Source of the DNA: a virus
Direction: 5' to 3' (one strand)
Virus record (IMG/VR): IMGVR_UViG_3300042564_000781
Coordinates: 1-64,000 of that record
DNA: 64,000 nucleotides
Below, piece after piece: positions 1-64,000 of this stretch. The notes under the pieces were generated by a model, which saw only the letters and a program-made list of their open reading frames with translations, was not told the origin of the DNA and ran no database searches. Each line of letters starts with the position of its first letter. Within the stretch, counting starts at the first letter, position 1. Position numbers and translations under genes: made by a program.

Positions 1-364
1 CAGTATAGTTTGTGCCCGTTACATGTCGAGTTTCGATCTTGTTTCTTACAGGATCTAAATTGGTCACTGAGCGATCATCTATTACTTTGCTGTAGGTTTC
101 ACTGTATAATGTAGCACTTGTACCTGTTGAATTTGGCGTTAAGTAGGTAATAATGCCTGTAGGGTCTACAGTTGTGCCACCGTTGCCAAAGGCAATTTCA
201 TAGATAAATCCTTGCCCAGCGTTAGCAATACTCTCTGCCAACGCAACGCTCATATTTTCGTAGTGTATAGCATTACGTTTATTAATGAAAACCTCTTGGG
301 TTTTAGGGTCATAAATTTTAATATGTCCCTCTATGTGAATTCCTGATAAGTCTTTACCTTGCAT
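1..364 (-). CDS. Structural protein in gp8 position, partial (3' end outside window)
   Basis: The N-terminal 121 codons are present; the gene runs off the left edge. The protein begins MQGKDLSGIHIEGHIKIYD and continues through an open frame with no stop. The ATG is preceded by GAGAGATCA as a weak ribosome site, and a late-promoter-like GATAAATA overlaps the stop of the upstream giant gene. It sits directly downstream of gp6 and the giant protein, the place gp8 has in T4 (order 6-7-8), so a baseplate or tail role is likely. I do not recognise the family from sequence; the gp8 idea rests on position only. Confidence 0.7.
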   Translation of the reverse strand, partial: MQGKDLSGIHIEGHIKIYDPKTQEVFINKRNAIHYENMSVALAESIANAGQGFIYEIAFGNGGTTVDPTGIITYLTPNSTGTSATLYSETYSKVIDDRSVTNLDPVRNKIETRHVTGTNYT

Positions 365-384
365 ATTGATCTCTCATTGTTTAT

Positions 385-392
385 TATTTATC
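385..392 (-). promoter_or_regulatory. T4-type late promoter candidate (GATAAATA)
   Basis: On the minus strand GATAAATA, one base off the T4 late consensus TATAAATA, lies about 20 bases before the ATG at 364, leaving room for a short leader. It overlaps the stop codon of the giant gene. Confidence 0.45.
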
Positions 393-3300
393 GTGGCCAA
401 ACAGTTGTGTTTTCCTTCAAGAAATTAGCAATCTTATTATTAGATCTTGCTAAACTCTTACCTGGATCGTTCCACAATGTTAACTCTTTCTTGACAATAA
501 CCACCTTAGTGCCTTCGGCAGCAGCAGTTGTTAATGTAATTCCGTTAGTAGTTCCGTCTACACTAAACTCTGCAGGGAATGTGCTGTCGCCTTCGTCGCT
601 GTAAGGATAACCATTTGTTTCTTCAAACAAATCGTAATCTACTTTTTTCAACTTGTATCCATTGACAAAAACGTCAACTTCGTTTTCATTGGCAGGAATG
701 TACTGTAAGGTACCTAAGTTTGTAGTAACTCCATTGCTAATAATAGTATCGATAATAATTTTATCAGTATATGGGATTGTTTCTGTAGGGCCAATATCTT
801 GCACTGATTGTCCTGCTAGATGTACTAGCGGAGTTCCTGTTCCTAATGTGCCTCGGCGTAATTGTCCTAGTACATTGCCAACTTTAGTAAAGTACTCAAT
901 ACGTTCCCCGTTAATCTCAATAATACCCGGCAAGTTTAATGCTGGATTAGGTAACGAGAATACTGATCCGTCTGCTACTGTAATTTCAATATCTGATTGT
1001 GTTAGATTACTTGCTAGTACAGATGCTTTTTCTGCACGTAAACGTTTGTAATGTACACGATTTAGCATATCTTTAAATTGCATGAAACCAAATGTACTAC
1101 GAACCGTTTGATCAGAGAACAACATTACCTGTACTACATCAGTAGACTCTAAAGATTCTTTTAATCTAACAGTAATCCGATCATCATCAACAGCATAATC
1201 AACACTGTGCGTTAATAGTGTGCCATTTTTAATAATCCAAACAAAATCGTCAGACACTGCGGAACGACGTAGTGTAAAATATCCACCTAACTTATTTGTA
1301 AATTCATAGTAATCAGTTGTACCAGGAGTTAGTGTAGTTGACGGAATCATTATATCAGTAGTTCTGTCTATATCTAATAACATGTGATTGTAGAATGAAA
1401 TTATTTCAATGTTAGTACTTGCTGGATATACTGTAGAAAACTCAATAGTTCCTGCATCAGTTATTGCATAATCAAAATCTACGTTAATTACCACTGCTAA
1501 CTTAGCACCCTCTATGTATGACGATTGAGAAAGCTCAATTGTGATTCCTAATAAATCAACAATATATCCCACTCCAGGTGTTAGTGCATTAGAATCAGAG
1601 TATACTCGAATATCATTAGAGCTAATCGAATAAGTAGCAAATTTATGTGCAGGAATTGTATAAGATAACACATCATCGGCCATAGTAAAGTATATTACAG
1701 TCGACGGACGTAATATTTCTTGACCTTTACGTACAATAACATTTGTTTCGTAAGGTTGTAACTTGTTTCCTGGTAATACTTCAGAATTTAAATTATCTAA
1801 ATTGTAAATTGTAGCAGTTCCATTAGTAGTGATCATCTGACTCTTTACTACACTAGCAGTTTGCACAGTAGTTCCACTATCTATCATATAGTTAATAAGT
1901 GAGTCAGCTTCAACTGATGAACTAAATCGTATAGCAACTCTATCAGGACTGTCATATGTATTATCAGTTCTAAATAATTCATACGTGGGTACAATGCCAT
2001 TAACTAATACCGTCGAAGTTAGTTCACCTTCGATCCACGGAGCGCGGGTAACATATTCAGTAGTAGTACCGTCAGCAATGAAATGGTCCAAATCTAATAT
2101 GTTTTCACTATTAAAGCCTACGCTAATTATGCTAACTATAGAATCAACCAACGGCGCAGTGTCAAATATTACTGAGTTTGATGCCCAATCAATAGTATAT
2201 GCAGTTTGTTCAATTATTGCGTTTCCAACTTTAACAATTACTGCTCGATCAGTGGCAAAATATTGACCTATAATAAATGTATCAGTAACACCATTGCCTA
2301 CATAGTTTTTAAATAAGATGTTTGGGGCACCACCTTCTGGCCTATGATATACTTTAATAGCTAGTGCATCTGTTATATGGCCAGGAACAATCTCTTCTGG
2401 AGCATGACTAGTTGCAGGTGTAACAAAATCGTCGCCGTCAATGTTAATATCTGCCGGAGCGTATCCGGTTGCCGTTGTTAGTACTGAGCCGTTGAAAGCG
2501 CCACCTTGTAATTGTGTATCATAATCATTAGGTCTCGGAAGGATACTTCCGTCACTAGTACTCTTACGGAATATAACTTTGTCCTTATCGTTAATAGTTA
2601 AATTAGCACTAGGTAATGTAAATATTTCTGTTGTTCCGTCTCCGGGAATAGAAATCATTATTGCATCAGCATTAACGATTGTACCCTTTTCCCATTCAGA
2701 AGCCAAGAATGTTACAGACGAAGTTGCTACGTTAGACACATAATAATAGTCTTCATAAACTACTCGTGTTCCTACAATATATGCATATCCGCTTACCCAG
2801 TCGGGTGTACCATAATATAAATCATCAAGTCTAGTAGGAGCACCGTATGTGTATCCATATACAGTTCCGCCGGTGCCTAATACAACAGCCCTATCTAATG
2901 TTATTGAAAAAGTATCTTCAGAAATTACTTGACGAATTCGATATGTGCCAATGTAGTTTCCAGCTGTCACTCCTGCTATAGTAATAAACATATCAGCTGT
3001 AAATCCGTGTGGAGTAGCTGTAGTAATCCAAACAGACGTATCACTTAATGCAGATTCAGTTGCTGAACTAATATTAACAGTTGCAGTTGGGTTGTATCTA
3101 GAAATATAAACATTTAATAATTCTCCAACATTAGGAGCATAATTTAAATCATATGTATAGTCTCCTGCTCCTGCTGTGAATATTCTATCGTCATACGTTG
3201 GATCAAACCCGTCCCACTCATCCGTAAACCACGGAAGGGCGTCCCAACCACCAGTTGCTCCAAACCCGAGCCCTTGTAGTTGTACACCGTTATAGTCAAT

Positions 3301-6300
3301 CCCGTTCATTAGTTGAGCTAGATCTTTACCTAACATTCCACTCGTTGGCTCGTAGAAGAAATTAATTCTGTCAGCTGCCGACATATGCTCAAAGTTTTTC
3401 TCATAGGTAATTCTAATTGTTTCTCCCACGGTAGGTGCAGTATCTAGTGTTAACAATCCAGAATAACTTGTATATCCTTTGCTGGTAGATTTTTTAGTCG
3501 ATAACGTATATTCGCCACGTAAAATATCAATGCCAGTAACTCCGGGGGTGTCAGGATTTATTCCTGACGGGTATAACTTAATAGAGGCTGATCCTATTTC
3601 TATTCTTGGACTCCACTTTAACGCAAATTGTACACGTGAACCTGTGCCAAGTAATGTTTCAGTCTCAGTTTTTTCACTAATATAATAGTCTCTAGTTATT
3701 CTATCAAACTTAATAGCAATCTTATTTGCTCTAACTACTTCACTTTCAATAATTGCAATTGCAGTTGCTGCGGTGCCTGTCTCAGATAGTCCGCCATCTA
3801 GTGTAATAGTAGGTGCTTTAAGATAACGTGTACCCCCAGATATTAAATCAATCCTATTAACTTTGCCATTGGAAATATATGCTTTTGCAGATGCTCCTGT
3901 GCCAAATCCGCCTTCTATTTTAACTACCGGTTGATTAATATATCCATTGCCGCCGTTAAATATTTCTACAGACTGAATAGTAAATCCCACATGATCATTC
4001 CAGTGCTTCCACGGATATGTTAAAATGTCGCTTGATGATGCATCAATAGTGCCATTATTAGTAACTGTTACATTCATAGGGGTAACTGTTAGATTTTCAG
4101 TAACTAACGGAATTAAGTCAAAATCAGTTGTTGATTGTCTAGCATAATCTGTTTTATTATAAGAGCTAACATACTCTCTAATTTTTGTTCTATAAGGTTT
4201 TACTTCATTAATATAGTCTTCAAAATTAGACAAATTATCATTATTATATGTAACTTTTTCTTTTAACTCGCCTACATTATGAGTTGCTTTTACAAAGCTA
4301 GTCTTAAATGCCCAGTCAATAAAAATTTGCTCGTGCATTACATAACGCAGACTTGAAAAGAATAATTTTAAATACTCAACTCGAAGATCATCAACAAGAA
4401 TTTTATCTTTAATAGAATTAATAATAATTCTCAATTCAGCTGCTGCATAATTATCATATAAAGAAGCATCAAATAATTGATTATCAAATCCTACAGATGA
4501 GTTAACAAATGTATAAATGCTACTTGCAAATTGTATAGTTCCGGCCTGTCTACCAACAACTTTATAATTTTGTGTATAATCGATTGTTGTTAAATTATTG
4601 TATTTTTCTAATAATAGCCAGCCCCCGCTACCAATATTTTTTACCTTAACTATACTGCCATTGTTTGCAGACAATGTTACAAGATAGTATGTATTGTCAA
4701 CCAGATAATCAATTTTTGTAAACTGCGTATATCCTGTAGCATACCAATCAGCATAGTTCCAGAATTTTGTCACGTCATATGATTGGCTTCTTATACGATT
4801 CCAACTATTGTCTCTAGCAGTCCACTCATAGATACTCCATTTATCAAATGAACTAGTATCACTAGATACTAACACCGCATGAGGTCTTACTATTAACATA
4901 GTCTCGCTAAAATAGCCGCGGCCAGCGTTTTGTATAGTAACACTGACAATTCTACCAGCAGTATCTAATACTGGAAGTAGTACTGCTCCGATCCCCGAAC
5001 TTACAATTTTAATAAGTGGGGGATTTTTGTATCCATATCCTGGATTATCTATCAATATATCAGTTATAATTCCATTTTCAGTTACCGCAGTTAGTGCTGC
5101 TTGAACTAATGATGCAGTTCCGATAAATCGTAACTCAGTGTCGAAGTCAATAACAGTGTCCCACAATCCCGAAACTGTCGACGGGGCAGGTTCAGATAAC
5201 ATTAGACCACTTATATCAAAGTCATCAACAATTAAATTTTCCATTAGTATAGCATTAACTCTTTCTATATATTGTTTTAATGCTTCAACTCTATTAACAA
5301 ACATTCCCTGACGAGGTCTAAATTCTATTCCGTAACGATTTTTTACTGGAAGATTAGTATCAGGAATAACTCGATCGTTACTGTCTTTTCCAATTAAACT
5401 GTCTATCCATTTGTTTTCAATATTTTTAGGAATAGTTGTGTTCGGGTGTTCGCTTATAATTTTCCATTGACTGTGCATGTTAATGTCATGATTATCTATT
5501 AACCATGTCTGGAAGTTTAATACTATATCAGTACCTTCCAACAAATTAGCAAAATTGACTAAACTAAAACTATTTGCACCAGTGGGGGCAACACATGTGT
5601 ATCCGTATCCTATAGGATCAGATATTAGACTAGATATCTTTTCTGCTGATATTGTTCTACTAACAGAATTAGGTGTTATTTTTTTATTCTTGACCCAGAA
5701 ATAATATGTAGGAATTAATTTTTGACCAACAGTATCATATTTGTTTTTAATACTGTAGACAGTATCTCCATAAAGACTCGTACCGCTTATACCTGCGGCC
5801 AGGCCTTTAGTAGTATCAGCTAACTTGTCCCATTCGCTTGGTAGATATTTTGTTTCGACCCATTCGTAAATGTCAATGCTGGCAGTTTTATATAACTTGT
5901 TCCATGTAGTTGATCTATATACTACTTCACCGCCTTGATTGTCCATAAACTTAGCACGAGTTAAATTCCACCATAACATGCCTACTTGAGCAGTAGTCCA
6001 ATTTAAACCGCTATCAACGTTAACTGAACTAGTGCCTACAGAGTAAGTTGCTGGGTCAAAATATGTCTTGTATCGAATTTCTTGATCGGCCAATCCAGGA
6101 ATTTTTCCCTGTATTGGGTCAACTACGTCAAGGTATGATACAATAGTATTAGTTATTTTATTATATAGATATGCTTTTTTAACACTAGAGATATTTGGTC
6201 TCGGCTGTTCATACACTTTTAAAGTCCACGATTTTAACAACGGTGGTTTAACATATGAGAATACTGCTCCGGCAGAGCTGTTAAAATTAGGCGCTCCAAC

Positions 6301-9300
6301 TAAAATTGTATTATTACCTGCAGTGATTGATGCTCCGTAACTGACAGCAGTTGAGGTAACGCTTTCACCGTATAGAAATTTAGTACCGTAAAGATCATAA
6401 ATGTCAACTCGACTATCACCTGTAGCAAATACTACTAATGTAGTATCGTTGTTAGTAAACTGTACCGTTGTGCCAAATTGGTCGCCTATATCTTTAGTTA
6501 AACTTGTAATTGTTTGATACGGTGTGCTAGTATTGTCAGTATCGTATATGTAGACCGTGCCAATGTCACTACCAATGGCAATGTACTGAGAAGATTGAGC
6601 TATTGAAATACTTTCACCAAATCTGTCACTTGTTGCAGTGCCGGTAAATGTAGTCGACAATACATAGTTGCCCAACGTTAGAGTATATAATTTTACTTGA
6701 CCTTTATCTGAAACAGCACTTGGTACCGCTGCGGCAAACATGTTACCTGTTGCAGATATTGTAATATTTTCAACATCCGTTATTACTAACGGATTTACAT
6801 AATTAGACCAACTACTTGTTCCGGTAGCTTGATAAAAATATACAGCATCGGTTGCTGATACTGCTAGTATATAAGTATTATCTAATTTAGCAAATGCTAA
6901 CTTAGTTCCAAACAATTCATCAGCACTTGCATTCTGACTTATAATAGAATTAACAAAAGTATATCTATTACCTGCTGCTTTGTAATACAAAGAAACATAA
7001 CCTTGATTGGCATATCCGCTACTGTCAACATTACTTGCAGACGGGGACGCAATAGCTAACCACTTACCGTCTGCTGACAATGCAGTTTCAGCGCCAAATT
7101 CTTGACCGGCAACATCAGCTATAGACGGGTCAATTACGAGTGAATGAGTTTGAATCCATTTATATAATTGCGTAGTATTAGCATTGTATGTCGCTGAAAT
7201 GTTCTGTCTTTCTAATATAATTACCTGGTCAGCATCTGTAACAACTGCGGTGGTACCAACTTGAGATACTGTTACTTTTTTACCAAAGTTTAATCCAGTA
7301 AGATCAGGAATAGTACTAAGATCTATATTAAAAGAATTATATACTGAGTTATTTTCATAAACTCCCCAAGTGCCGTTACCAGAATCTTTAGTCCATAGTA
7401 ATTCATTAGGTTTAATACTAGTTGGCAAATTATCGTTTGCATTATCGATTGTATCAAACAAACAAGGAACAAACTGATACAATACTATTCCTGGTGGTTC
7501 TGGTAACGGTTCCCAACCTGTTGCTACTGTGCGAATAACAATCTTCCGCGGTGTTGAAGCGTCTGGCGTTCCGCCAACTCGTTCTATACCAACTGAGTAC
7601 ACTGTGTAAAATCCATCTTTTGGAATAGCAACATTTGTAAGACCTACTATGTCGCCAACAATTACGTTAGGGATTGTATTACAGGTAAGAACTACCTCTC
7701 CAAGTTTACTAGTAGAATTATAAAAGTATTCTGCTTTAGTTACAGTGAATAAACTTTGAGTAAATCTGTATACATTCCACTTTTCGCTAAAGCTATTTAA
7801 TTTATTTTCAAATGCGCACCATACATAATCACCTTCAGTAAAGGTACTAATATCATTTTGTAATGCATCGGCTAATGTGTCAACACTTAGCAATACATCT
7901 TCATATCTAACAAATCCAGGAGTACGCAGATACTGTTTAGTGCCTGTTACTGACCATATATCGTTATTATATCCTAACGGTTTAATGTACACATCCAACG
8001 GACGTTGTCTGTAGATAAAATCAACTACTGTGGAATCAACAGTTGATACTAGCTCTACAGGTTGAGGATTTATTTTAAATTGTGATTCATCTAAAATAAA
8101 TTCAGTTTCATTGAACGCAGTAACAGCGCCGTATGATCCCACACGGACTGCCCATTCTTCATTGAATGTCAAACTCTCTACGCCATCAGCACTTAGCACA
8201 TCAAATAATTTATTGAGAACATTTTGTGTGCCTTTTTCAATAATCATACCTTGATAGAATTTATATTGACTCACATCGTCTTTGATAATATTTTCAAGGT
8301 ACTGACGTTTCTGATATCCAATTAAATGCTGTGCAAATTTCTGTTGCTCTGCATCAAAATTATCAGTATCAAGGTCGTAGAAATCAGTAAACTGTTCTGA
8401 TCGATAGTCCCAGTTAGCTGACATTTTTGCTGTAGGTTTTTCAGCAAGTAAGGACCAGTCTGCGGCATTGAACTTTTGTACACCTGGCAAAGTTGATAGT
8501 GCAGAATAATAAAATTCTTTATACTTTACAATGTCACCTAGTTTATAATCAGTCCATGGTGTCCAGTCATATATTCTAGCTTGATCAAAAATAAATCCTG
8601 GGATGTTAAAACCGCCCTTCCAACCTTGGCTGAGATATCCAATAACTTTAATACGTTCCTGACGATATCCGGGTTCAAGGTCATAGATAACATCATTAAA
8701 CAATGTTCTATTGTCTAAGATCATCACATGTTCTTTTTGTATCAGATAAAATACAGCGCCATATATTCCATGGGTAGTACTTGTAGGAGTTAGTGAGAAT
8801 GAATTCTCATCATCATTTCGATAGGTATTAGTAAACTCAGGTTCTAATTTTTGTCCGTCTACTCTAAATATCTTATATCCATAAAACGGATCTAGTAGAT
8901 CGTTAACCACACTGTTATTAGTAGATAGAGTTATTCTATTTGCTGCTGGGCTTACAGAAAGTACTGCTCCGGCTCCCCAATTCTGAGTTGTCCAAAACAT
9001 AAATTCTTTTACTGCGGTTTCCCAGTTGGTAATAGCTTTTAATGTAGTGTTAAAGTCATCAAATACAAATCCTTGATTTGATAGGTATGCGCCGTAGCCT
9101 TGCAAGAAATCTACTACTTCTTGGACAGTTGCTAACTTTGTTCCGTATCCTAAGGTCAATGTTAGGGTAGTATCCCATGACTTCCTAATGTTAGCATCAC
9201 GGCCGCCGCTAACAGGCAATTCTGCAAGTCTAGAAAATAATGCAGCGTCAAACGTATCTGTAGAGGTATGTGTAACATTTACTCGATAATATCGATTACC

Positions 9301-12300
9301 GTAATAAACAATACCGCCGGCAACATAACGTTTACCAGCTGTCCATACAATATAACTTTCTGATATTCCGCCAACGTTGATAGTTCTAGCAGATTCTAAC
9401 CACGGGTAGTAATTAAAATACGGTTGCTCGTTATAATATCCAGTGATTTCAAAACCATCAACATGTTTGGTAATAACTACTCCGCTGTATACTACTTTTT
9501 TAACTGCTGACGAGGTGTTTAAGAAAACAGTATAATTTTCTTCAGGAATAAAAATACTACCAGTACTAGTGGGACTCTTACTATCTAATAATAACTTAAA
9601 TTTATTCTTTGCAGTAAATCCGCCTAACTTAACTCCGAGATTGTTAGTTAGTGTATCTAAATCAGTCTGGTACTGGCTAATCAACACGGTTGTATCATTA
9701 GTCAAATAGTCAATGATGTAGTTGATCAATCCCGATGTTGAAACTCGTTGGGTACTTGCAGAAGTTGATGGTAATACAATATCAGCAAGCCTAATACGTA
9801 AACCAGTTTCAGAATAGACTAATTGATTACTAAGATTGCGTACAATACGGCTTCTATCTAAACATGTTCCCAGAACTCGATTAGGTTGCATTAGTAATGC
9901 TGCTTGGATAATTGCAAAAGGATAATGTCCCGAGCGGCGCCATGCAGACTCAACTGGGCCAACGTCGCCGAATGTATAATAACCTTCTGCAGTTGGTTTA
10001 ATGGGACCGTTTACAAAATTAGCGTTGACTGGGTCTTGCAAGTCGCCATTCTCGTCCACAGGCACTCCGTGAGCTAGGATAGACTTTGCAAATTTTTCCA
10101 AACGTCTAATAGGCTGGCCAGGTTCTCTAACTATACCTTGACGAAGGTCATCCCACATGATTAAATTGTCACTGGTGTAAGGTACTGGTCCGTAGACTTC
10201 TTGCCACCACGCTGGTGGTAGACTAAATCCTAAACATTCCCATGGGTGTGTATGTGGGCGGTCAGTATCTAATAACCAACGATATATACCTCTCCAGTAC
10301 GCTGGAACAGGATATCCATTAGGGGAATAATTTCCGCGGTAGTTAAACGTAAATGGATCTAATCTGTTCCACCATTCAACGTTCTGTTTAGTAAAATCTT
10401 GTCCAACATTGCTGGTCCATTGATAAAAGAATGTGCCAAGGATAGCTTCGTATTCGTCTTTTGAATATACAGTTGGTCTATCATATCCTGGAATGTAATC
10501 ATAGATATTAAATATATTAGGATTATATTGTACTTTGATATTGTTGAAAATACGCTTTTCTAATTCTAAGATTAGGTCATCGCGATAGTCGCCAAATGCA
10601 ATAGTTATACTACCATCGTGTCCTTGAATAACTTCCGTTGGTTCAGCATAGGTAGTGTCTACAAATTTTGAAGGAACAAACTTAGGATATAGGCCTAGTT
10701 TAGTAGGGGTAGCAGGACAGAATGACCCGTCAGTACTTTCGTACTCTACTGCCATGATAATATCACCATCAGTAAGGTCAGTTAGTATTTCAAAGAATAC
10801 ATCTGTACCAAATATGTAATCTTGGCCTTCTACTAACTGCACATCATTTAGGTAAAGATTGACTGCTTTATTTGATAGGGCAGTTAAATTAAATGCCGTG
10901 TTTAATGGATATATTTTTGTACGAGCATCAAGTACTGTATATTCAAATATATTAGACGCGGCATATCCAAACATATCTGATAGGTAGTAAGGACGTGATG
11001 TAGATTTATCTTTTGCTAATTCTGCTAGTACATAGTCAACATGGCGTCTTGGATCTGTGTCGATTCCTGAACTAGTTGCTGTTACAATAAAGGCTCTTTT
11101 AAATTTACTGTAATCATCTCGTGCTTGTGCTAGTGCCTTAAACACATTTGCAGTTGGAGTGCCGAGGTGGTATAAACTTAAATTTACAGGGCCGGCATGT
11201 TGAATAAATCGTGTACCATAGGGTGTAACATTTCCTATATCTCGCAAATTGCTAGTGCCAGGATAAGTGCCAACAAACGTAGTAATATTATCAATTATAG
11301 TATCAACATGATCAATTACTTGGCCTAATGTAAATTCTGATAAATTATTGTTTAACGGATTGTTTTGTAAATTAACTGGAATTTCATAATATCCATTGTT
11401 ATTTTTTTGTTGTGCAGAAAAACATTTTAATGTAACTACATCGGTCAGTGCAACATTAGTTTCTAGTAATATATATTTTCTAACACTATTTTCAGTAATA
11501 GTATAATTAGACCTAGGCTGTCTCTTCCCGTTAATATATACTCTAACTTCTAAATCAGCTAGATTATCTACACTTGAATATACGTCAACTGGAAAATTAT
11601 TAACTAGTCCACTTTCTTTAAAAGTTCTAATAATAGGCTGTAAATTTGATATTAGTGTAGTCTTCCATCCGTTAACATACTCGAAAGTAGTTAACCCCGA
11701 AATTGATTTTAAAAATCCAACATCAGTAGTCTGTGTAATAATATCAACTACATTTTTATATTTAAAAGTATCAGACAGCAGATTAAACTCAAAAGCAATG
11801 TCACCGATATTGTTTATATTTTGATAGGATAATGGAAATCCTAATTCGGTATCATTTGATCCGGTCCCTACTTTATACGAAAATAATTTAGTACCTGCAA
11901 ATGTTGTACCGTCATAGTCTAATGCGTTTCCGTAGCTGTCGCGGTCGGCGGCAAATACGTCAAACAATGGAGGTTGGTTGACTAATGTTTTCGTCTGGCC
12001 AATTTTCCATGTAGTTCCGGTGTACCAGTACATTAGTCCTTGATTTATAATTCCTTGCTCTACTAATACAGTTTCATTTACTAATGGAATACTGTCATCA
12101 GCTTCAACTAAATTAATTTGTTTACGATATCCGGAAAACACTTCTAATTTGTGTACGTCCGATCCTGTTGCGAATATATCAGCAACTACTGTTAAATTCT
12201 TGTCAGTGTATAATTTTATTTGTGTAGTATTAAGTACGAGCACATAGTAGGCTTTTCTGTTGATCAACCCAGAAATATCTATATTACCATTATTGAGATA

Positions 12301-13926
12301 TAATATTTGATTGCCAGTTGTTAAACCGTGACCTATGGCATTCGTCAATGTATCGGTTTCTATTGTAATAATATTAGTATCTGGATCAATCCCAGGCAGG
12401 GCATAAAAACCAATCTGGCGGCCAGGTACTGTGACATTTACAAAGTTAATATTAAAGATTCGATCTTTAACTAGGGAGTCAGTATCTGCTGTAAACAGTA
12501 TTCGCATTCCTGCAGCAAGGTCTACACCGTCAACATTATATCCTAATTGCCCTTCAACAGTTGAGAATACATCTGTAGTAAATGTATCAACTAATGTAAC
12601 ATTGGCCTTTGCTTGATGACCAAAATTAAATAATTTTAGTCCAGCATCAAATTCAATAATAGGACGAATTGCTCGAGCTGATTGATCAAGAGAGGGAACT
12701 TGATCAGCAGCATTGGCGGCTGCTATAATTACATCTTGATGGAACCAACGGTTGTATCGACTCCACGGATTTCTATCTGGAGTACCTCGAGCAACTAATA
12801 TGTAGTCTTTATATTGTGGGAACGAAGTGGCAGTACTGAATGGGCTTTGGTCAAAAGGCTCATCGTCAAATAATAGTGCCCTTTCTTGAGAATATGTACT
12901 GATAATTTCCAAATCAGTTTCTGCAACTAATCGAATTGCAGTGCCCACTCCCTCTACATACCAATAGCCTGTTGCATAGTTTATAGGAAAAATGTTGCCT
13001 TCAAATTTTAACTTCATACCGTTTGACAACGGAATACCGTTACTCATAGTATATGATTTCTTACCTAAAATATCAGCATCAACATTTAAGTATGTGTTTT
13101 CATCAATATCCAATACATGGAATACTCCGCCAGTATCAACACTGTTTTCACTAACATAGTATAATACATCAGGCGAATTAACTCCTACAGTAAAAGTTAT
13201 TGTGCCCAACTCGACCGCAGAATTAGAAACTCCAATTGTATATCTATCTAGAGCACCTGCTACTCTAGCAGTTTTAATACTGAACGGATTTCCTGGCGAG
13301 TTGATAACAAATGTATATGTTTGCCCTCTATACAAAGTTAGGGTAGGATTGCGAGTTAGTCCATCGGGTGAGAATAAAAATGCATAATTATCTGATTCAT
13401 CAACTGCGTCAACTGTATATGTACTTTCTATAGCCAGTTGTTGTCCGGTAATTTCAATAGGTGCTGGGCCGTACGGTAACCAGTAGTATTGTTGATAATT
13501 AACAAATTTATCCCAGTTAATATGCGGGTCCCACGAGTATGATTCTTGACTGTTTATTCTTTCATGGTTTAAAACATTGCCACCGAGTACATCAACATGA
13601 TTTATATGATCAATATAGTCTTTGTAAAAATTAGTATTTCCTAGATAGTCTTGAATAACTGCTGCTGGCTCTAATTGATAATTTTGTCGAGTAGTATCAG
13701 CAGCCTTTACAAAAATGTCAGCTGATGTTATTGCTTTGGCCGTTTGTCGTCCAATGTATCCGTTAACTTTTTTAACTGCTCCGGGCTGCGTTAGTTGATC
13801 TAAAGTTGCTTGTAAAAACTTTTTATTACTATCTGTTCTAAAAAATCTTGGCAATAAATTTGCCGAATCTCTGTTGTCAGCATTTGACAACGGTAGGCCT
13901 GATTCGTTTTGATCGTTATTTGCCAT
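388..13926 (-). CDS. Giant modular virion structural protein (4512 aa), gp7 position
   Basis: One uninterrupted 13.5-kb frame, the largest gene here. Its start overlaps the gp6 stop by one base (TAATG), so the two are translationally coupled. The N-terminal ~160 residues are Trp/Tyr-rich (YYWLPYGPAPIEI). Residues about 2270-2560 show FG-GAP-type beta-propeller repeats (SADGKWLAIASPS). Glycine-tyrosine modules (GYGYKNPPLIKI, GNGYINQPVVKI) lie near 2960 and 3330. Three carbohydrate-binding-like repeats (YxxGxxVxYxxxYY) lie near 1530, 1790 and 3720 and match those of the plus-strand fibres. By synteny with T4 (5-6-7-8) it occupies the slot of gp7, a baseplate wedge protein of about 1000 residues, and is more than four times larger. 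I infer a baseplate or peripheral tail structural role. The exact function is unknown. Confidence 0.85.
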   Translation of the reverse strand: MANNDQNESGLPLSNADNRDSANLLPRFFRTDSNKKFLQATLDQLTQPGAVKKVNGYIGRQTAKAITSADIFVKAADTTRQNYQLEPAAVIQDYLGNTNFYKDYIDHINHVDVLGGNVLNHERINSQESYSWDPHINWDKFVNYQQYYWLPYGPAPIEITGQQLAIESTYTVDAVDESDNYAFLFSPDGLTRNPTLTLYRGQTYTFVINSPGNPFSIKTARVAGALDRYTIGVSNSAVELGTITFTVGVNSPDVLYYVSENSVDTGGVFHVLDIDENTYLNVDADILGKKSYTMSNGIPLSNGMKLKFEGNIFPINYATGYWYVEGVGTAIRLVAETDLEIISTYSQERALLFDDEPFDQSPFSTATSFPQYKDYILVARGTPDRNPWSRYNRWFHQDVIIAAANAADQVPSLDQSARAIRPIIEFDAGLKLFNFGHQAKANVTLVDTFTTDVFSTVEGQLGYNVDGVDLAAGMRILFTADTDSLVKDRIFNINFVNVTVPGRQIGFYALPGIDPDTNIITIETDTLTNAIGHGLTTGNQILYLNNGNIDISGLINRKAYYVLVLNTTQIKLYTDKNLTVVADIFATGSDVHKLEVFSGYRKQINLVEADDSIPLVNETVLVEQGIINQGLMYWYTGTTWKIGQTKTLVNQPPLFDVFAADRDSYGNALDYDGTTFAGTKLFSYKVGTGSNDTELGFPLSYQNINNIGDIAFEFNLLSDTFKYKNVVDIITQTTDVGFLKSISGLTTFEYVNGWKTTLISNLQPIIRTFKESGLVNNFPVDVYSSVDNLADLEVRVYINGKRQPRSNYTITENSVRKYILLETNVALTDVVTLKCFSAQQKNNNGYYEIPVNLQNNPLNNNLSEFTLGQVIDHVDTIIDNITTFVGTYPGTSNLRDIGNVTPYGTRFIQHAGPVNLSLYHLGTPTANVFKALAQARDDYSKFKRAFIVTATSSGIDTDPRRHVDYVLAELAKDKSTSRPYYLSDMFGYAASNIFEYTVLDARTKIYPLNTAFNLTALSNKAVNLYLNDVQLVEGQDYIFGTDVFFEILTDLTDGDIIMAVEYESTDGSFCPATPTKLGLYPKFVPSKFVDTTYAEPTEVIQGHDGSITIAFGDYRDDLILELEKRIFNNIKVQYNPNIFNIYDYIPGYDRPTVYSKDEYEAILGTFFYQWTSNVGQDFTKQNVEWWNRLDPFTFNYRGNYSPNGYPVPAYWRGIYRWLLDTDRPHTHPWECLGFSLPPAWWQEVYGPVPYTSDNLIMWDDLRQGIVREPGQPIRRLEKFAKSILAHGVPVDENGDLQDPVNANFVNGPIKPTAEGYYTFGDVGPVESAWRRSGHYPFAIIQAALLMQPNRVLGTCLDRSRIVRNLSNQLVYSETGLRIRLADIVLPSTSASTQRVSTSGLINYIIDYLTNDTTVLISQYQTDLDTLTNNLGVKLGGFTAKNKFKLLLDSKSPTSTGSIFIPEENYTVFLNTSSAVKKVVYSGVVITKHVDGFEITGYYNEQPYFNYYPWLESARTINVGGISESYIVWTAGKRYVAGGIVYYGNRYYRVNVTHTSTDTFDAALFSRLAELPVSGGRDANIRKSWDTTLTLTLGYGTKLATVQEVVDFLQGYGAYLSNQGFVFDDFNTTLKAITNWETAVKEFMFWTTQNWGAGAVLSVSPAANRITLSTNNSVVNDLLDPFYGYKIFRVDGQKLEPEFTNTYRNDDENSFSLTPTSTTHGIYGAVFYLIQKEHVMILDNRTLFNDVIYDLEPGYRQERIKVIGYLSQGWKGGFNIPGFIFDQARIYDWTPWTDYKLGDIVKYKEFYYSALSTLPGVQKFNAADWSLLAEKPTAKMSANWDYRSEQFTDFYDLDTDNFDAEQQKFAQHLIGYQKRQYLENIIKDDVSQYKFYQGMIIEKGTQNVLNKLFDVLSADGVESLTFNEEWAVRVGSYGAVTAFNETEFILDESQFKINPQPVELVSTVDSTVVDFIYRQRPLDVYIKPLGYNNDIWSVTGTKQYLRTPGFVRYEDVLLSVDTLADALQNDISTFTEGDYVWCAFENKLNSFSEKWNVYRFTQSLFTVTKAEYFYNSTSKLGEVVLTCNTIPNVIVGDIVGLTNVAIPKDGFYTVYSVGIERVGGTPDASTPRKIVIRTVATGWEPLPEPPGIVLYQFVPCLFDTIDNANDNLPTSIKPNELLWTKDSGNGTWGVYENNSVYNSFNIDLSTIPDLTGLNFGKKVTVSQVGTTAVVTDADQVIILERQNISATYNANTTQLYKWIQTHSLVIDPSIADVAGQEFGAETALSADGKWLAIASPSASNVDSSGYANQGYVSLYYKAAGNRYTFVNSIISQNASADELFGTKLAFAKLDNTYILAVSATDAVYFYQATGTSSWSNYVNPLVITDVENITISATGNMFAAAVPSAVSDKGQVKLYTLTLGNYVLSTTFTGTATSDRFGESISIAQSSQYIAIGSDIGTVYIYDTDNTSTPYQTITSLTKDIGDQFGTTVQFTNNDTTLVVFATGDSRVDIYDLYGTKFLYGESVTSTAVSYGASITAGNNTILVGAPNFNSSAGAVFSYVKPPLLKSWTLKVYEQPRPNISSVKKAYLYNKITNTIVSYLDVVDPIQGKIPGLADQEIRYKTYFDPATYSVGTSSVNVDSGLNWTTAQVGMLWWNLTRAKFMDNQGGEVVYRSTTWNKLYKTASIDIYEWVETKYLPSEWDKLADTTKGLAAGISGTSLYGDTVYSIKNKYDTVGQKLIPTYYFWVKNKKITPNSVSRTISAEKISSLISDPIGYGYTCVAPTGANSFSLVNFANLLEGTDIVLNFQTWLIDNHDINMHSQWKIISEHPNTTIPKNIENKWIDSLIGKDSNDRVIPDTNLPVKNRYGIEFRPRQGMFVNRVEALKQYIERVNAILMENLIVDDFDISGLMLSEPAPSTVSGLWDTVIDFDTELRFIGTASLVQAALTAVTENGIITDILIDNPGYGYKNPPLIKIVSSGIGAVLLPVLDTAGRIVSVTIQNAGRGYFSETMLIVRPHAVLVSSDTSSFDKWSIYEWTARDNSWNRIRSQSYDVTKFWNYADWYATGYTQFTKIDYLVDNTYYLVTLSANNGSIVKVKNIGSGGWLLLEKYNNLTTIDYTQNYKVVGRQAGTIQFASSIYTFVNSSVGFDNQLFDASLYDNYAAAELRIIINSIKDKILVDDLRVEYLKLFFSSLRYVMHEQIFIDWAFKTSFVKATHNVGELKEKVTYNNDNLSNFEDYINEVKPYRTKIREYVSSYNKTDYARQSTTDFDLIPLVTENLTVTPMNVTVTNNGTIDASSSDILTYPWKHWNDHVGFTIQSVEIFNGGNGYINQPVVKIEGGFGTGASAKAYISNGKVNRIDLISGGTRYLKAPTITLDGGLSETGTAATAIAIIESEVVRANKIAIKFDRITRDYYISEKTETETLLGTGSRVQFALKWSPRIEIGSASIKLYPSGINPDTPGVTGIDILRGEYTLSTKKSTSKGYTSYSGLLTLDTAPTVGETIRITYEKNFEHMSAADRINFFYEPTSGMLGKDLAQLMNGIDYNGVQLQGLGFGATGGWDALPWFTDEWDGFDPTYDDRIFTAGAGDYTYDLNYAPNVGELLNVYISRYNPTATVNISSATESALSDTSVWITTATPHGFTADMFITIAGVTAGNYIGTYRIRQVISEDTFSITLDRAVVLGTGGTVYGYTYGAPTRLDDLYYGTPDWVSGYAYIVGTRVVYEDYYYVSNVATSSVTFLASEWEKGTIVNADAIMISIPGDGTTEIFTLPSANLTINDKDKVIFRKSTSDGSILPRPNDYDTQLQGGAFNGSVLTTATGYAPADINIDGDDFVTPATSHAPEEIVPGHITDALAIKVYHRPEGGAPNILFKNYVGNGVTDTFIIGQYFATDRAVIVKVGNAIIEQTAYTIDWASNSVIFDTAPLVDSIVSIISVGFNSENILDLDHFIADGTTTEYVTRAPWIEGELTSTVLVNGIVPTYELFRTDNTYDSPDRVAIRFSSSVEADSLINYMIDSGTTVQTASVVKSQMITTNGTATIYNLDNLNSEVLPGNKLQPYETNVIVRKGQEILRPSTVIYFTMADDVLSYTIPAHKFATYSISSNDIRVYSDSNALTPGVGYIVDLLGITIELSQSSYIEGAKLAVVINVDFDYAITDAGTIEFSTVYPASTNIEIISFYNHMLLDIDRTTDIMIPSTTLTPGTTDYYEFTNKLGGYFTLRRSAVSDDFVWIIKNGTLLTHSVDYAVDDDRITVRLKESLESTDVVQVMLFSDQTVRSTFGFMQFKDMLNRVHYKRLRAEKASVLASNLTQSDIEITVADGSVFSLPNPALNLPGIIEINGERIEYFTKVGNVLGQLRRGTLGTGTPLVHLAGQSVQDIGPTETIPYTDKIIIDTIISNGVTTNLGTLQYIPANENEVDVFVNGYKLKKVDYDLFEETNGYPYSDEGDSTFPAEFSVDGTTNGITLTTAAAEGTKVVIVKKELTLWNDPGKSLARSNNKIANFLKENTTVWPR

Positions 13927-16900
13927 TAGTAACTCCCACTAGTAATAGACTGTGTACTTAAAGTAGATGATGTTATAGTTATTGCTCCAGCACTGTTAAT
14001 TTTACTAGCAGTCACAGCTGATATAATTTCAAGGTTGTCAATGGTTGCACCGTTAATAAAAATTTGATCTTTTTCTGATCTTATTTCATATAGACCACCA
14101 AACGATAACGCAGTGTCTTTAGGTACTATTAAAAAAGTTACAATGTTAGGAGTTAATTTGCTCATTATATAAGATGAAAGTTCACTGAAATAAAAGCTGT
14201 CGCCAAAGTCCCAGTTTTCAAGCGAAAAGAATTCATTAATTGCCGACAATACTCTCGATTTAATATCGTTATCACTAATAACAACTTCTGCATTTTTTAC
14301 AATCTTAAATGTTGCCTGTACATCTGAAGACGCTTTTTCGCCAAATAATACTTTATATTTCACTGGATGGTAAATTAATTCATCACTAATTGATTTAATC
14401 TTATTAAGGTCTGCGGCCAACAGTGTATACAAATAATCAGTGCTAGGAGGCAGTGGCTCGGCGGCAATTGTTCCTGCTAACCACTGACGATAAGTTTTAT
14501 CATATTGTTTAGTTAGTATAAATGTATCAATAATATTAGTCAATCCTGGATCTATACGAGACTCGTAATCTGCATTATGAATATATTGAAACTTGATATC
14601 TCTGCGACCAATATATACTTTATAATTTAACGATGATGTAAACTGTGGAGAACTATCTCTATTAAATTGTTTAACAGCACCTACATCTTTAAAATAAAAG
14701 TATTGCCCTGTTGAGAATGCCGATGTATTAGTCGGTTGTGTATCTAGAATTGTAACAGTACTATTACTATTATCAAATAATTTATAGTCTTCTTGTCCTT
14801 GGGCAATAATATATCTTTCAAGTATTACATATTTTTTATTGTCTGGAGAATTAACTATGTCTACAATTTCTTCAAACAGGCTAGGATTATCAACTACACT
14901 GTCGTCGTCAGTGTCACTAAATGTAACTTGAATTTTCTTCGTATCAACATAGCCGTCGAGACCAGTATACTCTTCGGTAATTTCCCAATCACGGTCAAAG
15001 GTAAATGAATTAATAAAACTTGGAGGTGCAGTATTAATACCTAGCACTTTGATTTTATCTTTTACAACAGTATTAGTCCTAGTATCATAAATTTTATCAC
15101 TAGCATCAAAGAAGAATCGAATCTGAGCATCACTTTCAAAAATATATCTGATCAATCTCGATGTCACTGTGTAAAACTCAGTATCAGTAGTAAACAATAT
15201 TAACCAACTAGAATCTTTTTGTTGATTTGAGTTGTTTCCTTGATTAGCAGTACTGAAATCATCTAAAGTATTTAAATTTACTTCGAATACAATTTTCCAA
15301 GTGGCTGTTTCAATATCATATCGCAATCCGAACGGTTTATTTGAAAACATTAAATCTACCATAGTAGCAATAGTAGTTGTATTGATTGAAGATTTCCATG
15401 CTGGGATAAGTTCTGATAACACTGCACCTGTCGGGATAATATCATTTAACACAACAGTGCCCGAACCGTCAATTAGTGTTCCGTCTCCGCCACTAGTTCC
15501 GTCTCCAACAACAGATATTACTTTTGCCCATAAGATGGTAGTTGAATTTGCTATCGCTGCAGAACCTAACACTATTGCATTATCATTAGTTTTATCAAAA
15601 TAGTATCCGGCTGGCGCTGTAAATTTTAATAGTGCGCCAGGGGTTACAAATCTTAAATTAGTATTTGTATATGAACCTAACTGGTAAGGCGCAGCAAGTT
15701 CTCCAATATATCCAGTTGTTTGATTAGTATCTACTGTATTACTGTACCACCTAACATCTAGCGAATCAGTAGCGATTCTAAAGAATTTTGAATAATAAAA
15801 ATCACGCAATTGAGTTGTTTTTAAAGTTTCATATATTTGATTATAAATTACTGCTTCAATATCTGTACGAGTTGCATATGTGAATCTAAAACTAGTGGTA
15901 TATTCTTCTTTGTATACTGCGCCGTCATCTCCAAATAAGTTTGTTTTACTATACTTGCCAGTTGGATCAACTAGATCAAAGTATCTACTAATACCGCTTG
16001 CGCTTCTGTTAACTGCTTTAACTTTAACAACATCTTGATTAACACCTAAGGGACTTAGGTTATAATCTTCAGCAGTTATCATTCTATTTTGAGTATAATA
16101 AGTAGCAGGGGCATTATTTTTAATGCTAGTATTTGATTCAGCTTCTGCTGAATTACCAACCGATGTTTGTAAACCTAGCGTTAATGTTAAAGTTTCAGCT
16201 TGACCAACATTAGACACATAGGGAATTGAAATCCCTACATTTTTTACATCGCGAGGATTGATCGTGTAGCTAATGCCGTTGCTTGCACGATAGTAAACTC
16301 TAAATGTTCCACGAGGTAAGTTACCAAATGTGCCATCACTGAAAACTAAACTTACTCGATCATTAGATCGAGTAAGAACATTATAAATGTTTCTAATAGA
16401 CTTATTCAAACTATTATAGATAATATTATTGCCTTCAAGGCTTGGGACTTTTGCCCAATATTCTGTCTCAACACTATTTTGATCTAAACGATATAACCAT
16501 ACATCGGTATTGTTAACATTGATTGCATCAAGGTCAACAGTTTCATTTGTTGCTGGCTGATCAATAGTAAATGTACCTTGATTTAATAGACCTTGTCTAA
16601 AATGTAGAAAGAACCCGCTGCTAGTACTGCCAGCACCTCTGCCGTCATTTCTATAGACAAATGCCATTCTATTACCGATGGCAGGCGGTTCTTCGTATAT
16701 TTCTTCGCCACCTTTGAATGTAGTAGATACTACTTCAAAACTCATATTTCTGCCATCAATAGCTTTGGCAAAACTGAATACAGGAACGTTAGCATTAGAT
16801 CCCTGGAAGCGATATTGCTCTGTAGCAATCCCGTATACATCAGCTTTATCGTCAGGATTTCCAAACTGGCGACTTGCAGGCAATGCTGCATTTATAACTT

Positions 16901-17372
16901 TAATAAATTGATCATACCAGTTGGGGTTAGCAGGATCGTTCCATCCGATAACTTGATTTGCTAGATTTCTGCCGTTAGAATCAACTACTGTTTGAGTGGT
17001 CTGTACCGCAGTAAATTTCAATAATCCAGAGCCTGCAATATTACGTTTTGAGTTGTAACTGAGCAAGCGGGCCAGGCGTAACACGCTGTCACGACGTTCT
17101 GCTAGTTCTAAAAAGTTTTCGCGGGCGTTTAAATCTGTGCGGAAACTGATGCTTTGACCAAGGAATGCAATTAGGTCAATTAGGGCCAAATACTCTGAGC
17201 TTTCAATGTAATCGTTAAAATCTTCCGGATAGTTTTCACGGATATAATTAATCATTACTCTGCGAAGATTTTCAAAGTCGTAGCTTTGGAAATCTGCATT
17301 ACGAAACGTCTGGTATATACGTTTCCAATCTTCTGCTACCAGTAATCTATTTTGTCGATCAGTTGCTGACAT
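13926..17372 (-). CDS. 6: Baseplate wedge protein gp6-like (1148 aa)
   Basis: This is a homologue of T4 gp6, which forms the ring joining baseplate wedges and belongs to the baseplate J-like family. The N-terminal part is typical: AEDWKRIYQTFRNADFQSYD, then NYIRENYPEDFNDYI and a hydrophobic helix (LALIDLIAFLGQSISFRTDL) followed by NARENFLELAERRDSVLRLA. At 1148 residues it is much longer than T4 gp6 (about 660); the extra length is mid- and C-terminal beta-rich sequence. A GGGAAGGG-type ribosome site precedes the ATG. Its stop overlaps the start of the giant protein. Neighbours gp25, gp5 and gp53 fit a baseplate cluster. Confidence 0.93.
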   Translation of the reverse strand: MSATDRQNRLLVAEDWKRIYQTFRNADFQSYDFENLRRVMINYIRENYPEDFNDYIESSEYLALIDLIAFLGQSISFRTDLNARENFLELAERRDSVLRLARLLSYNSKRNIAGSGLLKFTAVQTTQTVVDSNGRNLANQVIGWNDPANPNWYDQFIKVINAALPASRQFGNPDDKADVYGIATEQYRFQGSNANVPVFSFAKAIDGRNMSFEVVSTTFKGGEEIYEEPPAIGNRMAFVYRNDGRGAGSTSSGFFLHFRQGLLNQGTFTIDQPATNETVDLDAINVNNTDVWLYRLDQNSVETEYWAKVPSLEGNNIIYNSLNKSIRNIYNVLTRSNDRVSLVFSDGTFGNLPRGTFRVYYRASNGISYTINPRDVKNVGISIPYVSNVGQAETLTLTLGLQTSVGNSAEAESNTSIKNNAPATYYTQNRMITAEDYNLSPLGVNQDVVKVKAVNRSASGISRYFDLVDPTGKYSKTNLFGDDGAVYKEEYTTSFRFTYATRTDIEAVIYNQIYETLKTTQLRDFYYSKFFRIATDSLDVRWYSNTVDTNQTTGYIGELAAPYQLGSYTNTNLRFVTPGALLKFTAPAGYYFDKTNDNAIVLGSAAIANSTTILWAKVISVVGDGTSGGDGTLIDGSGTVVLNDIIPTGAVLSELIPAWKSSINTTTIATMVDLMFSNKPFGLRYDIETATWKIVFEVNLNTLDDFSTANQGNNSNQQKDSSWLILFTTDTEFYTVTSRLIRYIFESDAQIRFFFDASDKIYDTRTNTVVKDKIKVLGINTAPPSFINSFTFDRDWEITEEYTGLDGYVDTKKIQVTFSDTDDDSVVDNPSLFEEIVDIVNSPDNKKYVILERYIIAQGQEDYKLFDNSNSTVTILDTQPTNTSAFSTGQYFYFKDVGAVKQFNRDSSPQFTSSLNYKVYIGRRDIKFQYIHNADYESRIDPGLTNIIDTFILTKQYDKTYRQWLAGTIAAEPLPPSTDYLYTLLAADLNKIKSISDELIYHPVKYKVLFGEKASSDVQATFKIVKNAEVVISDNDIKSRVLSAINEFFSLENWDFGDSFYFSELSSYIMSKLTPNIVTFLIVPKDTALSFGGLYEIRSEKDQIFINGATIDNLEIISAVTASKINSAGAITITSSTLSTQSITSGSY

Positions 17373-17392
17373 ACGCCCTTCCCAATTATTGA

Positions 17393-17400
17393 GTATTTAG
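17393..17400 (-). promoter_or_regulatory. Late promoter candidate upstream of gp6 (CTAAATAC)
   Basis: CTAAATAC on the minus strand lies about 20 bases before the gp6 ATG in the 49-base gap after gp25. It differs from TATAAATA at the first bases, so support is moderate. Predicted initiation would leave a leader of about 14 bases containing the ribosome site. Confidence 0.35.
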
Positions 17401-17421
17401 CGTAGTTTATTATGTAGGAGT

Positions 17422-17865
17422 TTAATTCACAAGTCCGTTAGCTTGATCAAATTTCAGCTGTATAGACTCTTGTATGTAGTATGGCAGGTAGGTTAATCTA
17501 CATTCGATCTGTAGGCCACTTTCATATTGTGTGATGATAACTTGGTCAGCTCGAACACGTGGATCATAGTTGATAATGTCCTCAACATTCTTTGCCACCA
17601 ACTGTTTAAGTTCCTCAGTTAGTGGTTCAAATATCACATCCCAGATCACTGTGCCAAATGTTGGATCATTTAATTTTTCACCTTGTCTTATATGGAAATG
17701 GTTGAGAATATCCTGTTTGATCAGGGCAAGATCATACAGTGCAAAGCTGGTAGCATCTTCAGATATAGTACTAAACCCTTTATAGGTCTTGGTACCGGGA
17801 ACATTCTGCTGAGTTCGATTACCTGGTAAAGTAATCTTTTCATATAGTTTAGGATTAGCTGACAT
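17422..17865 (-). CDS. 25: Baseplate wedge protein gp25-like
   Basis: A 147-residue protein of the GPW/gp25 family, a conserved baseplate wedge component of contractile tails that contacts the sheath. The family core is clear: DLALIKQDILNHFHIRQGEK, LNDPTFGTVIWDVIFEPLTE and the C-terminal YDPRVRADQVIITQYESGLQ. Length matches the family (T4 gp25 is 132). It lies between gp5 and gp6, transcribed leftwards, 17 bases after the gp5 stop. Confidence 0.95.
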   Translation of the reverse strand: MSANPKLYEKITLPGNRTQQNVPGTKTYKGFSTISEDATSFALYDLALIKQDILNHFHIRQGEKLNDPTFGTVIWDVIFEPLTEELKQLVAKNVEDIINYDPRVRADQVIITQYESGLQIECRLTYLPYYIQESIQLKFDQANGLVN

Positions 17866-17882
17866 AATAGTATTTAATCTCT

Positions 17883-19652
17883 TTATTCTTCATCAGGTTC
17901 TGCAGGAGAGAATTTAATAAAAGTATCTTCAATAGTTGTATATTGTTTCCATGCATCTGCAGGAGCGATCATTGTTTCTGAAAAATCTGACTGGTCTGAT
18001 ATTTGCTCTGCATCAGTATCTTCATATCTATCTTCTAGATCTCTGTCAGTTTCTTCTGGCTTGACTTTTAACGGATCTAAGTTTTCATGGTATGGATACG
18101 GCTCAAATGTTGGAATGCGGCGCATAATACTTGGAGGTATGACGTCTTCTACAAACTCTCCAGATTCATCTGACAGCTTATGTAATTTTAAACGTTGAGG
18201 TAATACTGCTTCAGTAGCATTAGCGGCAGTGGCTGCGGTAGATGCCGTAGGTCCGTTAAAATTAATGTTTCCGCCAGATATAGTAGTATTAGCTGCTTTA
18301 ATTTCCATATTCCCTCCAGAAGTTTGAAAGTTGTGGCCGCCAATATTGAAGTCAAAATCTCCGCCTACTTTATGTTGATACGCACCGTCAAACACTTTAT
18401 CTACATCTTGTAATACATGCTGTAAGTAGTTTTGATCGTATAATTTGTTTACATCTTGTTTCACATGATGTGTATAATTTTGCTCGTATGTTTTGTCAAC
18501 ATCTAACTTAACATGTATTTTTTGATTTCCGTCAACAATTAAAATTTGGTCTTCAATCACATGAGTATGTTTTTCACCGCGAACTTTAGTATTAAAATTG
18601 CGACCACATTCAATATTGATATCACGATCTGCATAAAAATTTAAATCGTTTTTACTATGTACACTGACACTGTCCTGTGCAAAAATGTCAATCTTGCCGT
18701 CACTGGTCAGTTCAATCCAAGTGGTACCTCTAGCATTGCCAATATAGATCAAATCTTCAGTATTGTGCATCAGGATTTGATGCCCTGTACGAGTTCTAAA
18801 TCTCATCAACTCGTTGTGCAATAGTGTAGGATCACCGTCAGTTTCTTGATTTTCTACTCTAGCATATTCAGGGGGGCCTTCGCTTGCTGTTGTCTTACGT
18901 AAAAATTTATCGTCACCGTCGTCCATTACAAAGCTGCTGCCGCCGAGTCGACTAACAGCAACATTGTTAGTCCTGTACTCTCGCTTACCAGTGTCTCCAG
19001 TTTTTGCGCCGTCTTGTTTATCTAAAGGTCCGGGAGTTGAAATGCCAAAGACCATTGACGGAGTTTCTCTTCTAGCACTGCTTGATGTAATGCCTCGGAT
19101 ATCATCTTCTAACAATCCCTGATCGTCTAACACAATTTCTTGTGGTGTTGCAGGTTTTGTAATAGCAGTTGCGTCAAGTGTTTCAGCTCCAATAACACTG
19201 TTGAACTCAGCAACTGGCACACGCTCTTTATCAGTAACTTTAGTCTCGTCTACATTGTAATAGGTACTTGCATACCCGGGAGTCATAAAATTCTTTTTGT
19301 CATCGAGCACACAGCCCATCCAAAAGTAGCCTTCTCCTTTGACAAAAATAACCATTACAGTGGATCCTACATCGGGAGGTATCATCCACATGCCGTATGA
19401 TTTTTGTGTGTTATTATAGTTGTCTTCAGCGTCACTAACAAAATCAACGCTGGTGATTCCCCAAAACGGGCTTAGGTATCTTGCCTGCTGTAATTGACCT
19501 TCAGCTGCTTCATCGTTACCACTTTCTCTATATAATTGCACCTCAAGGATGCCCATATAATTTTTGTCGTGATGACTAATAACTTTTGCTAGAAAGGGAC
19601 CAGGGTCTGTTGTTTTTCCTGCATCAGCAACATTTCTTGTATCTTCACTCAT
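17883..19652 (-). CDS. 5: Baseplate hub/central spike protein gp5-like, no lysozyme domain
   Basis: The central spike protein of the baseplate hub. Residues about 15-130 form the gp5/VgrG-type OB fold (FLAKVISHHDKNYMGILEV, MWMIPPDVGSTVMVIFVKGE). Residues about 280-460 show the spike beta-helix pattern (TSDGKIDIFAQDSVSVHSKN, INIECGRNFNTKVRGEKHTH), with three near-identical 16-residue repeats (QDVNKLYDQNYLQHVL type) before the tip. T4 gp5 carries a lysozyme between OB fold and helix; here that linker (about 130-270) is low-complexity and shows no lysozyme catalytic motif. The C-terminal ~110 residues are acidic. It starts 3 bases after the upstream hub gene's stop. Confidence 0.92.
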   Translation of the reverse strand: MSEDTRNVADAGKTTDPGPFLAKVISHHDKNYMGILEVQLYRESGNDEAAEGQLQQARYLSPFWGITSVDFVSDAEDNYNNTQKSYGMWMIPPDVGSTVMVIFVKGEGYFWMGCVLDDKKNFMTPGYASTYYNVDETKVTDKERVPVAEFNSVIGAETLDATAITKPATPQEIVLDDQGLLEDDIRGITSSSARRETPSMVFGISTPGPLDKQDGAKTGDTGKREYRTNNVAVSRLGGSSFVMDDGDDKFLRKTTASEGPPEYARVENQETDGDPTLLHNELMRFRTRTGHQILMHNTEDLIYIGNARGTTWIELTSDGKIDIFAQDSVSVHSKNDLNFYADRDINIECGRNFNTKVRGEKHTHVIEDQILIVDGNQKIHVKLDVDKTYEQNYTHHVKQDVNKLYDQNYLQHVLQDVDKVFDGAYQHKVGGDFDFNIGGHNFQTSGGNMEIKAANTTISGGNINFNGPTASTAATAANATEAVLPQRLKLHKLSDESGEFVEDVIPPSIMRRIPTFEPYPYHENLDPLKVKPEETDRDLEDRYEDTDAEQISDQSDFSETMIAPADAWKQYTTIEDTFIKFSPAEPDEE

Positions 19653-19655
19653 AAG

Positions 19656-22124
19656 TTATTCTGCCAATTGCGGGCCGACTCCTGCATTATCTGTAGTTTG
19701 TTGTATCTCTTCTGGTGTGCGTATTTCGCCTTCTCCAGTTGCTCCAGTTGCTACTGCAGGTTTTACATTTTGTGTATCCTGTAAAAGTTTTACTGTACCA
19801 CCTTCTGCTGCCGATGGGTTGCTTGATTGCCCTGCACGTCTGATTAATGTTAAAACTTGCGTAAATCTTCCACGAGCAAATGTGCTTTCAACTCTAGTAA
19901 CTTGATATAGTCCACTAAACTGATTGATTAATTTTGTTGGTCCAAATGTATAAGCACCTTTGCTCATGTCAAGATCAATTGGAGTTCTAAAATCAACTGT
20001 TACATCAACTTCTCCTGTTTGATAATCAATACTATAGTCGGCTGTCATATTTTCATATTGAGACTTTGGAGCAGTATAATTACCCATACCGCTATCACCT
20101 AGATAATATGGATCGCCTAAAATAGTCAGTGTGGTATTAACCATGTCAAACGGATTGTTCAATACATTGTTTTGAAAATCCTTTGCTGCTCTAGTTTCAG
20201 GAGTGTCCTTGGCGCTGCTGCTGCTACCGGTGTTAGTAGTTACTGAATCGTATCGTACTTCTTTTGTTACTTCTCCCTCTATTGGTTTACTAGAACCAGC
20301 CGCTGGCGGCGCTGGTTGAGCTTCAACCGCAGGATTAGCTCCCGACGATTCTTTTGCTCTTTGTAGGCCAGCAGTGTTCTTTCCAGCATCTGCAGCCATA
20401 GCTGTATAAAATGCCGCTTTAAATTTAATGTCAAAATTTATTACATCTAAGTTTTTAGCTGTATAGATATAGTTGTACGCTTTAACTGCCTGTTTCTTTG
20501 CCTGTTTAACTTTAGGGTTGGCAGTATTTGGGGGCATAAAACTTGAAGCATCGATACCAAACGGTACTACTCGGTACACAATAAGTTTTGGTTGAACCCC
20601 AGTTGTGGCCATGTTGGCATCAGATGGAATTGTAAACACCTGGGCTTCTATTCGCCACCATGGTATTTTTCCAGTATCAGAAAGCTGTGTAGCTGTTAGT
20701 GCTTGACGACCATAGTCACTCATTAGTAAAACTTGATTTATAGCATTAGGAATGTCAGTACCTTGTGAAAATTTAAAAGTACCTTCGGTAGGGTCTATTG
20801 ATATTTTTCCTCGAGTATATACTTTAGAGGTTTCATTGTATACTAGGCCTTCTTTAGCAAACGAAGAATCTCCAATACGTTCAGGAGTAAATCCCATACT
20901 GGCTCTACCCAAACTATTCATATCAGCAGTATATTGTATTAGTGTTCCGTTACCGCCTTCTTCTTTAGCTAAGATTGCTACTTTTAATTTACCTTGTAAA
21001 TCTCCGCCTTGTACTGCTCCTGTATTTGGAGAACTTGTAGCTGATCCGCCATCGTCGTCATTTCCTACTGGAGCTCCTGATGTTAAATCTTTAGGAAACA
21101 TTATCAATATTTGATCAGGTACTCTACCAATTCCTTTTTTAGCTGCATCGTTAAGACGTTCATTTAATACAACTTGCAAACTTCGTTCACCTGTTTGTAA
21201 CATTTGTTCAACAGTTTTACCTCTGATAGTTATGTCAGTCTTGAGTTCTAAATAGCTGCTAGCAAAACCTTTTTCATTCCACGGAAATGCTGCTACATCA
21301 TATTCAGCGCCACGTCCTGTAACTTTCATTTCTATAGTTGATAATTTTAAAGGAAAGTGTTTTGTTGTTTTTTCTATAGATAATGAATCTGCTGCAATGC
21401 CTTGTTGTGCAGAATTTAAATGTCCCTTGAATTCAATTGTTAACAATAACGGAACATCCATATAGTTTTTATAACCAGCATTTTGAGCAGCAATTTGCAA
21501 GGATTCAAAAAACAATCCCATGCTGTATATTTCAGTAACTTTGAAATTTAATTTAGTGGCATTTGTGTTGCCAGTATCTTTATCTAGATTAATAACACTG
21601 CCTACTGTTAGATTATCCATGAAGAAATCAAACTTACCATAGGCAGTGTTTACTCTGTTGTCAGGACTACCGCTGCCGCTTTTAAAAATGATTTGACCAA
21701 GCTGTCCTTTCTTGTAGGTTTCATTTGGAAAATTTATAGCAACTGCATCAAGCACACTTAATGTAAAGATATAATTATAACTGGCATAACTGTGTAATAT
21801 ATTTGCCATTGGCAACTCAGTTCTAAGATTTACTGTAGTTGCAGAAGAATTTATTGAGTTACTAATATTACCTAGATCAACAATGTTTGATATTTGTTGT
21901 TGTATCTGTCCTAACGCTCCGGCAATGCCTGCAATCTGTCCGGGTATGGCTGAGGTTAATGCTGTTCCAAGATTACTTATTCCGTTAGCTGCTGCTCGTT
22001 GTATTCCGCTAATTGCCCCATTGACTGAGCCCAGGGCACTGGCCAAGCCGGTATTAGATACAACTTTAGATACTTGGTTGACCGCAGATGTTGCAGAGTT
22101 AAGAGCAGAATCTAAAAATCCCAT
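19656..22124 (-). CDS. Large baseplate/hub structural protein (822 aa)
   Basis: The N-terminal ~80 residues are Ala/Ser/Gly-rich helix. The core begins near LPMANILHSYASYNYIFTLS and includes TKLNFKVTEIYSMGLFFESL and GYKNYMDVPLLLTIEFKGHL, a pattern I associate with an aquatic T4-like virion protein family. The C-terminal part (DYQTGEVDVTVDFRTPIDLD, SGLYQVTRVESTFARGRFTQ) resembles hub proteins that cradle the spike. It lies directly before gp5, so a gp27-equivalent hub role is a reasonable inference but not shown by a recognisable gp27 motif. Confidence 0.75.
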   Translation of the reverse strand: MGFLDSALNSATSAVNQVSKVVSNTGLASALGSVNGAISGIQRAAANGISNLGTALTSAIPGQIAGIAGALGQIQQQISNIVDLGNISNSINSSATTVNLRTELPMANILHSYASYNYIFTLSVLDAVAINFPNETYKKGQLGQIIFKSGSGSPDNRVNTAYGKFDFFMDNLTVGSVINLDKDTGNTNATKLNFKVTEIYSMGLFFESLQIAAQNAGYKNYMDVPLLLTIEFKGHLNSAQQGIAADSLSIEKTTKHFPLKLSTIEMKVTGRGAEYDVAAFPWNEKGFASSYLELKTDITIRGKTVEQMLQTGERSLQVVLNERLNDAAKKGIGRVPDQILIMFPKDLTSGAPVGNDDDGGSATSSPNTGAVQGGDLQGKLKVAILAKEEGGNGTLIQYTADMNSLGRASMGFTPERIGDSSFAKEGLVYNETSKVYTRGKISIDPTEGTFKFSQGTDIPNAINQVLLMSDYGRQALTATQLSDTGKIPWWRIEAQVFTIPSDANMATTGVQPKLIVYRVVPFGIDASSFMPPNTANPKVKQAKKQAVKAYNYIYTAKNLDVINFDIKFKAAFYTAMAADAGKNTAGLQRAKESSGANPAVEAQPAPPAAGSSKPIEGEVTKEVRYDSVTTNTGSSSSAKDTPETRAAKDFQNNVLNNPFDMVNTTLTILGDPYYLGDSGMGNYTAPKSQYENMTADYSIDYQTGEVDVTVDFRTPIDLDMSKGAYTFGPTKLINQFSGLYQVTRVESTFARGRFTQVLTLIRRAGQSSNPSAAEGGTVKLLQDTQNVKPAVATGATGEGEIRTPEEIQQTTDNAGVGPQLAE

Positions 22125-22125
22125 G

Positions 22126-22425
22126 TTATAGTCCTAATATATCTATCAAACTTGCTTTTTTAGGTAGGTAGATTCGAGTACCCGGAGTAAAATCGTATAT
22201 AGGATCTTGTAATATATCTAAATTACGTTGGATAAAAACCCACCATAATTTATTAGTGCCGTACAGATCATGGGCCAATAGATCAGGACGATGACTGTAC
22301 TGTGGCTCTATAGTATAGATCGGATCATCTGCTTCAGCACTTACTGGTCGAATTTTTAAAATATTCAAATAGTTATTTGATATTGTAGTATTTGCCCAAG
22401 GGCTGGTATTAGAATATGTTGCCAT
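22126..22425 (-). CDS. 53: Baseplate wedge protein gp53-like
   Basis: A 99-residue member of the T4 gp53 baseplate wedge family. Key features are YSHRPDLLAHDLYGTNKLWW followed by VFIQRNLDILQDPIYDFTPG and a LysM-like IYLPKKASL end. It is shorter than T4 gp53 (196) but matches the short form of many T4-like phages. The start codon overlaps the stop of the preceding gene (TAATG), and the next gene starts 1 base after its stop, so it is tightly coupled in the baseplate operon. Confidence 0.92.
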   Translation of the reverse strand: MATYSNTSPWANTTISNNYLNILKIRPVSAEADDPIYTIEPQYSHRPDLLAHDLYGTNKLWWVFIQRNLDILQDPIYDFTPGTRIYLPKKASLIDILGL

Positions 22426-23495
22426 TAGATATACCCGCCTGTGCCGTTGACGTATCCGCCGTTGACAAACTTGCTCAAACTAAACTGCCTAACTGCTTCT
22501 CTACTATAAACTGGTTGCACTGTAACAGTCAATGTACTTTTATTTGGCACATGTGTATTGCCGCTCGATGTCGGAAATGCTCCACCAACACCTTGGCCTG
22601 CACCGCCACTTAATAAACTTGTAACTCCGCCAATGGCGCCGCCAATGGCGCCGCCAATGGCGCCAACTCTTCCTAAACTAGTTGCTAGCCTTCCTGCGCC
22701 AAGGGCACCTGCAACTCCAGCAAGGCCCGAGCTTAGAGCAGCAACTCCGGAAATAGTCGATGCTGCTCCGCCTGACGCTGTGCCAAAGCCACTAAATCCT
22801 GCTGTTCCCATTGTAGTAGAAATATAGTTTGCATCAGCTGGAAGATCAATACTAAAGCTAGTAATTACCACTGGCACATTTTTAAAAACATAATCACCGT
22901 AGCCATTTAAGGATAGGATAGGAGGAGGACTACCTGCAGATTCTCCGTCGCCGGTGTACATCTTAGTAGCTGATCTTAAAAAATGCATGGCAGCAATCCA
23001 ATACTGTGCCTGTACTGCATCTTCAACGTTAAACGGGCCTGAAATACTAATGGCATTTGCCTTACTGTTCTGATAAGCCATAAATTGATAATTTTGATGT
23101 GTAATCGGAACATCATCATAAGTGGCAGAGTGTGAAATAGCTATCGTCGGAGTGTAAGGAAACACTAGGCCGCCTGCTCGTTGTAGCGGAGCAAGCACAT
23201 CACTTGTAGCAAAAAAGTTTGGAGGTATTGATAATCGAACACGCCAATCGTCCGAGTTACCTGGACCAGAAAATTGGACTCGAGTAGCTGCTGCGGCCGA
23301 ACCTGAGGCTTCACCGCCTGGTAGGTTAATACTTCGTAATGCAGAGATTAGTCCGGCTGGGTTGGATAAATTATTAAGTGCGCCGGCTAACCGACTGGCA
23401 GATCCTAATGCACCTTGGAGTCCGCTTACTGCAGACCCAACAGACCTTGCAGCACTAGCAATCGAATTAATAGTTGATCCTGGGTCAAATGCCAT
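22425..23495 (-). CDS. Tail tube cap/initiator-like baseplate protein (gp48/gp54-type)
   Basis: A 356-residue protein. The first ~75 residues are Ala/Gly/Ser-rich. The core (NSDDWRVRLSIPPNFFATSD, AISHSATYDDVPITHQNYQF, ISISGPFNVEDAVQAQYWIA) resembles the tube-like fold of T4-type gp48/gp54, which cap the baseplate and start the tail tube. Length fits (T4 gp48 is 364, gp54 is 320). A GAIG repeat near 280 is encoded by a 12-base tandem repeat. It is the first gene of the leftward operon, with an AAAGGAG ribosome site. Which of gp48 or gp54 it equals cannot be decided here. Confidence 0.65.
   Translation of the reverse strand: MAFDPGSTINSIASAARSVGSAVSGLQGALGSASRLAGALNNLSNPAGLISALRSINLPGGEASGSAAAATRVQFSGPGNSDDWRVRLSIPPNFFATSDVLAPLQRAGGLVFPYTPTIAISHSATYDDVPITHQNYQFMAYQNSKANAISISGPFNVEDAVQAQYWIAAMHFLRSATKMYTGDGESAGSPPPILSLNGYGDYVFKNVPVVITSFSIDLPADANYISTTMGTAGFSGFGTASGGAASTISGVAALSSGLAGVAGALGAGRLATSLGRVGAIGGAIGGAIGGVTSLLSGGAGQGVGGAFPTSSGNTHVPNKSTLTVTVQPVYSREAVRQFSLSKFVNGGYVNGTGGYI
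22629..22664. repeat. 12-base tandem repeat, three copies
   Basis: Three exact copies of GCCAATGGCGCC in tandem inside the tube-cap-like gene, encoding a Gly-Ala-Ile-Gly run. Such a repeat could expand or contract in frame. Confidence 0.9.
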
Positions 23496-23514
23496 TATGG
23501 ACTCCTTTGTTACT

Positions 23515-23522
23515 CTATTTAG
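23515..23522 (-). promoter_or_regulatory. Late promoter candidate for the leftward baseplate operon (CTAAATAG)
   Basis: CTAAATAG on the minus strand, about 20 bases before the ATG at 23495 and followed by AAAGGAG. It abuts the -35 element of the rightward sigma-70 promoter, so this 75-base divergent gap would hold one late and one early promoter. Confidence 0.4.
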
Positions 23523-23551
23523 TTGACAAAATTAAGTGCATAGTTTATAAT
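23523..23551 (+). promoter_or_regulatory. Consensus sigma-70 promoter upstream of gp55
   Basis: A perfect TTGACA (23523-23528) and a perfect TATAAT (23546-23551) are separated by exactly 17 bases, 19 bases before the gp55 ATG. This is the full bacterial housekeeping consensus and would let unmodified host polymerase transcribe the late sigma gene. The ribosome site is a weak AGGA at 23562. Confidence 0.85.
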
Positions 23552-23570
23552 ATTATAAAATAGGACTACA

Positions 23571-24392
23571 ATGAAAGTTAATTATCTCAATAATAAAGAT
23601 CTACTAGAAGAAATACATAAAAGTAAGAATACATTTTCTAGCTTCTTACAGCCAGAATATCATAGGTACGATCTTATCTTGCCAAATGTTGATAAAATCA
23701 ATATTCGAACCATTGCAGAAGCTAAACGAGCACAGGCTAAGCGACAGGGTAGCGAAGAATATCAACGTAGAAAAGCTCTTGGTGAAAAGGTCAAACAAGC
23801 AGACACAGAAGTTGATTATAAAAAGATTGCAAAAACAGATGTTATATTTCGTGTTATGACATTTGATCATATTCCACTTAACAATACCCGCAAGAAGAAT
23901 CCTAAAACACTTGCAGACCATAGAGATAAAGTTAACTTTCCCCCATTCCAACATTGGAAATTTGATGAAAACGATATTCTAGTGTGCGTTGGTAAAAGCC
24001 ACTGGAAGGGTGATCTCGAAAAAGGTAAGTTTGACAAAGACCACGGGCAGATTACTAACACACTAGCCCGTATGTACATTAAACTGTGTGAACGCTATGC
24101 TACTCGTGGCAACGTCCGTGGCTATACCTATAATGATGAGATGCGTGGACAGGCTATCTTACAGCTAACCCAGATTGGGCTTCAGTTCGATGAAAGTAAA
24201 TCGGACAATCCTTTTGCTTATTTTACTGCCGCCGTTACTAACAGTTTTGTTAGGATCATCAACTTAGAAAAACGCAATCAAAACATCCGCGACGACCTAT
24301 TAGAGATCAATGGCATGAACCCAAGTTACTCAAGAACCGGTTCAGGAGAACATGCGGCTGCGGTCAAACGATTCGACGAAACTACCGATTGA
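23571..24392 (+). CDS. 55: Late-transcription sigma factor gp55-like
   Basis: A homologue of T4 gp55, the small sigma factor that directs host RNA polymerase to late promoters (TATAAATA). The conserved part is residues about 170-260: YTYNDEMRGQAILQLTQIGL, SDNPFAYFTAAVTNSFVRII and NLEKRNQNIRDDLLEINGMN, corresponding to sigma region 2-like core and -10 contacts. At 273 residues it is longer than T4 gp55 (185); the N-terminal ~100 residues are basic, with AKRAQAKRQGSEEYQRRKA. It heads a plus-strand cluster with gp47 and gp46 and has its own consensus sigma-70 promoter. Confidence 0.93.
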   Translation: MKVNYLNNKDLLEEIHKSKNTFSSFLQPEYHRYDLILPNVDKINIRTIAEAKRAQAKRQGSEEYQRRKALGEKVKQADTEVDYKKIAKTDVIFRVMTFDHIPLNNTRKKNPKTLADHRDKVNFPPFQHWKFDENDILVCVGKSHWKGDLEKGKFDKDHGQITNTLARMYIKLCERYATRGNVRGYTYNDEMRGQAILQLTQIGLQFDESKSDNPFAYFTAAVTNSFVRIINLEKRNQNIRDDLLEINGMNPSYSRTGSGEHAAAVKRFDETTD

Positions 24393-24417
24393 CCTGTAGA
24401 CTTAAAACAACTATAAT
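24389..24417 (+). promoter_or_regulatory. Sigma-70 promoter upstream of gp47
   Basis: TTGACC (24389-24394), a 17-base spacer and TATAAT (24412-24417). The -35 overlaps the gp55 stop. Initiation near 24424 would give a short leader before the gp47 TTG start. Confidence 0.7.
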
Positions 24418-24437
24418 AGTTCAATGGAGATACTATA

Positions 24438-25451
24438 TTGAGCAACCTTTTTAAGAAAGTAGCCTGTTTTACTGACATTCATTTTGGATTAAAGTCTAAC
24501 AGTCAAGTACATAACCAGGACTGCGAAGACTTTGTAGACTGGTATATTGCAAAAGCCAAGGAGCAAGGATGTGACACAGGAATTTTTATGGGCGATTGGC
24601 ATCACAACCGCAATAGTCTTAATATTACAACTATGGACTACAGCCTTAGAGCCCTTGAGAAACTGGGACAGGCTTTTGATAAGTTTTATTTCTTTCCTGG
24701 TAATCATGATCTTTATTACAAAGACAAGCGGGATATTCACAGCGTCGAATTTGGAAAGTATATTCCTGGAATTACTGTGGTACACGAACCTACTACTATT
24801 GGCGACGTCACCTTATGTCCGTGGCTCATCGGAGACGAATGGAAAACCATAGGCAAGAAAGGTGGCAAATATATCTTTGGTCACTTTGAATTGCCCAGCT
24901 TCTTCATGAACGCAATGATTCAAATGCCCGATCACGGTGAAATTCAACTGGATAGCTTTAAAGGTTATGAGTTGGGATTCAGTGGTCACTTCCACAAGCG
25001 TCAGCAACAGCGCAATATGATCTATATTGGTAATGCGTTCCCGCATAACTATGCAGACAACTGGGATGACGATCGTGGTATGATGATACTCGAGTGGGGT
25101 GGACAACCAGAATACCACACTTGGCCTATGCAACCTACCTTCCGTACGGTTAAACTAAGCCAGCTCATCGACGATGCTGATAAGATTATTAAACCTAACC
25201 AGCACCTACGTGTTAGTTTAGACATTGACATTAGCTATGAAGAAGCAAGTTTTATTAAAGAAAAGTTCATGACTGACTACGCAATACGTGAACTAACACT
25301 TATTCCCGAGAAGAAAGAAATTGAGATTAACACAGACATCGATATTCAAGCATTTGAAAGTGTAGATCAAATTGTCTCCAATCAACTTATCAATATCGAA
25401 AGCGATACATTTGATAAGAAGATCCTGTTGGAGATTTACAATAGCCTATGA
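24438..25451 (+). CDS. 47: Recombination endonuclease subunit gp47 (SbcD/Mre11-like)
   Basis: The nuclease subunit of the gp46/gp47 (Rad50/Mre11-type) complex that resects DNA ends for recombination-dependent replication. All phosphoesterase metal motifs are visible: FTDIHFG near residue 11, GDWHHN near 52, PGNHD near 89, GHFELP near 151 and SGHFHKRQ near 181. The start is TTG: it is preceded at good spacing by GGAGA, and no suitable ATG lies near. The stop overlaps the gp46 start (ATGA). Length (337) matches T4 gp47 (339). Confidence 0.95.
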   Translation: MSNLFKKVACFTDIHFGLKSNSQVHNQDCEDFVDWYIAKAKEQGCDTGIFMGDWHHNRNSLNITTMDYSLRALEKLGQAFDKFYFFPGNHDLYYKDKRDIHSVEFGKYIPGITVVHEPTTIGDVTLCPWLIGDEWKTIGKKGGKYIFGHFELPSFFMNAMIQMPDHGEIQLDSFKGYELGFSGHFHKRQQQRNMIYIGNAFPHNYADNWDDDRGMMILEWGGQPEYHTWPMQPTFRTVKLSQLIDDADKIIKPNQHLRVSLDIDISYEEASFIKEKFMTDYAIRELTLIPEKKEIEINTDIDIQAFESVDQIVSNQLINIESDTFDKKILLEIYNSL

Positions 25452-27223
25452 TTAAAATTAAAGATTTAACAGTTAAGAACTTTATGAGCGTGGGTAATCA
25501 AACCCAAGCTGTGAACTTTGGTCGTGAACAATTAACACTTGTACTAGGTGAAAACTTAGATCAAGGTGGGGATGACAGCGGATCACGTAATGGTACAGGT
25601 AAAACTACCATTGTAAATGCACTTAGCTTTGCATTGTATGGTAATGCCCTGACTAATATCAAGAAAGATAACTTGATCAATAAGATTAACAATAAGAACA
25701 TGCTGGTCACGCTGACTTTTGAAAAAGACGGTAACAAGTATAAGATTGAGCGGGGGCGTAAACCTACGATTATGAAGTTCTATGTTAATAATCAAGAACA
25801 GAGTGCAGAGTCAACTGACGACAGTCAGGGTGACATGCGTGAAACGCAAAAGGACATTGACGAACTGTTAGGCATGAGTCACGATATGTTCAAACATATT
25901 GTAGCTCTTAACACCTATACAGAACCGTTTCTCAGCTTGAAGGCCAATGAGCAACGTGAGATCATTGAGCAGTTGCTGGGCATTACTCTGTTATCAGAGA
26001 AAGCAGACACGCTTAAAGAACAGATTAGACTGACAAAAGAAAATATCTTTCAAGAAACAGCAGATATCGAAGCTGCTAAAAAATCTAACGACAAAATCCA
26101 AGTTAGTATTACTGGATTAGAAACTAGACAGTCAGCATGGTACTCGCAACAGAAGACAGACTGTAATAAAATTGCAGCCAGCATTACAGAACTGCAAAGT
26201 GTTGACATTGAGGGTGAGTTAGAGCAACATGCCAAAGTAAAATTATACGATGAACATGCTGCCAAGATAAAAAGTCTTAACAAAGAACGTGCAACATTAG
26301 AAACTGCGGTTATTCAAGCAGACAAGAGTGTTAACAAGTATACCAAAGAACTAGAGCAGTTAAAAAATAAAACGTGTCCGGCATGCGAGCAGAGCTTGCA
26401 CAGCCATAAACATGAAGAAATGACTGCCAATGTTGAAAAGAATCTAGCAGATTCTGTGTTATACTTACAAGGTATTAGTGACAGTTATACAAGTGTATTG
26501 CAAGAATTAGAAACTATTGGTGATATCAATGGCAGACCAAAAACTTACTATGATACATTAGAAGAAGCACTCAAGCATCAGAACAATTTAACCAGCCTTG
26601 AAGCTGCATTGATTAAGAGAACAGATGAAGTTGATCCGTATCAAGAACAAATTGACGATCTAAAGCATACTGCTATACAGGAAATCTCTTGGGATAACGT
26701 CAACATGCTGAACAGTATGAAGGATCACCAAGAGTTCTTGTTAAAGTTGTTGACTAATAAAGATTCGTTTATTCGTAAGAAGATCATAGATCAAAACCTT
26801 GCATACTTGAACAATAGATTAACCTATTATCTTGATAAGATGGGATTGCCGCATCAAGTAAGTTTCTTAAACGACTTAAACGTTGAGATCACACAGCTAG
26901 GTCAAGATCTTGACTTTGATAACTTGTCACGTGGTGAACGTAACAGATTAATCCTTGGACTGAGCTGGGCATTCCGAGATGTATGGGAAAGTTTGTATCA
27001 AAGCATTAACTTGTTGTTTGTTGACGAATTAATCGACAACGGATTAGATGCAAACGGTGTAGAAAATGCCTTAGGTGTGTTGAAAAAGATGGCACGTGAA
27101 CGTAAGAAGAACATTTTCTTAATCTCGCACAAGGATGAGTTGATTGGTCGTGTTAATAATGTACTTAAGGTCATTAAAGAAAACGGCTTCACTTACTATG
27201 CAAACGATCTAGAGATTGACTGA
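25448..27223 (+). CDS. 46: Recombination endonuclease subunit gp46 (SbcC/Rad50-like ATPase)
   Basis: The ATPase partner of gp47. Residues 45-60 hold the P-loop GSRNGTGKTTIVNALSFALY. A long coiled coil follows, with the zinc-hook CPACEQ near 310. The ABC signature LSRGERNRLILGLSWAF lies near 495 and Walker B LLFVDELIDNGLD near 523, then ISHKDEL as the switch histidine. Length (591) is close to T4 gp46 (560). Its ATG overlaps the gp47 stop, and its TGA overlaps the next ATG, so the three genes are coupled. Confidence 0.96.
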   Translation: MIKIKDLTVKNFMSVGNQTQAVNFGREQLTLVLGENLDQGGDDSGSRNGTGKTTIVNALSFALYGNALTNIKKDNLINKINNKNMLVTLTFEKDGNKYKIERGRKPTIMKFYVNNQEQSAESTDDSQGDMRETQKDIDELLGMSHDMFKHIVALNTYTEPFLSLKANEQREIIEQLLGITLLSEKADTLKEQIRLTKENIFQETADIEAAKKSNDKIQVSITGLETRQSAWYSQQKTDCNKIAASITELQSVDIEGELEQHAKVKLYDEHAAKIKSLNKERATLETAVIQADKSVNKYTKELEQLKNKTCPACEQSLHSHKHEEMTANVEKNLADSVLYLQGISDSYTSVLQELETIGDINGRPKTYYDTLEEALKHQNNLTSLEAALIKRTDEVDPYQEQIDDLKHTAIQEISWDNVNMLNSMKDHQEFLLKLLTNKDSFIRKKIIDQNLAYLNNRLTYYLDKMGLPHQVSFLNDLNVEITQLGQDLDFDNLSRGERNRLILGLSWAFRDVWESLYQSINLLFVDELIDNGLDANGVENALGVLKKMARERKKNIFLISHKDELIGRVNNVLKVIKENGFTYYANDLEID

Positions 27224-27498
27224 TGAACTATGATGAGTTGCACGATCAGTTGATGAAAGAACTCAGGGCATACTTTGAGGACTATCAAACTTGGGCAACT
27301 ACAGAGTCGCATGCCAGTGGTATGCGAGCTCGCGCACATTTGTCGGATATTAGACGAATTGCCAGCGCATTAAGAGTAGAAATATTAGAAACACGTAAAA
27401 CTAAACCAAAAATTAAATCACCTGCATATAGAGCTGCAAAGCTCGCAGAACAACAGGCTCAGAATCAACAGGCAATTGAGGATGACGATGCTAACTAA
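27223..27498 (+). CDS. Small helical protein of unknown function
   Basis: A 91-residue protein whose ATG overlaps the gp46 stop (TGATG), so it is probably co-translated. It is predominantly helical: an acidic/aromatic N-terminus (LHDQLMKELRAYFEDYQTWA), a basic middle (RRIASALRVEILETRKTKPK) and a Gln-rich, acidic tail. I do not recognise a family. Position suggests a role near recombination or replication, but nothing in the sequence proves it. Confidence 0.8.
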   Translation: MNYDELHDQLMKELRAYFEDYQTWATTESHASGMRARAHLSDIRRIASALRVEILETRKTKPKIKSPAYRAAKLAEQQAQNQQAIEDDDAN

Positions 27499-27501
27499 AG
27501 C

Positions 27502-27930
27502 ATGTCATGGACTTATCAGAATGAAATTATCGAAACACTCCCTGAAGAGTGTATCGGATTTGTATATCTTATAACCAATGTCATCTCTGGCAGAAAATAT
27601 ATAGGCAAAAAACTTGCAAAATTCTCTAAGACTACGGTTAAAACTGTAAAACTAAAGAACGGTACCAAGAAGAAAAAGAAGATTAGAAGCAAAGTCGACA
27701 GCGACTGGCGTGATTATTACGGAAGTAGTCCTAATCTTCAAAAAGACATAGACGAATTAGGCAAAGAAAAATTCACAAGAGAAATCTTATATTACTGCAA
27801 CTCAAAGGCGCAATGCTCTTACATCGAGGCCAGAGAACAATTCTCCCGTAAAGTATTAGAATCAGACGAGTATTACAACGGACACATACAAGTTCGTGTA
27901 CATGGCTCACACATTATATTAAAATCTTAG
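27502..27930 (+). CDS. GIY-YIG-like nuclease-domain protein
   Basis: A 142-residue protein. The N-terminal strand pair GFVYLITNVISGRKYIGKK matches the GIY-YIG core (VYL...YIG). WRDYYGSSPNLQKDIDELGK and a later glutamate in SYIEAREQF fit the helix and metal-binding Glu of the superfamily. A basic insertion (KLKNGTKKKKKIRSK) separates the motifs. It starts 3 bases after the previous stop and ends directly before the structured non-coding region. It could be a free-standing or homing-type endonuclease, or a repair/host-DNA nuclease; activity is inferred from motif only. Confidence 0.7.
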   Translation: MSWTYQNEIIETLPEECIGFVYLITNVISGRKYIGKKLAKFSKTTVKTVKLKNGTKKKKKIRSKVDSDWRDYYGSSPNLQKDIDELGKEKFTREILYYCNSKAQCSYIEAREQFSRKVLESDEYYNGHIQVRVHGSHIILKS

Positions 27931-28230
27931 GCTCAACAAGCAGTAATAGGCAAGCGTCGGCTAACATCGGACGCCCGTATACCTGGATCTCGGATCGCAG
28001 GGAAGGAAACTCTAGCTGCTAAGAGTACTCAACCACCATCCTTAACAGGACGAGGATCGCAAAGCTGCCGCGGTTTGGTTGTTTAAAGGAATTTCAAAGG
28101 CAAAAAGAGGGAGAAATACCCACGTTTGCATGTATGTTAGCGTATGCATGTAGGCCGCCGTCATATAAAGACACAGCTCGAGGTACCGGATGACCGCCTC
28201 TGTAATGCTGTAACGCTAAGTGATATTGTT
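27931..28230 (+). ncRNA. Candidate structured non-coding RNA
   Basis: About 300 bases with no credible gene but many nested stems. I can pair GCGTC/GACGC (27954-27974), GATC/GATC within CTG/CAG (27983-28000), ACTCT/AGAGT (28009-28026), and CAACCA/TGGTTG (28030-28081) enclosing ATCCT/AGGAT. ACAGC/GCTGT (28173-28211) encloses GAGG-TAC-CGG-ATGA-CCG-CCTC. It is more GC-rich in patches than the genes around it. No tRNA, tmRNA or group I intron core is visible. Strand is assumed from the flanking plus-strand genes. Pairings were found by eye without a folding program. Confidence 0.55.
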
Positions 28231-28281
28231 CAACTCAGATAATGTTTCTTTGCCCGCAAGGGCAAAGTGTGACTGAACAAT
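28225..28281 (+). other. Nested hairpin with GCAA tetraloop
   Basis: Outer stem ATTGTTCA (28225-28232) with TGAACAAT (28274-28281) encloses an 8-bp hairpin CTTTGCCC-GCAA-GGGCAAAG (28248-28267). No T-run follows, so it is a structural element or processing site rather than a classic terminator. Confidence 0.7.
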
Positions 28282-28296
28282 CTAGATAATATTTAA

Positions 28297-28375
28297 ACTG
28301 CTTCGCAGCAGTATTATTAAATACAAAAAGAAAAACAGTTCGAGCGCAAGCGATGAACAGATGTACGCAGTACAT
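28297..28375 (+). other. Cluster of three further hairpins before a late promoter
   Basis: ACTGC-TTCGCA-GCAGT (28297-28312), GTTC...GC-GCAA-GC...GAAC (28338-28358) and ATGTAC-GCA-GTACAT (28361-28375). A TTAAATAC follows the first and CATAAATAC follows the last. Confidence 0.6.
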
Positions 28376-28383
28376 CATAAATA
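28376..28383 (+). promoter_or_regulatory. Late promoter candidate (CATAAATA)
   Basis: CATAAATA, one base off the T4 late consensus, lies 21 bases before the ATG at 28405 and directly after a 6-bp hairpin. Spacing to the gene is like that of T4 late genes. Confidence 0.55.
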
Positions 28384-28404
28384 CATAACAATGCAGAGAC
28401 CTCT

Positions 28405-29379
28405 ATGAAAGTATATCAAATCATCAGTGAAGTAACACCTCAAAATTATAATCCTGGAGCTCTGGCTAGAAGGCAAGCGATGAGAACGCAGACTCCTACT
28501 GCTCCACCTGTTGCTGCACCTGCTGCACCGTTGACTACTGCTCAACAAGCTGCTGCTAGAGCTGCTAAAACTACTGCAAACGTACAGAGACTTGATCAGT
28601 TAAAAGGTAAAGGAAAGATTGGTGATGCTAAAGTTGAGTATGCTAAACTAGTACAACAACTAAGAGGCAAAGCAGCAGTTAAAGACATTTATGAAACTGC
28701 AAAAAATGTTAAATCGGCTCGTGGCGCTTATAAATTAGAAACATTTATGAAAAATGTTGGCGGCCCTATTAGTATGTTTATTAGGGCTGTTGATTTGTTG
28801 GCAATTGCTCGAGAATACTATAATGTTGTGGGATCAATTGAAGATGCTTATCAGAACGGTGATCTAAGTGAAGATGAAGCTGAAAGTACAAGAATTTTTA
28901 AAAGTTATATAAGTCAAGTCAATGGTGTACTGACTGCCAAGTTGGCAGTCTGGGGGGTACACGCATATACTAGTTTTAAAATAGCTAAATGGATTGCTAG
29001 AATTATTAGATGGGTAGCAGGCGGTGCTACAACTATAGCAACAGGTGGTATTGGCCTAGCAGCCGTGATAGCAAGCGAAGCGTTCTTTATCTGGTTAGAA
29101 AGATGGCTAGACAGCGATCAAGGTCGTGACTGGTTACTCAACGGGTATGTTGGTATGATGATTATAGGTCTTGGAAAGATTGAAGGTAGCGTATATGATA
29201 CAGTTACTGGATACTACACTAAGCAAGCTGGTGTAAAGACTGATGTGCAGAACAAGAAAGCTCTAGATGCAGCCACTACACCTCAAGAGAAGCAGGCAGC
29301 GCAGGCAGCTATTGATAATAAACAGACCGCCCAAGCTCGATCTGACGATATTGACGCTCTACAAAAAGAATTAAAGTAA
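28405..29379 (+). CDS. Probable internal head protein with capsid-targeting N-terminus
   Basis: A 324-residue protein starting MKVYQIISEV, close to the T4 capsid-targeting peptide MKTYQEFIAE of internal head proteins; I-S-E fits the gp21 protease rule (Leu/Ile-x-Glu). An Ala/Pro/Thr-rich stretch follows (about 25-60). Residues about 195-235 form two hydrophobic, Trp-rich segments (WIARIIRWVAGG, GIGLAAVIASEAFFIWLERW) that could insert in or perturb membranes. The C-terminus is charged and Gln/Ala-rich. I infer packaging in the head and possibly ejection with DNA. Its last 9 bases overlap the end of the opposing gp26 extension. Confidence 0.65.
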   Translation: MKVYQIISEVTPQNYNPGALARRQAMRTQTPTAPPVAAPAAPLTTAQQAAARAAKTTANVQRLDQLKGKGKIGDAKVEYAKLVQQLRGKAAVKDIYETAKNVKSARGAYKLETFMKNVGGPISMFIRAVDLLAIAREYYNVVGSIEDAYQNGDLSEDEAESTRIFKSYISQVNGVLTAKLAVWGVHAYTSFKIAKWIARIIRWVAGGATTIATGGIGLAAVIASEAFFIWLERWLDSDQGRDWLLNGYVGMMIIGLGKIEGSVYDTVTGYYTKQAGVKTDVQNKKALDAATTPQEKQAAQAAIDNKQTAQARSDDIDALQKELK

Positions 29380-29613
29380 CGGCATACCGCTTTTCTTAGT
29401 AGCGTCAATATTTTCTTTGATTAGAGAACTCATAATATTCCTATCTTCATAGGAATATACATGGAATAAGTCTTGACTGGTCACTCCGCCACGCATGTAC
29501 CAACTTATTTTAAATATTTCTTCTTTAACCTCTGCCGCTTGCCGATCAAATGTCTTTAAAAAGTCCTCAAGGTCAGAGTGCTCGACATAGCCTAGGCGGT
29601 TACGAAAAAATTT
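29371..29613 (-). CDS. -1 frame extension of the gp26-type gene (programmed frameshift candidate)
   Basis: At the end of the hub gene the codons read TCA AAT TTT TTC, giving two overlapping slippery heptamers, A_AAT_TTT and T_TTT_TTC (29604-29613). A -1 shift bypasses the TAG and adds 77 residues after the FF: RNRLGYVEHSDLEDFLKTFD ... KISWYMRGGVTSQDLFHVYS ... NIDATKKSGMPLL, ending at 29371. This frame has a stop just upstream of the slip and no ATG until residue ~37 of the extension, so it lacks its own start. It fills the otherwise empty 212 bases to the convergent gene. The result is a 350-residue fusion, analogous to lambda G/GT tail chaperones. Confidence 0.75.
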   Translation of the reverse strand, partial: KFFRNRLGYVEHSDLEDFLKTFDRQAAEVKEEIFKISWYMRGGVTSQDLFHVYSYEDRNIMSSLIKENIDATKKSGMPLL

Positions 29614-30422
29614 GATTGGTCCAAATTAACAGTTACTGAATCTTCAGTTTCACATGTAGCGCACTTAATATGAGACTTGGGCATAGTCCATTTTTCTTTG
29701 TTTTCTTCTAATTTTTTCTTAATAGCTGCATATAGGGCACGATCGCTATTCTTAACCCACTCAACAATAAATTCTTTTTCGTTAACAATGCCGTCTGGTA
29801 CTTGAACACTGTCAATACTGTTAATAAACAATTGAGTTTGTACGTCTGCTAAATTTTTGTAAACTAGATCAACTTGTACCTGTTGATCTTGCTCATCTGA
29901 CATAGTGCCAACTTGTGCTAACATCTTTTGTAATTTAAAATTTTCTATATTAATTTCAGTAAGTTCTTTGTAACTTAATGGGCGTAGGGTAACTGTTAGC
30001 TCTCCTACTTGAATTTTATTATCAAAAGTTAATCCGCTATAGTATTCTAAGAATGTACGCAGATCAATATCGAATTCATTTTCAGTTCCGCAGTTAGTGC
30101 AGGTGTGTCTAATTCCAAGTAGTTCACCAAATGTAGCAATTCTGATAGCAGTTACAATGCTGTCTACATCTAGTGTAGGCATCTTACTAGCATCTTTAAT
30201 AAAAGGGCAGCAACTCTCAATAACTTTAACTGTTGCTTCGCCGGTAAACAAGGCATCTGGAGTCTTGTACATAATTTCGTCCATGCCGTTCATACCAAAA
30301 ATTGGTACGTTGTTATAGTCACCGTGAAACGCACCTTCTTCGTAGAATAGTCCTTTGCTGGGCAAAGAGATGTAGATTTTAGGCTGGCGATAGTACTTCT
30401 GTAGAGGGTTTGTTGGGTTCAT
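29592..30422 (-). CDS. 26: Baseplate hub/tail assembly protein, gp26-type
   Basis: A 276-residue protein like the T4-type baseplate hub family found beside tail genes in aquatic T4-like phages. It begins MNPTNPLQKYYRQPKIYISL then PSKGLFY, and includes DEIMYKTPDALFTGEATVKV and TLRPLSYKELTEINIENFKL. Two CxxC pairs, CTNC near 132 and CATC near 257, could bind zinc. The frame opens further upstream to 30518, but the ATG at 30422 has a GGGAG site, a late promoter behind it and matches the family start. The gene ends at a slippery run and appears to continue in the -1 frame. Confidence 0.8.
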   Translation of the reverse strand: MNPTNPLQKYYRQPKIYISLPSKGLFYEEGAFHGDYNNVPIFGMNGMDEIMYKTPDALFTGEATVKVIESCCPFIKDASKMPTLDVDSIVTAIRIATFGELLGIRHTCTNCGTENEFDIDLRTFLEYYSGLTFDNKIQVGELTVTLRPLSYKELTEINIENFKLQKMLAQVGTMSDEQDQQVQVDLVYKNLADVQTQLFINSIDSVQVPDGIVNEKEFIVEWVKNSDRALYAAIKKKLEENKEKWTMPKSHIKCATCETEDSVTVNLDQSNFFVTA

Positions 30423-30432
30423 TTTTACTCCC

Positions 30433-30440
30433 GATAAATA
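30433..30440 (+). promoter_or_regulatory. Late promoter candidate for the tape measure gene (GATAAATA)
   Basis: GATAAATATAATGTA at 30433 is identical over 15 bases to the element before the fibre gene at 63138. It lies 45 bases before the ATG at 30485, and supports that start over an in-frame ATG at 30410, which would be upstream of this promoter. Confidence 0.6.
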
Positions 30441-30451
30441 TAATGTATCCT

Positions 30452-30459
30452 TATTTATA
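30452..30459 (-). promoter_or_regulatory. T4 consensus late promoter for the gp26-type gene (TATAAATA)
   Basis: An exact TATAAATA on the minus strand, 30 bases before the ATG at 30422. It interlocks with the rightward promoter at 30433. Confidence 0.7.
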
Positions 30460-30484
30460 TACGCAGTTTTCCAGGAAAAATAAT

Positions 30485-33400
30485 ATGTCAATAACCAAAG
30501 ATGAAATGGTAGCAGCACTTAAAGAAGCAAGTAAACTTGGCTATCTTGGAGGCATGTCTGGTGGAGGTGGAGGTGGTACTTCCGGGGGTGGAACAGGAGG
30601 CGGCAGTGATATCGGATCAGGTCGATTTGGTAAAGAACTGGGTGCTGCTGGAGATGCCGCTAAAGGATTAGGCACTGCGGCTGCAACAGTTGCGTCAAAA
30701 CTTGCAGAAGGCGGAGCTCGAGTTAGTGATGCTACTGATGCATTGGCAGCAGGGTTTGGTGGCCTTGGTGCTACCGGATCAGCTTTTGGCACAGTTCTTG
30801 AAAAAGGTTCTAAAGCACTTGCATCCTTAGGACAAAACCTAGATAAAAATATTGACACTTGGAGAAAGTTATCTGACACTGGTCTATCGTTTAACAACGA
30901 TGTCATAGAGATGAAAAATCAAGCAAGTGCTGCTAGGATGAGCATTGCTGAAATGAGTGAAGTAATGCAGAAGAATAATTCTTCAATGCTGGGATTCGGA
31001 GCAACTAGTGCTGAAGGTGCTAAAAAGTTTACTAAAATGGCTGATTCGTTTTTTACTAGTGGTCTAGGCGAACAACTTCGAGGCATGGGCTACACTACCA
31101 AAGAGCTTAACGATGTGTTAGCTGTTAGTATATCGGGATCAAAACTTAAAGATCTAAAAGACAAAGACGGTCAAGATAGATCTCTTAAAGCAGCAGCGAG
31201 CCTAGCTACTGAAATGGATGCTGTTGCTAAGATAACAGGACAGAGTAAACAAGAACAACTTGACGAATTACGTCGCAAGGCTACTGACGGCCAACGTATG
31301 GCCGCTATTGATGAAGCTATTGCTAAAGGTGGTGTAGGTGCAAAAGAAGCGTTTGATGCAATCAGTGCTAACGGTAAACTGATGGGACCACAGTTTCAGA
31401 AACTTGCAGAAGACATGGCTTCAATGGGCCGCCCGTCAGAAGGTATGGAAGCAGCATACGGTCTATTAAGTGCTGATGCTAAAAAATTGATGAGTGAAGC
31501 AGGTGAAGCTGCTCGCAGTGGTGACAGAGAACGTGCGGCAATGCTGACAAAACAAGCCGCAGCTGAGCAAGCTGCTTTTCAAAATACTAGTCAGTACAGA
31601 ACAATGGCTGCACAAGCAGGCATTAAAGAAACTCAAGAAAGTTATGCACAGGGTGCTAAGTTTAGAAATGCTCTTGCAGATGCAGGCGGCAATATAAACA
31701 ATGTTGAAGAGTCAATGAAAAAACTTGACGATCAAGTCAAAAAAGAACAACAGGCCGGCAGCAAAGACGATCCAAATGCAACAGGCGGCCAAGCAATTAC
31801 TAAATTTGCAGTTGATGTTGAAAGTCGAGGAAGAGATTTAACCAAAACAATAAACGATAAACTCATACAGCCATTAGCACAAAAAGATGTTGGCCCAGCA
31901 ATAGCTAAACTTTATAAGGCTTTGAATTTAGATTCACCAACAGTAGTTGATGAAGAACTTGGAAAACCTATTGGAGCAGGTTACGATAAAGCTAGACTTA
32001 GTAGAATAGCTTCAGAAGAAGCAGGTGATAAATCAGGGCCTAACACAGGTGTTGGCAAAACTGATGCAGCCTCTAAAGATGTAAAAGATTTTAATGCATT
32101 ACTTAACGGCAACCAAAAACAATCTGATGCTGCTCTTAAAGTTTTAGAAAAGATTGCTAATGAGAAATCTATGTCTAAAGAAGATGTAGTTAAAGGTGCA
32201 ATGGCAAACAAAGGTGCAGGCATGGCCGACCTTGTTAGTCAGATTAAGAAAGAGTTGCCTGCTACTGAACAGCCTGGATATAAAGATGCAAAGAAAGCAG
32301 AGTTAGAAAAATCAACAGGAAAATTAGTCAATCCTGGTAGTGAAAAACCTGTGTTAGAAGGAGTTGGCGCAGGGATTGATGCACTAGGCGGATTGTTTAG
32401 GTCTGCTAGTCCAGGTTTTGTTTCTGTTGTTGGCGGTGTTGAAGTTACTGGAGTTAAAGCTAAAGCAGTTGGTGGCATAATTGAAAAACCTGAACTTATT
32501 CTTGCAGGTGAAGCTGGCCCCGAAGCAATTTTTAATAAAACACAACTTGAAAGTTACACTGCTAAGATTATGGGAGCAGCAGCTGGTGCAATGCCCAAGA
32601 TGGATGCTCCTAAGTTAGATTTGTCTAGCATGTCTAAATCAATTAGCACTAGTATTAGTTCTGTTAGTGGAGGCGGTGAAACTACTACTAAACGAGTACA
32701 AAATGACAGTAGTAAAGATGCTGAAAAAGAATTAGCCTCTATTAAAGAACAGATGCAAGCTGAACGAAATGCTCTTAGAGAAAAGTTAAAAGCTCAAATA
32801 GGTGACGGAAGTAAACTAGGTGGCGGGTCAGTCGCCAAAGAAATGCGAACTGGAGACGAAGGTAAAGGAATAGCTGAAAAGTATAAAGCTATGATGGAGC
32901 CGTTACAGAAACAAATTGATGCTGGAATCAGTTTTGAAACTACTAAGAAAGCAGCAGCCATTGAAGAAACTACTAAAATGGTTAGTGAGCAATTGGCAAT
33001 TACTAAAACTAGTAATAGTACACTGGCCGATATGTACAAAGATGATAGTAAATCTAAACTAGATATTGCTAAGAAAACTAACGCTGATGCATTTAAAGAA
33101 GCTGATTTAGCTAAAGGAGTAATTGGCACTTCAGTAAAAGGTATGAGTGAAGACATGATCAGCTCTATGATACCAAAAGGTGCAAAGATTGAAGATTATT
33201 ATGTCGATATGAACGACAAGATACAAAGTTATTCAGCTGATACTGTGGCAAAAATGGAAAAAACTGCTAAAGATTCTGCTAATGTAGTTGAGTCATATTC
33301 AACTACAATATCTTCATCTAGTAAAAAAATGGCAACAGATATAGCAAGTTCATTACCCGGCACAACATCTAAGACTATGGCTGCACCATCAGCAATGCAA

Positions 33401-34696
33401 TCAGTTACGTCAATGGGGAAAATGACACTAAACGATGATCAACGTAAAATCTTTGATGAAATGATGTCGTTAAATGACAAACAAGCTAACGAAAAATTAG
33501 AATCTCTTAAAGCAGAAGAAGCAGCAGCAAACGCAGCTAATAAAGCTGCATATACAGCAAGAGATGCGTTAGAAGAAAGATATGAAGCAGAAGGCAAGAG
33601 CTTAAAAGATCTATCATCGGAAGATAAAAAACGATACGACGAACTTACTGCTCAGATGAATCAAACAGTTAACGGCGCTGACAAGGCTCGAGAATCAATT
33701 GCCGCTGCTGAACGTGCTGAATCAACTAGACAAAATTTACAAAAAATGGGTTATGATGTTTTGACTCAGCAAGAAGAAGCCAAAGTAAAAATTGTTGAAA
33801 CCAACGCTGAACAAATTAAATCTTACATAGCTGAATCACTTCCAGTTAAAGATATGGCTGCTAAACAAGAAGAATTCCAATCTCAGTTTACAGAAAGTCA
33901 ACAAAAGATCCTTGACGACTACAAAGGTTATAGCGAAGGTAATCGTGTTGCCCACGCCGAAGCTATGGAATCTGGTATTAAAGAAGATACTGAAACTGCA
34001 AAAATAATTGCTGATCGAATTTCTAAAATGAAAGCTGACATTGGAGATAGACAAGCTACAGAAGAAGAAACGGCAGAACTTGCAAATCAAGAAGCAAACA
34101 AAAAACTGTTTGAACGTCGAGTTGGCGAAAAAACAGAAATGCTTGATATTATGCAGAATTTAGAAGGCTACAGTGCTAAACGTGAATTAGAACTCAAACA
34201 GAAAACAGCTAAAGATGTTACTGCTGAAGATAAGAAAACTGATGCAATTACTGCAGCCGCTAAAGCCGCCTGGGACTCAGCTGTTCCGGAAAAATTAAAC
34301 ACTTCGGTTGTATCAGAAGCACCAAAACGCAAAGTAATGAGCACAGCAGACATGATGGCAGGTGGAATGGACATTGGCCCTAACGGTATGCCAATTATGA
34401 AAAAGATTGATACTGCTAAAAATAGTATACCAGCTAAGCCTGCAGATGCAGATGCCGCCAGAGAAGACGCAAAATTCAAAAGACAAGCTGAAGAGAAAAA
34501 AGCAGAAGCTGCTAAAACGGCTGAAAAAAAGCCCGATGCTAAAGCAGCAACTAAAGAATCTACTCTCTCTGACGTGGTATCGGCGCTGAATACGTTAAAT
34601 AAACAGATGGGCCAACTAATAGCAGTCAGTGAAGAAGGCCATAAATCTACAACCAAAGCTACTAAAAGCACTGCTGGTAACATATACGCGAGATAA
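30485..34696 (+). CDS. Tail tape measure protein candidate (1403 aa)
   Basis: A very long, helical, Ala/Lys/Glu-rich protein that could span the tail lumen and set its length. It starts MSITKDEMVAALKEASKLGY, then a Gly-rich linker (about 23-45). Near residue 665-690 it carries GGIIEKPELILAGEAGPEAI followed by F, the 'GEAGPEA' motif typical of tape measure proteins. Coiled-coil-like segments follow to a basic C-terminus. The ATG at 30485 has AGGA at -9 and a late promoter behind it. It lies between the gp26-type gene and the portal. No enzymatic domain is visible. Alternative: another long core protein. Confidence 0.7.
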   Translation: MSITKDEMVAALKEASKLGYLGGMSGGGGGGTSGGGTGGGSDIGSGRFGKELGAAGDAAKGLGTAAATVASKLAEGGARVSDATDALAAGFGGLGATGSAFGTVLEKGSKALASLGQNLDKNIDTWRKLSDTGLSFNNDVIEMKNQASAARMSIAEMSEVMQKNNSSMLGFGATSAEGAKKFTKMADSFFTSGLGEQLRGMGYTTKELNDVLAVSISGSKLKDLKDKDGQDRSLKAAASLATEMDAVAKITGQSKQEQLDELRRKATDGQRMAAIDEAIAKGGVGAKEAFDAISANGKLMGPQFQKLAEDMASMGRPSEGMEAAYGLLSADAKKLMSEAGEAARSGDRERAAMLTKQAAAEQAAFQNTSQYRTMAAQAGIKETQESYAQGAKFRNALADAGGNINNVEESMKKLDDQVKKEQQAGSKDDPNATGGQAITKFAVDVESRGRDLTKTINDKLIQPLAQKDVGPAIAKLYKALNLDSPTVVDEELGKPIGAGYDKARLSRIASEEAGDKSGPNTGVGKTDAASKDVKDFNALLNGNQKQSDAALKVLEKIANEKSMSKEDVVKGAMANKGAGMADLVSQIKKELPATEQPGYKDAKKAELEKSTGKLVNPGSEKPVLEGVGAGIDALGGLFRSASPGFVSVVGGVEVTGVKAKAVGGIIEKPELILAGEAGPEAIFNKTQLESYTAKIMGAAAGAMPKMDAPKLDLSSMSKSISTSISSVSGGGETTTKRVQNDSSKDAEKELASIKEQMQAERNALREKLKAQIGDGSKLGGGSVAKEMRTGDEGKGIAEKYKAMMEPLQKQIDAGISFETTKKAAAIEETTKMVSEQLAITKTSNSTLADMYKDDSKSKLDIAKKTNADAFKEADLAKGVIGTSVKGMSEDMISSMIPKGAKIEDYYVDMNDKIQSYSADTVAKMEKTAKDSANVVESYSTTISSSSKKMATDIASSLPGTTSKTMAAPSAMQSVTSMGKMTLNDDQRKIFDEMMSLNDKQANEKLESLKAEEAAANAANKAAYTARDALEERYEAEGKSLKDLSSEDKKRYDELTAQMNQTVNGADKARESIAAAERAESTRQNLQKMGYDVLTQQEEAKVKIVETNAEQIKSYIAESLPVKDMAAKQEEFQSQFTESQQKILDDYKGYSEGNRVAHAEAMESGIKEDTETAKIIADRISKMKADIGDRQATEEETAELANQEANKKLFERRVGEKTEMLDIMQNLEGYSAKRELELKQKTAKDVTAEDKKTDAITAAAKAAWDSAVPEKLNTSVVSEAPKRKVMSTADMMAGGMDIGPNGMPIMKKIDTAKNSIPAKPADADAAREDAKFKRQAEEKKAEAAKTAEKKPDAKAATKESTLSDVVSALNTLNKQMGQLIAVSEEGHKSTTKATKSTAGNIYAR

Positions 34697-34701
34697 CAAA
34701 C

Positions 34702-36423
34702 ATGTCATGGAAAAAGTATTTTACACCTGCGTCAGTTAACACTGATTCCGGAAACTATAGCCCAATAGGAAACAGTTCATCTCGTCCGGGCCCAGCCCAA
34801 GCAAACTACTCTAGTTTCTTACCAGACGTCTACACAGGTGCTCCTAATCGTATTGATCGCTATTTGCAGTACGATACAATGGACATGGACAACGAAGTCA
34901 ATGCAGCCCTAGACATTCTAGCAGAATTCTGCAGTCAAAAGAACAAAGAAAACAACACACCATTTAGTTTATTCTATAGAAATAAAGCTACAAATAGTGA
35001 AATTGCTATCCTTCGAGAGTACCTACAGCAGTGGTGTAAGCTACAAAAATTTGAAACTAGAATCTTCCGTATCGTGCGTAACGTGTTCAAATACGGCGAT
35101 GCGTTCTTTGTTCGCGATCCTGAAAATAAGAAATGGATGTACATTGACACTGGCAAGATTACCAAGATCATTGTGAATGAAAGTGACGGTAAAGCACCAG
35201 AACAGTATGTTATCCGTGACCTAAATCCTAACTTCCAGCACTTAGTTGTTACACAGATCAATCCTAATTCTCAAAATACCAACAACCGCGGAACATCATT
35301 TGTTGCTGGCGGAGCAGCCGCTCGCGGCCAGCCTGGCGCATATCCAAGTAGTCAAAGTTCACGATTTAGTAGCGGACAGGACGAAGTTGCTGTTGATGCA
35401 AAGCATGTTATACATTTAAGTTTATCAGAAGGTCTTGACAACAATTATCCATTTGGTAATAGCTTGTTAGAAAGCATTTTTAAAGTTTACAAACAGAAAG
35501 AACTGCTTGAAGATGCTATCATTATCTATCGTATACAACGTGCTCCAGAACGTAGAATCTTTTATATTGACGTGGGAAATATGCCAAGTCATTTGGCTAT
35601 GAGCTTTGTTGAGCGTGTAAAGAACGAAATACATCAAAGACGTATTCCAAGTTCAACAGGTGGAGGCAACAACGTTGTTGATAGTGCCTACAATCCGTTA
35701 AGTATCAACGAAGACTACTTCTTTCCGCAGACAGCAGAAGGTCGTGGAAGTAAAGTAGAAACACTTCCGGGCGGTACTAACTTAGGTGAAATTGATGACT
35801 TAAAGTACTTTACTAACAAGTTATTCCGTGGCCTACGTATTCCGTCAAGCTACTTGCCAACAGGCGCAGATGACAGCCAATCACAATATAACGACGGACG
35901 AGTTGGTACTGCATACATTCAAGAACTGCGTTTTAACAACTATTGCCAGCGTTTACAAAGTCTAATGCAGGATGTTTTTGACCAAGAATTTAAATTATAT
36001 TTGAATGAACGTGGTGTAAACATTGACTCAAGTTTGTTTGAAGTACAGTTTCAAGCACCACAGAACTTTGCTACCTATCGTCAAGCAGAGCTAGATGGAC
36101 AACGTGTACCACAGTTCCAAACTATGAGTCAGATCCCATTCATGAGCAAGCGTTTTGCTATGAAACGCTTCTTAGGTATGAGCGATGAAGAGATGGCGGA
36201 AAATGAGCGCATGTGGGCTGAAGAGAATGGAAAAGGCAGTGCTATTCCTACTGACAGCTCAGGCGAACTACGTGGCGCAGGCATTAGTTCAGCAGGTATT
36301 GAAAGTGACTTAGGTGACTTATCTGATGACACTGCTCCCCCAGAAGTTGGCGGAGCAGACATTACAGGTGGCATGCCTGCGGCTCCTGGTGCGGCACCGG
36401 CAGCAATGCCACCGGTAGCATAA
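34702..36423 (+). CDS. 20: Portal vertex protein gp20
   Basis: The dodecameric portal through which DNA is packaged and ejected. Hallmarks of the T4 gp20 family are visible: NRIDRYLQYDTMDMDNEVNA, ALDILAEFCSQ, VFKYGDAFFVRD, IYRIQRAPERRIFYIDVGNM, PSTGGGNNVVDSAYNPLSIN-type core and KYFTNKLFRGLRIPSSYLPT. Length 573 compares with 524 in T4; the extra residues include a Ser/Gly/Gln insertion near 190-225 and a Pro/Ala-rich C-terminus. It starts 5 bases after the tape measure gene and precedes the prohead core genes, as in T4. Confidence 0.97.
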   Translation: MSWKKYFTPASVNTDSGNYSPIGNSSSRPGPAQANYSSFLPDVYTGAPNRIDRYLQYDTMDMDNEVNAALDILAEFCSQKNKENNTPFSLFYRNKATNSEIAILREYLQQWCKLQKFETRIFRIVRNVFKYGDAFFVRDPENKKWMYIDTGKITKIIVNESDGKAPEQYVIRDLNPNFQHLVVTQINPNSQNTNNRGTSFVAGGAAARGQPGAYPSSQSSRFSSGQDEVAVDAKHVIHLSLSEGLDNNYPFGNSLLESIFKVYKQKELLEDAIIIYRIQRAPERRIFYIDVGNMPSHLAMSFVERVKNEIHQRRIPSSTGGGNNVVDSAYNPLSINEDYFFPQTAEGRGSKVETLPGGTNLGEIDDLKYFTNKLFRGLRIPSSYLPTGADDSQSQYNDGRVGTAYIQELRFNNYCQRLQSLMQDVFDQEFKLYLNERGVNIDSSLFEVQFQAPQNFATYRQAELDGQRVPQFQTMSQIPFMSKRFAMKRFLGMSDEEMAENERMWAEENGKGSAIPTDSSGELRGAGISSAGIESDLGDLSDDTAPPEVGGADITGGMPAAPGAAPAAMPPVA

Positions 36424-36431
36424 ATACTACT

Positions 36432-36671
36432 ATGATACTTAGAGAATTATTTTATGCTGATAAAGATATGCAGGCCATTTCAAATGACCTGCAATATTCA
36501 GCCAGCCAAGACGATAGTCCTTTGAAAAGAAAAGATACTCGTAAGACAAGATTAACCTTACGACAGATCAACGAACTAAGAAAAGCTTCTGAAAGCCATA
36601 TATTAGAACAAGAAAAAGATTTAGAACTTGTACAGCAAATGTACATGACGCCGGCTGCACCGCCCGCGTAA
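36432..36671 (+). CDS. Small prohead core protein candidate (gp67 position)
   Basis: A 79-residue, charged helical protein (MILRELFYADKDMQAISNDL; KTRLTLRQINELRKASESHI) between portal and the acidic core protein. T4 has gp67 and gp68 in this place, both small prohead core components. The sequence match to either is not clear; assignment is by synteny and composition. It starts 8 bases after the portal stop. Confidence 0.65.
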   Translation: MILRELFYADKDMQAISNDLQYSASQDDSPLKRKDTRKTRLTLRQINELRKASESHILEQEKDLELVQQMYMTPAAPPA

Positions 36672-36677
36672 TAAATA
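36670..36677 (+). promoter_or_regulatory. Late promoter candidate (AATAAATA)
   Basis: AATAAATA overlaps the stop of the 79-residue gene, 112 bases before the acidic core gene, whose AGGAG ribosome site is strong. A hairpin follows 8 bases later, so the transcript would begin close to it. Confidence 0.3.
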
Positions 36678-36684
36678 ACTCGAT

Positions 36685-36706
36685 GACGATTTTTTCTAAA
36701 ATCGTC
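36685..36706 (+). terminator. Hairpin, 9-bp perfect stem
   Basis: GACGATTTT-TTCT-AAAATCGTC. The stem is AT-rich and no long T-run follows, so termination would be weak; it could be a partial terminator or mRNA 5'-end stabiliser in the 117-base gap. Confidence 0.45.
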
Positions 36707-36788
36707 TAAAATTCCACCATTATAACGTTTATATTACAATTAAGTGTAAATATATCGACAGCCTTTACAATCTAATTAGGAGACAAAC

Positions 36789-37667
36789 ATGACTGATCGT
36801 TCAAAGTTCGAACAGATGCTAGAGCATCTTGTTAATGAAGAAAGTGATAAAGCCAAAGAGCTTTTCCATCAACTAGTAGTTGAAAAATCTCGTGAAATCT
36901 ACGAAAACATTTTAGCAGACGACTTCACAACTGAAGCCGACGGCGATGACGAGGAAGAAGACGACCTTGAAGAAGCAACTAAAGACGAAGATGATGAAGA
37001 TATGGAAGAAAGTTTTGGCTTTGCTGAAGGTGACGATGAAGAAGACACAGGTGACATTGGCGGCGACGCCGGTGACGACTTTGTAAGCGACATCGATGCT
37101 GGTGACGAAGGTGACGAAGAAGGCATGGGCGGCGAAGGCGATATTGAAGATCGCGTAGTTGACCTAGAAGATGCACTTGACGACCTACGTGCCGAATTTG
37201 AAGCATTAATGGGCGACGAAGAAGGCGGCGACATGGGCGGAATGGACGACATGGGCGGCGATGATATGGGTGCTGGCGACATGGGCGGAATGGACGACAT
37301 GGGCGGCGAAGAAGAATTAGAAGACAGCTTCATGCGTGAGTACGTAGAGAAAGTTGGCAACCCAAAGCATGGCGACAACGGCGCAAACACCAAGTCAGTT
37401 ATGGCAAAAGCAAACAATATGGGCGGTACAACTGCTAATATCGTAAAAGGTGGTGAGAGCACAACAGGCGGCACAAAAGGCGGCTTGTTAAATCCATCAA
37501 CTAAAGAAGAAAACTTTGGTAACGTTAATGTCCCAGGCGGTAACGCAGGTAAGACAGCGTTTAAGAAGAAAGAAGCTGGACACGGCGCTGAGAAAAAAGC
37601 AACTGGCGACAATGGCGACAGAAGTGCTGATAGCCCGTTAAATGGCGCTCCTAGAAGAGCAAAGTAA
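36789..37667 (+). CDS. Acidic prohead core protein (gp67/gp68-like)
   Basis: A 292-residue protein. The N-terminal 45 residues are helical (SKFEQMLEHLVNEESDKAKE, LFHQLVVEKSREIYENILAD), like the gp68-type core family. Residues about 50-185 are extremely acidic (DDEEEDDLEEATKDEDDEDM) with repeated GDMGGMDDMGG encoded by a duplicated 35-base DNA unit. The C-terminal ~100 residues are basic and Gly/Asn/Lys-rich. The charge pattern suits a scaffold core that is degraded by gp21. Gene order portal-core-protease-scaffold-capsid matches T4. Confidence 0.75.
   Translation: MTDRSKFEQMLEHLVNEESDKAKELFHQLVVEKSREIYENILADDFTTEADGDDEEEDDLEEATKDEDDEDMEESFGFAEGDDEEDTGDIGGDAGDDFVSDIDAGDEGDEEGMGGEGDIEDRVVDLEDALDDLRAEFEALMGDEEGGDMGGMDDMGGDDMGAGDMGGMDDMGGEEELEDSFMREYVEKVGNPKHGDNGANTKSVMAKANNMGGTTANIVKGGESTTGGTKGGLLNPSTKEENFGNVNVPGGNAGKTAFKKKEAGHGAEKKATGDNGDRSADSPLNGAPRRAK
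37227..37309. repeat. Direct repeat of 35 bases in the acidic core gene
   Basis: The stretch at 37227-37261 recurs at 37275-37309 (48-base period) and encodes GDMGGMDDMGG twice. It looks like a recent internal duplication. Confidence 0.85.
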
Positions 37668-37677
37668 GTAGATAAAG

Positions 37678-38304
37678 ATGAACTATCTTCGAGAAAACCT
37701 GAGTTTCGACCAAGCGAGAGTAGTCGTTGAATCCGATGGCGAGAATGGAAAGAACCTTTACATGAAGGGAATTTTCATTCAAGGCGACAAGAGGAATCAG
37801 AATCAGCGTGTTTATCCTGGAAGAGAGATTGCCAGGGCTGTCAAAACCCTGAACGATCAAATTGCAGGTGGGTACTCAGTACTTGGCGAAGTAGATCATC
37901 CAGATGACTTAAGAATCAACCTTGACCGTGTGAGCCATATGATCACAGAAATGTGGATGGATGGCGCAGACGGTTACGGAAAATTAAAAATCTTAGCAAC
38001 ACCTATGGGACAACTAGTGAAAACTATGTTAGAAAGTGGCGTGAAGTTAGGAGTATCAAGCCGCGGATCCGGAAATGTCAGCGATGGCAGTTCCGGTGAA
38101 GTATCAGATTTTGAGATTATCACAGTTGATGTGGTAGCTCAACCTAGTGCCCCTGGCGCATACCCTACACCAATTTATGAACACCTGATGAATAGTCGCG
38201 GTGGTTATAACAGCTTACGCATAGCGCAAGAGGTTAAAGGTGACCCTAAAGCACAAAAATATCTCAAAGAGAGCTTATTAGGTATAATAAGCAAACTCCA
38301 ATAA
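37678..38304 (+). CDS. 21: Prohead core serine protease gp21
   Basis: The assembly protease that matures T4-type proheads by cutting after Leu/Ile-x-Glu sites. Catalytic motifs are visible: the histidine in LGEVDHPDDLRINLDRVSH (about residue 74) and the serine in VKLGVSSRGSG (about 122). YMKGIFIQGDKRNQNQRVYP is also family-typical. Length 208 is equal to T4 gp21 (212). The ATG is 10 bases after the core gene stop with a weak ribosome site (AAAG), suggesting coupling. Confidence 0.96.
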   Translation: MNYLRENLSFDQARVVVESDGENGKNLYMKGIFIQGDKRNQNQRVYPGREIARAVKTLNDQIAGGYSVLGEVDHPDDLRINLDRVSHMITEMWMDGADGYGKLKILATPMGQLVKTMLESGVKLGVSSRGSGNVSDGSSGEVSDFEIITVDVVAQPSAPGAYPTPIYEHLMNSRGGYNSLRIAQEVKGDPKAQKYLKESLLGIISKLQ

Positions 38305-38317
38305 AGAGGAGAATCAC

Positions 38318-39412
38318 ATGTTGGACGCACTAAAGAATTTGTTTGAAAACAACGTGGTTTCGGAAGAGATCAAAGAATCTATTGAGGCTGCTTGGGAAGC
38401 TCGCATTGTCGAGAACCGCACACAAGTAACTCAACAGCTACGTGAAGAATTTGCTCAACGCTATGAACATGACCGTCAGGTTATGGTCGAAGCAATTGAC
38501 CGCATGTTAGGCGATCAGTTGAAAGAGGAAATTCAGCAGTTTGTAGAAGATCGTAATCAATTAGCAGAAGCTAAGGCAAAGTATGCAGTAAAAATGCACA
38601 ACGATGCTAACCTAATGAAAGAGTTTGTTACTCGTCAATTAGCTAGTGAAGTTAAAGAATTACACGAAGATCAAGTACAAATGGCTTCTAAGTTTCACAC
38701 ACTTGAGAAGTTTGTCGTAGAAGCTTTGGCTCAAGAAATCGCAGAGTTCCATACAGACAAGCAAGACATTGCAGAAATGAAGGTACGTTTGGTACGCGAA
38801 GGCCGTCAGGCACTAGCTTCCATGAAGGAACAATTCATTAAACGTGCAGCTACGTTGGTCGAGAATACAGTTGAAAAGACTCTTACCAAAGAGATTGGTC
38901 AATTGAAAGAAGACATCGAAGCAGCTCGTCGTAACGATTTTGGTCGTAAATTATTCGAAGCTTATGCAAGCGAATATCAAAACAGTTACTTAAACGAAAA
39001 ATCAGAAACAGCTAAATTGCTCAAAGTCATAGACAAGAAAGATCTACAAGTTGCAGAGGCTCATCACGCTGTAGCACAAGCAACTCAGATCCTAGAAAGC
39101 AAGGAAGCACAAGTTAAAGCTCTAATGGAGAGCAAAGACCGTCAAGAAATTATGAATGAATTAGTAGCACCTTTGGGCAACACCCAGAAAGCTATTATGA
39201 CAGAATTACTTGAGAGTGTACAAACTGGCAAACTACGCAGTAGTTTTGACAAGTACCTTCCAGCAGTTATTGCTGGCGAAGCTCCACAGAAGAAGAAGGC
39301 ACTAGTAGAGGCAAAAGAAGTCACAGGCAACAAAGAAACCCACAGCGTCGGTAGCAGCGAGCACGAAAGTAATATTTTCAATATGCGTCGTCTAGCTGGA
39401 ATTAAACATTAA
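38318..39412 (+). CDS. 22: Prohead scaffold protein gp22
   Basis: The main internal scaffold of the prohead. It is almost wholly coiled-coil: FENNVVSEEIKESIEAAWEA at the start, repeated EVKELHEDQ/EIAEFHTDKQ/EIGQLKEDIEA blocks of about 55 residues, and the C-terminal NIFNMRRLAGIKH that is typical of gp22 in aquatic T4-like phages. Length 364 (T4: 269). A strong AGAGGAG site lies before the ATG; it follows gp21 by 13 bases and precedes gp23 by 14. Confidence 0.93.
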   Translation: MLDALKNLFENNVVSEEIKESIEAAWEARIVENRTQVTQQLREEFAQRYEHDRQVMVEAIDRMLGDQLKEEIQQFVEDRNQLAEAKAKYAVKMHNDANLMKEFVTRQLASEVKELHEDQVQMASKFHTLEKFVVEALAQEIAEFHTDKQDIAEMKVRLVREGRQALASMKEQFIKRAATLVENTVEKTLTKEIGQLKEDIEAARRNDFGRKLFEAYASEYQNSYLNEKSETAKLLKVIDKKDLQVAEAHHAVAQATQILESKEAQVKALMESKDRQEIMNELVAPLGNTQKAIMTELLESVQTGKLRSSFDKYLPAVIAGEAPQKKKALVEAKEVTGNKETHSVGSSEHESNIFNMRRLAGIKH

Positions 39413-39426
39413 TTAGGAGAAAATAA

Positions 39427-40596
39427 ATGTCAGAACTACTAACAGGCCGTTGGGCAGAAACAAAAGAAGCACTTCTTGAAGGCCTTCAAGGCACTAAGAG
39501 ATCTGTAATGGCATCTACACTAGAGAACACACGTAAGTATCTAGCTGAGAGTGCAAGTACAGGTGCTACTTCTGCCGGAAACGTCGCAACATTAAATCGT
39601 GTGATCCTTCCAGTGATCAGACGTGTCATGCCAACAGTTATTGCTAACGAGTTGGTCGGTGTACAACCAATGACTGGACCAGTTGGTCAAATCCATACGC
39701 TACGTGTTCGCTACAGCGACACAGTTAGCGGCACATTTGGCGCTAACGCTGGTGAAGAAGCACTAAGCCCATTCAAGATTGCTGAAGGTTATTCCGCAAG
39801 CAATGGCTCTGCTGCTACTGCTGCATCAACTGCATCCCTAGAAGGTGCGGCTGGTAAGCGTATGAGCATCCAGATCTTGAAACAAACAGTTGAAGCTAAG
39901 ACACGTAAGTTATCAGCTCGCTGGACATTCGAAGCTGCTCAAGATGCACAAGCCCAACAAGGTATTGACATCGAAGCAGAAATCATGGCTGCTCTTGCAC
40001 AAGAGATCACAGCTGAGATTGACCAAGAAGTTCTTGGTTCTTTAGCAACTTTAGCTGGTTCACAGAACTTGCAGGCTTATAACCAAGCTGCTGTTTCTGG
40101 TACTGCTACATTCGTTGGTGACGAACATGCTGCTCTTGCAGTTATGATCAACCGCGTTGCTAACACTATCGCCCAGCGTACACGTCGTGGTGCTGGTAAC
40201 TGGGCAGTTGTAAGCCCAACAGCATTGACAGTTCTTCAGTCTGCTACTACAAGCGCATTCGCTCGTACAACAGAAGGCACATTCGAAGCACCTACAAACA
40301 CTAAGTTTGTTGGTACATTGAACAATGCTATGAAGATCTATGTAAACACTTATGCACAGAATGATGATGTATTAGTTGGTTACAAAGGTGCTAACGAAAG
40401 TGATGCAGCAGCATTCTATTGCCCATACATTCCATTGATGAGCAGTGGTGTTGTTCTAGATCCAGCAACATTCGAACCAGTCGTATCATTCATGACACGT
40501 TATGGTTATGTAGAGTTAAGCAACACTGCTTCTTCTCTAGGTAATGCAGCTGACTATCTAGGCAAAGTTACATTAACTGGCCTAGCATTTAGCTAA
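39427..40596 (+). CDS. 23: Major capsid protein gp23
   Basis: The HK97-fold major head protein. N-terminus MSELLTGRWAETKEALLEGL is the propeptide; a gp21-type site L-A-E precedes SASTGATSAGN (about residue 44). Conserved gp23 features include RVILPVIRRVMPTVIANELV, GVQPMTGPVGQIHTLRVRYS and the C-terminal SFMTRYGYVEL. At 389 residues it is much shorter than T4 gp23 (521), lacking most of the insertion domain, as in marine relatives. AGGAG precedes the ATG. A strong hairpin follows the gene. Confidence 0.97.
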   Translation: MSELLTGRWAETKEALLEGLQGTKRSVMASTLENTRKYLAESASTGATSAGNVATLNRVILPVIRRVMPTVIANELVGVQPMTGPVGQIHTLRVRYSDTVSGTFGANAGEEALSPFKIAEGYSASNGSAATAASTASLEGAAGKRMSIQILKQTVEAKTRKLSARWTFEAAQDAQAQQGIDIEAEIMAALAQEITAEIDQEVLGSLATLAGSQNLQAYNQAAVSGTATFVGDEHAALAVMINRVANTIAQRTRRGAGNWAVVSPTALTVLQSATTSAFARTTEGTFEAPTNTKFVGTLNNAMKIYVNTYAQNDDVLVGYKGANESDAAAFYCPYIPLMSSGVVLDPATFEPVVSFMTRYGYVELSNTASSLGNAADYLGKVTLTGLAFS

Positions 40597-40624
40597 TCAA
40601 CTTACCGCAAGGTACGTTACTTAC

Positions 40625-40646
40625 AAAGGACTCTTCGGAGTCCTTT
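40625..40646 (+). terminator. UUCG-loop terminator after gp23
   Basis: AAAGGACTC-TTCG-GAGTCCTTT, a perfect 9-bp stem with a TTCG tetraloop, followed by CTCTTT. It is the best terminator in the window and closes the head operon. Confidence 0.85.
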
Positions 40647-40656
40647 CTCTTTATGT

Positions 40657-40664
40657 GATAAATA
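40657..40664 (+). promoter_or_regulatory. Late promoter candidate (GATAAATA)
   Basis: GATAAATA just after the gp23 terminator, 88 bases before the next ATG. The leader it would produce contains two hairpins. Confidence 0.55.
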
Positions 40665-40695
40665 CTTTGTATGATTTACACAGGGTAGATCTTAT

Positions 40696-40734
40696 GCGGA
40701 AATCCAACCGCGTACAGCCTAGAACGCTGTTTTT
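40696..40734 (+). promoter_or_regulatory. Leader hairpins, attenuator-like
   Basis: GCGG...CCGC (40696-40711) is followed by ACAGC-CTAGAAC-GCTGT (40714-40730) running into TTTTT (40730-40734), a terminator-like unit only a few bases before the AAGGAG ribosome site of the 400-residue gene. Confidence 0.5.
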
Positions 40735-40751
40735 CTTAAGGAGAAATTAAA

Positions 40752-41954
40752 ATGGGACGTCCTTTAAATAAAAAATATTTTGGTAACCGCAACACAGGTT
40801 CCGCAAGCACCGCAGCTGATAATTCTATCGGTGGTGGAGCAGTTGCTAGTGTTACATTAAACGCATTAGGCGCATATACAACTCGCCCAACAATTACATT
40901 TGCAGTGCCAACACTACCAGGTGGTGTTCGTGCTACTGGTACTATTACTTCTGAAGTTGTTAGTGCCGCAGTCAGCGGTACACAAACTCGTGCTTATCCA
41001 ACAGCCGCAGCCGCAATTGGTTTCAATACTGCCGGTTCGACCTTTACAGCAACCGTAACCAGCGCCGCTCTAACAACTGTAGTTCGCGCAAGTGCTACAA
41101 CAATAGGTTTTGATGCTGCCAGCGCAAACCTTGCCATAAGTGGTAACAGTATTCACATTACAGGCGCAAGTATCACAGGTACATTATCAATTGGTGGTGT
41201 AGCAATTGCCGCTGGTCAAATTTATTATACAGGTGCTCCAAGTACCACTACATCAGCAACATTGTATGCCACATATGCTGACGCAGTTTCTGCAACTAAC
41301 CCATTAACTATTGTTGCTGGTACAGGCGTTGGCGGTGCAACATTTACACACGGTGTTACATTTGGTGCAGTGACAGCATTAACTCCAGTTGCTCGTGGTT
41401 CATATGAAGCATTAGTTGCAAGCGGCGATGCTGTAGTTGCTACAGCTGGTGTAGGTTCTGGACTAACAATCACTCCAACATATCGTGCTAAAGCAGTTGT
41501 CATTACAGAAGCAGGTTCTGGATACACAGCAGCACCAACACCGACATTTACACAATCAGTAACAGCTACATCAGTTAACATGTTAGTTGACAGTGGTAAC
41601 ATTCGTACAACTGGAAATCAAGAAAATGCTATTTTGATGACAGCATTCTTAACTGGTGGATCAGCATTACCAGTTGACATTATTAAACAAGTATCTACTA
41701 ACCGTTTTAGAGTAACTGATGGTACACTTACTGGTATTGTTAAATTAACAGATTCATTAGCCAATGCCGCAGGTGAAGGCAGCGTTCGGTTACTTGACAC
41801 AGATGGCGGCACATATTTTGCTACTAAACTTACAGCACGTAAAGCTGTTATTACTCGTGGCACTGGCACACAAACAGCATTTGTTACAGGTACATCAGTT
41901 CCGTGGAACATGACTGCTGCAACTGCAACATCATTGTTAATCGATAACGCTTAA
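40752..41954 (+). CDS. Virion structural protein, decoration-like (400 aa)
   Basis: A Thr/Ala/Gly/Val-rich, beta-strand-dominated protein with almost no Cys or Trp, typical of exposed virion proteins. It starts MGRPLNKKYFGNRNTGSAS. The GSGYTAAPTPTF segment near residue 258 is the same Gly-Tyr module found in the giant protein and the fibres. The C-terminal 120 residues (LTGGSALPVDIIKQVSTNRF, then RVTDGTLTGIVKL) form a separate globular part. Position just after gp23 and its own late promoter suggest a head decoration or other abundant structural protein; the exact role is unknown. Confidence 0.75.
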   Translation: MGRPLNKKYFGNRNTGSASTAADNSIGGGAVASVTLNALGAYTTRPTITFAVPTLPGGVRATGTITSEVVSAAVSGTQTRAYPTAAAAIGFNTAGSTFTATVTSAALTTVVRASATTIGFDAASANLAISGNSIHITGASITGTLSIGGVAIAAGQIYYTGAPSTTTSATLYATYADAVSATNPLTIVAGTGVGGATFTHGVTFGAVTALTPVARGSYEALVASGDAVVATAGVGSGLTITPTYRAKAVVITEAGSGYTAAPTPTFTQSVTATSVNMLVDSGNIRTTGNQENAILMTAFLTGGSALPVDIIKQVSTNRFRVTDGTLTGIVKLTDSLANAAGEGSVRLLDTDGGTYFATKLTARKAVITRGTGTQTAFVTGTSVPWNMTAATATSLLIDNA

Positions 41955-41962
41955 TTAGGTCT

Positions 41963-41978
41963 GGGGACTTCGGTCCCC
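41963..41978 (+). terminator. UUCG hairpin between structural genes
   Basis: GGGGAC-TTCG-GTCCCC, a perfect 6-bp GC stem. No T-run follows, so it may tune mRNA stability or partly terminate before the next gene, whose ATG is 16 bases on. Confidence 0.6.
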
Positions 41979-41993
41979 TACTAAGGATAATAG

Positions 41994-43073
41994 ATGTCAA
42001 AGATATTAAAAATTACCGATGGTGATTATAAGATTAAAACCAGAAACTATGGCAGTATCACTTTAGATACTGGCATTGAAGTGGGTGAAGTAATTGTTAC
42101 TGGTTCCTTGACAGTACGAGGGAATACAACAACAGTTAATTCTGAAACTTTAACTATTGTTGACCAACGTATTGAACTTAATGTTGGCGAATCTGGGCCG
42201 GGAGTAACAACTAAACCAACTGACACTAGTTTAGAGTCAGGAATTTTAATCCATCGTGGTGCTAATAATACTGCTGCTAGTAGAGATGTTCTAGTAGTGT
42301 TCAAAGAAGTAGAGCCAGGCTTCCCATCAACTGCCATTGCCGGGCGCGGCACAATACAATTCAAATATTCTAACGGCGATCCAGTTGCTATCAGCACTAA
42401 CAGTATTAGTGTGCCAGGTAACGGAAATCTTGGATTGATTAATGCAGGTAATGGTTATGTTACAGTATCTGGTACTACTAATTATGAACTCAATGCGTTT
42501 AGTTATACTGCATGGAATCTCGCTGGCAGTCCACGTGCAGCATATGCTATTCCTAACGCATTGATAACAGTAGTTGACGATGACGTTATACCAAATGCAA
42601 AAGGTCTGGTGGACTTTGTTGATGCATCACTTTACTATTATAGAAGTCCTTTGCTATCAGAAGGCGATACTACAGTAAGAACATACGATGCCCAGGCACC
42701 TTTCTTAAATTCACCTAGTAGAATTGAGTTTACAGTTGACGGCAGTTTAAGAGGAAAATTTATTGCCACAGGATTAGATGTTGATAATGTTAATATTTTT
42801 ACAAATACTATTAATAACGCAACTAACAATTTAATTTTATCTGCTACAACTACTAATACTGTAGAAGTCAATGCATTGTTACAGTTAAATAATCAAGCAA
42901 GTGATATAACCGTAGCAGTAACAACTGCAACTCAAATATATACAAAAGCTGCTGAAGGTCCTGGACGTACTGGAATTTATTTTACCAACGATACAGCCTA
43001 TGGAGCAAACGCATATAACAACGATGAATTAGTAAGTAAGAACAGAGCAGTATTGCTAAGTATCTTACTATAA
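41994..43073 (+). CDS. Fibre-like structural protein (359 aa)
   Basis: A beta-rich protein with the repeated vocabulary of tail-fibre shafts (VTGSLTVRGNTTTVNSETLT, TNTINNATNNLILSATTTNT). The opening MSKILKITDGDYKIKTRNYG and closing GIYFTNDTAYGANAYNNDEL followed by VSKNRAVLLSILL are distinct end domains. The T-V-N-S-E-T-L-T-I-V-D-Q-R-I-E-L segment is common in aquatic phage fibres. It lies first in a run of five fibre-type genes. Likely a short fibre or adaptor; no receptor-binding domain can be named. Confidence 0.75.
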   Translation: MSKILKITDGDYKIKTRNYGSITLDTGIEVGEVIVTGSLTVRGNTTTVNSETLTIVDQRIELNVGESGPGVTTKPTDTSLESGILIHRGANNTAASRDVLVVFKEVEPGFPSTAIAGRGTIQFKYSNGDPVAISTNSISVPGNGNLGLINAGNGYVTVSGTTNYELNAFSYTAWNLAGSPRAAYAIPNALITVVDDDVIPNAKGLVDFVDASLYYYRSPLLSEGDTTVRTYDAQAPFLNSPSRIEFTVDGSLRGKFIATGLDVDNVNIFTNTINNATNNLILSATTTNTVEVNALLQLNNQASDITVAVTTATQIYTKAAEGPGRTGIYFTNDTAYGANAYNNDELVSKNRAVLLSILL

Positions 43074-43082
43074 GGAAAGAAC

Positions 43083-43415
43083 ATGGCGATTAAAAATACA
43101 GCAATTCCAGCAACAACTGATACGGCAATTTATACTAGTAGCGGAAATAATGCTATTACAACTATCATTGTATGCAATACTAATACAACTCCTACTACTG
43201 GAGATAGAACATTAACATTGTATGCAGTAGAACACTCTGGTGCAGCCGTAGGAACTCCTAGTACTGGAAATATGATAGTTCAAACTTTAACAATTCCTGC
43301 AGGGGATACTATAAGTTTTGATCAAGAAAAAATGGTGTTAGCTGACTTTGATAGTGTTGTAGCTTATGCCAGCGGAACTGGAATAACAGCAACAGTAAGT
43401 ACATTACCGGTATAA
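43083..43415 (+). CDS. Small beta-sandwich virion protein (110 aa)
   Basis: Starts MAIKNTAIPATTDTAIYTSS; alternating hydrophobic strands (TTIIVCNTNTTPTTGDRTLT, TLTIPAGDTISFDQEKMVLA) suggest one Ig-like beta-sandwich. It resembles in plan the 109-residue protein at 54227 (IPAGDTISF versus VPPNSSLRV, then an L(I/V)L-type strand), so both may be small fibre-associated or head-trimming proteins. It is 9 bases after the previous gene and 4 before the next. Confidence 0.7.
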   Translation: MAIKNTAIPATTDTAIYTSSGNNAITTIIVCNTNTTPTTGDRTLTLYAVEHSGAAVGTPSTGNMIVQTLTIPAGDTISFDQEKMVLADFDSVVAYASGTGITATVSTLPV

Positions 43416-43419
43416 GACA

Positions 43420-44178
43420 ATGAGATTTTTAAAAACGTTAACACTCAATCGTAGATCAGTTTATGATGACAGATTAGCTATCAATACTGATAGCGAAGTC
43501 ATTATGAATACTACTGCGTCACTGTTAGTACCTTACGGAACTACTGGCGAACGTACTAGTGACGTTAACGGCATGGTCCGATACAATGCCACTACGAAAG
43601 AATTTGAAGGATATCAAGGCGGCGTAGCAGGAGCAACAGGTGGAGGTCAATGGCGTCCTTTTAGATTTAAAGAACCTAATGGTGTTGTTTTACAAGATGT
43701 TGGACCAGCTGATGGACCAACGGATACTCAAACTGTATTTGGTCCATTAACGCCTGATCCATTTTTATACGCTACCCACCAATCTGATATAGATACAAAT
43801 TCAGTACTGTACCCTTCAGGTTGGGTTGCTGGCCAAATGGCTAAAAATATACTAGTAATTACTGAAACTATTGTGCAACTAGGTGGTGTAAACTTTAACA
43901 TTGTACAAGATCCAACTACTACTGGAACAGGCGATGAAATTACAACCGGTGCATTTGTAGACGGCGTTGAGTATGTAATTACTAATGTAGGCGATACCGA
44001 CTTCATTGCATTGGGTGCAAGTGCAAATACAGTTGGGGTCGTTTTCACTACTGCACCAGCAAGCGGTGGTGGCAACGGCACTACAGGTAAAGTAAGAAAG
44101 ACAGGCACATACTTAGAGTTTTACACTGCGGTTCCTGCAGGCCGTTCTGTGCATATTATTCACAACCTAAACCAATAA
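43420..44178 (+). CDS. Fibre-associated structural protein with inserted TDF module (252 aa)
   Basis: The N-terminal part holds the fibre-tip-like motif VPYGTTGERTSDVNGMVRYN then EFEGYQGG, shared with the 1333- and 1962-residue fibres. After a Pro/Thr-rich section and GWVAGQMAKNILVITETIVQ comes a module of about 50 residues, GAFVDGVEYVITNVGDTDFI then ALGASANTVGVVF, that I recognise as a recurrent insertion in aquatic phage structural proteins. The sequence then resumes LEFYTAVPAGRSVHIIHNLN. Role unknown but virion-associated by context. Confidence 0.7.
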   Translation: MRFLKTLTLNRRSVYDDRLAINTDSEVIMNTTASLLVPYGTTGERTSDVNGMVRYNATTKEFEGYQGGVAGATGGGQWRPFRFKEPNGVVLQDVGPADGPTDTQTVFGPLTPDPFLYATHQSDIDTNSVLYPSGWVAGQMAKNILVITETIVQLGGVNFNIVQDPTTTGTGDEITTGAFVDGVEYVITNVGDTDFIALGASANTVGVVFTTAPASGGGNGTTGKVRKTGTYLEFYTAVPAGRSVHIIHNLNQ

Positions 44179-44186
44179 CAATCTAC

Positions 44187-44194
44187 TATAAATA
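44187..44194 (+). promoter_or_regulatory. T4 consensus late promoter (TATAAATA)
   Basis: An exact TATAAATA 18 bases before the ATG at 44212, with GGAG at 44202-44205 as ribosome site. It is the clearest late promoter on the plus strand. Confidence 0.75.
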
Positions 44195-44211
44195 GTGTAT
44201 TGGAGCTGAAT

Positions 44212-47200
44212 ATGGCGAATGCACTAGGTAGAATTTCTGGTCAATTATTAAAAAATAACCTAACCCGCAACGGCCAGGATCTTGTATTTGACGATCTTGG
44301 CACTACTGATCCCGTATTAAAACTCAATGTAACTAATCGTTATGTTAGCATTAACTCTGACACTACATTAAGAGATTTATTTGTTAACGAAAAGATACGT
44401 ACTACTAATTTAATATCTGTAGATCGATTAAACGATCCGTTAGACGCATCCCCTCTCAAATTAAGCATTAGTGGAACTACCATTATTTCTAGAGATAATC
44501 TTAATTTTTCCGCAGCCACGCAAGTAAATGCAAACATTATTCATACTGATAACATACGTATTGATAACAGGGTAATATCAACTAGAACTCTTAATACAAC
44601 TTTAGATTTTAGTCCAGCAGGATCATTAGACATTTATAATGTGTTAAATGTCACTGGTAACTTACGAGCATGGGATGCTGGACCTGGAACTGGAAATATT
44701 ACCCTAGACGGTAATATTACGTTTGGCAGCACAGACCAATCTGGAACTAATGCAGATACCATTTCGTTTAATGCAGATATCAATACTGATATTAATCCTA
44801 ATCTAGATGAAACATATCGGTTAGGATCTACTACACAACGTTGGGAAGGGTTATATACTGAACTAATTAATGGTGAACAGGTATCAACAATAGGACTATC
44901 TTCCAGCGGCGTTAATTTAGTATTGAGACCTGGAAAAAGTTGGTACGTTGCTACTAACGGGTCAGACACAAATGTTGGCAATCATCAGAGTGGCCCCTTT
45001 GCCACAATTAAACATGCGCTCGACGAATCATCTGCCGGCGACACTGTTTACATTTATCCAGGAACCTATACAGAACAATTTCCGCTAACGGTCCCAGTTG
45101 GGGTAGCTGTTAAAGGTACCGGCATTCGCTCAGTAACGGTGCAACCTACTGCGCTTACACAGTCAAACAATGCGTTTTTACTCAACGGTGAAACTACTGT
45201 TAGTGATTTAACCGTTAAGGATTTTTATGCTCCAGGTTACGCATTTAGTTTTGCTCCTGGATTTACTGTATCTACCCGTAGTCCTTATGTACAAAATATA
45301 ACAGTACTCACAAAAGGTAGTGTTACATCGCCAACTGATCCGAGAGGATTTGACGAAGGTGATGCAGGCGGCGGCGCCTATGTTGACGGTAGTCTGGCAA
45401 CATCAGCTAGTAAAGAAGCTAGTATGTTGTTCCACAGTGTAACATTTATTACCCCGGGTGTAGATGCTCTAACAATGACCAACGGTGTTCGTGTAGAGTG
45501 GTTAAACTCGTTTACTTACTTTGCTAATAAAGGTCTATATGCAACAAACGGTACACTGGGGTTTGGCAGTTCTGTTGTAGGTTTTGACAGCATCGTAGGA
45601 TTTTACGGACAAAACGGAGTTGTATTAACTGGCGATGGCTCTAAAACTGTCACCGTCAATGTTTCTCTTACTGGTCTAATTACTATTGTTAGCATAGACG
45701 TTGGTGCTGTATCCGGATATTATATATCAACTGGTGGCACAACCTGGGTTGTTACTTTAGGAAAGTTTGGCGCTGAACTACGTAGTATAGGATCTGCAAA
45801 CGTCTATGGTAACTACGGCGCCGAAGCAGATGGTGCAAGTACACTAATGTACTTGATACAGCATAATTTTGCCTATATTGGAACTGGAAAAGATTTTAGT
45901 AATGATATATCGTTAGTAATTCAAGCCAACGAAACAGTAGAACTTAATAGCGGAAAAATATATTATCAAGGTTATAATAGAGGCAAGTGGAGAGTAGGCG
46001 ACGCATTTAGTGTTGATCATGCAACTGGTATAATATCTATTAACGGAGTTTCAGTAAGTGCTGGAGGTGTTACATCGATTAATTTTCTTAACGGCACAGA
46101 CGAAACAGTTATTAATTCTAGACAAGTAACTACCGGTAACGTTAAATTTAGCAATAATTTAATAACAACTTTATCGGGCCCAATTAATTTAGTCGGCGGC
46201 ACCGGAGAGATTAACTTAAATGCTAACACATCTGTAACTGATAACTTAGATATTACTGGCAATCTCAACACTGACGGTACTCTAACTATTGGTAATGCAT
46301 ACATTGACATTGTTAGATTTGAAGCTCCTGTAGAATTTGATCTACGTCCCAAAACAGATGACGATTATACTCTAGGTGGTCCAACAAACAAACGTTGGGA
46401 CTTTGTATACCTAGACACTTCGTACATCGGCAACTACAAATTAGAAAATGCTACTATCTCAACAGTAGCAGGCAGTGCTGACGTTGAGCTAAGAGCTGAC
46501 GGTGCCGGAAGAATTTTTGTAAATCAAGACAATGCTGAATTTGATCAAGATTTAACAGTTGACGGTACAACTACTTTAAAAACTACAATAATAACCGGCG
46601 AGCTAACACAATACGGTGATTACTTACAAACAGGTAACACTCTACAAACTGGTAATAGAGAGATTACCAATACATTAGATGTAACTAACAACGTATATTT
46701 TGATAACATAAACATTGTTGACAATAGAATTCTTACCACAAATTCTAATGACAATTTAGAATTACGTGCAGTTGGTTCAGGCATTGTAGTGTTCAATGAT
46801 AATACACAGTTTAGTCAAGCAGCCCTATTTGGTACATTAGAAACCAATGGACTAACCAACTCTGGAACGATTACATCAGACATTTTTACAGACGGTGATA
46901 TAGAGATTAATGACAACTATATTACTACGACTGTGGGTAATAACGATCTTAGACTAGTCCCTAACGGCACAGGAAAAGTATCATTACCTTTAGATCCTGT
47001 AGCAATAACTCAAAAGTTAACTGTAGAAGACGATGCTATACTAAAAAATGTTGCAATCAACGGAGATCTAGATCACCTAGGTAATACTACGCAAACAGGT
47101 AACGTAGTTCAAACTGGAAACTTTGAGCTATCAACGGATCTAACAGTCACGGGAACCGATGCATTCTTTACAGATGTACGTATAATTAACAATCGTATTG

Positions 47201-48213
47201 CAACATCAACAGGAAGTAATAACTTAGAGCTACGTGCCAACGGCACTGCAATTATTAAAATTGCAGATAGTGCTGCTTTTGGACAACCACTAACTGTTAA
47301 CGGCGTCACAACAACTTCTACAATTAGTGCTACAACTGGAACAATCACATCAGATATATTCTCAGATAGTGATATAGAAATTAACGACAATTATATCACA
47401 ACCACTGTTGGAAATAACAATTTAATTTTAGCAGGTAGTACTACTGGCGGTCCTAAACTTGAACAAATTAAATTTAATGCAAGCACTATTAGTACAGAAA
47501 CTACCAATCAAGGATTTACCTTAACAATTCCTAGTGGCAATCTTAATATTAACGCAGCCACTGCCTTAAAAGTTCCAGTTGGAACCACAATAGATCGTCC
47601 AACATTGACCCAAGGTGAGTTTAGATTTAACTCAACTGACAATTTATTTAGAGGATACAGTTCAGCTACAGTTAGTTTTGCAGGAGTATATTCTGCAGAC
47701 AGACGGACTTCAGTGCTAGCGCACCCAACAAATAATACACTATTGTTTACTACTAATACCTTAAACAATATGACGGTTAGTGCATCTGGGTTAACTGTAA
47801 ACTCACTCACTGTTGATAACAATACAACATTTGCAACTAACATAATTTCAACAGCAGTTACTAATAATGACTTGTTCTTAACTCCTAATGGTCTAGGCAA
47901 GGTAGTGATAGATGACATTTCATTATTAAGCAATGAAATTATTAACTCGGCCAATACCGCACTAGTCTTACAAAACACTGGAAGTGGATATGTAAGATTT
48001 GGAGGCACAGGTGGTATTGCACTACCTGCTGGTCCTACAGTAGTTGACACTACTGGAGTAGAACTAGGTGACCTTCGCTATAATACAGACTTGAGCATTC
48101 CAGAAATATTTAACGGAGTTGACTATGTTGGCTTTGTTTCAGAAAATGCCGCACTGCTCAGCGCAGACGAAGTCCAAGAGATTACCAATCTTTGGGCCCT
48201 TGTAATCGGTTAA
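44212..48213 (+). CDS. Tail fibre/spike with right-handed beta-helix (1333 aa)
   Basis: Starts MANALGRISGQLLKNNLTRN, paralogous to the 1962-residue fibre. An in-frame TTG at 44200 overlaps the ribosome site and is rejected. Residues about 240-560 form a pectate-lyase-like beta-helix (WYVATNGSDTNVGNHQSGPF, YIYPGTYTEQFPLTVPVGVA). KWRVGDAFSVDHATG (near 590) joins it to a shaft of ~60-residue repeats (NYITTTVGNNDLRLVPNGTG). The end carries a VPVGTTIDRPTLTQGEFRFN tip motif and EVQEITNLWALVIG. Likely a receptor-binding fibre or spike; enzymatic residues of a lyase or hydrolase are not evident. Confidence 0.85.
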   Translation: MANALGRISGQLLKNNLTRNGQDLVFDDLGTTDPVLKLNVTNRYVSINSDTTLRDLFVNEKIRTTNLISVDRLNDPLDASPLKLSISGTTIISRDNLNFSAATQVNANIIHTDNIRIDNRVISTRTLNTTLDFSPAGSLDIYNVLNVTGNLRAWDAGPGTGNITLDGNITFGSTDQSGTNADTISFNADINTDINPNLDETYRLGSTTQRWEGLYTELINGEQVSTIGLSSSGVNLVLRPGKSWYVATNGSDTNVGNHQSGPFATIKHALDESSAGDTVYIYPGTYTEQFPLTVPVGVAVKGTGIRSVTVQPTALTQSNNAFLLNGETTVSDLTVKDFYAPGYAFSFAPGFTVSTRSPYVQNITVLTKGSVTSPTDPRGFDEGDAGGGAYVDGSLATSASKEASMLFHSVTFITPGVDALTMTNGVRVEWLNSFTYFANKGLYATNGTLGFGSSVVGFDSIVGFYGQNGVVLTGDGSKTVTVNVSLTGLITIVSIDVGAVSGYYISTGGTTWVVTLGKFGAELRSIGSANVYGNYGAEADGASTLMYLIQHNFAYIGTGKDFSNDISLVIQANETVELNSGKIYYQGYNRGKWRVGDAFSVDHATGIISINGVSVSAGGVTSINFLNGTDETVINSRQVTTGNVKFSNNLITTLSGPINLVGGTGEINLNANTSVTDNLDITGNLNTDGTLTIGNAYIDIVRFEAPVEFDLRPKTDDDYTLGGPTNKRWDFVYLDTSYIGNYKLENATISTVAGSADVELRADGAGRIFVNQDNAEFDQDLTVDGTTTLKTTIITGELTQYGDYLQTGNTLQTGNREITNTLDVTNNVYFDNINIVDNRILTTNSNDNLELRAVGSGIVVFNDNTQFSQAALFGTLETNGLTNSGTITSDIFTDGDIEINDNYITTTVGNNDLRLVPNGTGKVSLPLDPVAITQKLTVEDDAILKNVAINGDLDHLGNTTQTGNVVQTGNFELSTDLTVTGTDAFFTDVRIINNRIATSTGSNNLELRANGTAIIKIADSAAFGQPLTVNGVTTTSTISATTGTITSDIFSDSDIEINDNYITTTVGNNNLILAGSTTGGPKLEQIKFNASTISTETTNQGFTLTIPSGNLNINAATALKVPVGTTIDRPTLTQGEFRFNSTDNLFRGYSSATVSFAGVYSADRRTSVLAHPTNNTLLFTTNTLNNMTVSASGLTVNSLTVDNNTTFATNIISTAVTNNDLFLTPNGLGKVVIDDISLLSNEIINSANTALVLQNTGSGYVRFGGTGGIALPAGPTVVDTTGVELGDLRYNTDLSIPEIFNGVDYVGFVSENAALLSADEVQEITNLWALVIG
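44239..44276 (+). repeat. 38-base near-identical segment shared with 48357-48394
   Basis: The start regions of the two paralogous fibre genes are nearly identical here (2 mismatches, GGTCAATTATTAAAA...) while flanking codons have diverged at third positions. It may be a recombination or gene-conversion seam. Confidence 0.75.
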
Positions 48214-48225
48214 AACCCAAAACAG

Positions 48226-48233
48226 CTAAATAC
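48226..48233 (+). promoter_or_regulatory. Late promoter candidate (CTAAATAC)
   Basis: CTAAATAC after the 1333-residue fibre gene, 100 bases before the next ATG. A weaker match than the others. Confidence 0.3.
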
Positions 48234-48240
48234 AATTACT

Positions 48241-48315
48241 GTAAAAGTTGGCAAACTTTTACGATATTAAACTGTGGTAAACCCGCAATGCAAGGTGGTT
48301 AACCGTGAAACACGG
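48241..48315 (+). promoter_or_regulatory. Structured leader of the 1962-residue fibre gene
   Basis: Hairpin GTAAAAGTT-GGCA-AACTTTTAC (48241-48262) and, 40 bases on, CCGTG-AAA-CACGG (48303-48315) just before the AAAGGAG ribosome site. The first can act as terminator of the upstream gene; the second lies close enough to the ribosome site to affect initiation. Confidence 0.55.
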
Positions 48316-48332
48316 GGTCTAAAGGAGCACTC

Positions 48333-51300
48333 ATGAGCCAGCTTGGTCGTATTTCCGGTCAATTATTAAAAGACAACCTAACCCGCAACGGCCATGACTT
48401 AACGTTTGACAAGATTGTAGATGCTGATCCACTTGTAGCTAAAGACGGACTGCTTCATTTAGACGTTACTAACCGCAGAGTTGGTATTAATACTGAAACA
48501 CCAGAATACGATTTAGACGTAGACGGTACAACAAGAACAACTGAGTTAGAAGTTACAACTCAAGCAGATATTGCTGACTTAACATTTACCACTGACACCA
48601 TTACCAGCAATACTGGCATACTAAATCTAGCCAACGGCACCGGTGATCAGATTAATTATCAAGCAAAACTAGTAGTTGATAATGTTGAACTTGAAAATAA
48701 TGTTATCTCAACTAACGCAGGCGCAAATTTAGAATTACGTCCAGATGGCACAGGCACGGTGGACATCTATGCAGACACTAATGTCTATGGTAATGTCTAT
48801 GTAACAGGTAATATTCGTGCAGACGGCAACATTACTGTTGGTGATGCAAATACAGACAACATCACAATTAACGCTGATGTTAACAGCAATATTATTCCTG
48901 ACGCTGATATTACATACCAATTAGGTAATGGCGGCACTGGCTATGTTGCAGATACAGAATTTACACTAGGTGACGTTGTAGTTACAGTAAGCGGATCAGG
49001 AACAATAGTAACATTATCAATCCCTGCAGCTGGCCCTACCTGGGTAGATACACTGACTGATAACGACATTGGTAAATCTTACCAATTAGCTATAGACGGT
49101 ACACCGGGAAGCTACTCAGTAACCACATCAGGCGTATGGTCTGGCACAAATCCACAAGTAGTATCGACAACAAATGACGGTCTATTAGACGGCACGTATA
49201 ATGTTAGCTCGATTAGGTTTGATCAAAAGCGTTGGGTAGACGTATGGGTTAAAAATTTATATACTGATGCTATTGTAACTGGAGACATCACAGTTGACAG
49301 CATTAATTTGAATTTAGTACAGGGTAAGATCTATTACGTTTCCACAAACGGTTCAGATACTAATGCAGGGCAGCATCAAAACGATCCGTTTGCCTCTGTT
49401 AAACATGCCTTAAGTATAGCTACTGCTGATGATACTGTTTACATCTATCCAGGTACTTATACTGAACAATTTCCCCTAACTGTCCCAACGGGAGTAGTAG
49501 TCAAGGGCACTGGCATTCGTTCAGTAAAAATTGTTCCTACTACAGCTACACGTTATAATGATGCGTTTTTACTTAATGGTGAAACAACTGTTGAAGACGT
49601 GACCATTGCAGATTACTTCAGCGGCGGAAACTATTTTGCAGTTACCTCAGCAGGCGTTGGCGAAACAGTAATGAATGTTGGCACTGCACCATTTGCTCAC
49701 ACATGGGTAAGTAGCGGAACTATTAATATTTCTGGTACAGCGTATAGTATCATTGCTGCTGTATACTCTCACACTACCGGAGTATTAACAGTAAATCATG
49801 TAGGCCCAGATGCAACCAGTGCAAGCCCCGTGTTCTTATCCGGACTAATATTCAGCTGCAATGGTGGCAATAGAGTGTTTCCAGATAATGGATATGCATT
49901 CCGTTTTGCAACAGACTTTGCAGTCTCTAGTCGTAGTCCATACATTCGAAATATTACAGTTCTAACCAAAGGCAGTGTAACTAGTTTATCAGACCCACTA
50001 GGTTACGATGCAGGAGATGCTGGTAAAGGCGCCTACATTGACGGTGCTTATGCAACATCTGTGAGCAAAGAAGCCAGCATGTTATTCCACTCTGCGACAT
50101 TTATCTGTCCGGGTGTTGATGTAATTGTTGCTACTAACGGTGCTCGAGTAGAATGGTTAAATTCATTCACCTACTATGCAAATCGCAGCATGTATCTGTA
50201 CAGCAGTGCAGACGGATTTGCTAGTGACGGTAAGACAAGAGTTAAGATCGTCAACACAACAGGCACCTGGGCAGTTGGTAATACATTAAGCTACTATGAC
50301 ACAGACGGTACAACGGTATTAGCCTCAGGTATTATTGAAAGTATCGACGGTGATTTTTACAATATTGATACTCGTGTATTAGGATTTGAACAAATACAAG
50401 ACCGTGCTGGTAAGACAATAACAGTTCACGGCAATGCAAAACTTAGCACATCTGTTAAGAAATTTGGCACAGCAAGTTTAGCATTAGATGGTACTGGCGA
50501 TTATCTTTCTGTTGCAAGCCAGCCTGACTTTGCTTTTCCGTCAACTATATCAAGAATTGCTAAAACAATTACTGCCAACGGTAATGCCGCAGTCAGCGCA
50601 ACAGAAAGTAAGTTTGGCGGAAGCAGTATTGCGTTTGACGGCACAGGTGACTATCTCAGCATTGCTACAGATACAGATTATGGATTTGGCACAGGCGATT
50701 TTACTATTGAAGGCTGGTTCTATAAAACAGTAGTAGCTACACAATACTTGTTTGATACAAGAACAACTCTAAATGAAAATTCAATTGCCGTTCAGTCCAA
50801 TGGTTCGGGAAGTTTAAGATTATTTGTAAATGGCGCATTTGTACTAACATCTAGTAATGCTCATACTAACAATGCTTGGAATCATCTTGCTATCTGTCGC
50901 GCTGGCGGCGTAACAAGATTCTTTATAAATGGTGTGGTATCTACTACTACCCACACTGACGCAACCAACTATGGAACTACTAAGCCTCTAGTAGTGGGTG
51001 CTCAATACAACGGTACAACAGCATTTGCTGGTTATATCGATGACTTTAGAGTAAGCAATACTGCAAGATATACTGCAACATTTACCCCTAGTGCTGTAGT
51101 ATTCACTAACGACGTTAATACTAAATTATTAGTTCATGGAGATACAGACATCTCCGATGACGTTGGCGGAACAATAACTAGTTTTACAATTGAATCTTGG
51201 ATTTATAATACTGGCGGCCAAAGTGCTGTCCAGGTAATTTTTGATTTTAGAACAGCAACTCCACAAGCAGCTCCATTTTTAAATATTCAAGCCGGCGGTA

Positions 51301-54221
51301 GCTTACTATATTTTGTAAACGGAGTGTCAGCTATATCAGGTGGAACCATAGCATTAAACACTTGGACACACGTTGCCGTTGCTAGAAACGGAACAAGCAC
51401 TAAATTATTTGTTAACGGAACACAAGTTGGTAGTACATATACCGACATTACCAATTACATTCAATGTCCGCTAGTTATTGGCGCACGTTTTGATGGAACT
51501 CTTGGATTTAATGGCTACATTGATGACGTAAGAATTAGCAAAGGTGTAGCACGTTATACCACAACATTCCCAGTACCTACAGCACAGCTGACCGGCGACC
51601 TAAGCACAGTATTATTGATTACCTGCAACGGCACAAATAACAGTACTGCCATTGCAGACAACGGTATTACTCTACAAGACCTAAGAACATCAGCGGGCGG
51701 CACTGCTAGCATTATAGATTTTGCTGACTACTCAGACTTCGGCGTCGAGGTACGATCAATTGGTTCAGCTGCTGTCTACGGAAACTATGGTATCTACGGT
51801 GACGGTCCAGGCGTCATTGCCTACCTAATTGGACAGAACTTAGCCTACATTGGCAACGGTAAAGACACTACTAACGATCCTCTTACAGTTATACAGGCCA
51901 ATGAAGTTGTTGAACTCGATGGTGCAAAGATTTTCTATAACAGTGTGGACCATAAAGGTGATTTCCGTATTGGAGATTTATTCTATGTTAACCAAGCCAC
52001 TGGTGAAGTTAGCTTTACGAACTCAAATGTTACTATTGGCACAAGCCTAACATTTGATGACGGTAGCGGCAATATAACTTACTTAGACGCCACTAAGATC
52101 GAAACTGGTGATTTTAGAATCAGCGGTAATACGATTCAGACATTAACACAAGATTTTAATGTTGACGCTGCTAGCAATCAAATCAACCTACAGAGCAATG
52201 TAACAGTTACTGGTAACTTAGAAGTAACTGGCGATGTTACAGTTGGCGGCAATGTAACTATTGGTAATGAGTCAACTGATGTTGTAAGATTTGTTGCAGG
52301 TGTTGACAGTGATATTTTACCTGCACTGGACAGCCAGTATGATCTAGGTACTAGTACAGAGCGATGGAGTACACTGTATTCTACAACCTTAGTTAATGCT
52401 GATATTCAAATTAGTACTAATGTTATTACAACTACTAATTCTAATTTAGATCTAACTCTGCAAGCTAACGGCACTGGTAGAATTTACGTACCGTCTAATA
52501 ATGTTGAGATTACTAACAATTTAACAGTTAACGGAACTACAAATCTAGCAACTACTAACATTGGTGTTGTTGGAACTCCCGCAACAGTTACACACGTCGG
52601 TGGAGTAACACAAACTGGAGACTTGTTCCAAACTGGTAACACTGAAATTACCGGCACACTAACAGTTGGATCAACTGCTCAGTTTGAAGATATTCAAATT
52701 GACAACAATATTATTACTACTACATTAGGTAATAACGATTTAGTACTAGAAGCTGCCGGCACAGGTAAAGTTATTGTTCCAGTAGACAATGCTGAAGTAA
52801 CTGGAACCCTTACTGTAGTCGGAACAACTAGTACCACTACTATTAATAACACCGGAACAGTTACATCTGGTATTTTTAGCACCGGCAATATACGAATTAC
52901 CACAAACAATATTACTACTACTGTAGCTGATACTGATCTTGTGCTAGAAGCTAGTGGCACCGGCAGAATTTATGTTCCCCTTAATGATGTTACTCTAGGT
53001 AAAACACTAACTGTTACAGGCTTAACTACGTTAGTTGATACTGACATTACTGGAACACTAACACACATTGGAGCCACAACAAGAACTGGCGATGTTACTC
53101 AAACAGGTAGTTATACGCTAAATGGAAACTTAACAGTTTCAAATATTGCACAATTTAAAGATGTTAATATTACCAACAATGTAATTACTACTACATTGAC
53201 TAACAGTAATTTACAATTAGGTGCAGCAGGCACTGGTATTATTTCTGTACCAACTAACAATGTTACCATTGATAATAATCTAACAGTTACTGGTACTACT
53301 TTTACTGCTAATATTAACAACAGCGGCACAGTCACAGCTGGAACATTCAGCACTGGTAATATTAGTATCAATGGCAATACTATTCAGACCACTGTTGGCA
53401 GTAGCAACCTACAACTGCAAGCCGCCGGCACTGGTTATATTGTATTAGAACAATTTGACGTACAAGAAAATGAAATAAGAATTAATACCGGCTCTGACAT
53501 GGTACTAACACCTAACGGCATTGGTATTGTCACAGTTAACTCTACACAAAGCATTAAATTACCAGTGGGTAATACTGCTGCTCGTCCAACAGGCGCTGCC
53601 GGTATGGTGCGATTTAATAGTCAACTGACTCGCTACGAAGGATACGACGGCACAAATTGGATTAGACTAGATGGCGTTGAAGATGCAGACGGCAATACAA
53701 AGATCACTGCTGAATTAACACCAGGTGCAAACGATAACACTATTCGTTTTTACACTAACAATACACAAGTTGCTGACCTAACGTCGACTAGATTGAATGT
53801 TATTAACGTAGATGTTGACGTAATAAACATTAATAACAATGTTATATCAACTACTACAACTGATACTAATTTAGTACTTGCACCAAATGGTACCGGGTCG
53901 TTGCGCACAGGTAATTTTTCTATCAACGGAAGTACAGTTACAAATACTGTAAATAACAGTATAACATATTTTAATCAAACTGGCGATGGATATGTTAAGA
54001 TCAACAGCACCGGTGGATTTGTAATCCCGGCAGGATTAACAACTCAAAGACCTCCGTTGTTTGATGTTGGCATGATGAGATATAACACTGACCCAGGTAA
54101 CTTCCGTGTTGAAGTATGGGATGGTGGCAACTGGGTTAATGCAGGACAAGCAGCAGGTGGCGGAGTAACACTTGCAGAAGCACAAGACATCGGAATTGTC
54201 AGTGCAATTATATTTGGATAA
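48333..54221 (+). CDS. Tail fibre with beta-helix and LamG-like domains (1962 aa)
   Basis: Starts MSQLGRISGQLLKDNLTRNG. Residues ~1-200 are shaft; ~200-298 hold a GGTGY-type insertion; ~330-600 are a beta-helix (YYVSTNGSDTNAGQHQNDPF). Residues ~693-1086 hold concanavalin/LamG-like units: a truncated first copy (KKFGTASLALDGTGDYLSVA), a full second (GDFTIEGWFYKTVVATQYLF, YIDDFRVSNTARYTATF) and a third lacking its start (YIDDVRISKGVARYTTTF). DFRIGDLFYVNQATG near 1206 leads to a shaft of repeated NIITTTLGNNDLVLEAAGTG. Two tip motifs (LPVGNTAARPTGAAGMVRFN) end the protein. LamG units suggest glycan binding. Confidence 0.88.
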   Translation: MSQLGRISGQLLKDNLTRNGHDLTFDKIVDADPLVAKDGLLHLDVTNRRVGINTETPEYDLDVDGTTRTTELEVTTQADIADLTFTTDTITSNTGILNLANGTGDQINYQAKLVVDNVELENNVISTNAGANLELRPDGTGTVDIYADTNVYGNVYVTGNIRADGNITVGDANTDNITINADVNSNIIPDADITYQLGNGGTGYVADTEFTLGDVVVTVSGSGTIVTLSIPAAGPTWVDTLTDNDIGKSYQLAIDGTPGSYSVTTSGVWSGTNPQVVSTTNDGLLDGTYNVSSIRFDQKRWVDVWVKNLYTDAIVTGDITVDSINLNLVQGKIYYVSTNGSDTNAGQHQNDPFASVKHALSIATADDTVYIYPGTYTEQFPLTVPTGVVVKGTGIRSVKIVPTTATRYNDAFLLNGETTVEDVTIADYFSGGNYFAVTSAGVGETVMNVGTAPFAHTWVSSGTINISGTAYSIIAAVYSHTTGVLTVNHVGPDATSASPVFLSGLIFSCNGGNRVFPDNGYAFRFATDFAVSSRSPYIRNITVLTKGSVTSLSDPLGYDAGDAGKGAYIDGAYATSVSKEASMLFHSATFICPGVDVIVATNGARVEWLNSFTYYANRSMYLYSSADGFASDGKTRVKIVNTTGTWAVGNTLSYYDTDGTTVLASGIIESIDGDFYNIDTRVLGFEQIQDRAGKTITVHGNAKLSTSVKKFGTASLALDGTGDYLSVASQPDFAFPSTISRIAKTITANGNAAVSATESKFGGSSIAFDGTGDYLSIATDTDYGFGTGDFTIEGWFYKTVVATQYLFDTRTTLNENSIAVQSNGSGSLRLFVNGAFVLTSSNAHTNNAWNHLAICRAGGVTRFFINGVVSTTTHTDATNYGTTKPLVVGAQYNGTTAFAGYIDDFRVSNTARYTATFTPSAVVFTNDVNTKLLVHGDTDISDDVGGTITSFTIESWIYNTGGQSAVQVIFDFRTATPQAAPFLNIQAGGSLLYFVNGVSAISGGTIALNTWTHVAVARNGTSTKLFVNGTQVGSTYTDITNYIQCPLVIGARFDGTLGFNGYIDDVRISKGVARYTTTFPVPTAQLTGDLSTVLLITCNGTNNSTAIADNGITLQDLRTSAGGTASIIDFADYSDFGVEVRSIGSAAVYGNYGIYGDGPGVIAYLIGQNLAYIGNGKDTTNDPLTVIQANEVVELDGAKIFYNSVDHKGDFRIGDLFYVNQATGEVSFTNSNVTIGTSLTFDDGSGNITYLDATKIETGDFRISGNTIQTLTQDFNVDAASNQINLQSNVTVTGNLEVTGDVTVGGNVTIGNESTDVVRFVAGVDSDILPALDSQYDLGTSTERWSTLYSTTLVNADIQISTNVITTTNSNLDLTLQANGTGRIYVPSNNVEITNNLTVNGTTNLATTNIGVVGTPATVTHVGGVTQTGDLFQTGNTEITGTLTVGSTAQFEDIQIDNNIITTTLGNNDLVLEAAGTGKVIVPVDNAEVTGTLTVVGTTSTTTINNTGTVTSGIFSTGNIRITTNNITTTVADTDLVLEASGTGRIYVPLNDVTLGKTLTVTGLTTLVDTDITGTLTHIGATTRTGDVTQTGSYTLNGNLTVSNIAQFKDVNITNNVITTTLTNSNLQLGAAGTGIISVPTNNVTIDNNLTVTGTTFTANINNSGTVTAGTFSTGNISINGNTIQTTVGSSNLQLQAAGTGYIVLEQFDVQENEIRINTGSDMVLTPNGIGIVTVNSTQSIKLPVGNTAARPTGAAGMVRFNSQLTRYEGYDGTNWIRLDGVEDADGNTKITAELTPGANDNTIRFYTNNTQVADLTSTRLNVINVDVDVININNNVISTTTTDTNLVLAPNGTGSLRTGNFSINGSTVTNTVNNSITYFNQTGDGYVKINSTGGFVIPAGLTTQRPPLFDVGMMRYNTDPGNFRVEVWDGGNWVNAGQAAGGGVTLAEAQDIGIVSAIIFG
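50413..51590 (+). repeat. LamG-like domain array (one truncated, one full, one partial)
   Basis: DNA coding for three related units in the 1962-residue fibre, placed inside the beta-helix part just before the conserved VEVRSIGSAAVYGNYG segment. Confidence 0.65.
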
Positions 54222-54226
54222 AGAAC

Positions 54227-54556
54227 ATGGCATCATTTTTTAGAAACAAGGTAGCTAAGGAAATAGGCACAACACCTGTAGAAGTATTGGCAACTTCAGG
54301 AGCCAATCGTATGACTATCATTGGGTTGAGTCTGGCAAATTTAACATCAGGGATTGTGTTAATTGACATCACATTAACTGACGATGCTAGTGTAACTGGT
54401 TACTATGCTAAACAAGTATTAGTGCCACCTAACTCAAGTTTGCGAGTAGTTAATGGCGGAGAAAAATTAATTTTATCAACCAATAATAGTTTAAGTATCA
54501 CTGCAAATTTTGAAGATGCAATAGACGCAATTATTAGTTACGTAGAACTAATATAA
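54227..54556 (+). CDS. Small virion protein (109 aa)
   Basis: Starts MASFFRNKVAKEIGTTPVEV. Predicted beta-sandwich: MTIIGLSLANLTSGIVLIDI, a YYAKQVLVPPNSSLRVVNGG turn and ILSTNNSLSITANF. It matches the plan of small proteins found beside fibre genes in aquatic T4-like phages. It starts 5 bases after the long fibre and ends 9 bases before the next gene. Function unknown; compare the 110-residue protein at 43083. Confidence 0.75.
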   Translation: MASFFRNKVAKEIGTTPVEVLATSGANRMTIIGLSLANLTSGIVLIDITLTDDASVTGYYAKQVLVPPNSSLRVVNGGEKLILSTNNSLSITANFEDAIDAIISYVELI

Positions 54557-54565
54557 GGAATTATT

Positions 54566-54943
54566 ATGACATATTATATTGGACAAACTAGCGCACTAGC
54601 TGATGTGCTTGGAGAAGGAAATCCTAGGTACTTTTATGCAATTCGTCGAGACGATGACGGCCTATTATTCTTTGCTAAGATTGATCAACTTACTGATCTA
54701 GGAACTATTATAGTTAACAACTCAGGCCTAACAGAAGATGACTATACAGATTTTGAATATGGTGTAGATTTCTTTGACGGGCGACTAGCAGAAGATCACT
54801 CGAGACCATACAGCAACCTACAATGGGATCAATACCGCTGGGACAGCAAGAATGTATATTATTACATTAATACTGCTGGAGAATTTGTTGTGCGTATTAA
54901 TCAAGCATACGTATATCCTCCAGAATTAATCGTAACCCCATAA
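54566..54943 (+). CDS. Conserved structural protein (125 aa)
   Basis: Starts MTYYIGQTSALADVLGEGNP; Tyr/Asp-rich with RYFYAIRRDDDGLLFFAKID, DYTDFEYGVDFFDGRLAEDH and QWDQYRWDSKNVYYYINTAG. No transmembrane segment or known catalytic motif. It is part of the fibre gene run, with GGAATTATT before its ATG. I associate this type with aquatic T4-like virion genes, but cannot name a function. Confidence 0.75.
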   Translation: MTYYIGQTSALADVLGEGNPRYFYAIRRDDDGLLFFAKIDQLTDLGTIIVNNSGLTEDDYTDFEYGVDFFDGRLAEDHSRPYSNLQWDQYRWDSKNVYYYINTAGEFVVRINQAYVYPPELIVTP

Positions 54944-54954
54944 TTAATTAACGT

Positions 54955-54962
54955 GTAAATAG
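54955..54962 (+). promoter_or_regulatory. Weak late promoter candidate (GTAAATAG)
   Basis: GTAAATAG, 18 bases before the ATG at 54980 in a 36-base gap; two or more mismatches to TATAAATA, so only tentative. Confidence 0.25.
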
Positions 54963-54979
54963 AGAACAAGGAATATAAA

Positions 54980-57900
54980 ATGGCAGCAGAATTTAAAATT
55001 GGCAGACTACGATATACATGGAAAGGTGTATGGGCAACAGCAACTTTCTATAACAGGGATGCTGTCGCATCGTATAACGGTAAGACTTATGTGTGTATAG
55101 TACCGCATACCTCTGGCGATTTTTATGACGATTACGAAAATGTAGAACCAAGCGGAGAAATTAAACCTTACTGGGTAATAATGTTGGAAGGTACTAGCTG
55201 GAAAGGCGAATGGCAACCTAATACATTATATACTTTGGGCGCAATTGTATTATATGGCGGAAGCGTGTACAAGAGAATAGTAAACGGCCTGTCAGATGCA
55301 ACATTTAATCCAGCTAGTTGGGAAGTTTACACAACTGTTAATAGTACATGGATTGGCAACTATTCTACTAATCAGTTTTATAAAGTTGGAGACACTGTTA
55401 AGTACGGTGGAATTGTTTATAGTTGTATAACACAGCATACTTCATCTAACTCTATAACATATCCTACATATAGTAATTGGGAAATTTTAGATGTTGGAAT
55501 TGAATATAGGGGCACCTGGACATCTACTAATACATCATATAAGATCAATGACCTTGTTAAATACGGACCCGACTTATGGATCTCAAGACAAGATCATAGT
55601 TCGTCACTTCCATTTAATGCAACTATAGATCCGCTAAACACTACTGCAACTTGGCAATTATGGTTGCCCGGTATTGATTACAGTGCAGCCACTACATGGT
55701 CAGCAACAGTAGTATACCAACCAGGTAATACTGTCAAGTACGGTGGCTATTCTTATATAAATTTAATTGTTAATAATCTTAACATTGTACCATCTACCAA
55801 CGTAGACGGACTAAATCCAGAATGGCAGTTATTGACTACTGGATATGATTTTAACGATGATTGGTTAAGTGGCGTTTCTTATAAAATTGGGTCAGTAGTA
55901 CGCCGAGCCGGCAATCTGTTCGAAGCATTGCAAGATAATTTATCTCAAGATCCTACTGAGTTAATAACAACTACCACATATACCGAGTTAGGTAGTAGCG
56001 GAACAACGCTAATAGTCAACAACACTACTAACATCTTCCCTGGCATGATTATTTCAGGACAAGGATTTGATAAAGGTCAATTTGTTACATCAGTTGAGGA
56101 TGGTACTACATTAATAATCAGTCAAGCCCCATATCCTACTTTAATAGACGGGCAATCATTGGCATTTTCCGGAGTTAACGGAAATTATTGGGTACCACTT
56201 GTACCTGGAACTCGATGGAGGAATCGATGGGCTGCTACTGAAAATTATGTTGTAGGTGATCTAGCTGTATGGGTTAATGTTACCTATAGATGTATTAAAA
56301 CACACATATCTGAAATAACAAAACGCCCCGATATTAATTCTGGAATCTATTGGGTAGTTGAACTAAATCATGATTACTATAATGTACTGAATATTAAAGG
56401 TGACATAATTGTTAGCACTGACGGTACCAATAACGCACTTGCAATTGGATCTGAAGGATATTTGTTAAAATCAGTAACCGAAATCCCTACATGGGCAAAC
56501 GTATTCCAGTCTCCTGCATTGTATTATGTTGCACCATCAGGCTCCGATGCCTTAACCAGTGGTGATACGTGGGATAATCCTTATAAAACAATTAAGTATG
56601 CCTGTGAGCGAATTGCCGCCGGAACACTAAATTCGTCAGCAACACTATTATTAAAACAAAATAAAACTTTTATAGTAGAAGAAACATACGGACCAGCAGT
56701 ACAATCAATTACAACAACACCTCTCGACCTTATACAAACTAAAAGAGATATTAGATCTCTAGTCGATGCAATCACATATGATCTAGCAAGAGGCGGCAAC
56801 AGTCAGACTGTTGCATTTACTCTTTCATTTTTTGACGAACAGTACAGCTATAAATTTATTACGCCCAGAGTTTCCTCTTCAATTACTGTTCTTATAACAG
56901 CCTTTAATCGAGTGTTTACACTAATCTCTGATATTTTAAATAATATAATAGTTGATCCAACGTTTCAAACAATTTATCCGCAGATAACAGGCACTGTTGC
57001 CGGACTATCCCAAGCCCTAACGTCAGTACAATCATTTCAAAACATAGTTATTACTGCTCTAATTAATGAAAATATCAACAGTATACCTGCTCGAAATCAA
57101 GGTCTTACTGCAACTTTAATGGTTAAGACCGGAGCCTACCATGAAGAATTACCAATTGTAATTCCCGCTAATACAGCACTTAATGGAGATGAACTCAGGG
57201 GTGTAATAGTTTACCCGAAGACAATTATTAATACTATTGCAACTAGATCATTTTCCGCAACAAATTTATTTAGAGTAAATACAACAGAAGGAATGATTAA
57301 CAATACCGCAGTTCAGTTTGTATCAGTTAATCCAGTGTCCGGATTTAATACTGTATTCGGCGGAGTTGTTGCCGGAACAACTTATTATGTAATTGGCAGC
57401 TCCATCACAAGCACTCAATTTTCAGTAAGTGCAATTCCAGGCGGCCCTCCAGTTACGCTATCAAATGCTACTAGTCAAATGAAAGTATTTGGCGGCGATG
57501 CATTAAAGGACATGTTCCGTGTTCAAAATGGTTCAGGTATTAGAAACATGACATTATCTGGGCTGCTAGGCACACTTACAGCACCAAATTCATTTACTAC
57601 ACGTCGTCCGACTGGTGGAAGTTTTGTAAGTTTAGATCCCGGAACCGGCATAGCCGATACCACAGCTCATATTTACAGAAGAAGTCCATATATTCAAAAT
57701 GTAACGACTTTTGGTACAGGATGTGTTGGTTTAAAAATCGACGGCAGCTTGCACGCCCTTGGCAACAAGTCTATAGTGTGTAACGACTTTACACAAATTG
57801 TAAGTGACGGAGTTGGTATATACTGCACTGGACCCGGCGCACTTTGCGAAGCAGTGTCAGTATTTTCATATTATGCATATGCTGGATACTTATCCGAAGC

Positions 57901-60900
57901 AGGCGGCCGTATACGTGCTACTAACGGCAACAGCTCATATGGTAACTTTGGAGTTATTGCTGAAGGATTTGATACTACTGAAATCCCATCAGTTGGCACG
58001 GTATTTAATAGATACTACGAAGCCAGTGCAACTCCTATTAGTGCATTGGGCGCAACTGCTAACATTTTGAAGCTTCAATACAGTCATGCTGGGCAGGAAT
58101 ATATAACATCAACAACTAACTTGCTACAATATAGTAATTCATTTACTAACTGGACAAGTGACGGTAATATTACCCTAATCCAGTCAATACTATCCCCGTT
58201 TGCTAATCAATCAGATGCATGGATTGCAACCGGTAATACCTCTGGAACTAACAGTAGCTATTTTTCAAAATCAATTACTATTGCACCATCGGGAGAAATA
58301 TATACTAACATTGCTGGTATTAATATTACCGGCGGTGGCTTAGGAGCAACATTTGATATTATAGTAACTAGTACGCAATATACAGTGACTATTAACAATG
58401 GAGGTACTGGATATGTTGCAACAAATCAGATTCGTATACTTGGCTCTCAACTAGGCGGAATTTCCGGAGTTAATGATCTAATTATTACAGTTACTGAACT
58501 ATCAGGAACTACTATTACGACAATTACCTCAATTGGAGTAGTACAGATTGGTAGTGTACAACCATATACTGCAAGCATTTTCTGCAAACAGGGCACATCA
58601 ACTACGTTTGATCTTGTAGCTACCTTTAGTGGTTATTCTGCAGCATCGAGTAGTATCAGTTACAACTTTAACACAAATACTATAACTCCGGGTAGTGCAA
58701 CAGGCGGCATGACTCCTGTTGTATTTTCTGCAACGCCTATATCAACTAATCCTGGATGGGTTAGATTATCATTTAGATTCTATGATGTATCCGGATTAAA
58801 CAATACTCTTAAATTGACAATCTACCCAAGATCGCAACTAGGTAATAGCAGCTATACACTAATATACGGAGCACAGTTAGAATTAGGCACCCGCACCGGG
58901 TTTTATCAAGAAACAACTACTGGAAGATATACAGCGTATGCAAATTATGACGTTGTAGGAGCAGGATCCGGAGTTGATTTAGTTGCAGACGAAATTAGAG
59001 ACCGTGGCATATATCAAACTCGTATATTAGAAGTTAACGGAGTTACCGGCGGAGTTGGACATAGACTATCTACTAATAATGCACAAGCAGGCACTGACTC
59101 AACAATTACTATTGCTGGTTCAGATATTGCCGGCCCTAAGGACTATCTTGGAATGCGAGTATTTGTTAATAGCGGCTTAGGAGCAGGCCAATATGGAGCA
59201 ATTTCAGCGTTTGACGCAGAATTAAAAATTGCATCAGTATTAAAAGAATCTTTTACTCAATTAGAAATAACAACAAGTTCAAGTATTGGTAATATTTTTA
59301 CGTTAGCACCAAGTGCTGATGTGTATTCATTATATAATAATCAACCAGTACAATTTGTTCCTACTACCTACGACACTATTGTAACATTGGTAGGACAAAG
59401 TTCAGTAGAGGCAACTAGTACAATAGGAGGTCAAACTAATACTATGTATGTGACCAGCACAGCGCAGCTGACTGTTAACATGCCGGTAACATTTTCAGGA
59501 ATAACCTATGGTGGCGTAACTTCAAATTTCACATATTATATAATTGCAATCCTTAACGAAAATGAAATTCAATTAGGCTTAACAGTAGGCGGCATAGCTA
59601 TCTTCTTAAATAATGATGACGGCAGCATGTCATTAAACTATCCGTCAAATACTGGGTATTTAGGTGCGCCGACTACTAATATGGATATAAATTTGCCAAT
59701 ATATTTTACAGGCGCAGTATTGTCAGAGATCGAAGCTAGTACTGATTATTTCATTAATGATGTCATTGACATTAATAATTTTACTATATCAGACACGTTA
59801 GTAACTCCTACTGCTACAAGCACCACAGCTATTAGTAATACCGTTACTGTAGATACAAGTGATACGTTAGTTCCGTTAAATCCTATTAAATTTGCAGGAA
59901 CTGCATTCGGCTCAATCTTACCAAGCACTAAGTATTATATAAACCACATTGTTGACTCTACAAACATTACTATTTCTCTCGGTACATTAACTACTACTGC
60001 AACTGCTACTCAAAATGAAGGAGAGTTAATAACAGTTGGAGATACTACTGGATTTGCTATTGGAAATGCAATTAAATTTACAGGAACTACGTTCGGCGGT
60101 ATTGTTAACGATCGAATATATTATATTTCGTACATTAATAACGCTACATCACTAATCGTTAGTTCATCGTCGTCGGCATTATCTATTACTGCAACTAATA
60201 CATCAACTAGCATCAACATTAGTGGAACCGTCTACAATAATGTTTTAACATTGATATCATCGAGTAATTTAACACCAATGTATCCTGTAACATTTTCAGG
60301 GACTACATTTGGAAGTATCACAGCAGGTACTACGTATTTTATAAGTAGGATTTATGACTCAACTCGTATATCAATTACTAATTCGATTATTTCAGTAACT
60401 GCAATTGAAACATCAGCAACCTCTAACTTAATACATGTCGAGTCTACTGCCGGATTTGTTGCAGGCAACCCAATAATATTTGGAGGAGTATCATTTGGTG
60501 GTATAGTTTCAGGGCAATTATACTATATTTCTGCAGTTAACTCACCCACAGACTTTACAATTAGTACAACGCCAACTGGATCAGCAGTGGTATTAACGGC
60601 CGGCACCGGAAGTATTACAGCAAGAACTCCTGCAGTAAATACTACAGTAACTACAGCAACTGGTTCGATGATTGGAACTACTAGGGCTAGTGCTAGTCCA
60701 GTATTATTAACTTCTGCAATTGGGCTGTGTATTGTTAGGACAACCAGCTCAACAATCACTTTATCAACTGCTACGGGCCTATTAACCGGTACATCAACTA
60801 CCGTAAAGAAACAATTCACTAGTGATGCAGGCTCTATGGTAGGTACTTTTAGTGTACCTATACTTGGTGGTATTACTCAAGGAATCACCTACTACGTCCG

Positions 60901-63088
60901 TACTATTACACCGGGTGTATCAAATACATTTACAATAACAGCTACAAGTGGCGGCGGGACTAATGTAACACTAACAGATACAGTAGGTTCTATGAAGATA
61001 GGGCAGATAGGCTGGGATCATATAAATCCAGGAACACCATTAGTAGCATCGTTTGACTCCACATCTGTGTACAGTATTGAGCCACGAATTATATATTCTA
61101 AACCCAATTTTACATCAACTAGCTCATTAGCTACTACACAAGCAGTTGGGGTTTCTTATGTTGATATAGGATACGGCGGCGGTAAATTTACCGGACTTGC
61201 TAATGCTGATTCGACATTAACAGTTAGTGAAGATGGAGTACTATGGACACCACAATCATTACCATCTTCTGCAACATGGTCTAGTATTGCTTACGGAAGC
61301 AGTTATTGGGTGATTATATCATCCGGGGGTAGTGGTATTTCTGGCTCTAAAGTATTATACTCAAATAGCAATTTAGCAACATGGAAAACATCCTACTTGC
61401 CAAGTATTGGAAATTGGAGTAAAGTAGCGTACGGAAACGGAAAATTTGTTGCTATCACAAGCAATTCTGCAAGTTCGTCGTACTCATTAAATTTTGGCGC
61501 TACTTGGGTAGCAGGCACAGGATTACCTAATACTACATGGTCAGGACTAACATATGGCGCTGGCACATTTGTTGCAGTAGCAACAGGCGGAACTCAGGCT
61601 GCAAGAAGTACTGATGGAATTACATGGGCATCTAGCACATTACCTAATTCAACTGCATGGTCGGGCGTTGCGTATGGAAACGGAAGATTCGTTGCAGTGT
61701 CATCAACTTTATCTAAAGCAGCATATAGCCTAGATGGGATTACATGGAGTCAATCATTATACAGTGTGCTCGGAACTAATATTGCCTATGGAAACGGAGT
61801 ATTTATTTTAGCAGGAGATGACCCATTTTGTTATACAAGCGAAGATGGAATTGTATGGACCAAAACAGCAGTCGTTCCGGGTGTTGGACGAATGGTGTAT
61901 GGATTATATGGTGTAAACGGAAGATTTGCATCAGTTAGTGGCCAGGATACGGCAATGGTAATTACTGCAGGCAGTCAGACTAAAGCAAGAGCCAGTGTTG
62001 CTGGTGGAAAAATTATAGAGATTAACGAATGGGATCCAGGTTCAAATTATATAAATTCCCCAACAGTAACCATAGTCGATGCTAATGCTACAGTTTTAAC
62101 AGCAACGTCGCCACTACTTGGCTCTGGTGTATTAGGAAATCCTACATTTATTAATCGAGGCACAGGATATAATACTAATACTACTACTATTACAATTACA
62201 GGAGATGGGTATGCTGAACGTTTTCAAACTGGTCTAGGAATCATTATTAGCAATTTGATAGTATTGCCAGTAGCCGGTGATAATCTTGCAATCGCTGGGA
62301 ACGACACAATCTATAAAGTAACGTCTGCAACACTATTAGATGGATCAATTACTCCAAACATTATTGCTGAAGTATTTGTGTCACCTGAAATAACAGTTGG
62401 CTTATCACCTAATCAGGGAGTGCCTGTATCAATCAGGACAAAATACAGTCAAGTACGATTAACTAATCATGACTACTTGAACATTGGATACGGAAACTTT
62501 GAAGAATCAAATTATCCATTGCTACCAGCAAGCACAGTATTGTCGCAAGAGAATGAGGCAGTTGATGCTAACTATGGCCGTGTGTTTTATTCTTCAACAG
62601 ACCAAGACGGTAACTTCCGAGTTGGTAAACTATTTGCGGTTGAGCAGGCTACTGGTATTATTACGCTAAGTGCTAGTCAATTTGGACTAAGCGGACTAAA
62701 TGAACTTAAAATTGGTGGCGTTGCAGTCGGCGGCAACAGTGTTATTATTACACAGTTTAGTACAGACTCTACGTTTGTTGCAAATTCTAATAGCATTGTG
62801 CCAACACAAAAAGCAATTAAGGCATACTTAGGTGCAAAATTAACACAGGGTGGATCTAATACATTTACCGGGCAATTAATTGCTGGTACTGTGTTAGTCG
62901 GCGGACCTGATAAGATTGCCAGTACTATTGTTGAAGGTAACGATGGATGGCATATAAACATGCCAAATACAGTCGATGTAACGGGTGTAAATGACGGGAA
63001 CGGCGGCGGCGCTGGCGGCTGGGATGGCGACGGAATGGCAATGGCATTCTTTCAAATGTCCTTTGCCCCAGGAAGTGCTGATCAATAA
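54980..63088 (+). CDS. Giant modular tail fibre/adhesin (2702 aa)
   Basis: Domains in order: seven carbohydrate-binding-like repeats of about 45-70 residues (1-460; e.g. STWIGNYSTNQFYKVGDTVK then YGGIVYSCITQHTSS); a beta-helix from ~515 (YYVAPSGSDALTSGDTWDNP); a jelly-roll from ~1044-1314 (TTNLLQYSNSFTNWTSDGN) split by a GGTGY insertion; a run of repeats ~1480-2000 (VTFSGTTFGSITAGTTYFIS); a seven-repeat beta-propeller ~2056-2330 (WSGVAYGNGRFVAVSS); then NFRVGKLFAVEQATGIITLS and a Gly-rich tip ending FFQMSFAPGSADQ. It is likely a host-recognition fibre. No protease, lyase or chaperone motif is evident. Confidence 0.87.
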   Translation: MAAEFKIGRLRYTWKGVWATATFYNRDAVASYNGKTYVCIVPHTSGDFYDDYENVEPSGEIKPYWVIMLEGTSWKGEWQPNTLYTLGAIVLYGGSVYKRIVNGLSDATFNPASWEVYTTVNSTWIGNYSTNQFYKVGDTVKYGGIVYSCITQHTSSNSITYPTYSNWEILDVGIEYRGTWTSTNTSYKINDLVKYGPDLWISRQDHSSSLPFNATIDPLNTTATWQLWLPGIDYSAATTWSATVVYQPGNTVKYGGYSYINLIVNNLNIVPSTNVDGLNPEWQLLTTGYDFNDDWLSGVSYKIGSVVRRAGNLFEALQDNLSQDPTELITTTTYTELGSSGTTLIVNNTTNIFPGMIISGQGFDKGQFVTSVEDGTTLIISQAPYPTLIDGQSLAFSGVNGNYWVPLVPGTRWRNRWAATENYVVGDLAVWVNVTYRCIKTHISEITKRPDINSGIYWVVELNHDYYNVLNIKGDIIVSTDGTNNALAIGSEGYLLKSVTEIPTWANVFQSPALYYVAPSGSDALTSGDTWDNPYKTIKYACERIAAGTLNSSATLLLKQNKTFIVEETYGPAVQSITTTPLDLIQTKRDIRSLVDAITYDLARGGNSQTVAFTLSFFDEQYSYKFITPRVSSSITVLITAFNRVFTLISDILNNIIVDPTFQTIYPQITGTVAGLSQALTSVQSFQNIVITALINENINSIPARNQGLTATLMVKTGAYHEELPIVIPANTALNGDELRGVIVYPKTIINTIATRSFSATNLFRVNTTEGMINNTAVQFVSVNPVSGFNTVFGGVVAGTTYYVIGSSITSTQFSVSAIPGGPPVTLSNATSQMKVFGGDALKDMFRVQNGSGIRNMTLSGLLGTLTAPNSFTTRRPTGGSFVSLDPGTGIADTTAHIYRRSPYIQNVTTFGTGCVGLKIDGSLHALGNKSIVCNDFTQIVSDGVGIYCTGPGALCEAVSVFSYYAYAGYLSEAGGRIRATNGNSSYGNFGVIAEGFDTTEIPSVGTVFNRYYEASATPISALGATANILKLQYSHAGQEYITSTTNLLQYSNSFTNWTSDGNITLIQSILSPFANQSDAWIATGNTSGTNSSYFSKSITIAPSGEIYTNIAGINITGGGLGATFDIIVTSTQYTVTINNGGTGYVATNQIRILGSQLGGISGVNDLIITVTELSGTTITTITSIGVVQIGSVQPYTASIFCKQGTSTTFDLVATFSGYSAASSSISYNFNTNTITPGSATGGMTPVVFSATPISTNPGWVRLSFRFYDVSGLNNTLKLTIYPRSQLGNSSYTLIYGAQLELGTRTGFYQETTTGRYTAYANYDVVGAGSGVDLVADEIRDRGIYQTRILEVNGVTGGVGHRLSTNNAQAGTDSTITIAGSDIAGPKDYLGMRVFVNSGLGAGQYGAISAFDAELKIASVLKESFTQLEITTSSSIGNIFTLAPSADVYSLYNNQPVQFVPTTYDTIVTLVGQSSVEATSTIGGQTNTMYVTSTAQLTVNMPVTFSGITYGGVTSNFTYYIIAILNENEIQLGLTVGGIAIFLNNDDGSMSLNYPSNTGYLGAPTTNMDINLPIYFTGAVLSEIEASTDYFINDVIDINNFTISDTLVTPTATSTTAISNTVTVDTSDTLVPLNPIKFAGTAFGSILPSTKYYINHIVDSTNITISLGTLTTTATATQNEGELITVGDTTGFAIGNAIKFTGTTFGGIVNDRIYYISYINNATSLIVSSSSSALSITATNTSTSINISGTVYNNVLTLISSSNLTPMYPVTFSGTTFGSITAGTTYFISRIYDSTRISITNSIISVTAIETSATSNLIHVESTAGFVAGNPIIFGGVSFGGIVSGQLYYISAVNSPTDFTISTTPTGSAVVLTAGTGSITARTPAVNTTVTTATGSMIGTTRASASPVLLTSAIGLCIVRTTSSTITLSTATGLLTGTSTTVKKQFTSDAGSMVGTFSVPILGGITQGITYYVRTITPGVSNTFTITATSGGGTNVTLTDTVGSMKIGQIGWDHINPGTPLVASFDSTSVYSIEPRIIYSKPNFTSTSSLATTQAVGVSYVDIGYGGGKFTGLANADSTLTVSEDGVLWTPQSLPSSATWSSIAYGSSYWVIISSGGSGISGSKVLYSNSNLATWKTSYLPSIGNWSKVAYGNGKFVAITSNSASSSYSLNFGATWVAGTGLPNTTWSGLTYGAGTFVAVATGGTQAARSTDGITWASSTLPNSTAWSGVAYGNGRFVAVSSTLSKAAYSLDGITWSQSLYSVLGTNIAYGNGVFILAGDDPFCYTSEDGIVWTKTAVVPGVGRMVYGLYGVNGRFASVSGQDTAMVITAGSQTKARASVAGGKIIEINEWDPGSNYINSPTVTIVDANATVLTATSPLLGSGVLGNPTFINRGTGYNTNTTTITITGDGYAERFQTGLGIIISNLIVLPVAGDNLAIAGNDTIYKVTSATLLDGSITPNIIAEVFVSPEITVGLSPNQGVPVSIRTKYSQVRLTNHDYLNIGYGNFEESNYPLLPASTVLSQENEAVDANYGRVFYSSTDQDGNFRVGKLFAVEQATGIITLSASQFGLSGLNELKIGGVAVGGNSVIITQFSTDSTFVANSNSIVPTQKAIKAYLGAKLTQGGSNTFTGQLIAGTVLVGGPDKIASTIVEGNDGWHINMPNTVDVTGVNDGNGGGAGGWDGDGMAMAFFQMSFAPGSADQ

Positions 63089-63107
63089 AATTGAAATATT
63101 AAACTAA

Positions 63108-63115
63108 GATAAATA
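63108..63115 (+). promoter_or_regulatory. Late promoter candidate (GATAAATA)
   Basis: GATAAATATAATGTA, identical over 15 bases to the element before the tape measure gene, 30 bases before the ATG at 63138. Confidence 0.6.
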
Positions 63116-63137
63116 TAATGTAAAAGGACGAAAGCAA

Positions 63138-64000
63138 ATGGCTGAATTTAAACTAGGTAGAATTAGATTTGTATGGAAAGGTCAGTGGACCGTTGGAACT
63201 CCATATCTAATAGATGACGTGGTAAGCAACGGCGGAAAGAGTTATATTTGTGTTGTAAATCACACTGCTTCTAGTCTTTTCGATACTGATTTGGACTATC
63301 CAGGAGTACCAAGATGGGAAATTGTCGCCGACGGAACACAATGGAATGGCAACTGGGAACCAGAGACATATTACAATCCGGGTGCAGTTGTCAAATACGG
63401 TGCATTAGTTTATATTTGTAAAACTGGTCACACATCGGCTACATATGTAGCACCTACTTATTTGGGACTAGAAGACGATCAAGTAAACTGGGAATTGTTT
63501 GCTACTTCATTTAGCTGGGAAGGCACTTGGACAACTGCTACTCGATATAGACTTAATGATTTTGTAGTTTACGGCGGCACTACCTATGTATGTAATACTC
63601 CGCATATTTCTGCTGCAATCTCAGCAAGCATAACGGCAACTAATTTTACAGTCCTTGCCGGAACTGCTACCCTAACATTTGCATCAAAAGTAGTTGCACC
63701 ATATGCTGTAGGAGCAACAATTACCTTAGCAGGCTTTAGTCCAGCAGCTACTACTTCTCCAGCAAATAATATTAATACAACCTTTACTGTATTAACCTGC
63801 ACTACAACCCAATTAACATTTGCGCTAACAGGTACATATACTAATTCGGTATTAGGTACTGTATCCGGAACAAGCCAGTTGGGATTAGAACTTGACGCAG
63901 CAAAATGGGATACGTTTAATCAAGGAATTACCTATCTAGGAGATTGGAATTCTGCAAGCCTTCCAGGCGGAGCCAATGTTAGATATAAGCAAAACGATAT
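63138..64000 (+). CDS. Tail fibre protein, partial (3' end outside window)
   Basis: The first 287 codons of a paralogue of the 2702-residue fibre. It starts MAEFKLGRIRFVWKGQWTVG and contains four carbohydrate-binding-like repeats (WEGTWTTATRYRLNDFVVYG then GTTYVCNTPH). Between repeats 3 and 4 lies a non-repeat insertion of about 80 residues (ASITATNFTVLAGTATLTFA). An AAAGGACG ribosome site precedes the ATG. The frame is open to the window edge. Confidence 0.85.
   Translation, partial: MAEFKLGRIRFVWKGQWTVGTPYLIDDVVSNGGKSYICVVNHTASSLFDTDLDYPGVPRWEIVADGTQWNGNWEPETYYNPGAVVKYGALVYICKTGHTSATYVAPTYLGLEDDQVNWELFATSFSWEGTWTTATRYRLNDFVVYGGTTYVCNTPHISAAISASITATNFTVLAGTATLTFASKVVAPYAVGATITLAGFSPAATTSPANNINTTFTVLTCTTTQLTFALTGTYTNSVLGTVSGTSQLGLELDAAKWDTFNQGITYLGDWNSASLPGGANVRYKQND

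Follow-up and report, generated by a model that had tools for sequence, protein, structure and literature searches.

The subunits of the gp7/gpI/TssG type are described as sharing a defining fold, in which a helix-turn-helix joins two copies of gp6 in a core bundle and is accompanied by a trifurcation (PMC10457771, PMC6300606). P2 gpI is given as the gp7 equivalent of the small contractile machines (PMC6300606). The gp7 equivalent of XM1, gp17 (242 aa), is reported to form a bundle with two gp6-like chains, and its internal loop and C-terminus carry twelve spikes (PMC10457771); similarly, two loops of TssG hold two TssK trimers (PMC6300606). For phage phAPEC6, a protein of 382 kDa (gp245), listed right after the wedge protein gp244, was represented by 17 unique peptides (7.6% coverage; PMC7247149), and for phage CBB, 21 peptides were reported for CBB_236, which adjoins the wedge protein CBB_237 (PMC5259590). 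For CBB, gp6, gp25 and gp53 are listed, and gp7 is not mentioned (PMC5259590). In the open-access literature searched, we found no paper naming these giants as gp7, and the only annotation that they have carried so far is 'virion structural protein'.

The window analysed, of 64,000 bases, covers bases 1-64000 of a virus record that is 120,667 bases long and may itself be a fragment. The giant protein called in the original prediction was confirmed as a single open frame of 4512 codons with an ATG start, lying at exactly 388-13926 on the minus strand and encoding a product of 502 kDa. The genes of this region are transcribed in the order gp53-like, virion protein, gp5, gp25, gp6-type wedge, giant and a truncated gene (Table 1). 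As the window begins at base 1 of the record, the gene that follows the giant (2-364) is cut by the record end. This order had been likened to the 5-6-7-8 order of T4. We observed that the giant indeed comes directly after gp5, gp25 and gp6; however, the next gene was not recognisable as gp8.

Table 1. Genes around the giant and features along the giant protein, in window coordinates
Feature	Position	Strand	Evidence or remark
Gene after the giant, truncated at the record end	2..364	-	PHROG 11259 (annotated unknown function)
Giant protein, PHROG 10938 family	388..13926	-	4512 aa, 502 kDa
gp6-type baseplate wedge protein, 1148 aa	13926..17372	-	PHROG 10646, 3e-297; PHROG 219, 2e-20
gp25	17422..17865	-	Pfam GPW_gp25, 9.9e-9
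gp5-like hub/spike protein	17883..19652	-	PHROG 13211, 1.8e-43; PHROG 430, 3.1e-16; Pfam Gp5_trimer_C
Virion protein gene	19656..22124	-	Between the gp53-like and gp5-like genes
gp53-like wedge protein	22126..22425	-	PHROG 7145, 3.1e-27; Pfam gp53, 7.6e-4
Conserved N-terminal block (N block), aa 20-150, LP at 25-26	13477..13869	-	Putative first gp7/gpI core piece
Cupredoxin-like beta sandwich, aa 163-277	13096..13440	-	Model of aa 1-520; Z 11.5, 99 residues, rmsd 2.3
CBM5/12-like stretch, aa 1528-1555	9262..9345	-	Pfam PF02839, E 1.8e-5, 25.1 bits against a cut-off of 26.2
Chitin-binding (CBM5/12-type) fold, aa 1783-1829	8440..8580	-	Z 8.4, 45 residues, rmsd 1.2
K block, aa 1850-1990, KGT 1898-1900, EW 1924-1925	7957..8379	-	Putative second gp7/gpI core piece
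FG-GAP-like beta-propeller repeats, about aa 2276-2560	6247..7101	-	Limits by eye; weak Pfam propeller matches; variable in the family
Conserved block, aa 2570-2900	5227..6219	-	Alignment of giants
GxGY module, aa 2941-3005	4912..5106	-	By sequence
KPYxTKIR block (KP block), aa 3187-3272, KP 3243-3244	4111..4368	-	Putative third gp7/gpI core piece
GxGY module, aa 3292-3392	3751..4053	-	PHROG 460, 3.4e-14; common to the cyanophage giant
Variable C-terminal part, aa 3400-4512	391..3729	-	Repeated NG...Y-type segments, by eye

Several other large genes were seen in the window. Two paralogous proteins of 1337 and 1962 aa (44200-48213 and 48333-54221), 34-69% identical in stretches, both match PHROG 'baseplate wedge' families, and the one at 48333-54221 carries laminin-G lectin domains that are similar to part of the giant of cyanophage S-MbCM6. 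Tail-fibre-like genes of PHROG 9851 lie at 54980-63088 and 63138-63998; one of them (2702 aa) also weakly matches PHROG 460, a GxGY-type profile. An open frame of 1428 aa (30410-34696), directly before the portal gene, had no PHROG match at E 0.001.

In a profile search, the giant matched PHROG 10938 (annotated 'virion structural protein') at 975 bits (1.2e-292) in five stretches. When its first 1975 residues were compared by tblastn with 50,697 phage records, 70 were matched, all at less than 60% identity, and 14 of these covered at least 80% of the query. We examined nine isolates closely, all of which encode such giants: PA5oct (3857 aa), RaK2 (3326 aa), Atu_ph07 (4449 aa), Phosso (4555 aa), SCTP-2 (3807 aa), Vibrio phage 2.275.O (3771 aa), GAP32 (3341 aa), 121Q (3323 aa) and XacN1 (3313 aa). 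The giant directly follows the gp6-type gene in the window and in eight of the nine jumbo isolates, the exception being Salicola phage SCTP-2, where the two genes are about 90 kb apart. The SCTP-2 giant is preceded by another hypothetical protein, of 3096 aa. Of 215 candidate stretches from environmental viral contigs, 212 encode relatives of the first 1200 residues; for the K block, relatives are encoded in at least 580 stretches (580 among the 600 matches listed). The longest relative seen was an open frame of at least 5762 aa, which extends past the end of its stretch.

Relatives of the giant have been shown by mass spectrometry to be virion proteins. The record of PA5oct gp355, its orthologue, bears an ESI-MS/MS note, and phAPEC6 gp245 and CBB_236, from their size and position, would also be orthologues. 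The giant is not a singleton, and belongs to a widespread, known but uncharacterised family of jumbo-phage virion proteins. These giants beside gp6 are among the largest jumbo-phage proteins that we met, and are common in environmental viral DNA.

We evaluated whether a gp7 core could be recognised in the giant or elsewhere in these genomes. Ten segments of the giant gave no significant profile match to the T4-gp7 family, and the N block gave none to gp7, gpI or the N-terminal region of the cyanophage giant. The T4-gp7 profile was positive in three of 13 records (T4, Vibrio phage K491 and S-MbCM6), and in none of the ten comprising the record of the window and the nine jumbo isolates, while a model of the K block had one match in each of the same ten genomes. 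Pfam Tail_P2_I was over its cut-off in none of these ten, with nothing at all in the record of the window; gp7 equivalents are small and not easily detected, this family also missed Mu and T4, and its sensitivity is limited. The separate gp7 homologue that was to speak against the original prediction was therefore found neither by the T4-gp7 profile nor by Tail_P2_I, within their limited sensitivity and in a record that may be a fragment.

These same results bear on another explanation, namely that the giant is a jumbo-specific peripheral baseplate or tail-decoration protein beside gp6, the true gp7 equivalent being small and too diverged to detect. Such an equivalent could have escaped Tail_P2_I as those of Mu and T4 did, the giant itself is without a significant gp7 match, and in SCTP-2 it lies away from gp6. 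However, no alternative gp7 candidate came up with either profile. We consider this explanation unlikely, though it is the most serious of the alternatives.

Structure prediction in segments, proposed as a check of the prediction, was partly informative. The AlphaFold model of aa 1-520 (mean pLDDT 71, pTM 0.51) contained the cupredoxin-like domain, in which the Cys/His pattern that we take to be the copper ligands of cupredoxins looks lost by eye. The model of aa 1590-2075 (mean pLDDT 62, pTM 0.34) contained the chitin-binding-type domain, whose best structural match was the baseplate chain 8fqc_P1 of phage Milano. The putative gp7 core helices, however, were modelled at low confidence only, with a pLDDT of about 40-60 in the N-terminal core helices and about 30-40 in the K block. 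Foldseek and VIA-align returned mainly CBM5/12-like and Ig-like domains for the K model and the cupredoxin-like domain for the N model, and no gp7 chain was among the matches listed for these low-confidence models. In a viral structure library, the first matches were relatives of the giant itself. Searching the PDB by sequence, using the whole protein as well as the K and N profiles, returned nothing relevant. Pfam at E up to 10, with 15 K and 15 N members, gave stray single-member matches only, and the PHROGs on the 15 K members gave their own PHROG 10938 and a weak PHROG 13743 in three of the 15 (best 0.038).

A lead came from P2 gpI. The motifs of gpI occur in the order LLP, KGT, EW and KP, an order that the giant repeats with LP, KGT, EW and KP. 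In an alignment of 41 giants (the window giant, the nine isolates and environmental long open frames, after 34 of 75 were dropped as redundant at 85% identity), the motif columns held LP in 40 (MP in one), KGT in 38 (KGS in three), EW in 39 (EF and FW in one each) and KP in 37 (PP in one, a gap in three). Five of the nine isolates have the four motifs exactly, and the other four show one or two departures. When the K-block profile (102 rows) was aligned with 18 gpI rows, KGT and EW fell in register (P 0.005). This score was reached by none of 200 column-permuted decoys and by eight of 200 block-permuted decoys, which do not break up short motifs and test the match more severely. For the KP block, the alignment with the KP of gpI gave P 0.079, a score reached by 5 of 200 and 24 of 200 permuted decoys. 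Since the motifs had been spotted before testing, these targeted P values are weakened; the E value of the full-length search is unaffected. In that unselected search, with all 4512 columns against gpI, the K block came at rank 1 with E 0.18, and one of 38 permuted decoys scored higher. T4 gp7 against the same 18 gpI rows gave P of about 0.2, an accepted pair that goes undetected by this method; the gpI lead is therefore suggestive and not proof. The ordered motif match speaks against a merely peripheral protein.

A solid precedent is found in cyanophage S-MbCM6, where the gene after gp25-gp6 encodes a protein of 7022 aa annotated as gp8 (JN371768.1, 50779-71847). The sole T4-gp7 profile match of this genome lies in this protein (5.1e-6). 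Around residue 700, at a FYSTKG motif, it aligned with T4 gp7 with an hhalign probability of 96% (E 1.2e-9). When its first 3700 residues were searched against the gp7 family, rank 1 was aa 695-727, corresponding to T4 729-761 (4e-5), and rank 2 was aa 3471-3510, corresponding to T4 865-901 (P 0.083), with the order kept. These two elements are about 100 residues apart in T4 and about 2,750 in the S-MbCM6 giant. The S-MbCM6 protein demonstrates that the parts of a gp7 core can come to lie thousands of residues from one another; of its two elements, the first is significant and the second is supported by rank and order. The window giant occupies the same slot as this protein, which does carry a gp7 core; this again argues against a peripheral role. 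A 1378-aa open frame of S-MbCM6, annotated 'gp7 baseplate wedge initiator', had no T4-gp7 match.

The gp8 annotation of the cyanophage giant could also indicate that the giant is a fusion of gp7 and gp8. T4 gp8, used as a single-sequence query, had matches in none of 11 records of the window's kind, and in S-MbCM6 it matched a separate 511-aa open frame and not the 7022-aa giant. We rejected the fusion of gp7 and gp8 as very improbable on these grounds. Since T4 gp8 matches that separate open frame, the gp8 label of the S-MbCM6 protein looks wrong.

The 41-giant alignment also indicated which parts of the giant are old. Conserved blocks in the isolates are found at about aa 20-150, 370-500, 610-970, 1050-1500, 1600-1780, 1850-1990, 2570-2900 and 3050-3270, and the poorly kept regions are aa 160-350 (cupredoxin-like), 2050-2560 (propeller), 2900-3050 (GxGY) and 3280-4512. 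Much of the long 'insert' is as well conserved as the putative core, and the best-kept 50-residue window, aa 1201-1250 with 45% identity, lies outside any putative gp7 core and inside the supposed insert, a point in favour of a peripheral protein. From this pattern and the location of the best-kept window, the giant consists, at the level of the alignment, largely of an old, conserved scaffold and carries a small number of variable modules; it is not a small wedge protein with a recently acquired fibre.

The propeller, Gly-Tyr and sugar-binding-like modules noted in the original prediction are present, as weak Pfam propeller matches with FG-GAP-like repeats, as GxGY modules matching PHROG 460, and as CBM5/12-like domains (for which sugar binding is putative). 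The GxGY module at aa 3292-3392 is 46.9% identical to the S-MbCM6 giant over 64 aa (E 2.5e-10). From such modules it had been proposed that a wedge protein is fused to a tail fibre, giving a baseplate with built-in host-binding domains. Besides these modules and the cupredoxin-like domain, this proposal can draw on the propeller and the C-terminal part being the most variable regions, and on aa 4313-4354, which weakly match a beta-helical trimerization domain in Pfam (5e-4, under the cut-off). However, no fibre shaft or fibre family was over threshold in the giant in Pfam or PHROG, the CBM5/12-like folds are found in other baseplate and cap proteins too, and the added domains are generic beta modules. 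Proteins of the gp7 type are present as one copy per wedge and tail fibres are trimers, so a chain in single copy per wedge is unsuited to a trimeric fibre. The window has separate fibre genes of PHROG 9851 (54980-63088 and 63138 onwards) as well as a lectin-bearing protein, so that receptor binding need not fall to the giant. With the conserved insert in addition, the fusion of a wedge protein with a fibre was not supported and is improbable; the modules themselves are real, and assigning any of the added domains to a fibre is not supported.

We favour, with a probability of roughly 60%, the reading that the giant is the gp7/gpI/TssG-type wedge subunit of this phage, in which long inserted domains enlarge a small core. 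For the gp7 slot in which it had been placed speak its position, the finding of no other gp7 in the ten genomes, the cyanophage precedent and the gpI motif order; against it stand the lack of a significant T4 gp7 match and of a recognisable fold. One copy of the giant would be present in each wedge, and its short helical pieces would pair with two copies of gp6 beneath gp25. The compact core would be made of three pieces, the N block (LP at aa 25), the K block (KGT at 1898, EW at 1924) and the KP block (3243). These putative pieces are about 1,870 and about 1,345 residues apart, with presumably mostly beta domains between them and 1,270 more residues after the last. Much of the added mass would be old conserved scaffold, with the propeller, the GxGY modules and the C-terminal part as its variable portions. 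The added domains may leave the wedge at places comparable to the loops of XM1 gp17 and TssG. Because those loops hold receptor-binding proteins, the added domains are probably at the baseplate rim, where they could form the outer part of the baseplate, serve as docking sites for fibres or contact the cell.

If true, this gp7/gpI assignment would complete the wedge, account for the missing gp7 and make a single protein the place at which the baseplate grows, and the 'gp8' annotation of the cyanophage giant would be put right as well. A broader and more tentative idea, possible although well short of an even chance, concerns both jumbo phages and cyanophages: the small gp7/gpI wedge core would have been interrupted at the loops by which simple contractile machines hold their receptor-binding proteins, with beta modules totalling thousands of residues inserted there. 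If so, the rim and adhesion surface would be covalent parts of the wedge itself, and gp7 would be where giant baseplates grow and diversify.

Among the known systems, P2 gpI and its counterpart Tri2 of pyocin R2 (PA0619; Tail_P2_I, PF09684) are comparable to the giant in that P2 gpI shares the motif order and its gene follows that of the gp6 equivalent, gpJ. However, P2 gpI has about 176 aa against 4512, and the giant has its putative gpI-like pieces scattered across 3,200 residues. Vibrio phage XM1 gp17 and TssG of the T6SS are also small gp7 equivalents, whose loops or C-terminus are described as holding spikes or receptor-binding-like trimers, and the likeness to the giant is one of description only. 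T4 gp7 resembles the giant as the product of the gene after gp6 and as a large multi-domain wedge protein. It differs in length (1032 aa against 4512) and has no significant sequence match to the giant, and its helical core comes after the extra domains (FN3, weakly matched in Pfam).

The S-MbCM6 giant shares with the window giant the slot after gp25-gp6, the giant size and the GxGY modules, and its gp7-type pieces are likewise far apart. Its gp7 core is significant by sequence, whereas that of the window giant is not, and the matches between the two are confined to modules, without full-length homology. The nearest relatives are those of PHROG 10938, from RaK2-like and other jumbo phages. The window giant, with 4512 aa, exceeds most of these isolates (3313-4555 aa), in which its cupredoxin-like region, propeller and C-terminal part are poorly matched; nevertheless, RaK2 ORF070w, GAP32_230, 121Q 582, PA5oct gp355 and Atu_ph07 gp180 are homologous to it over most of its length.
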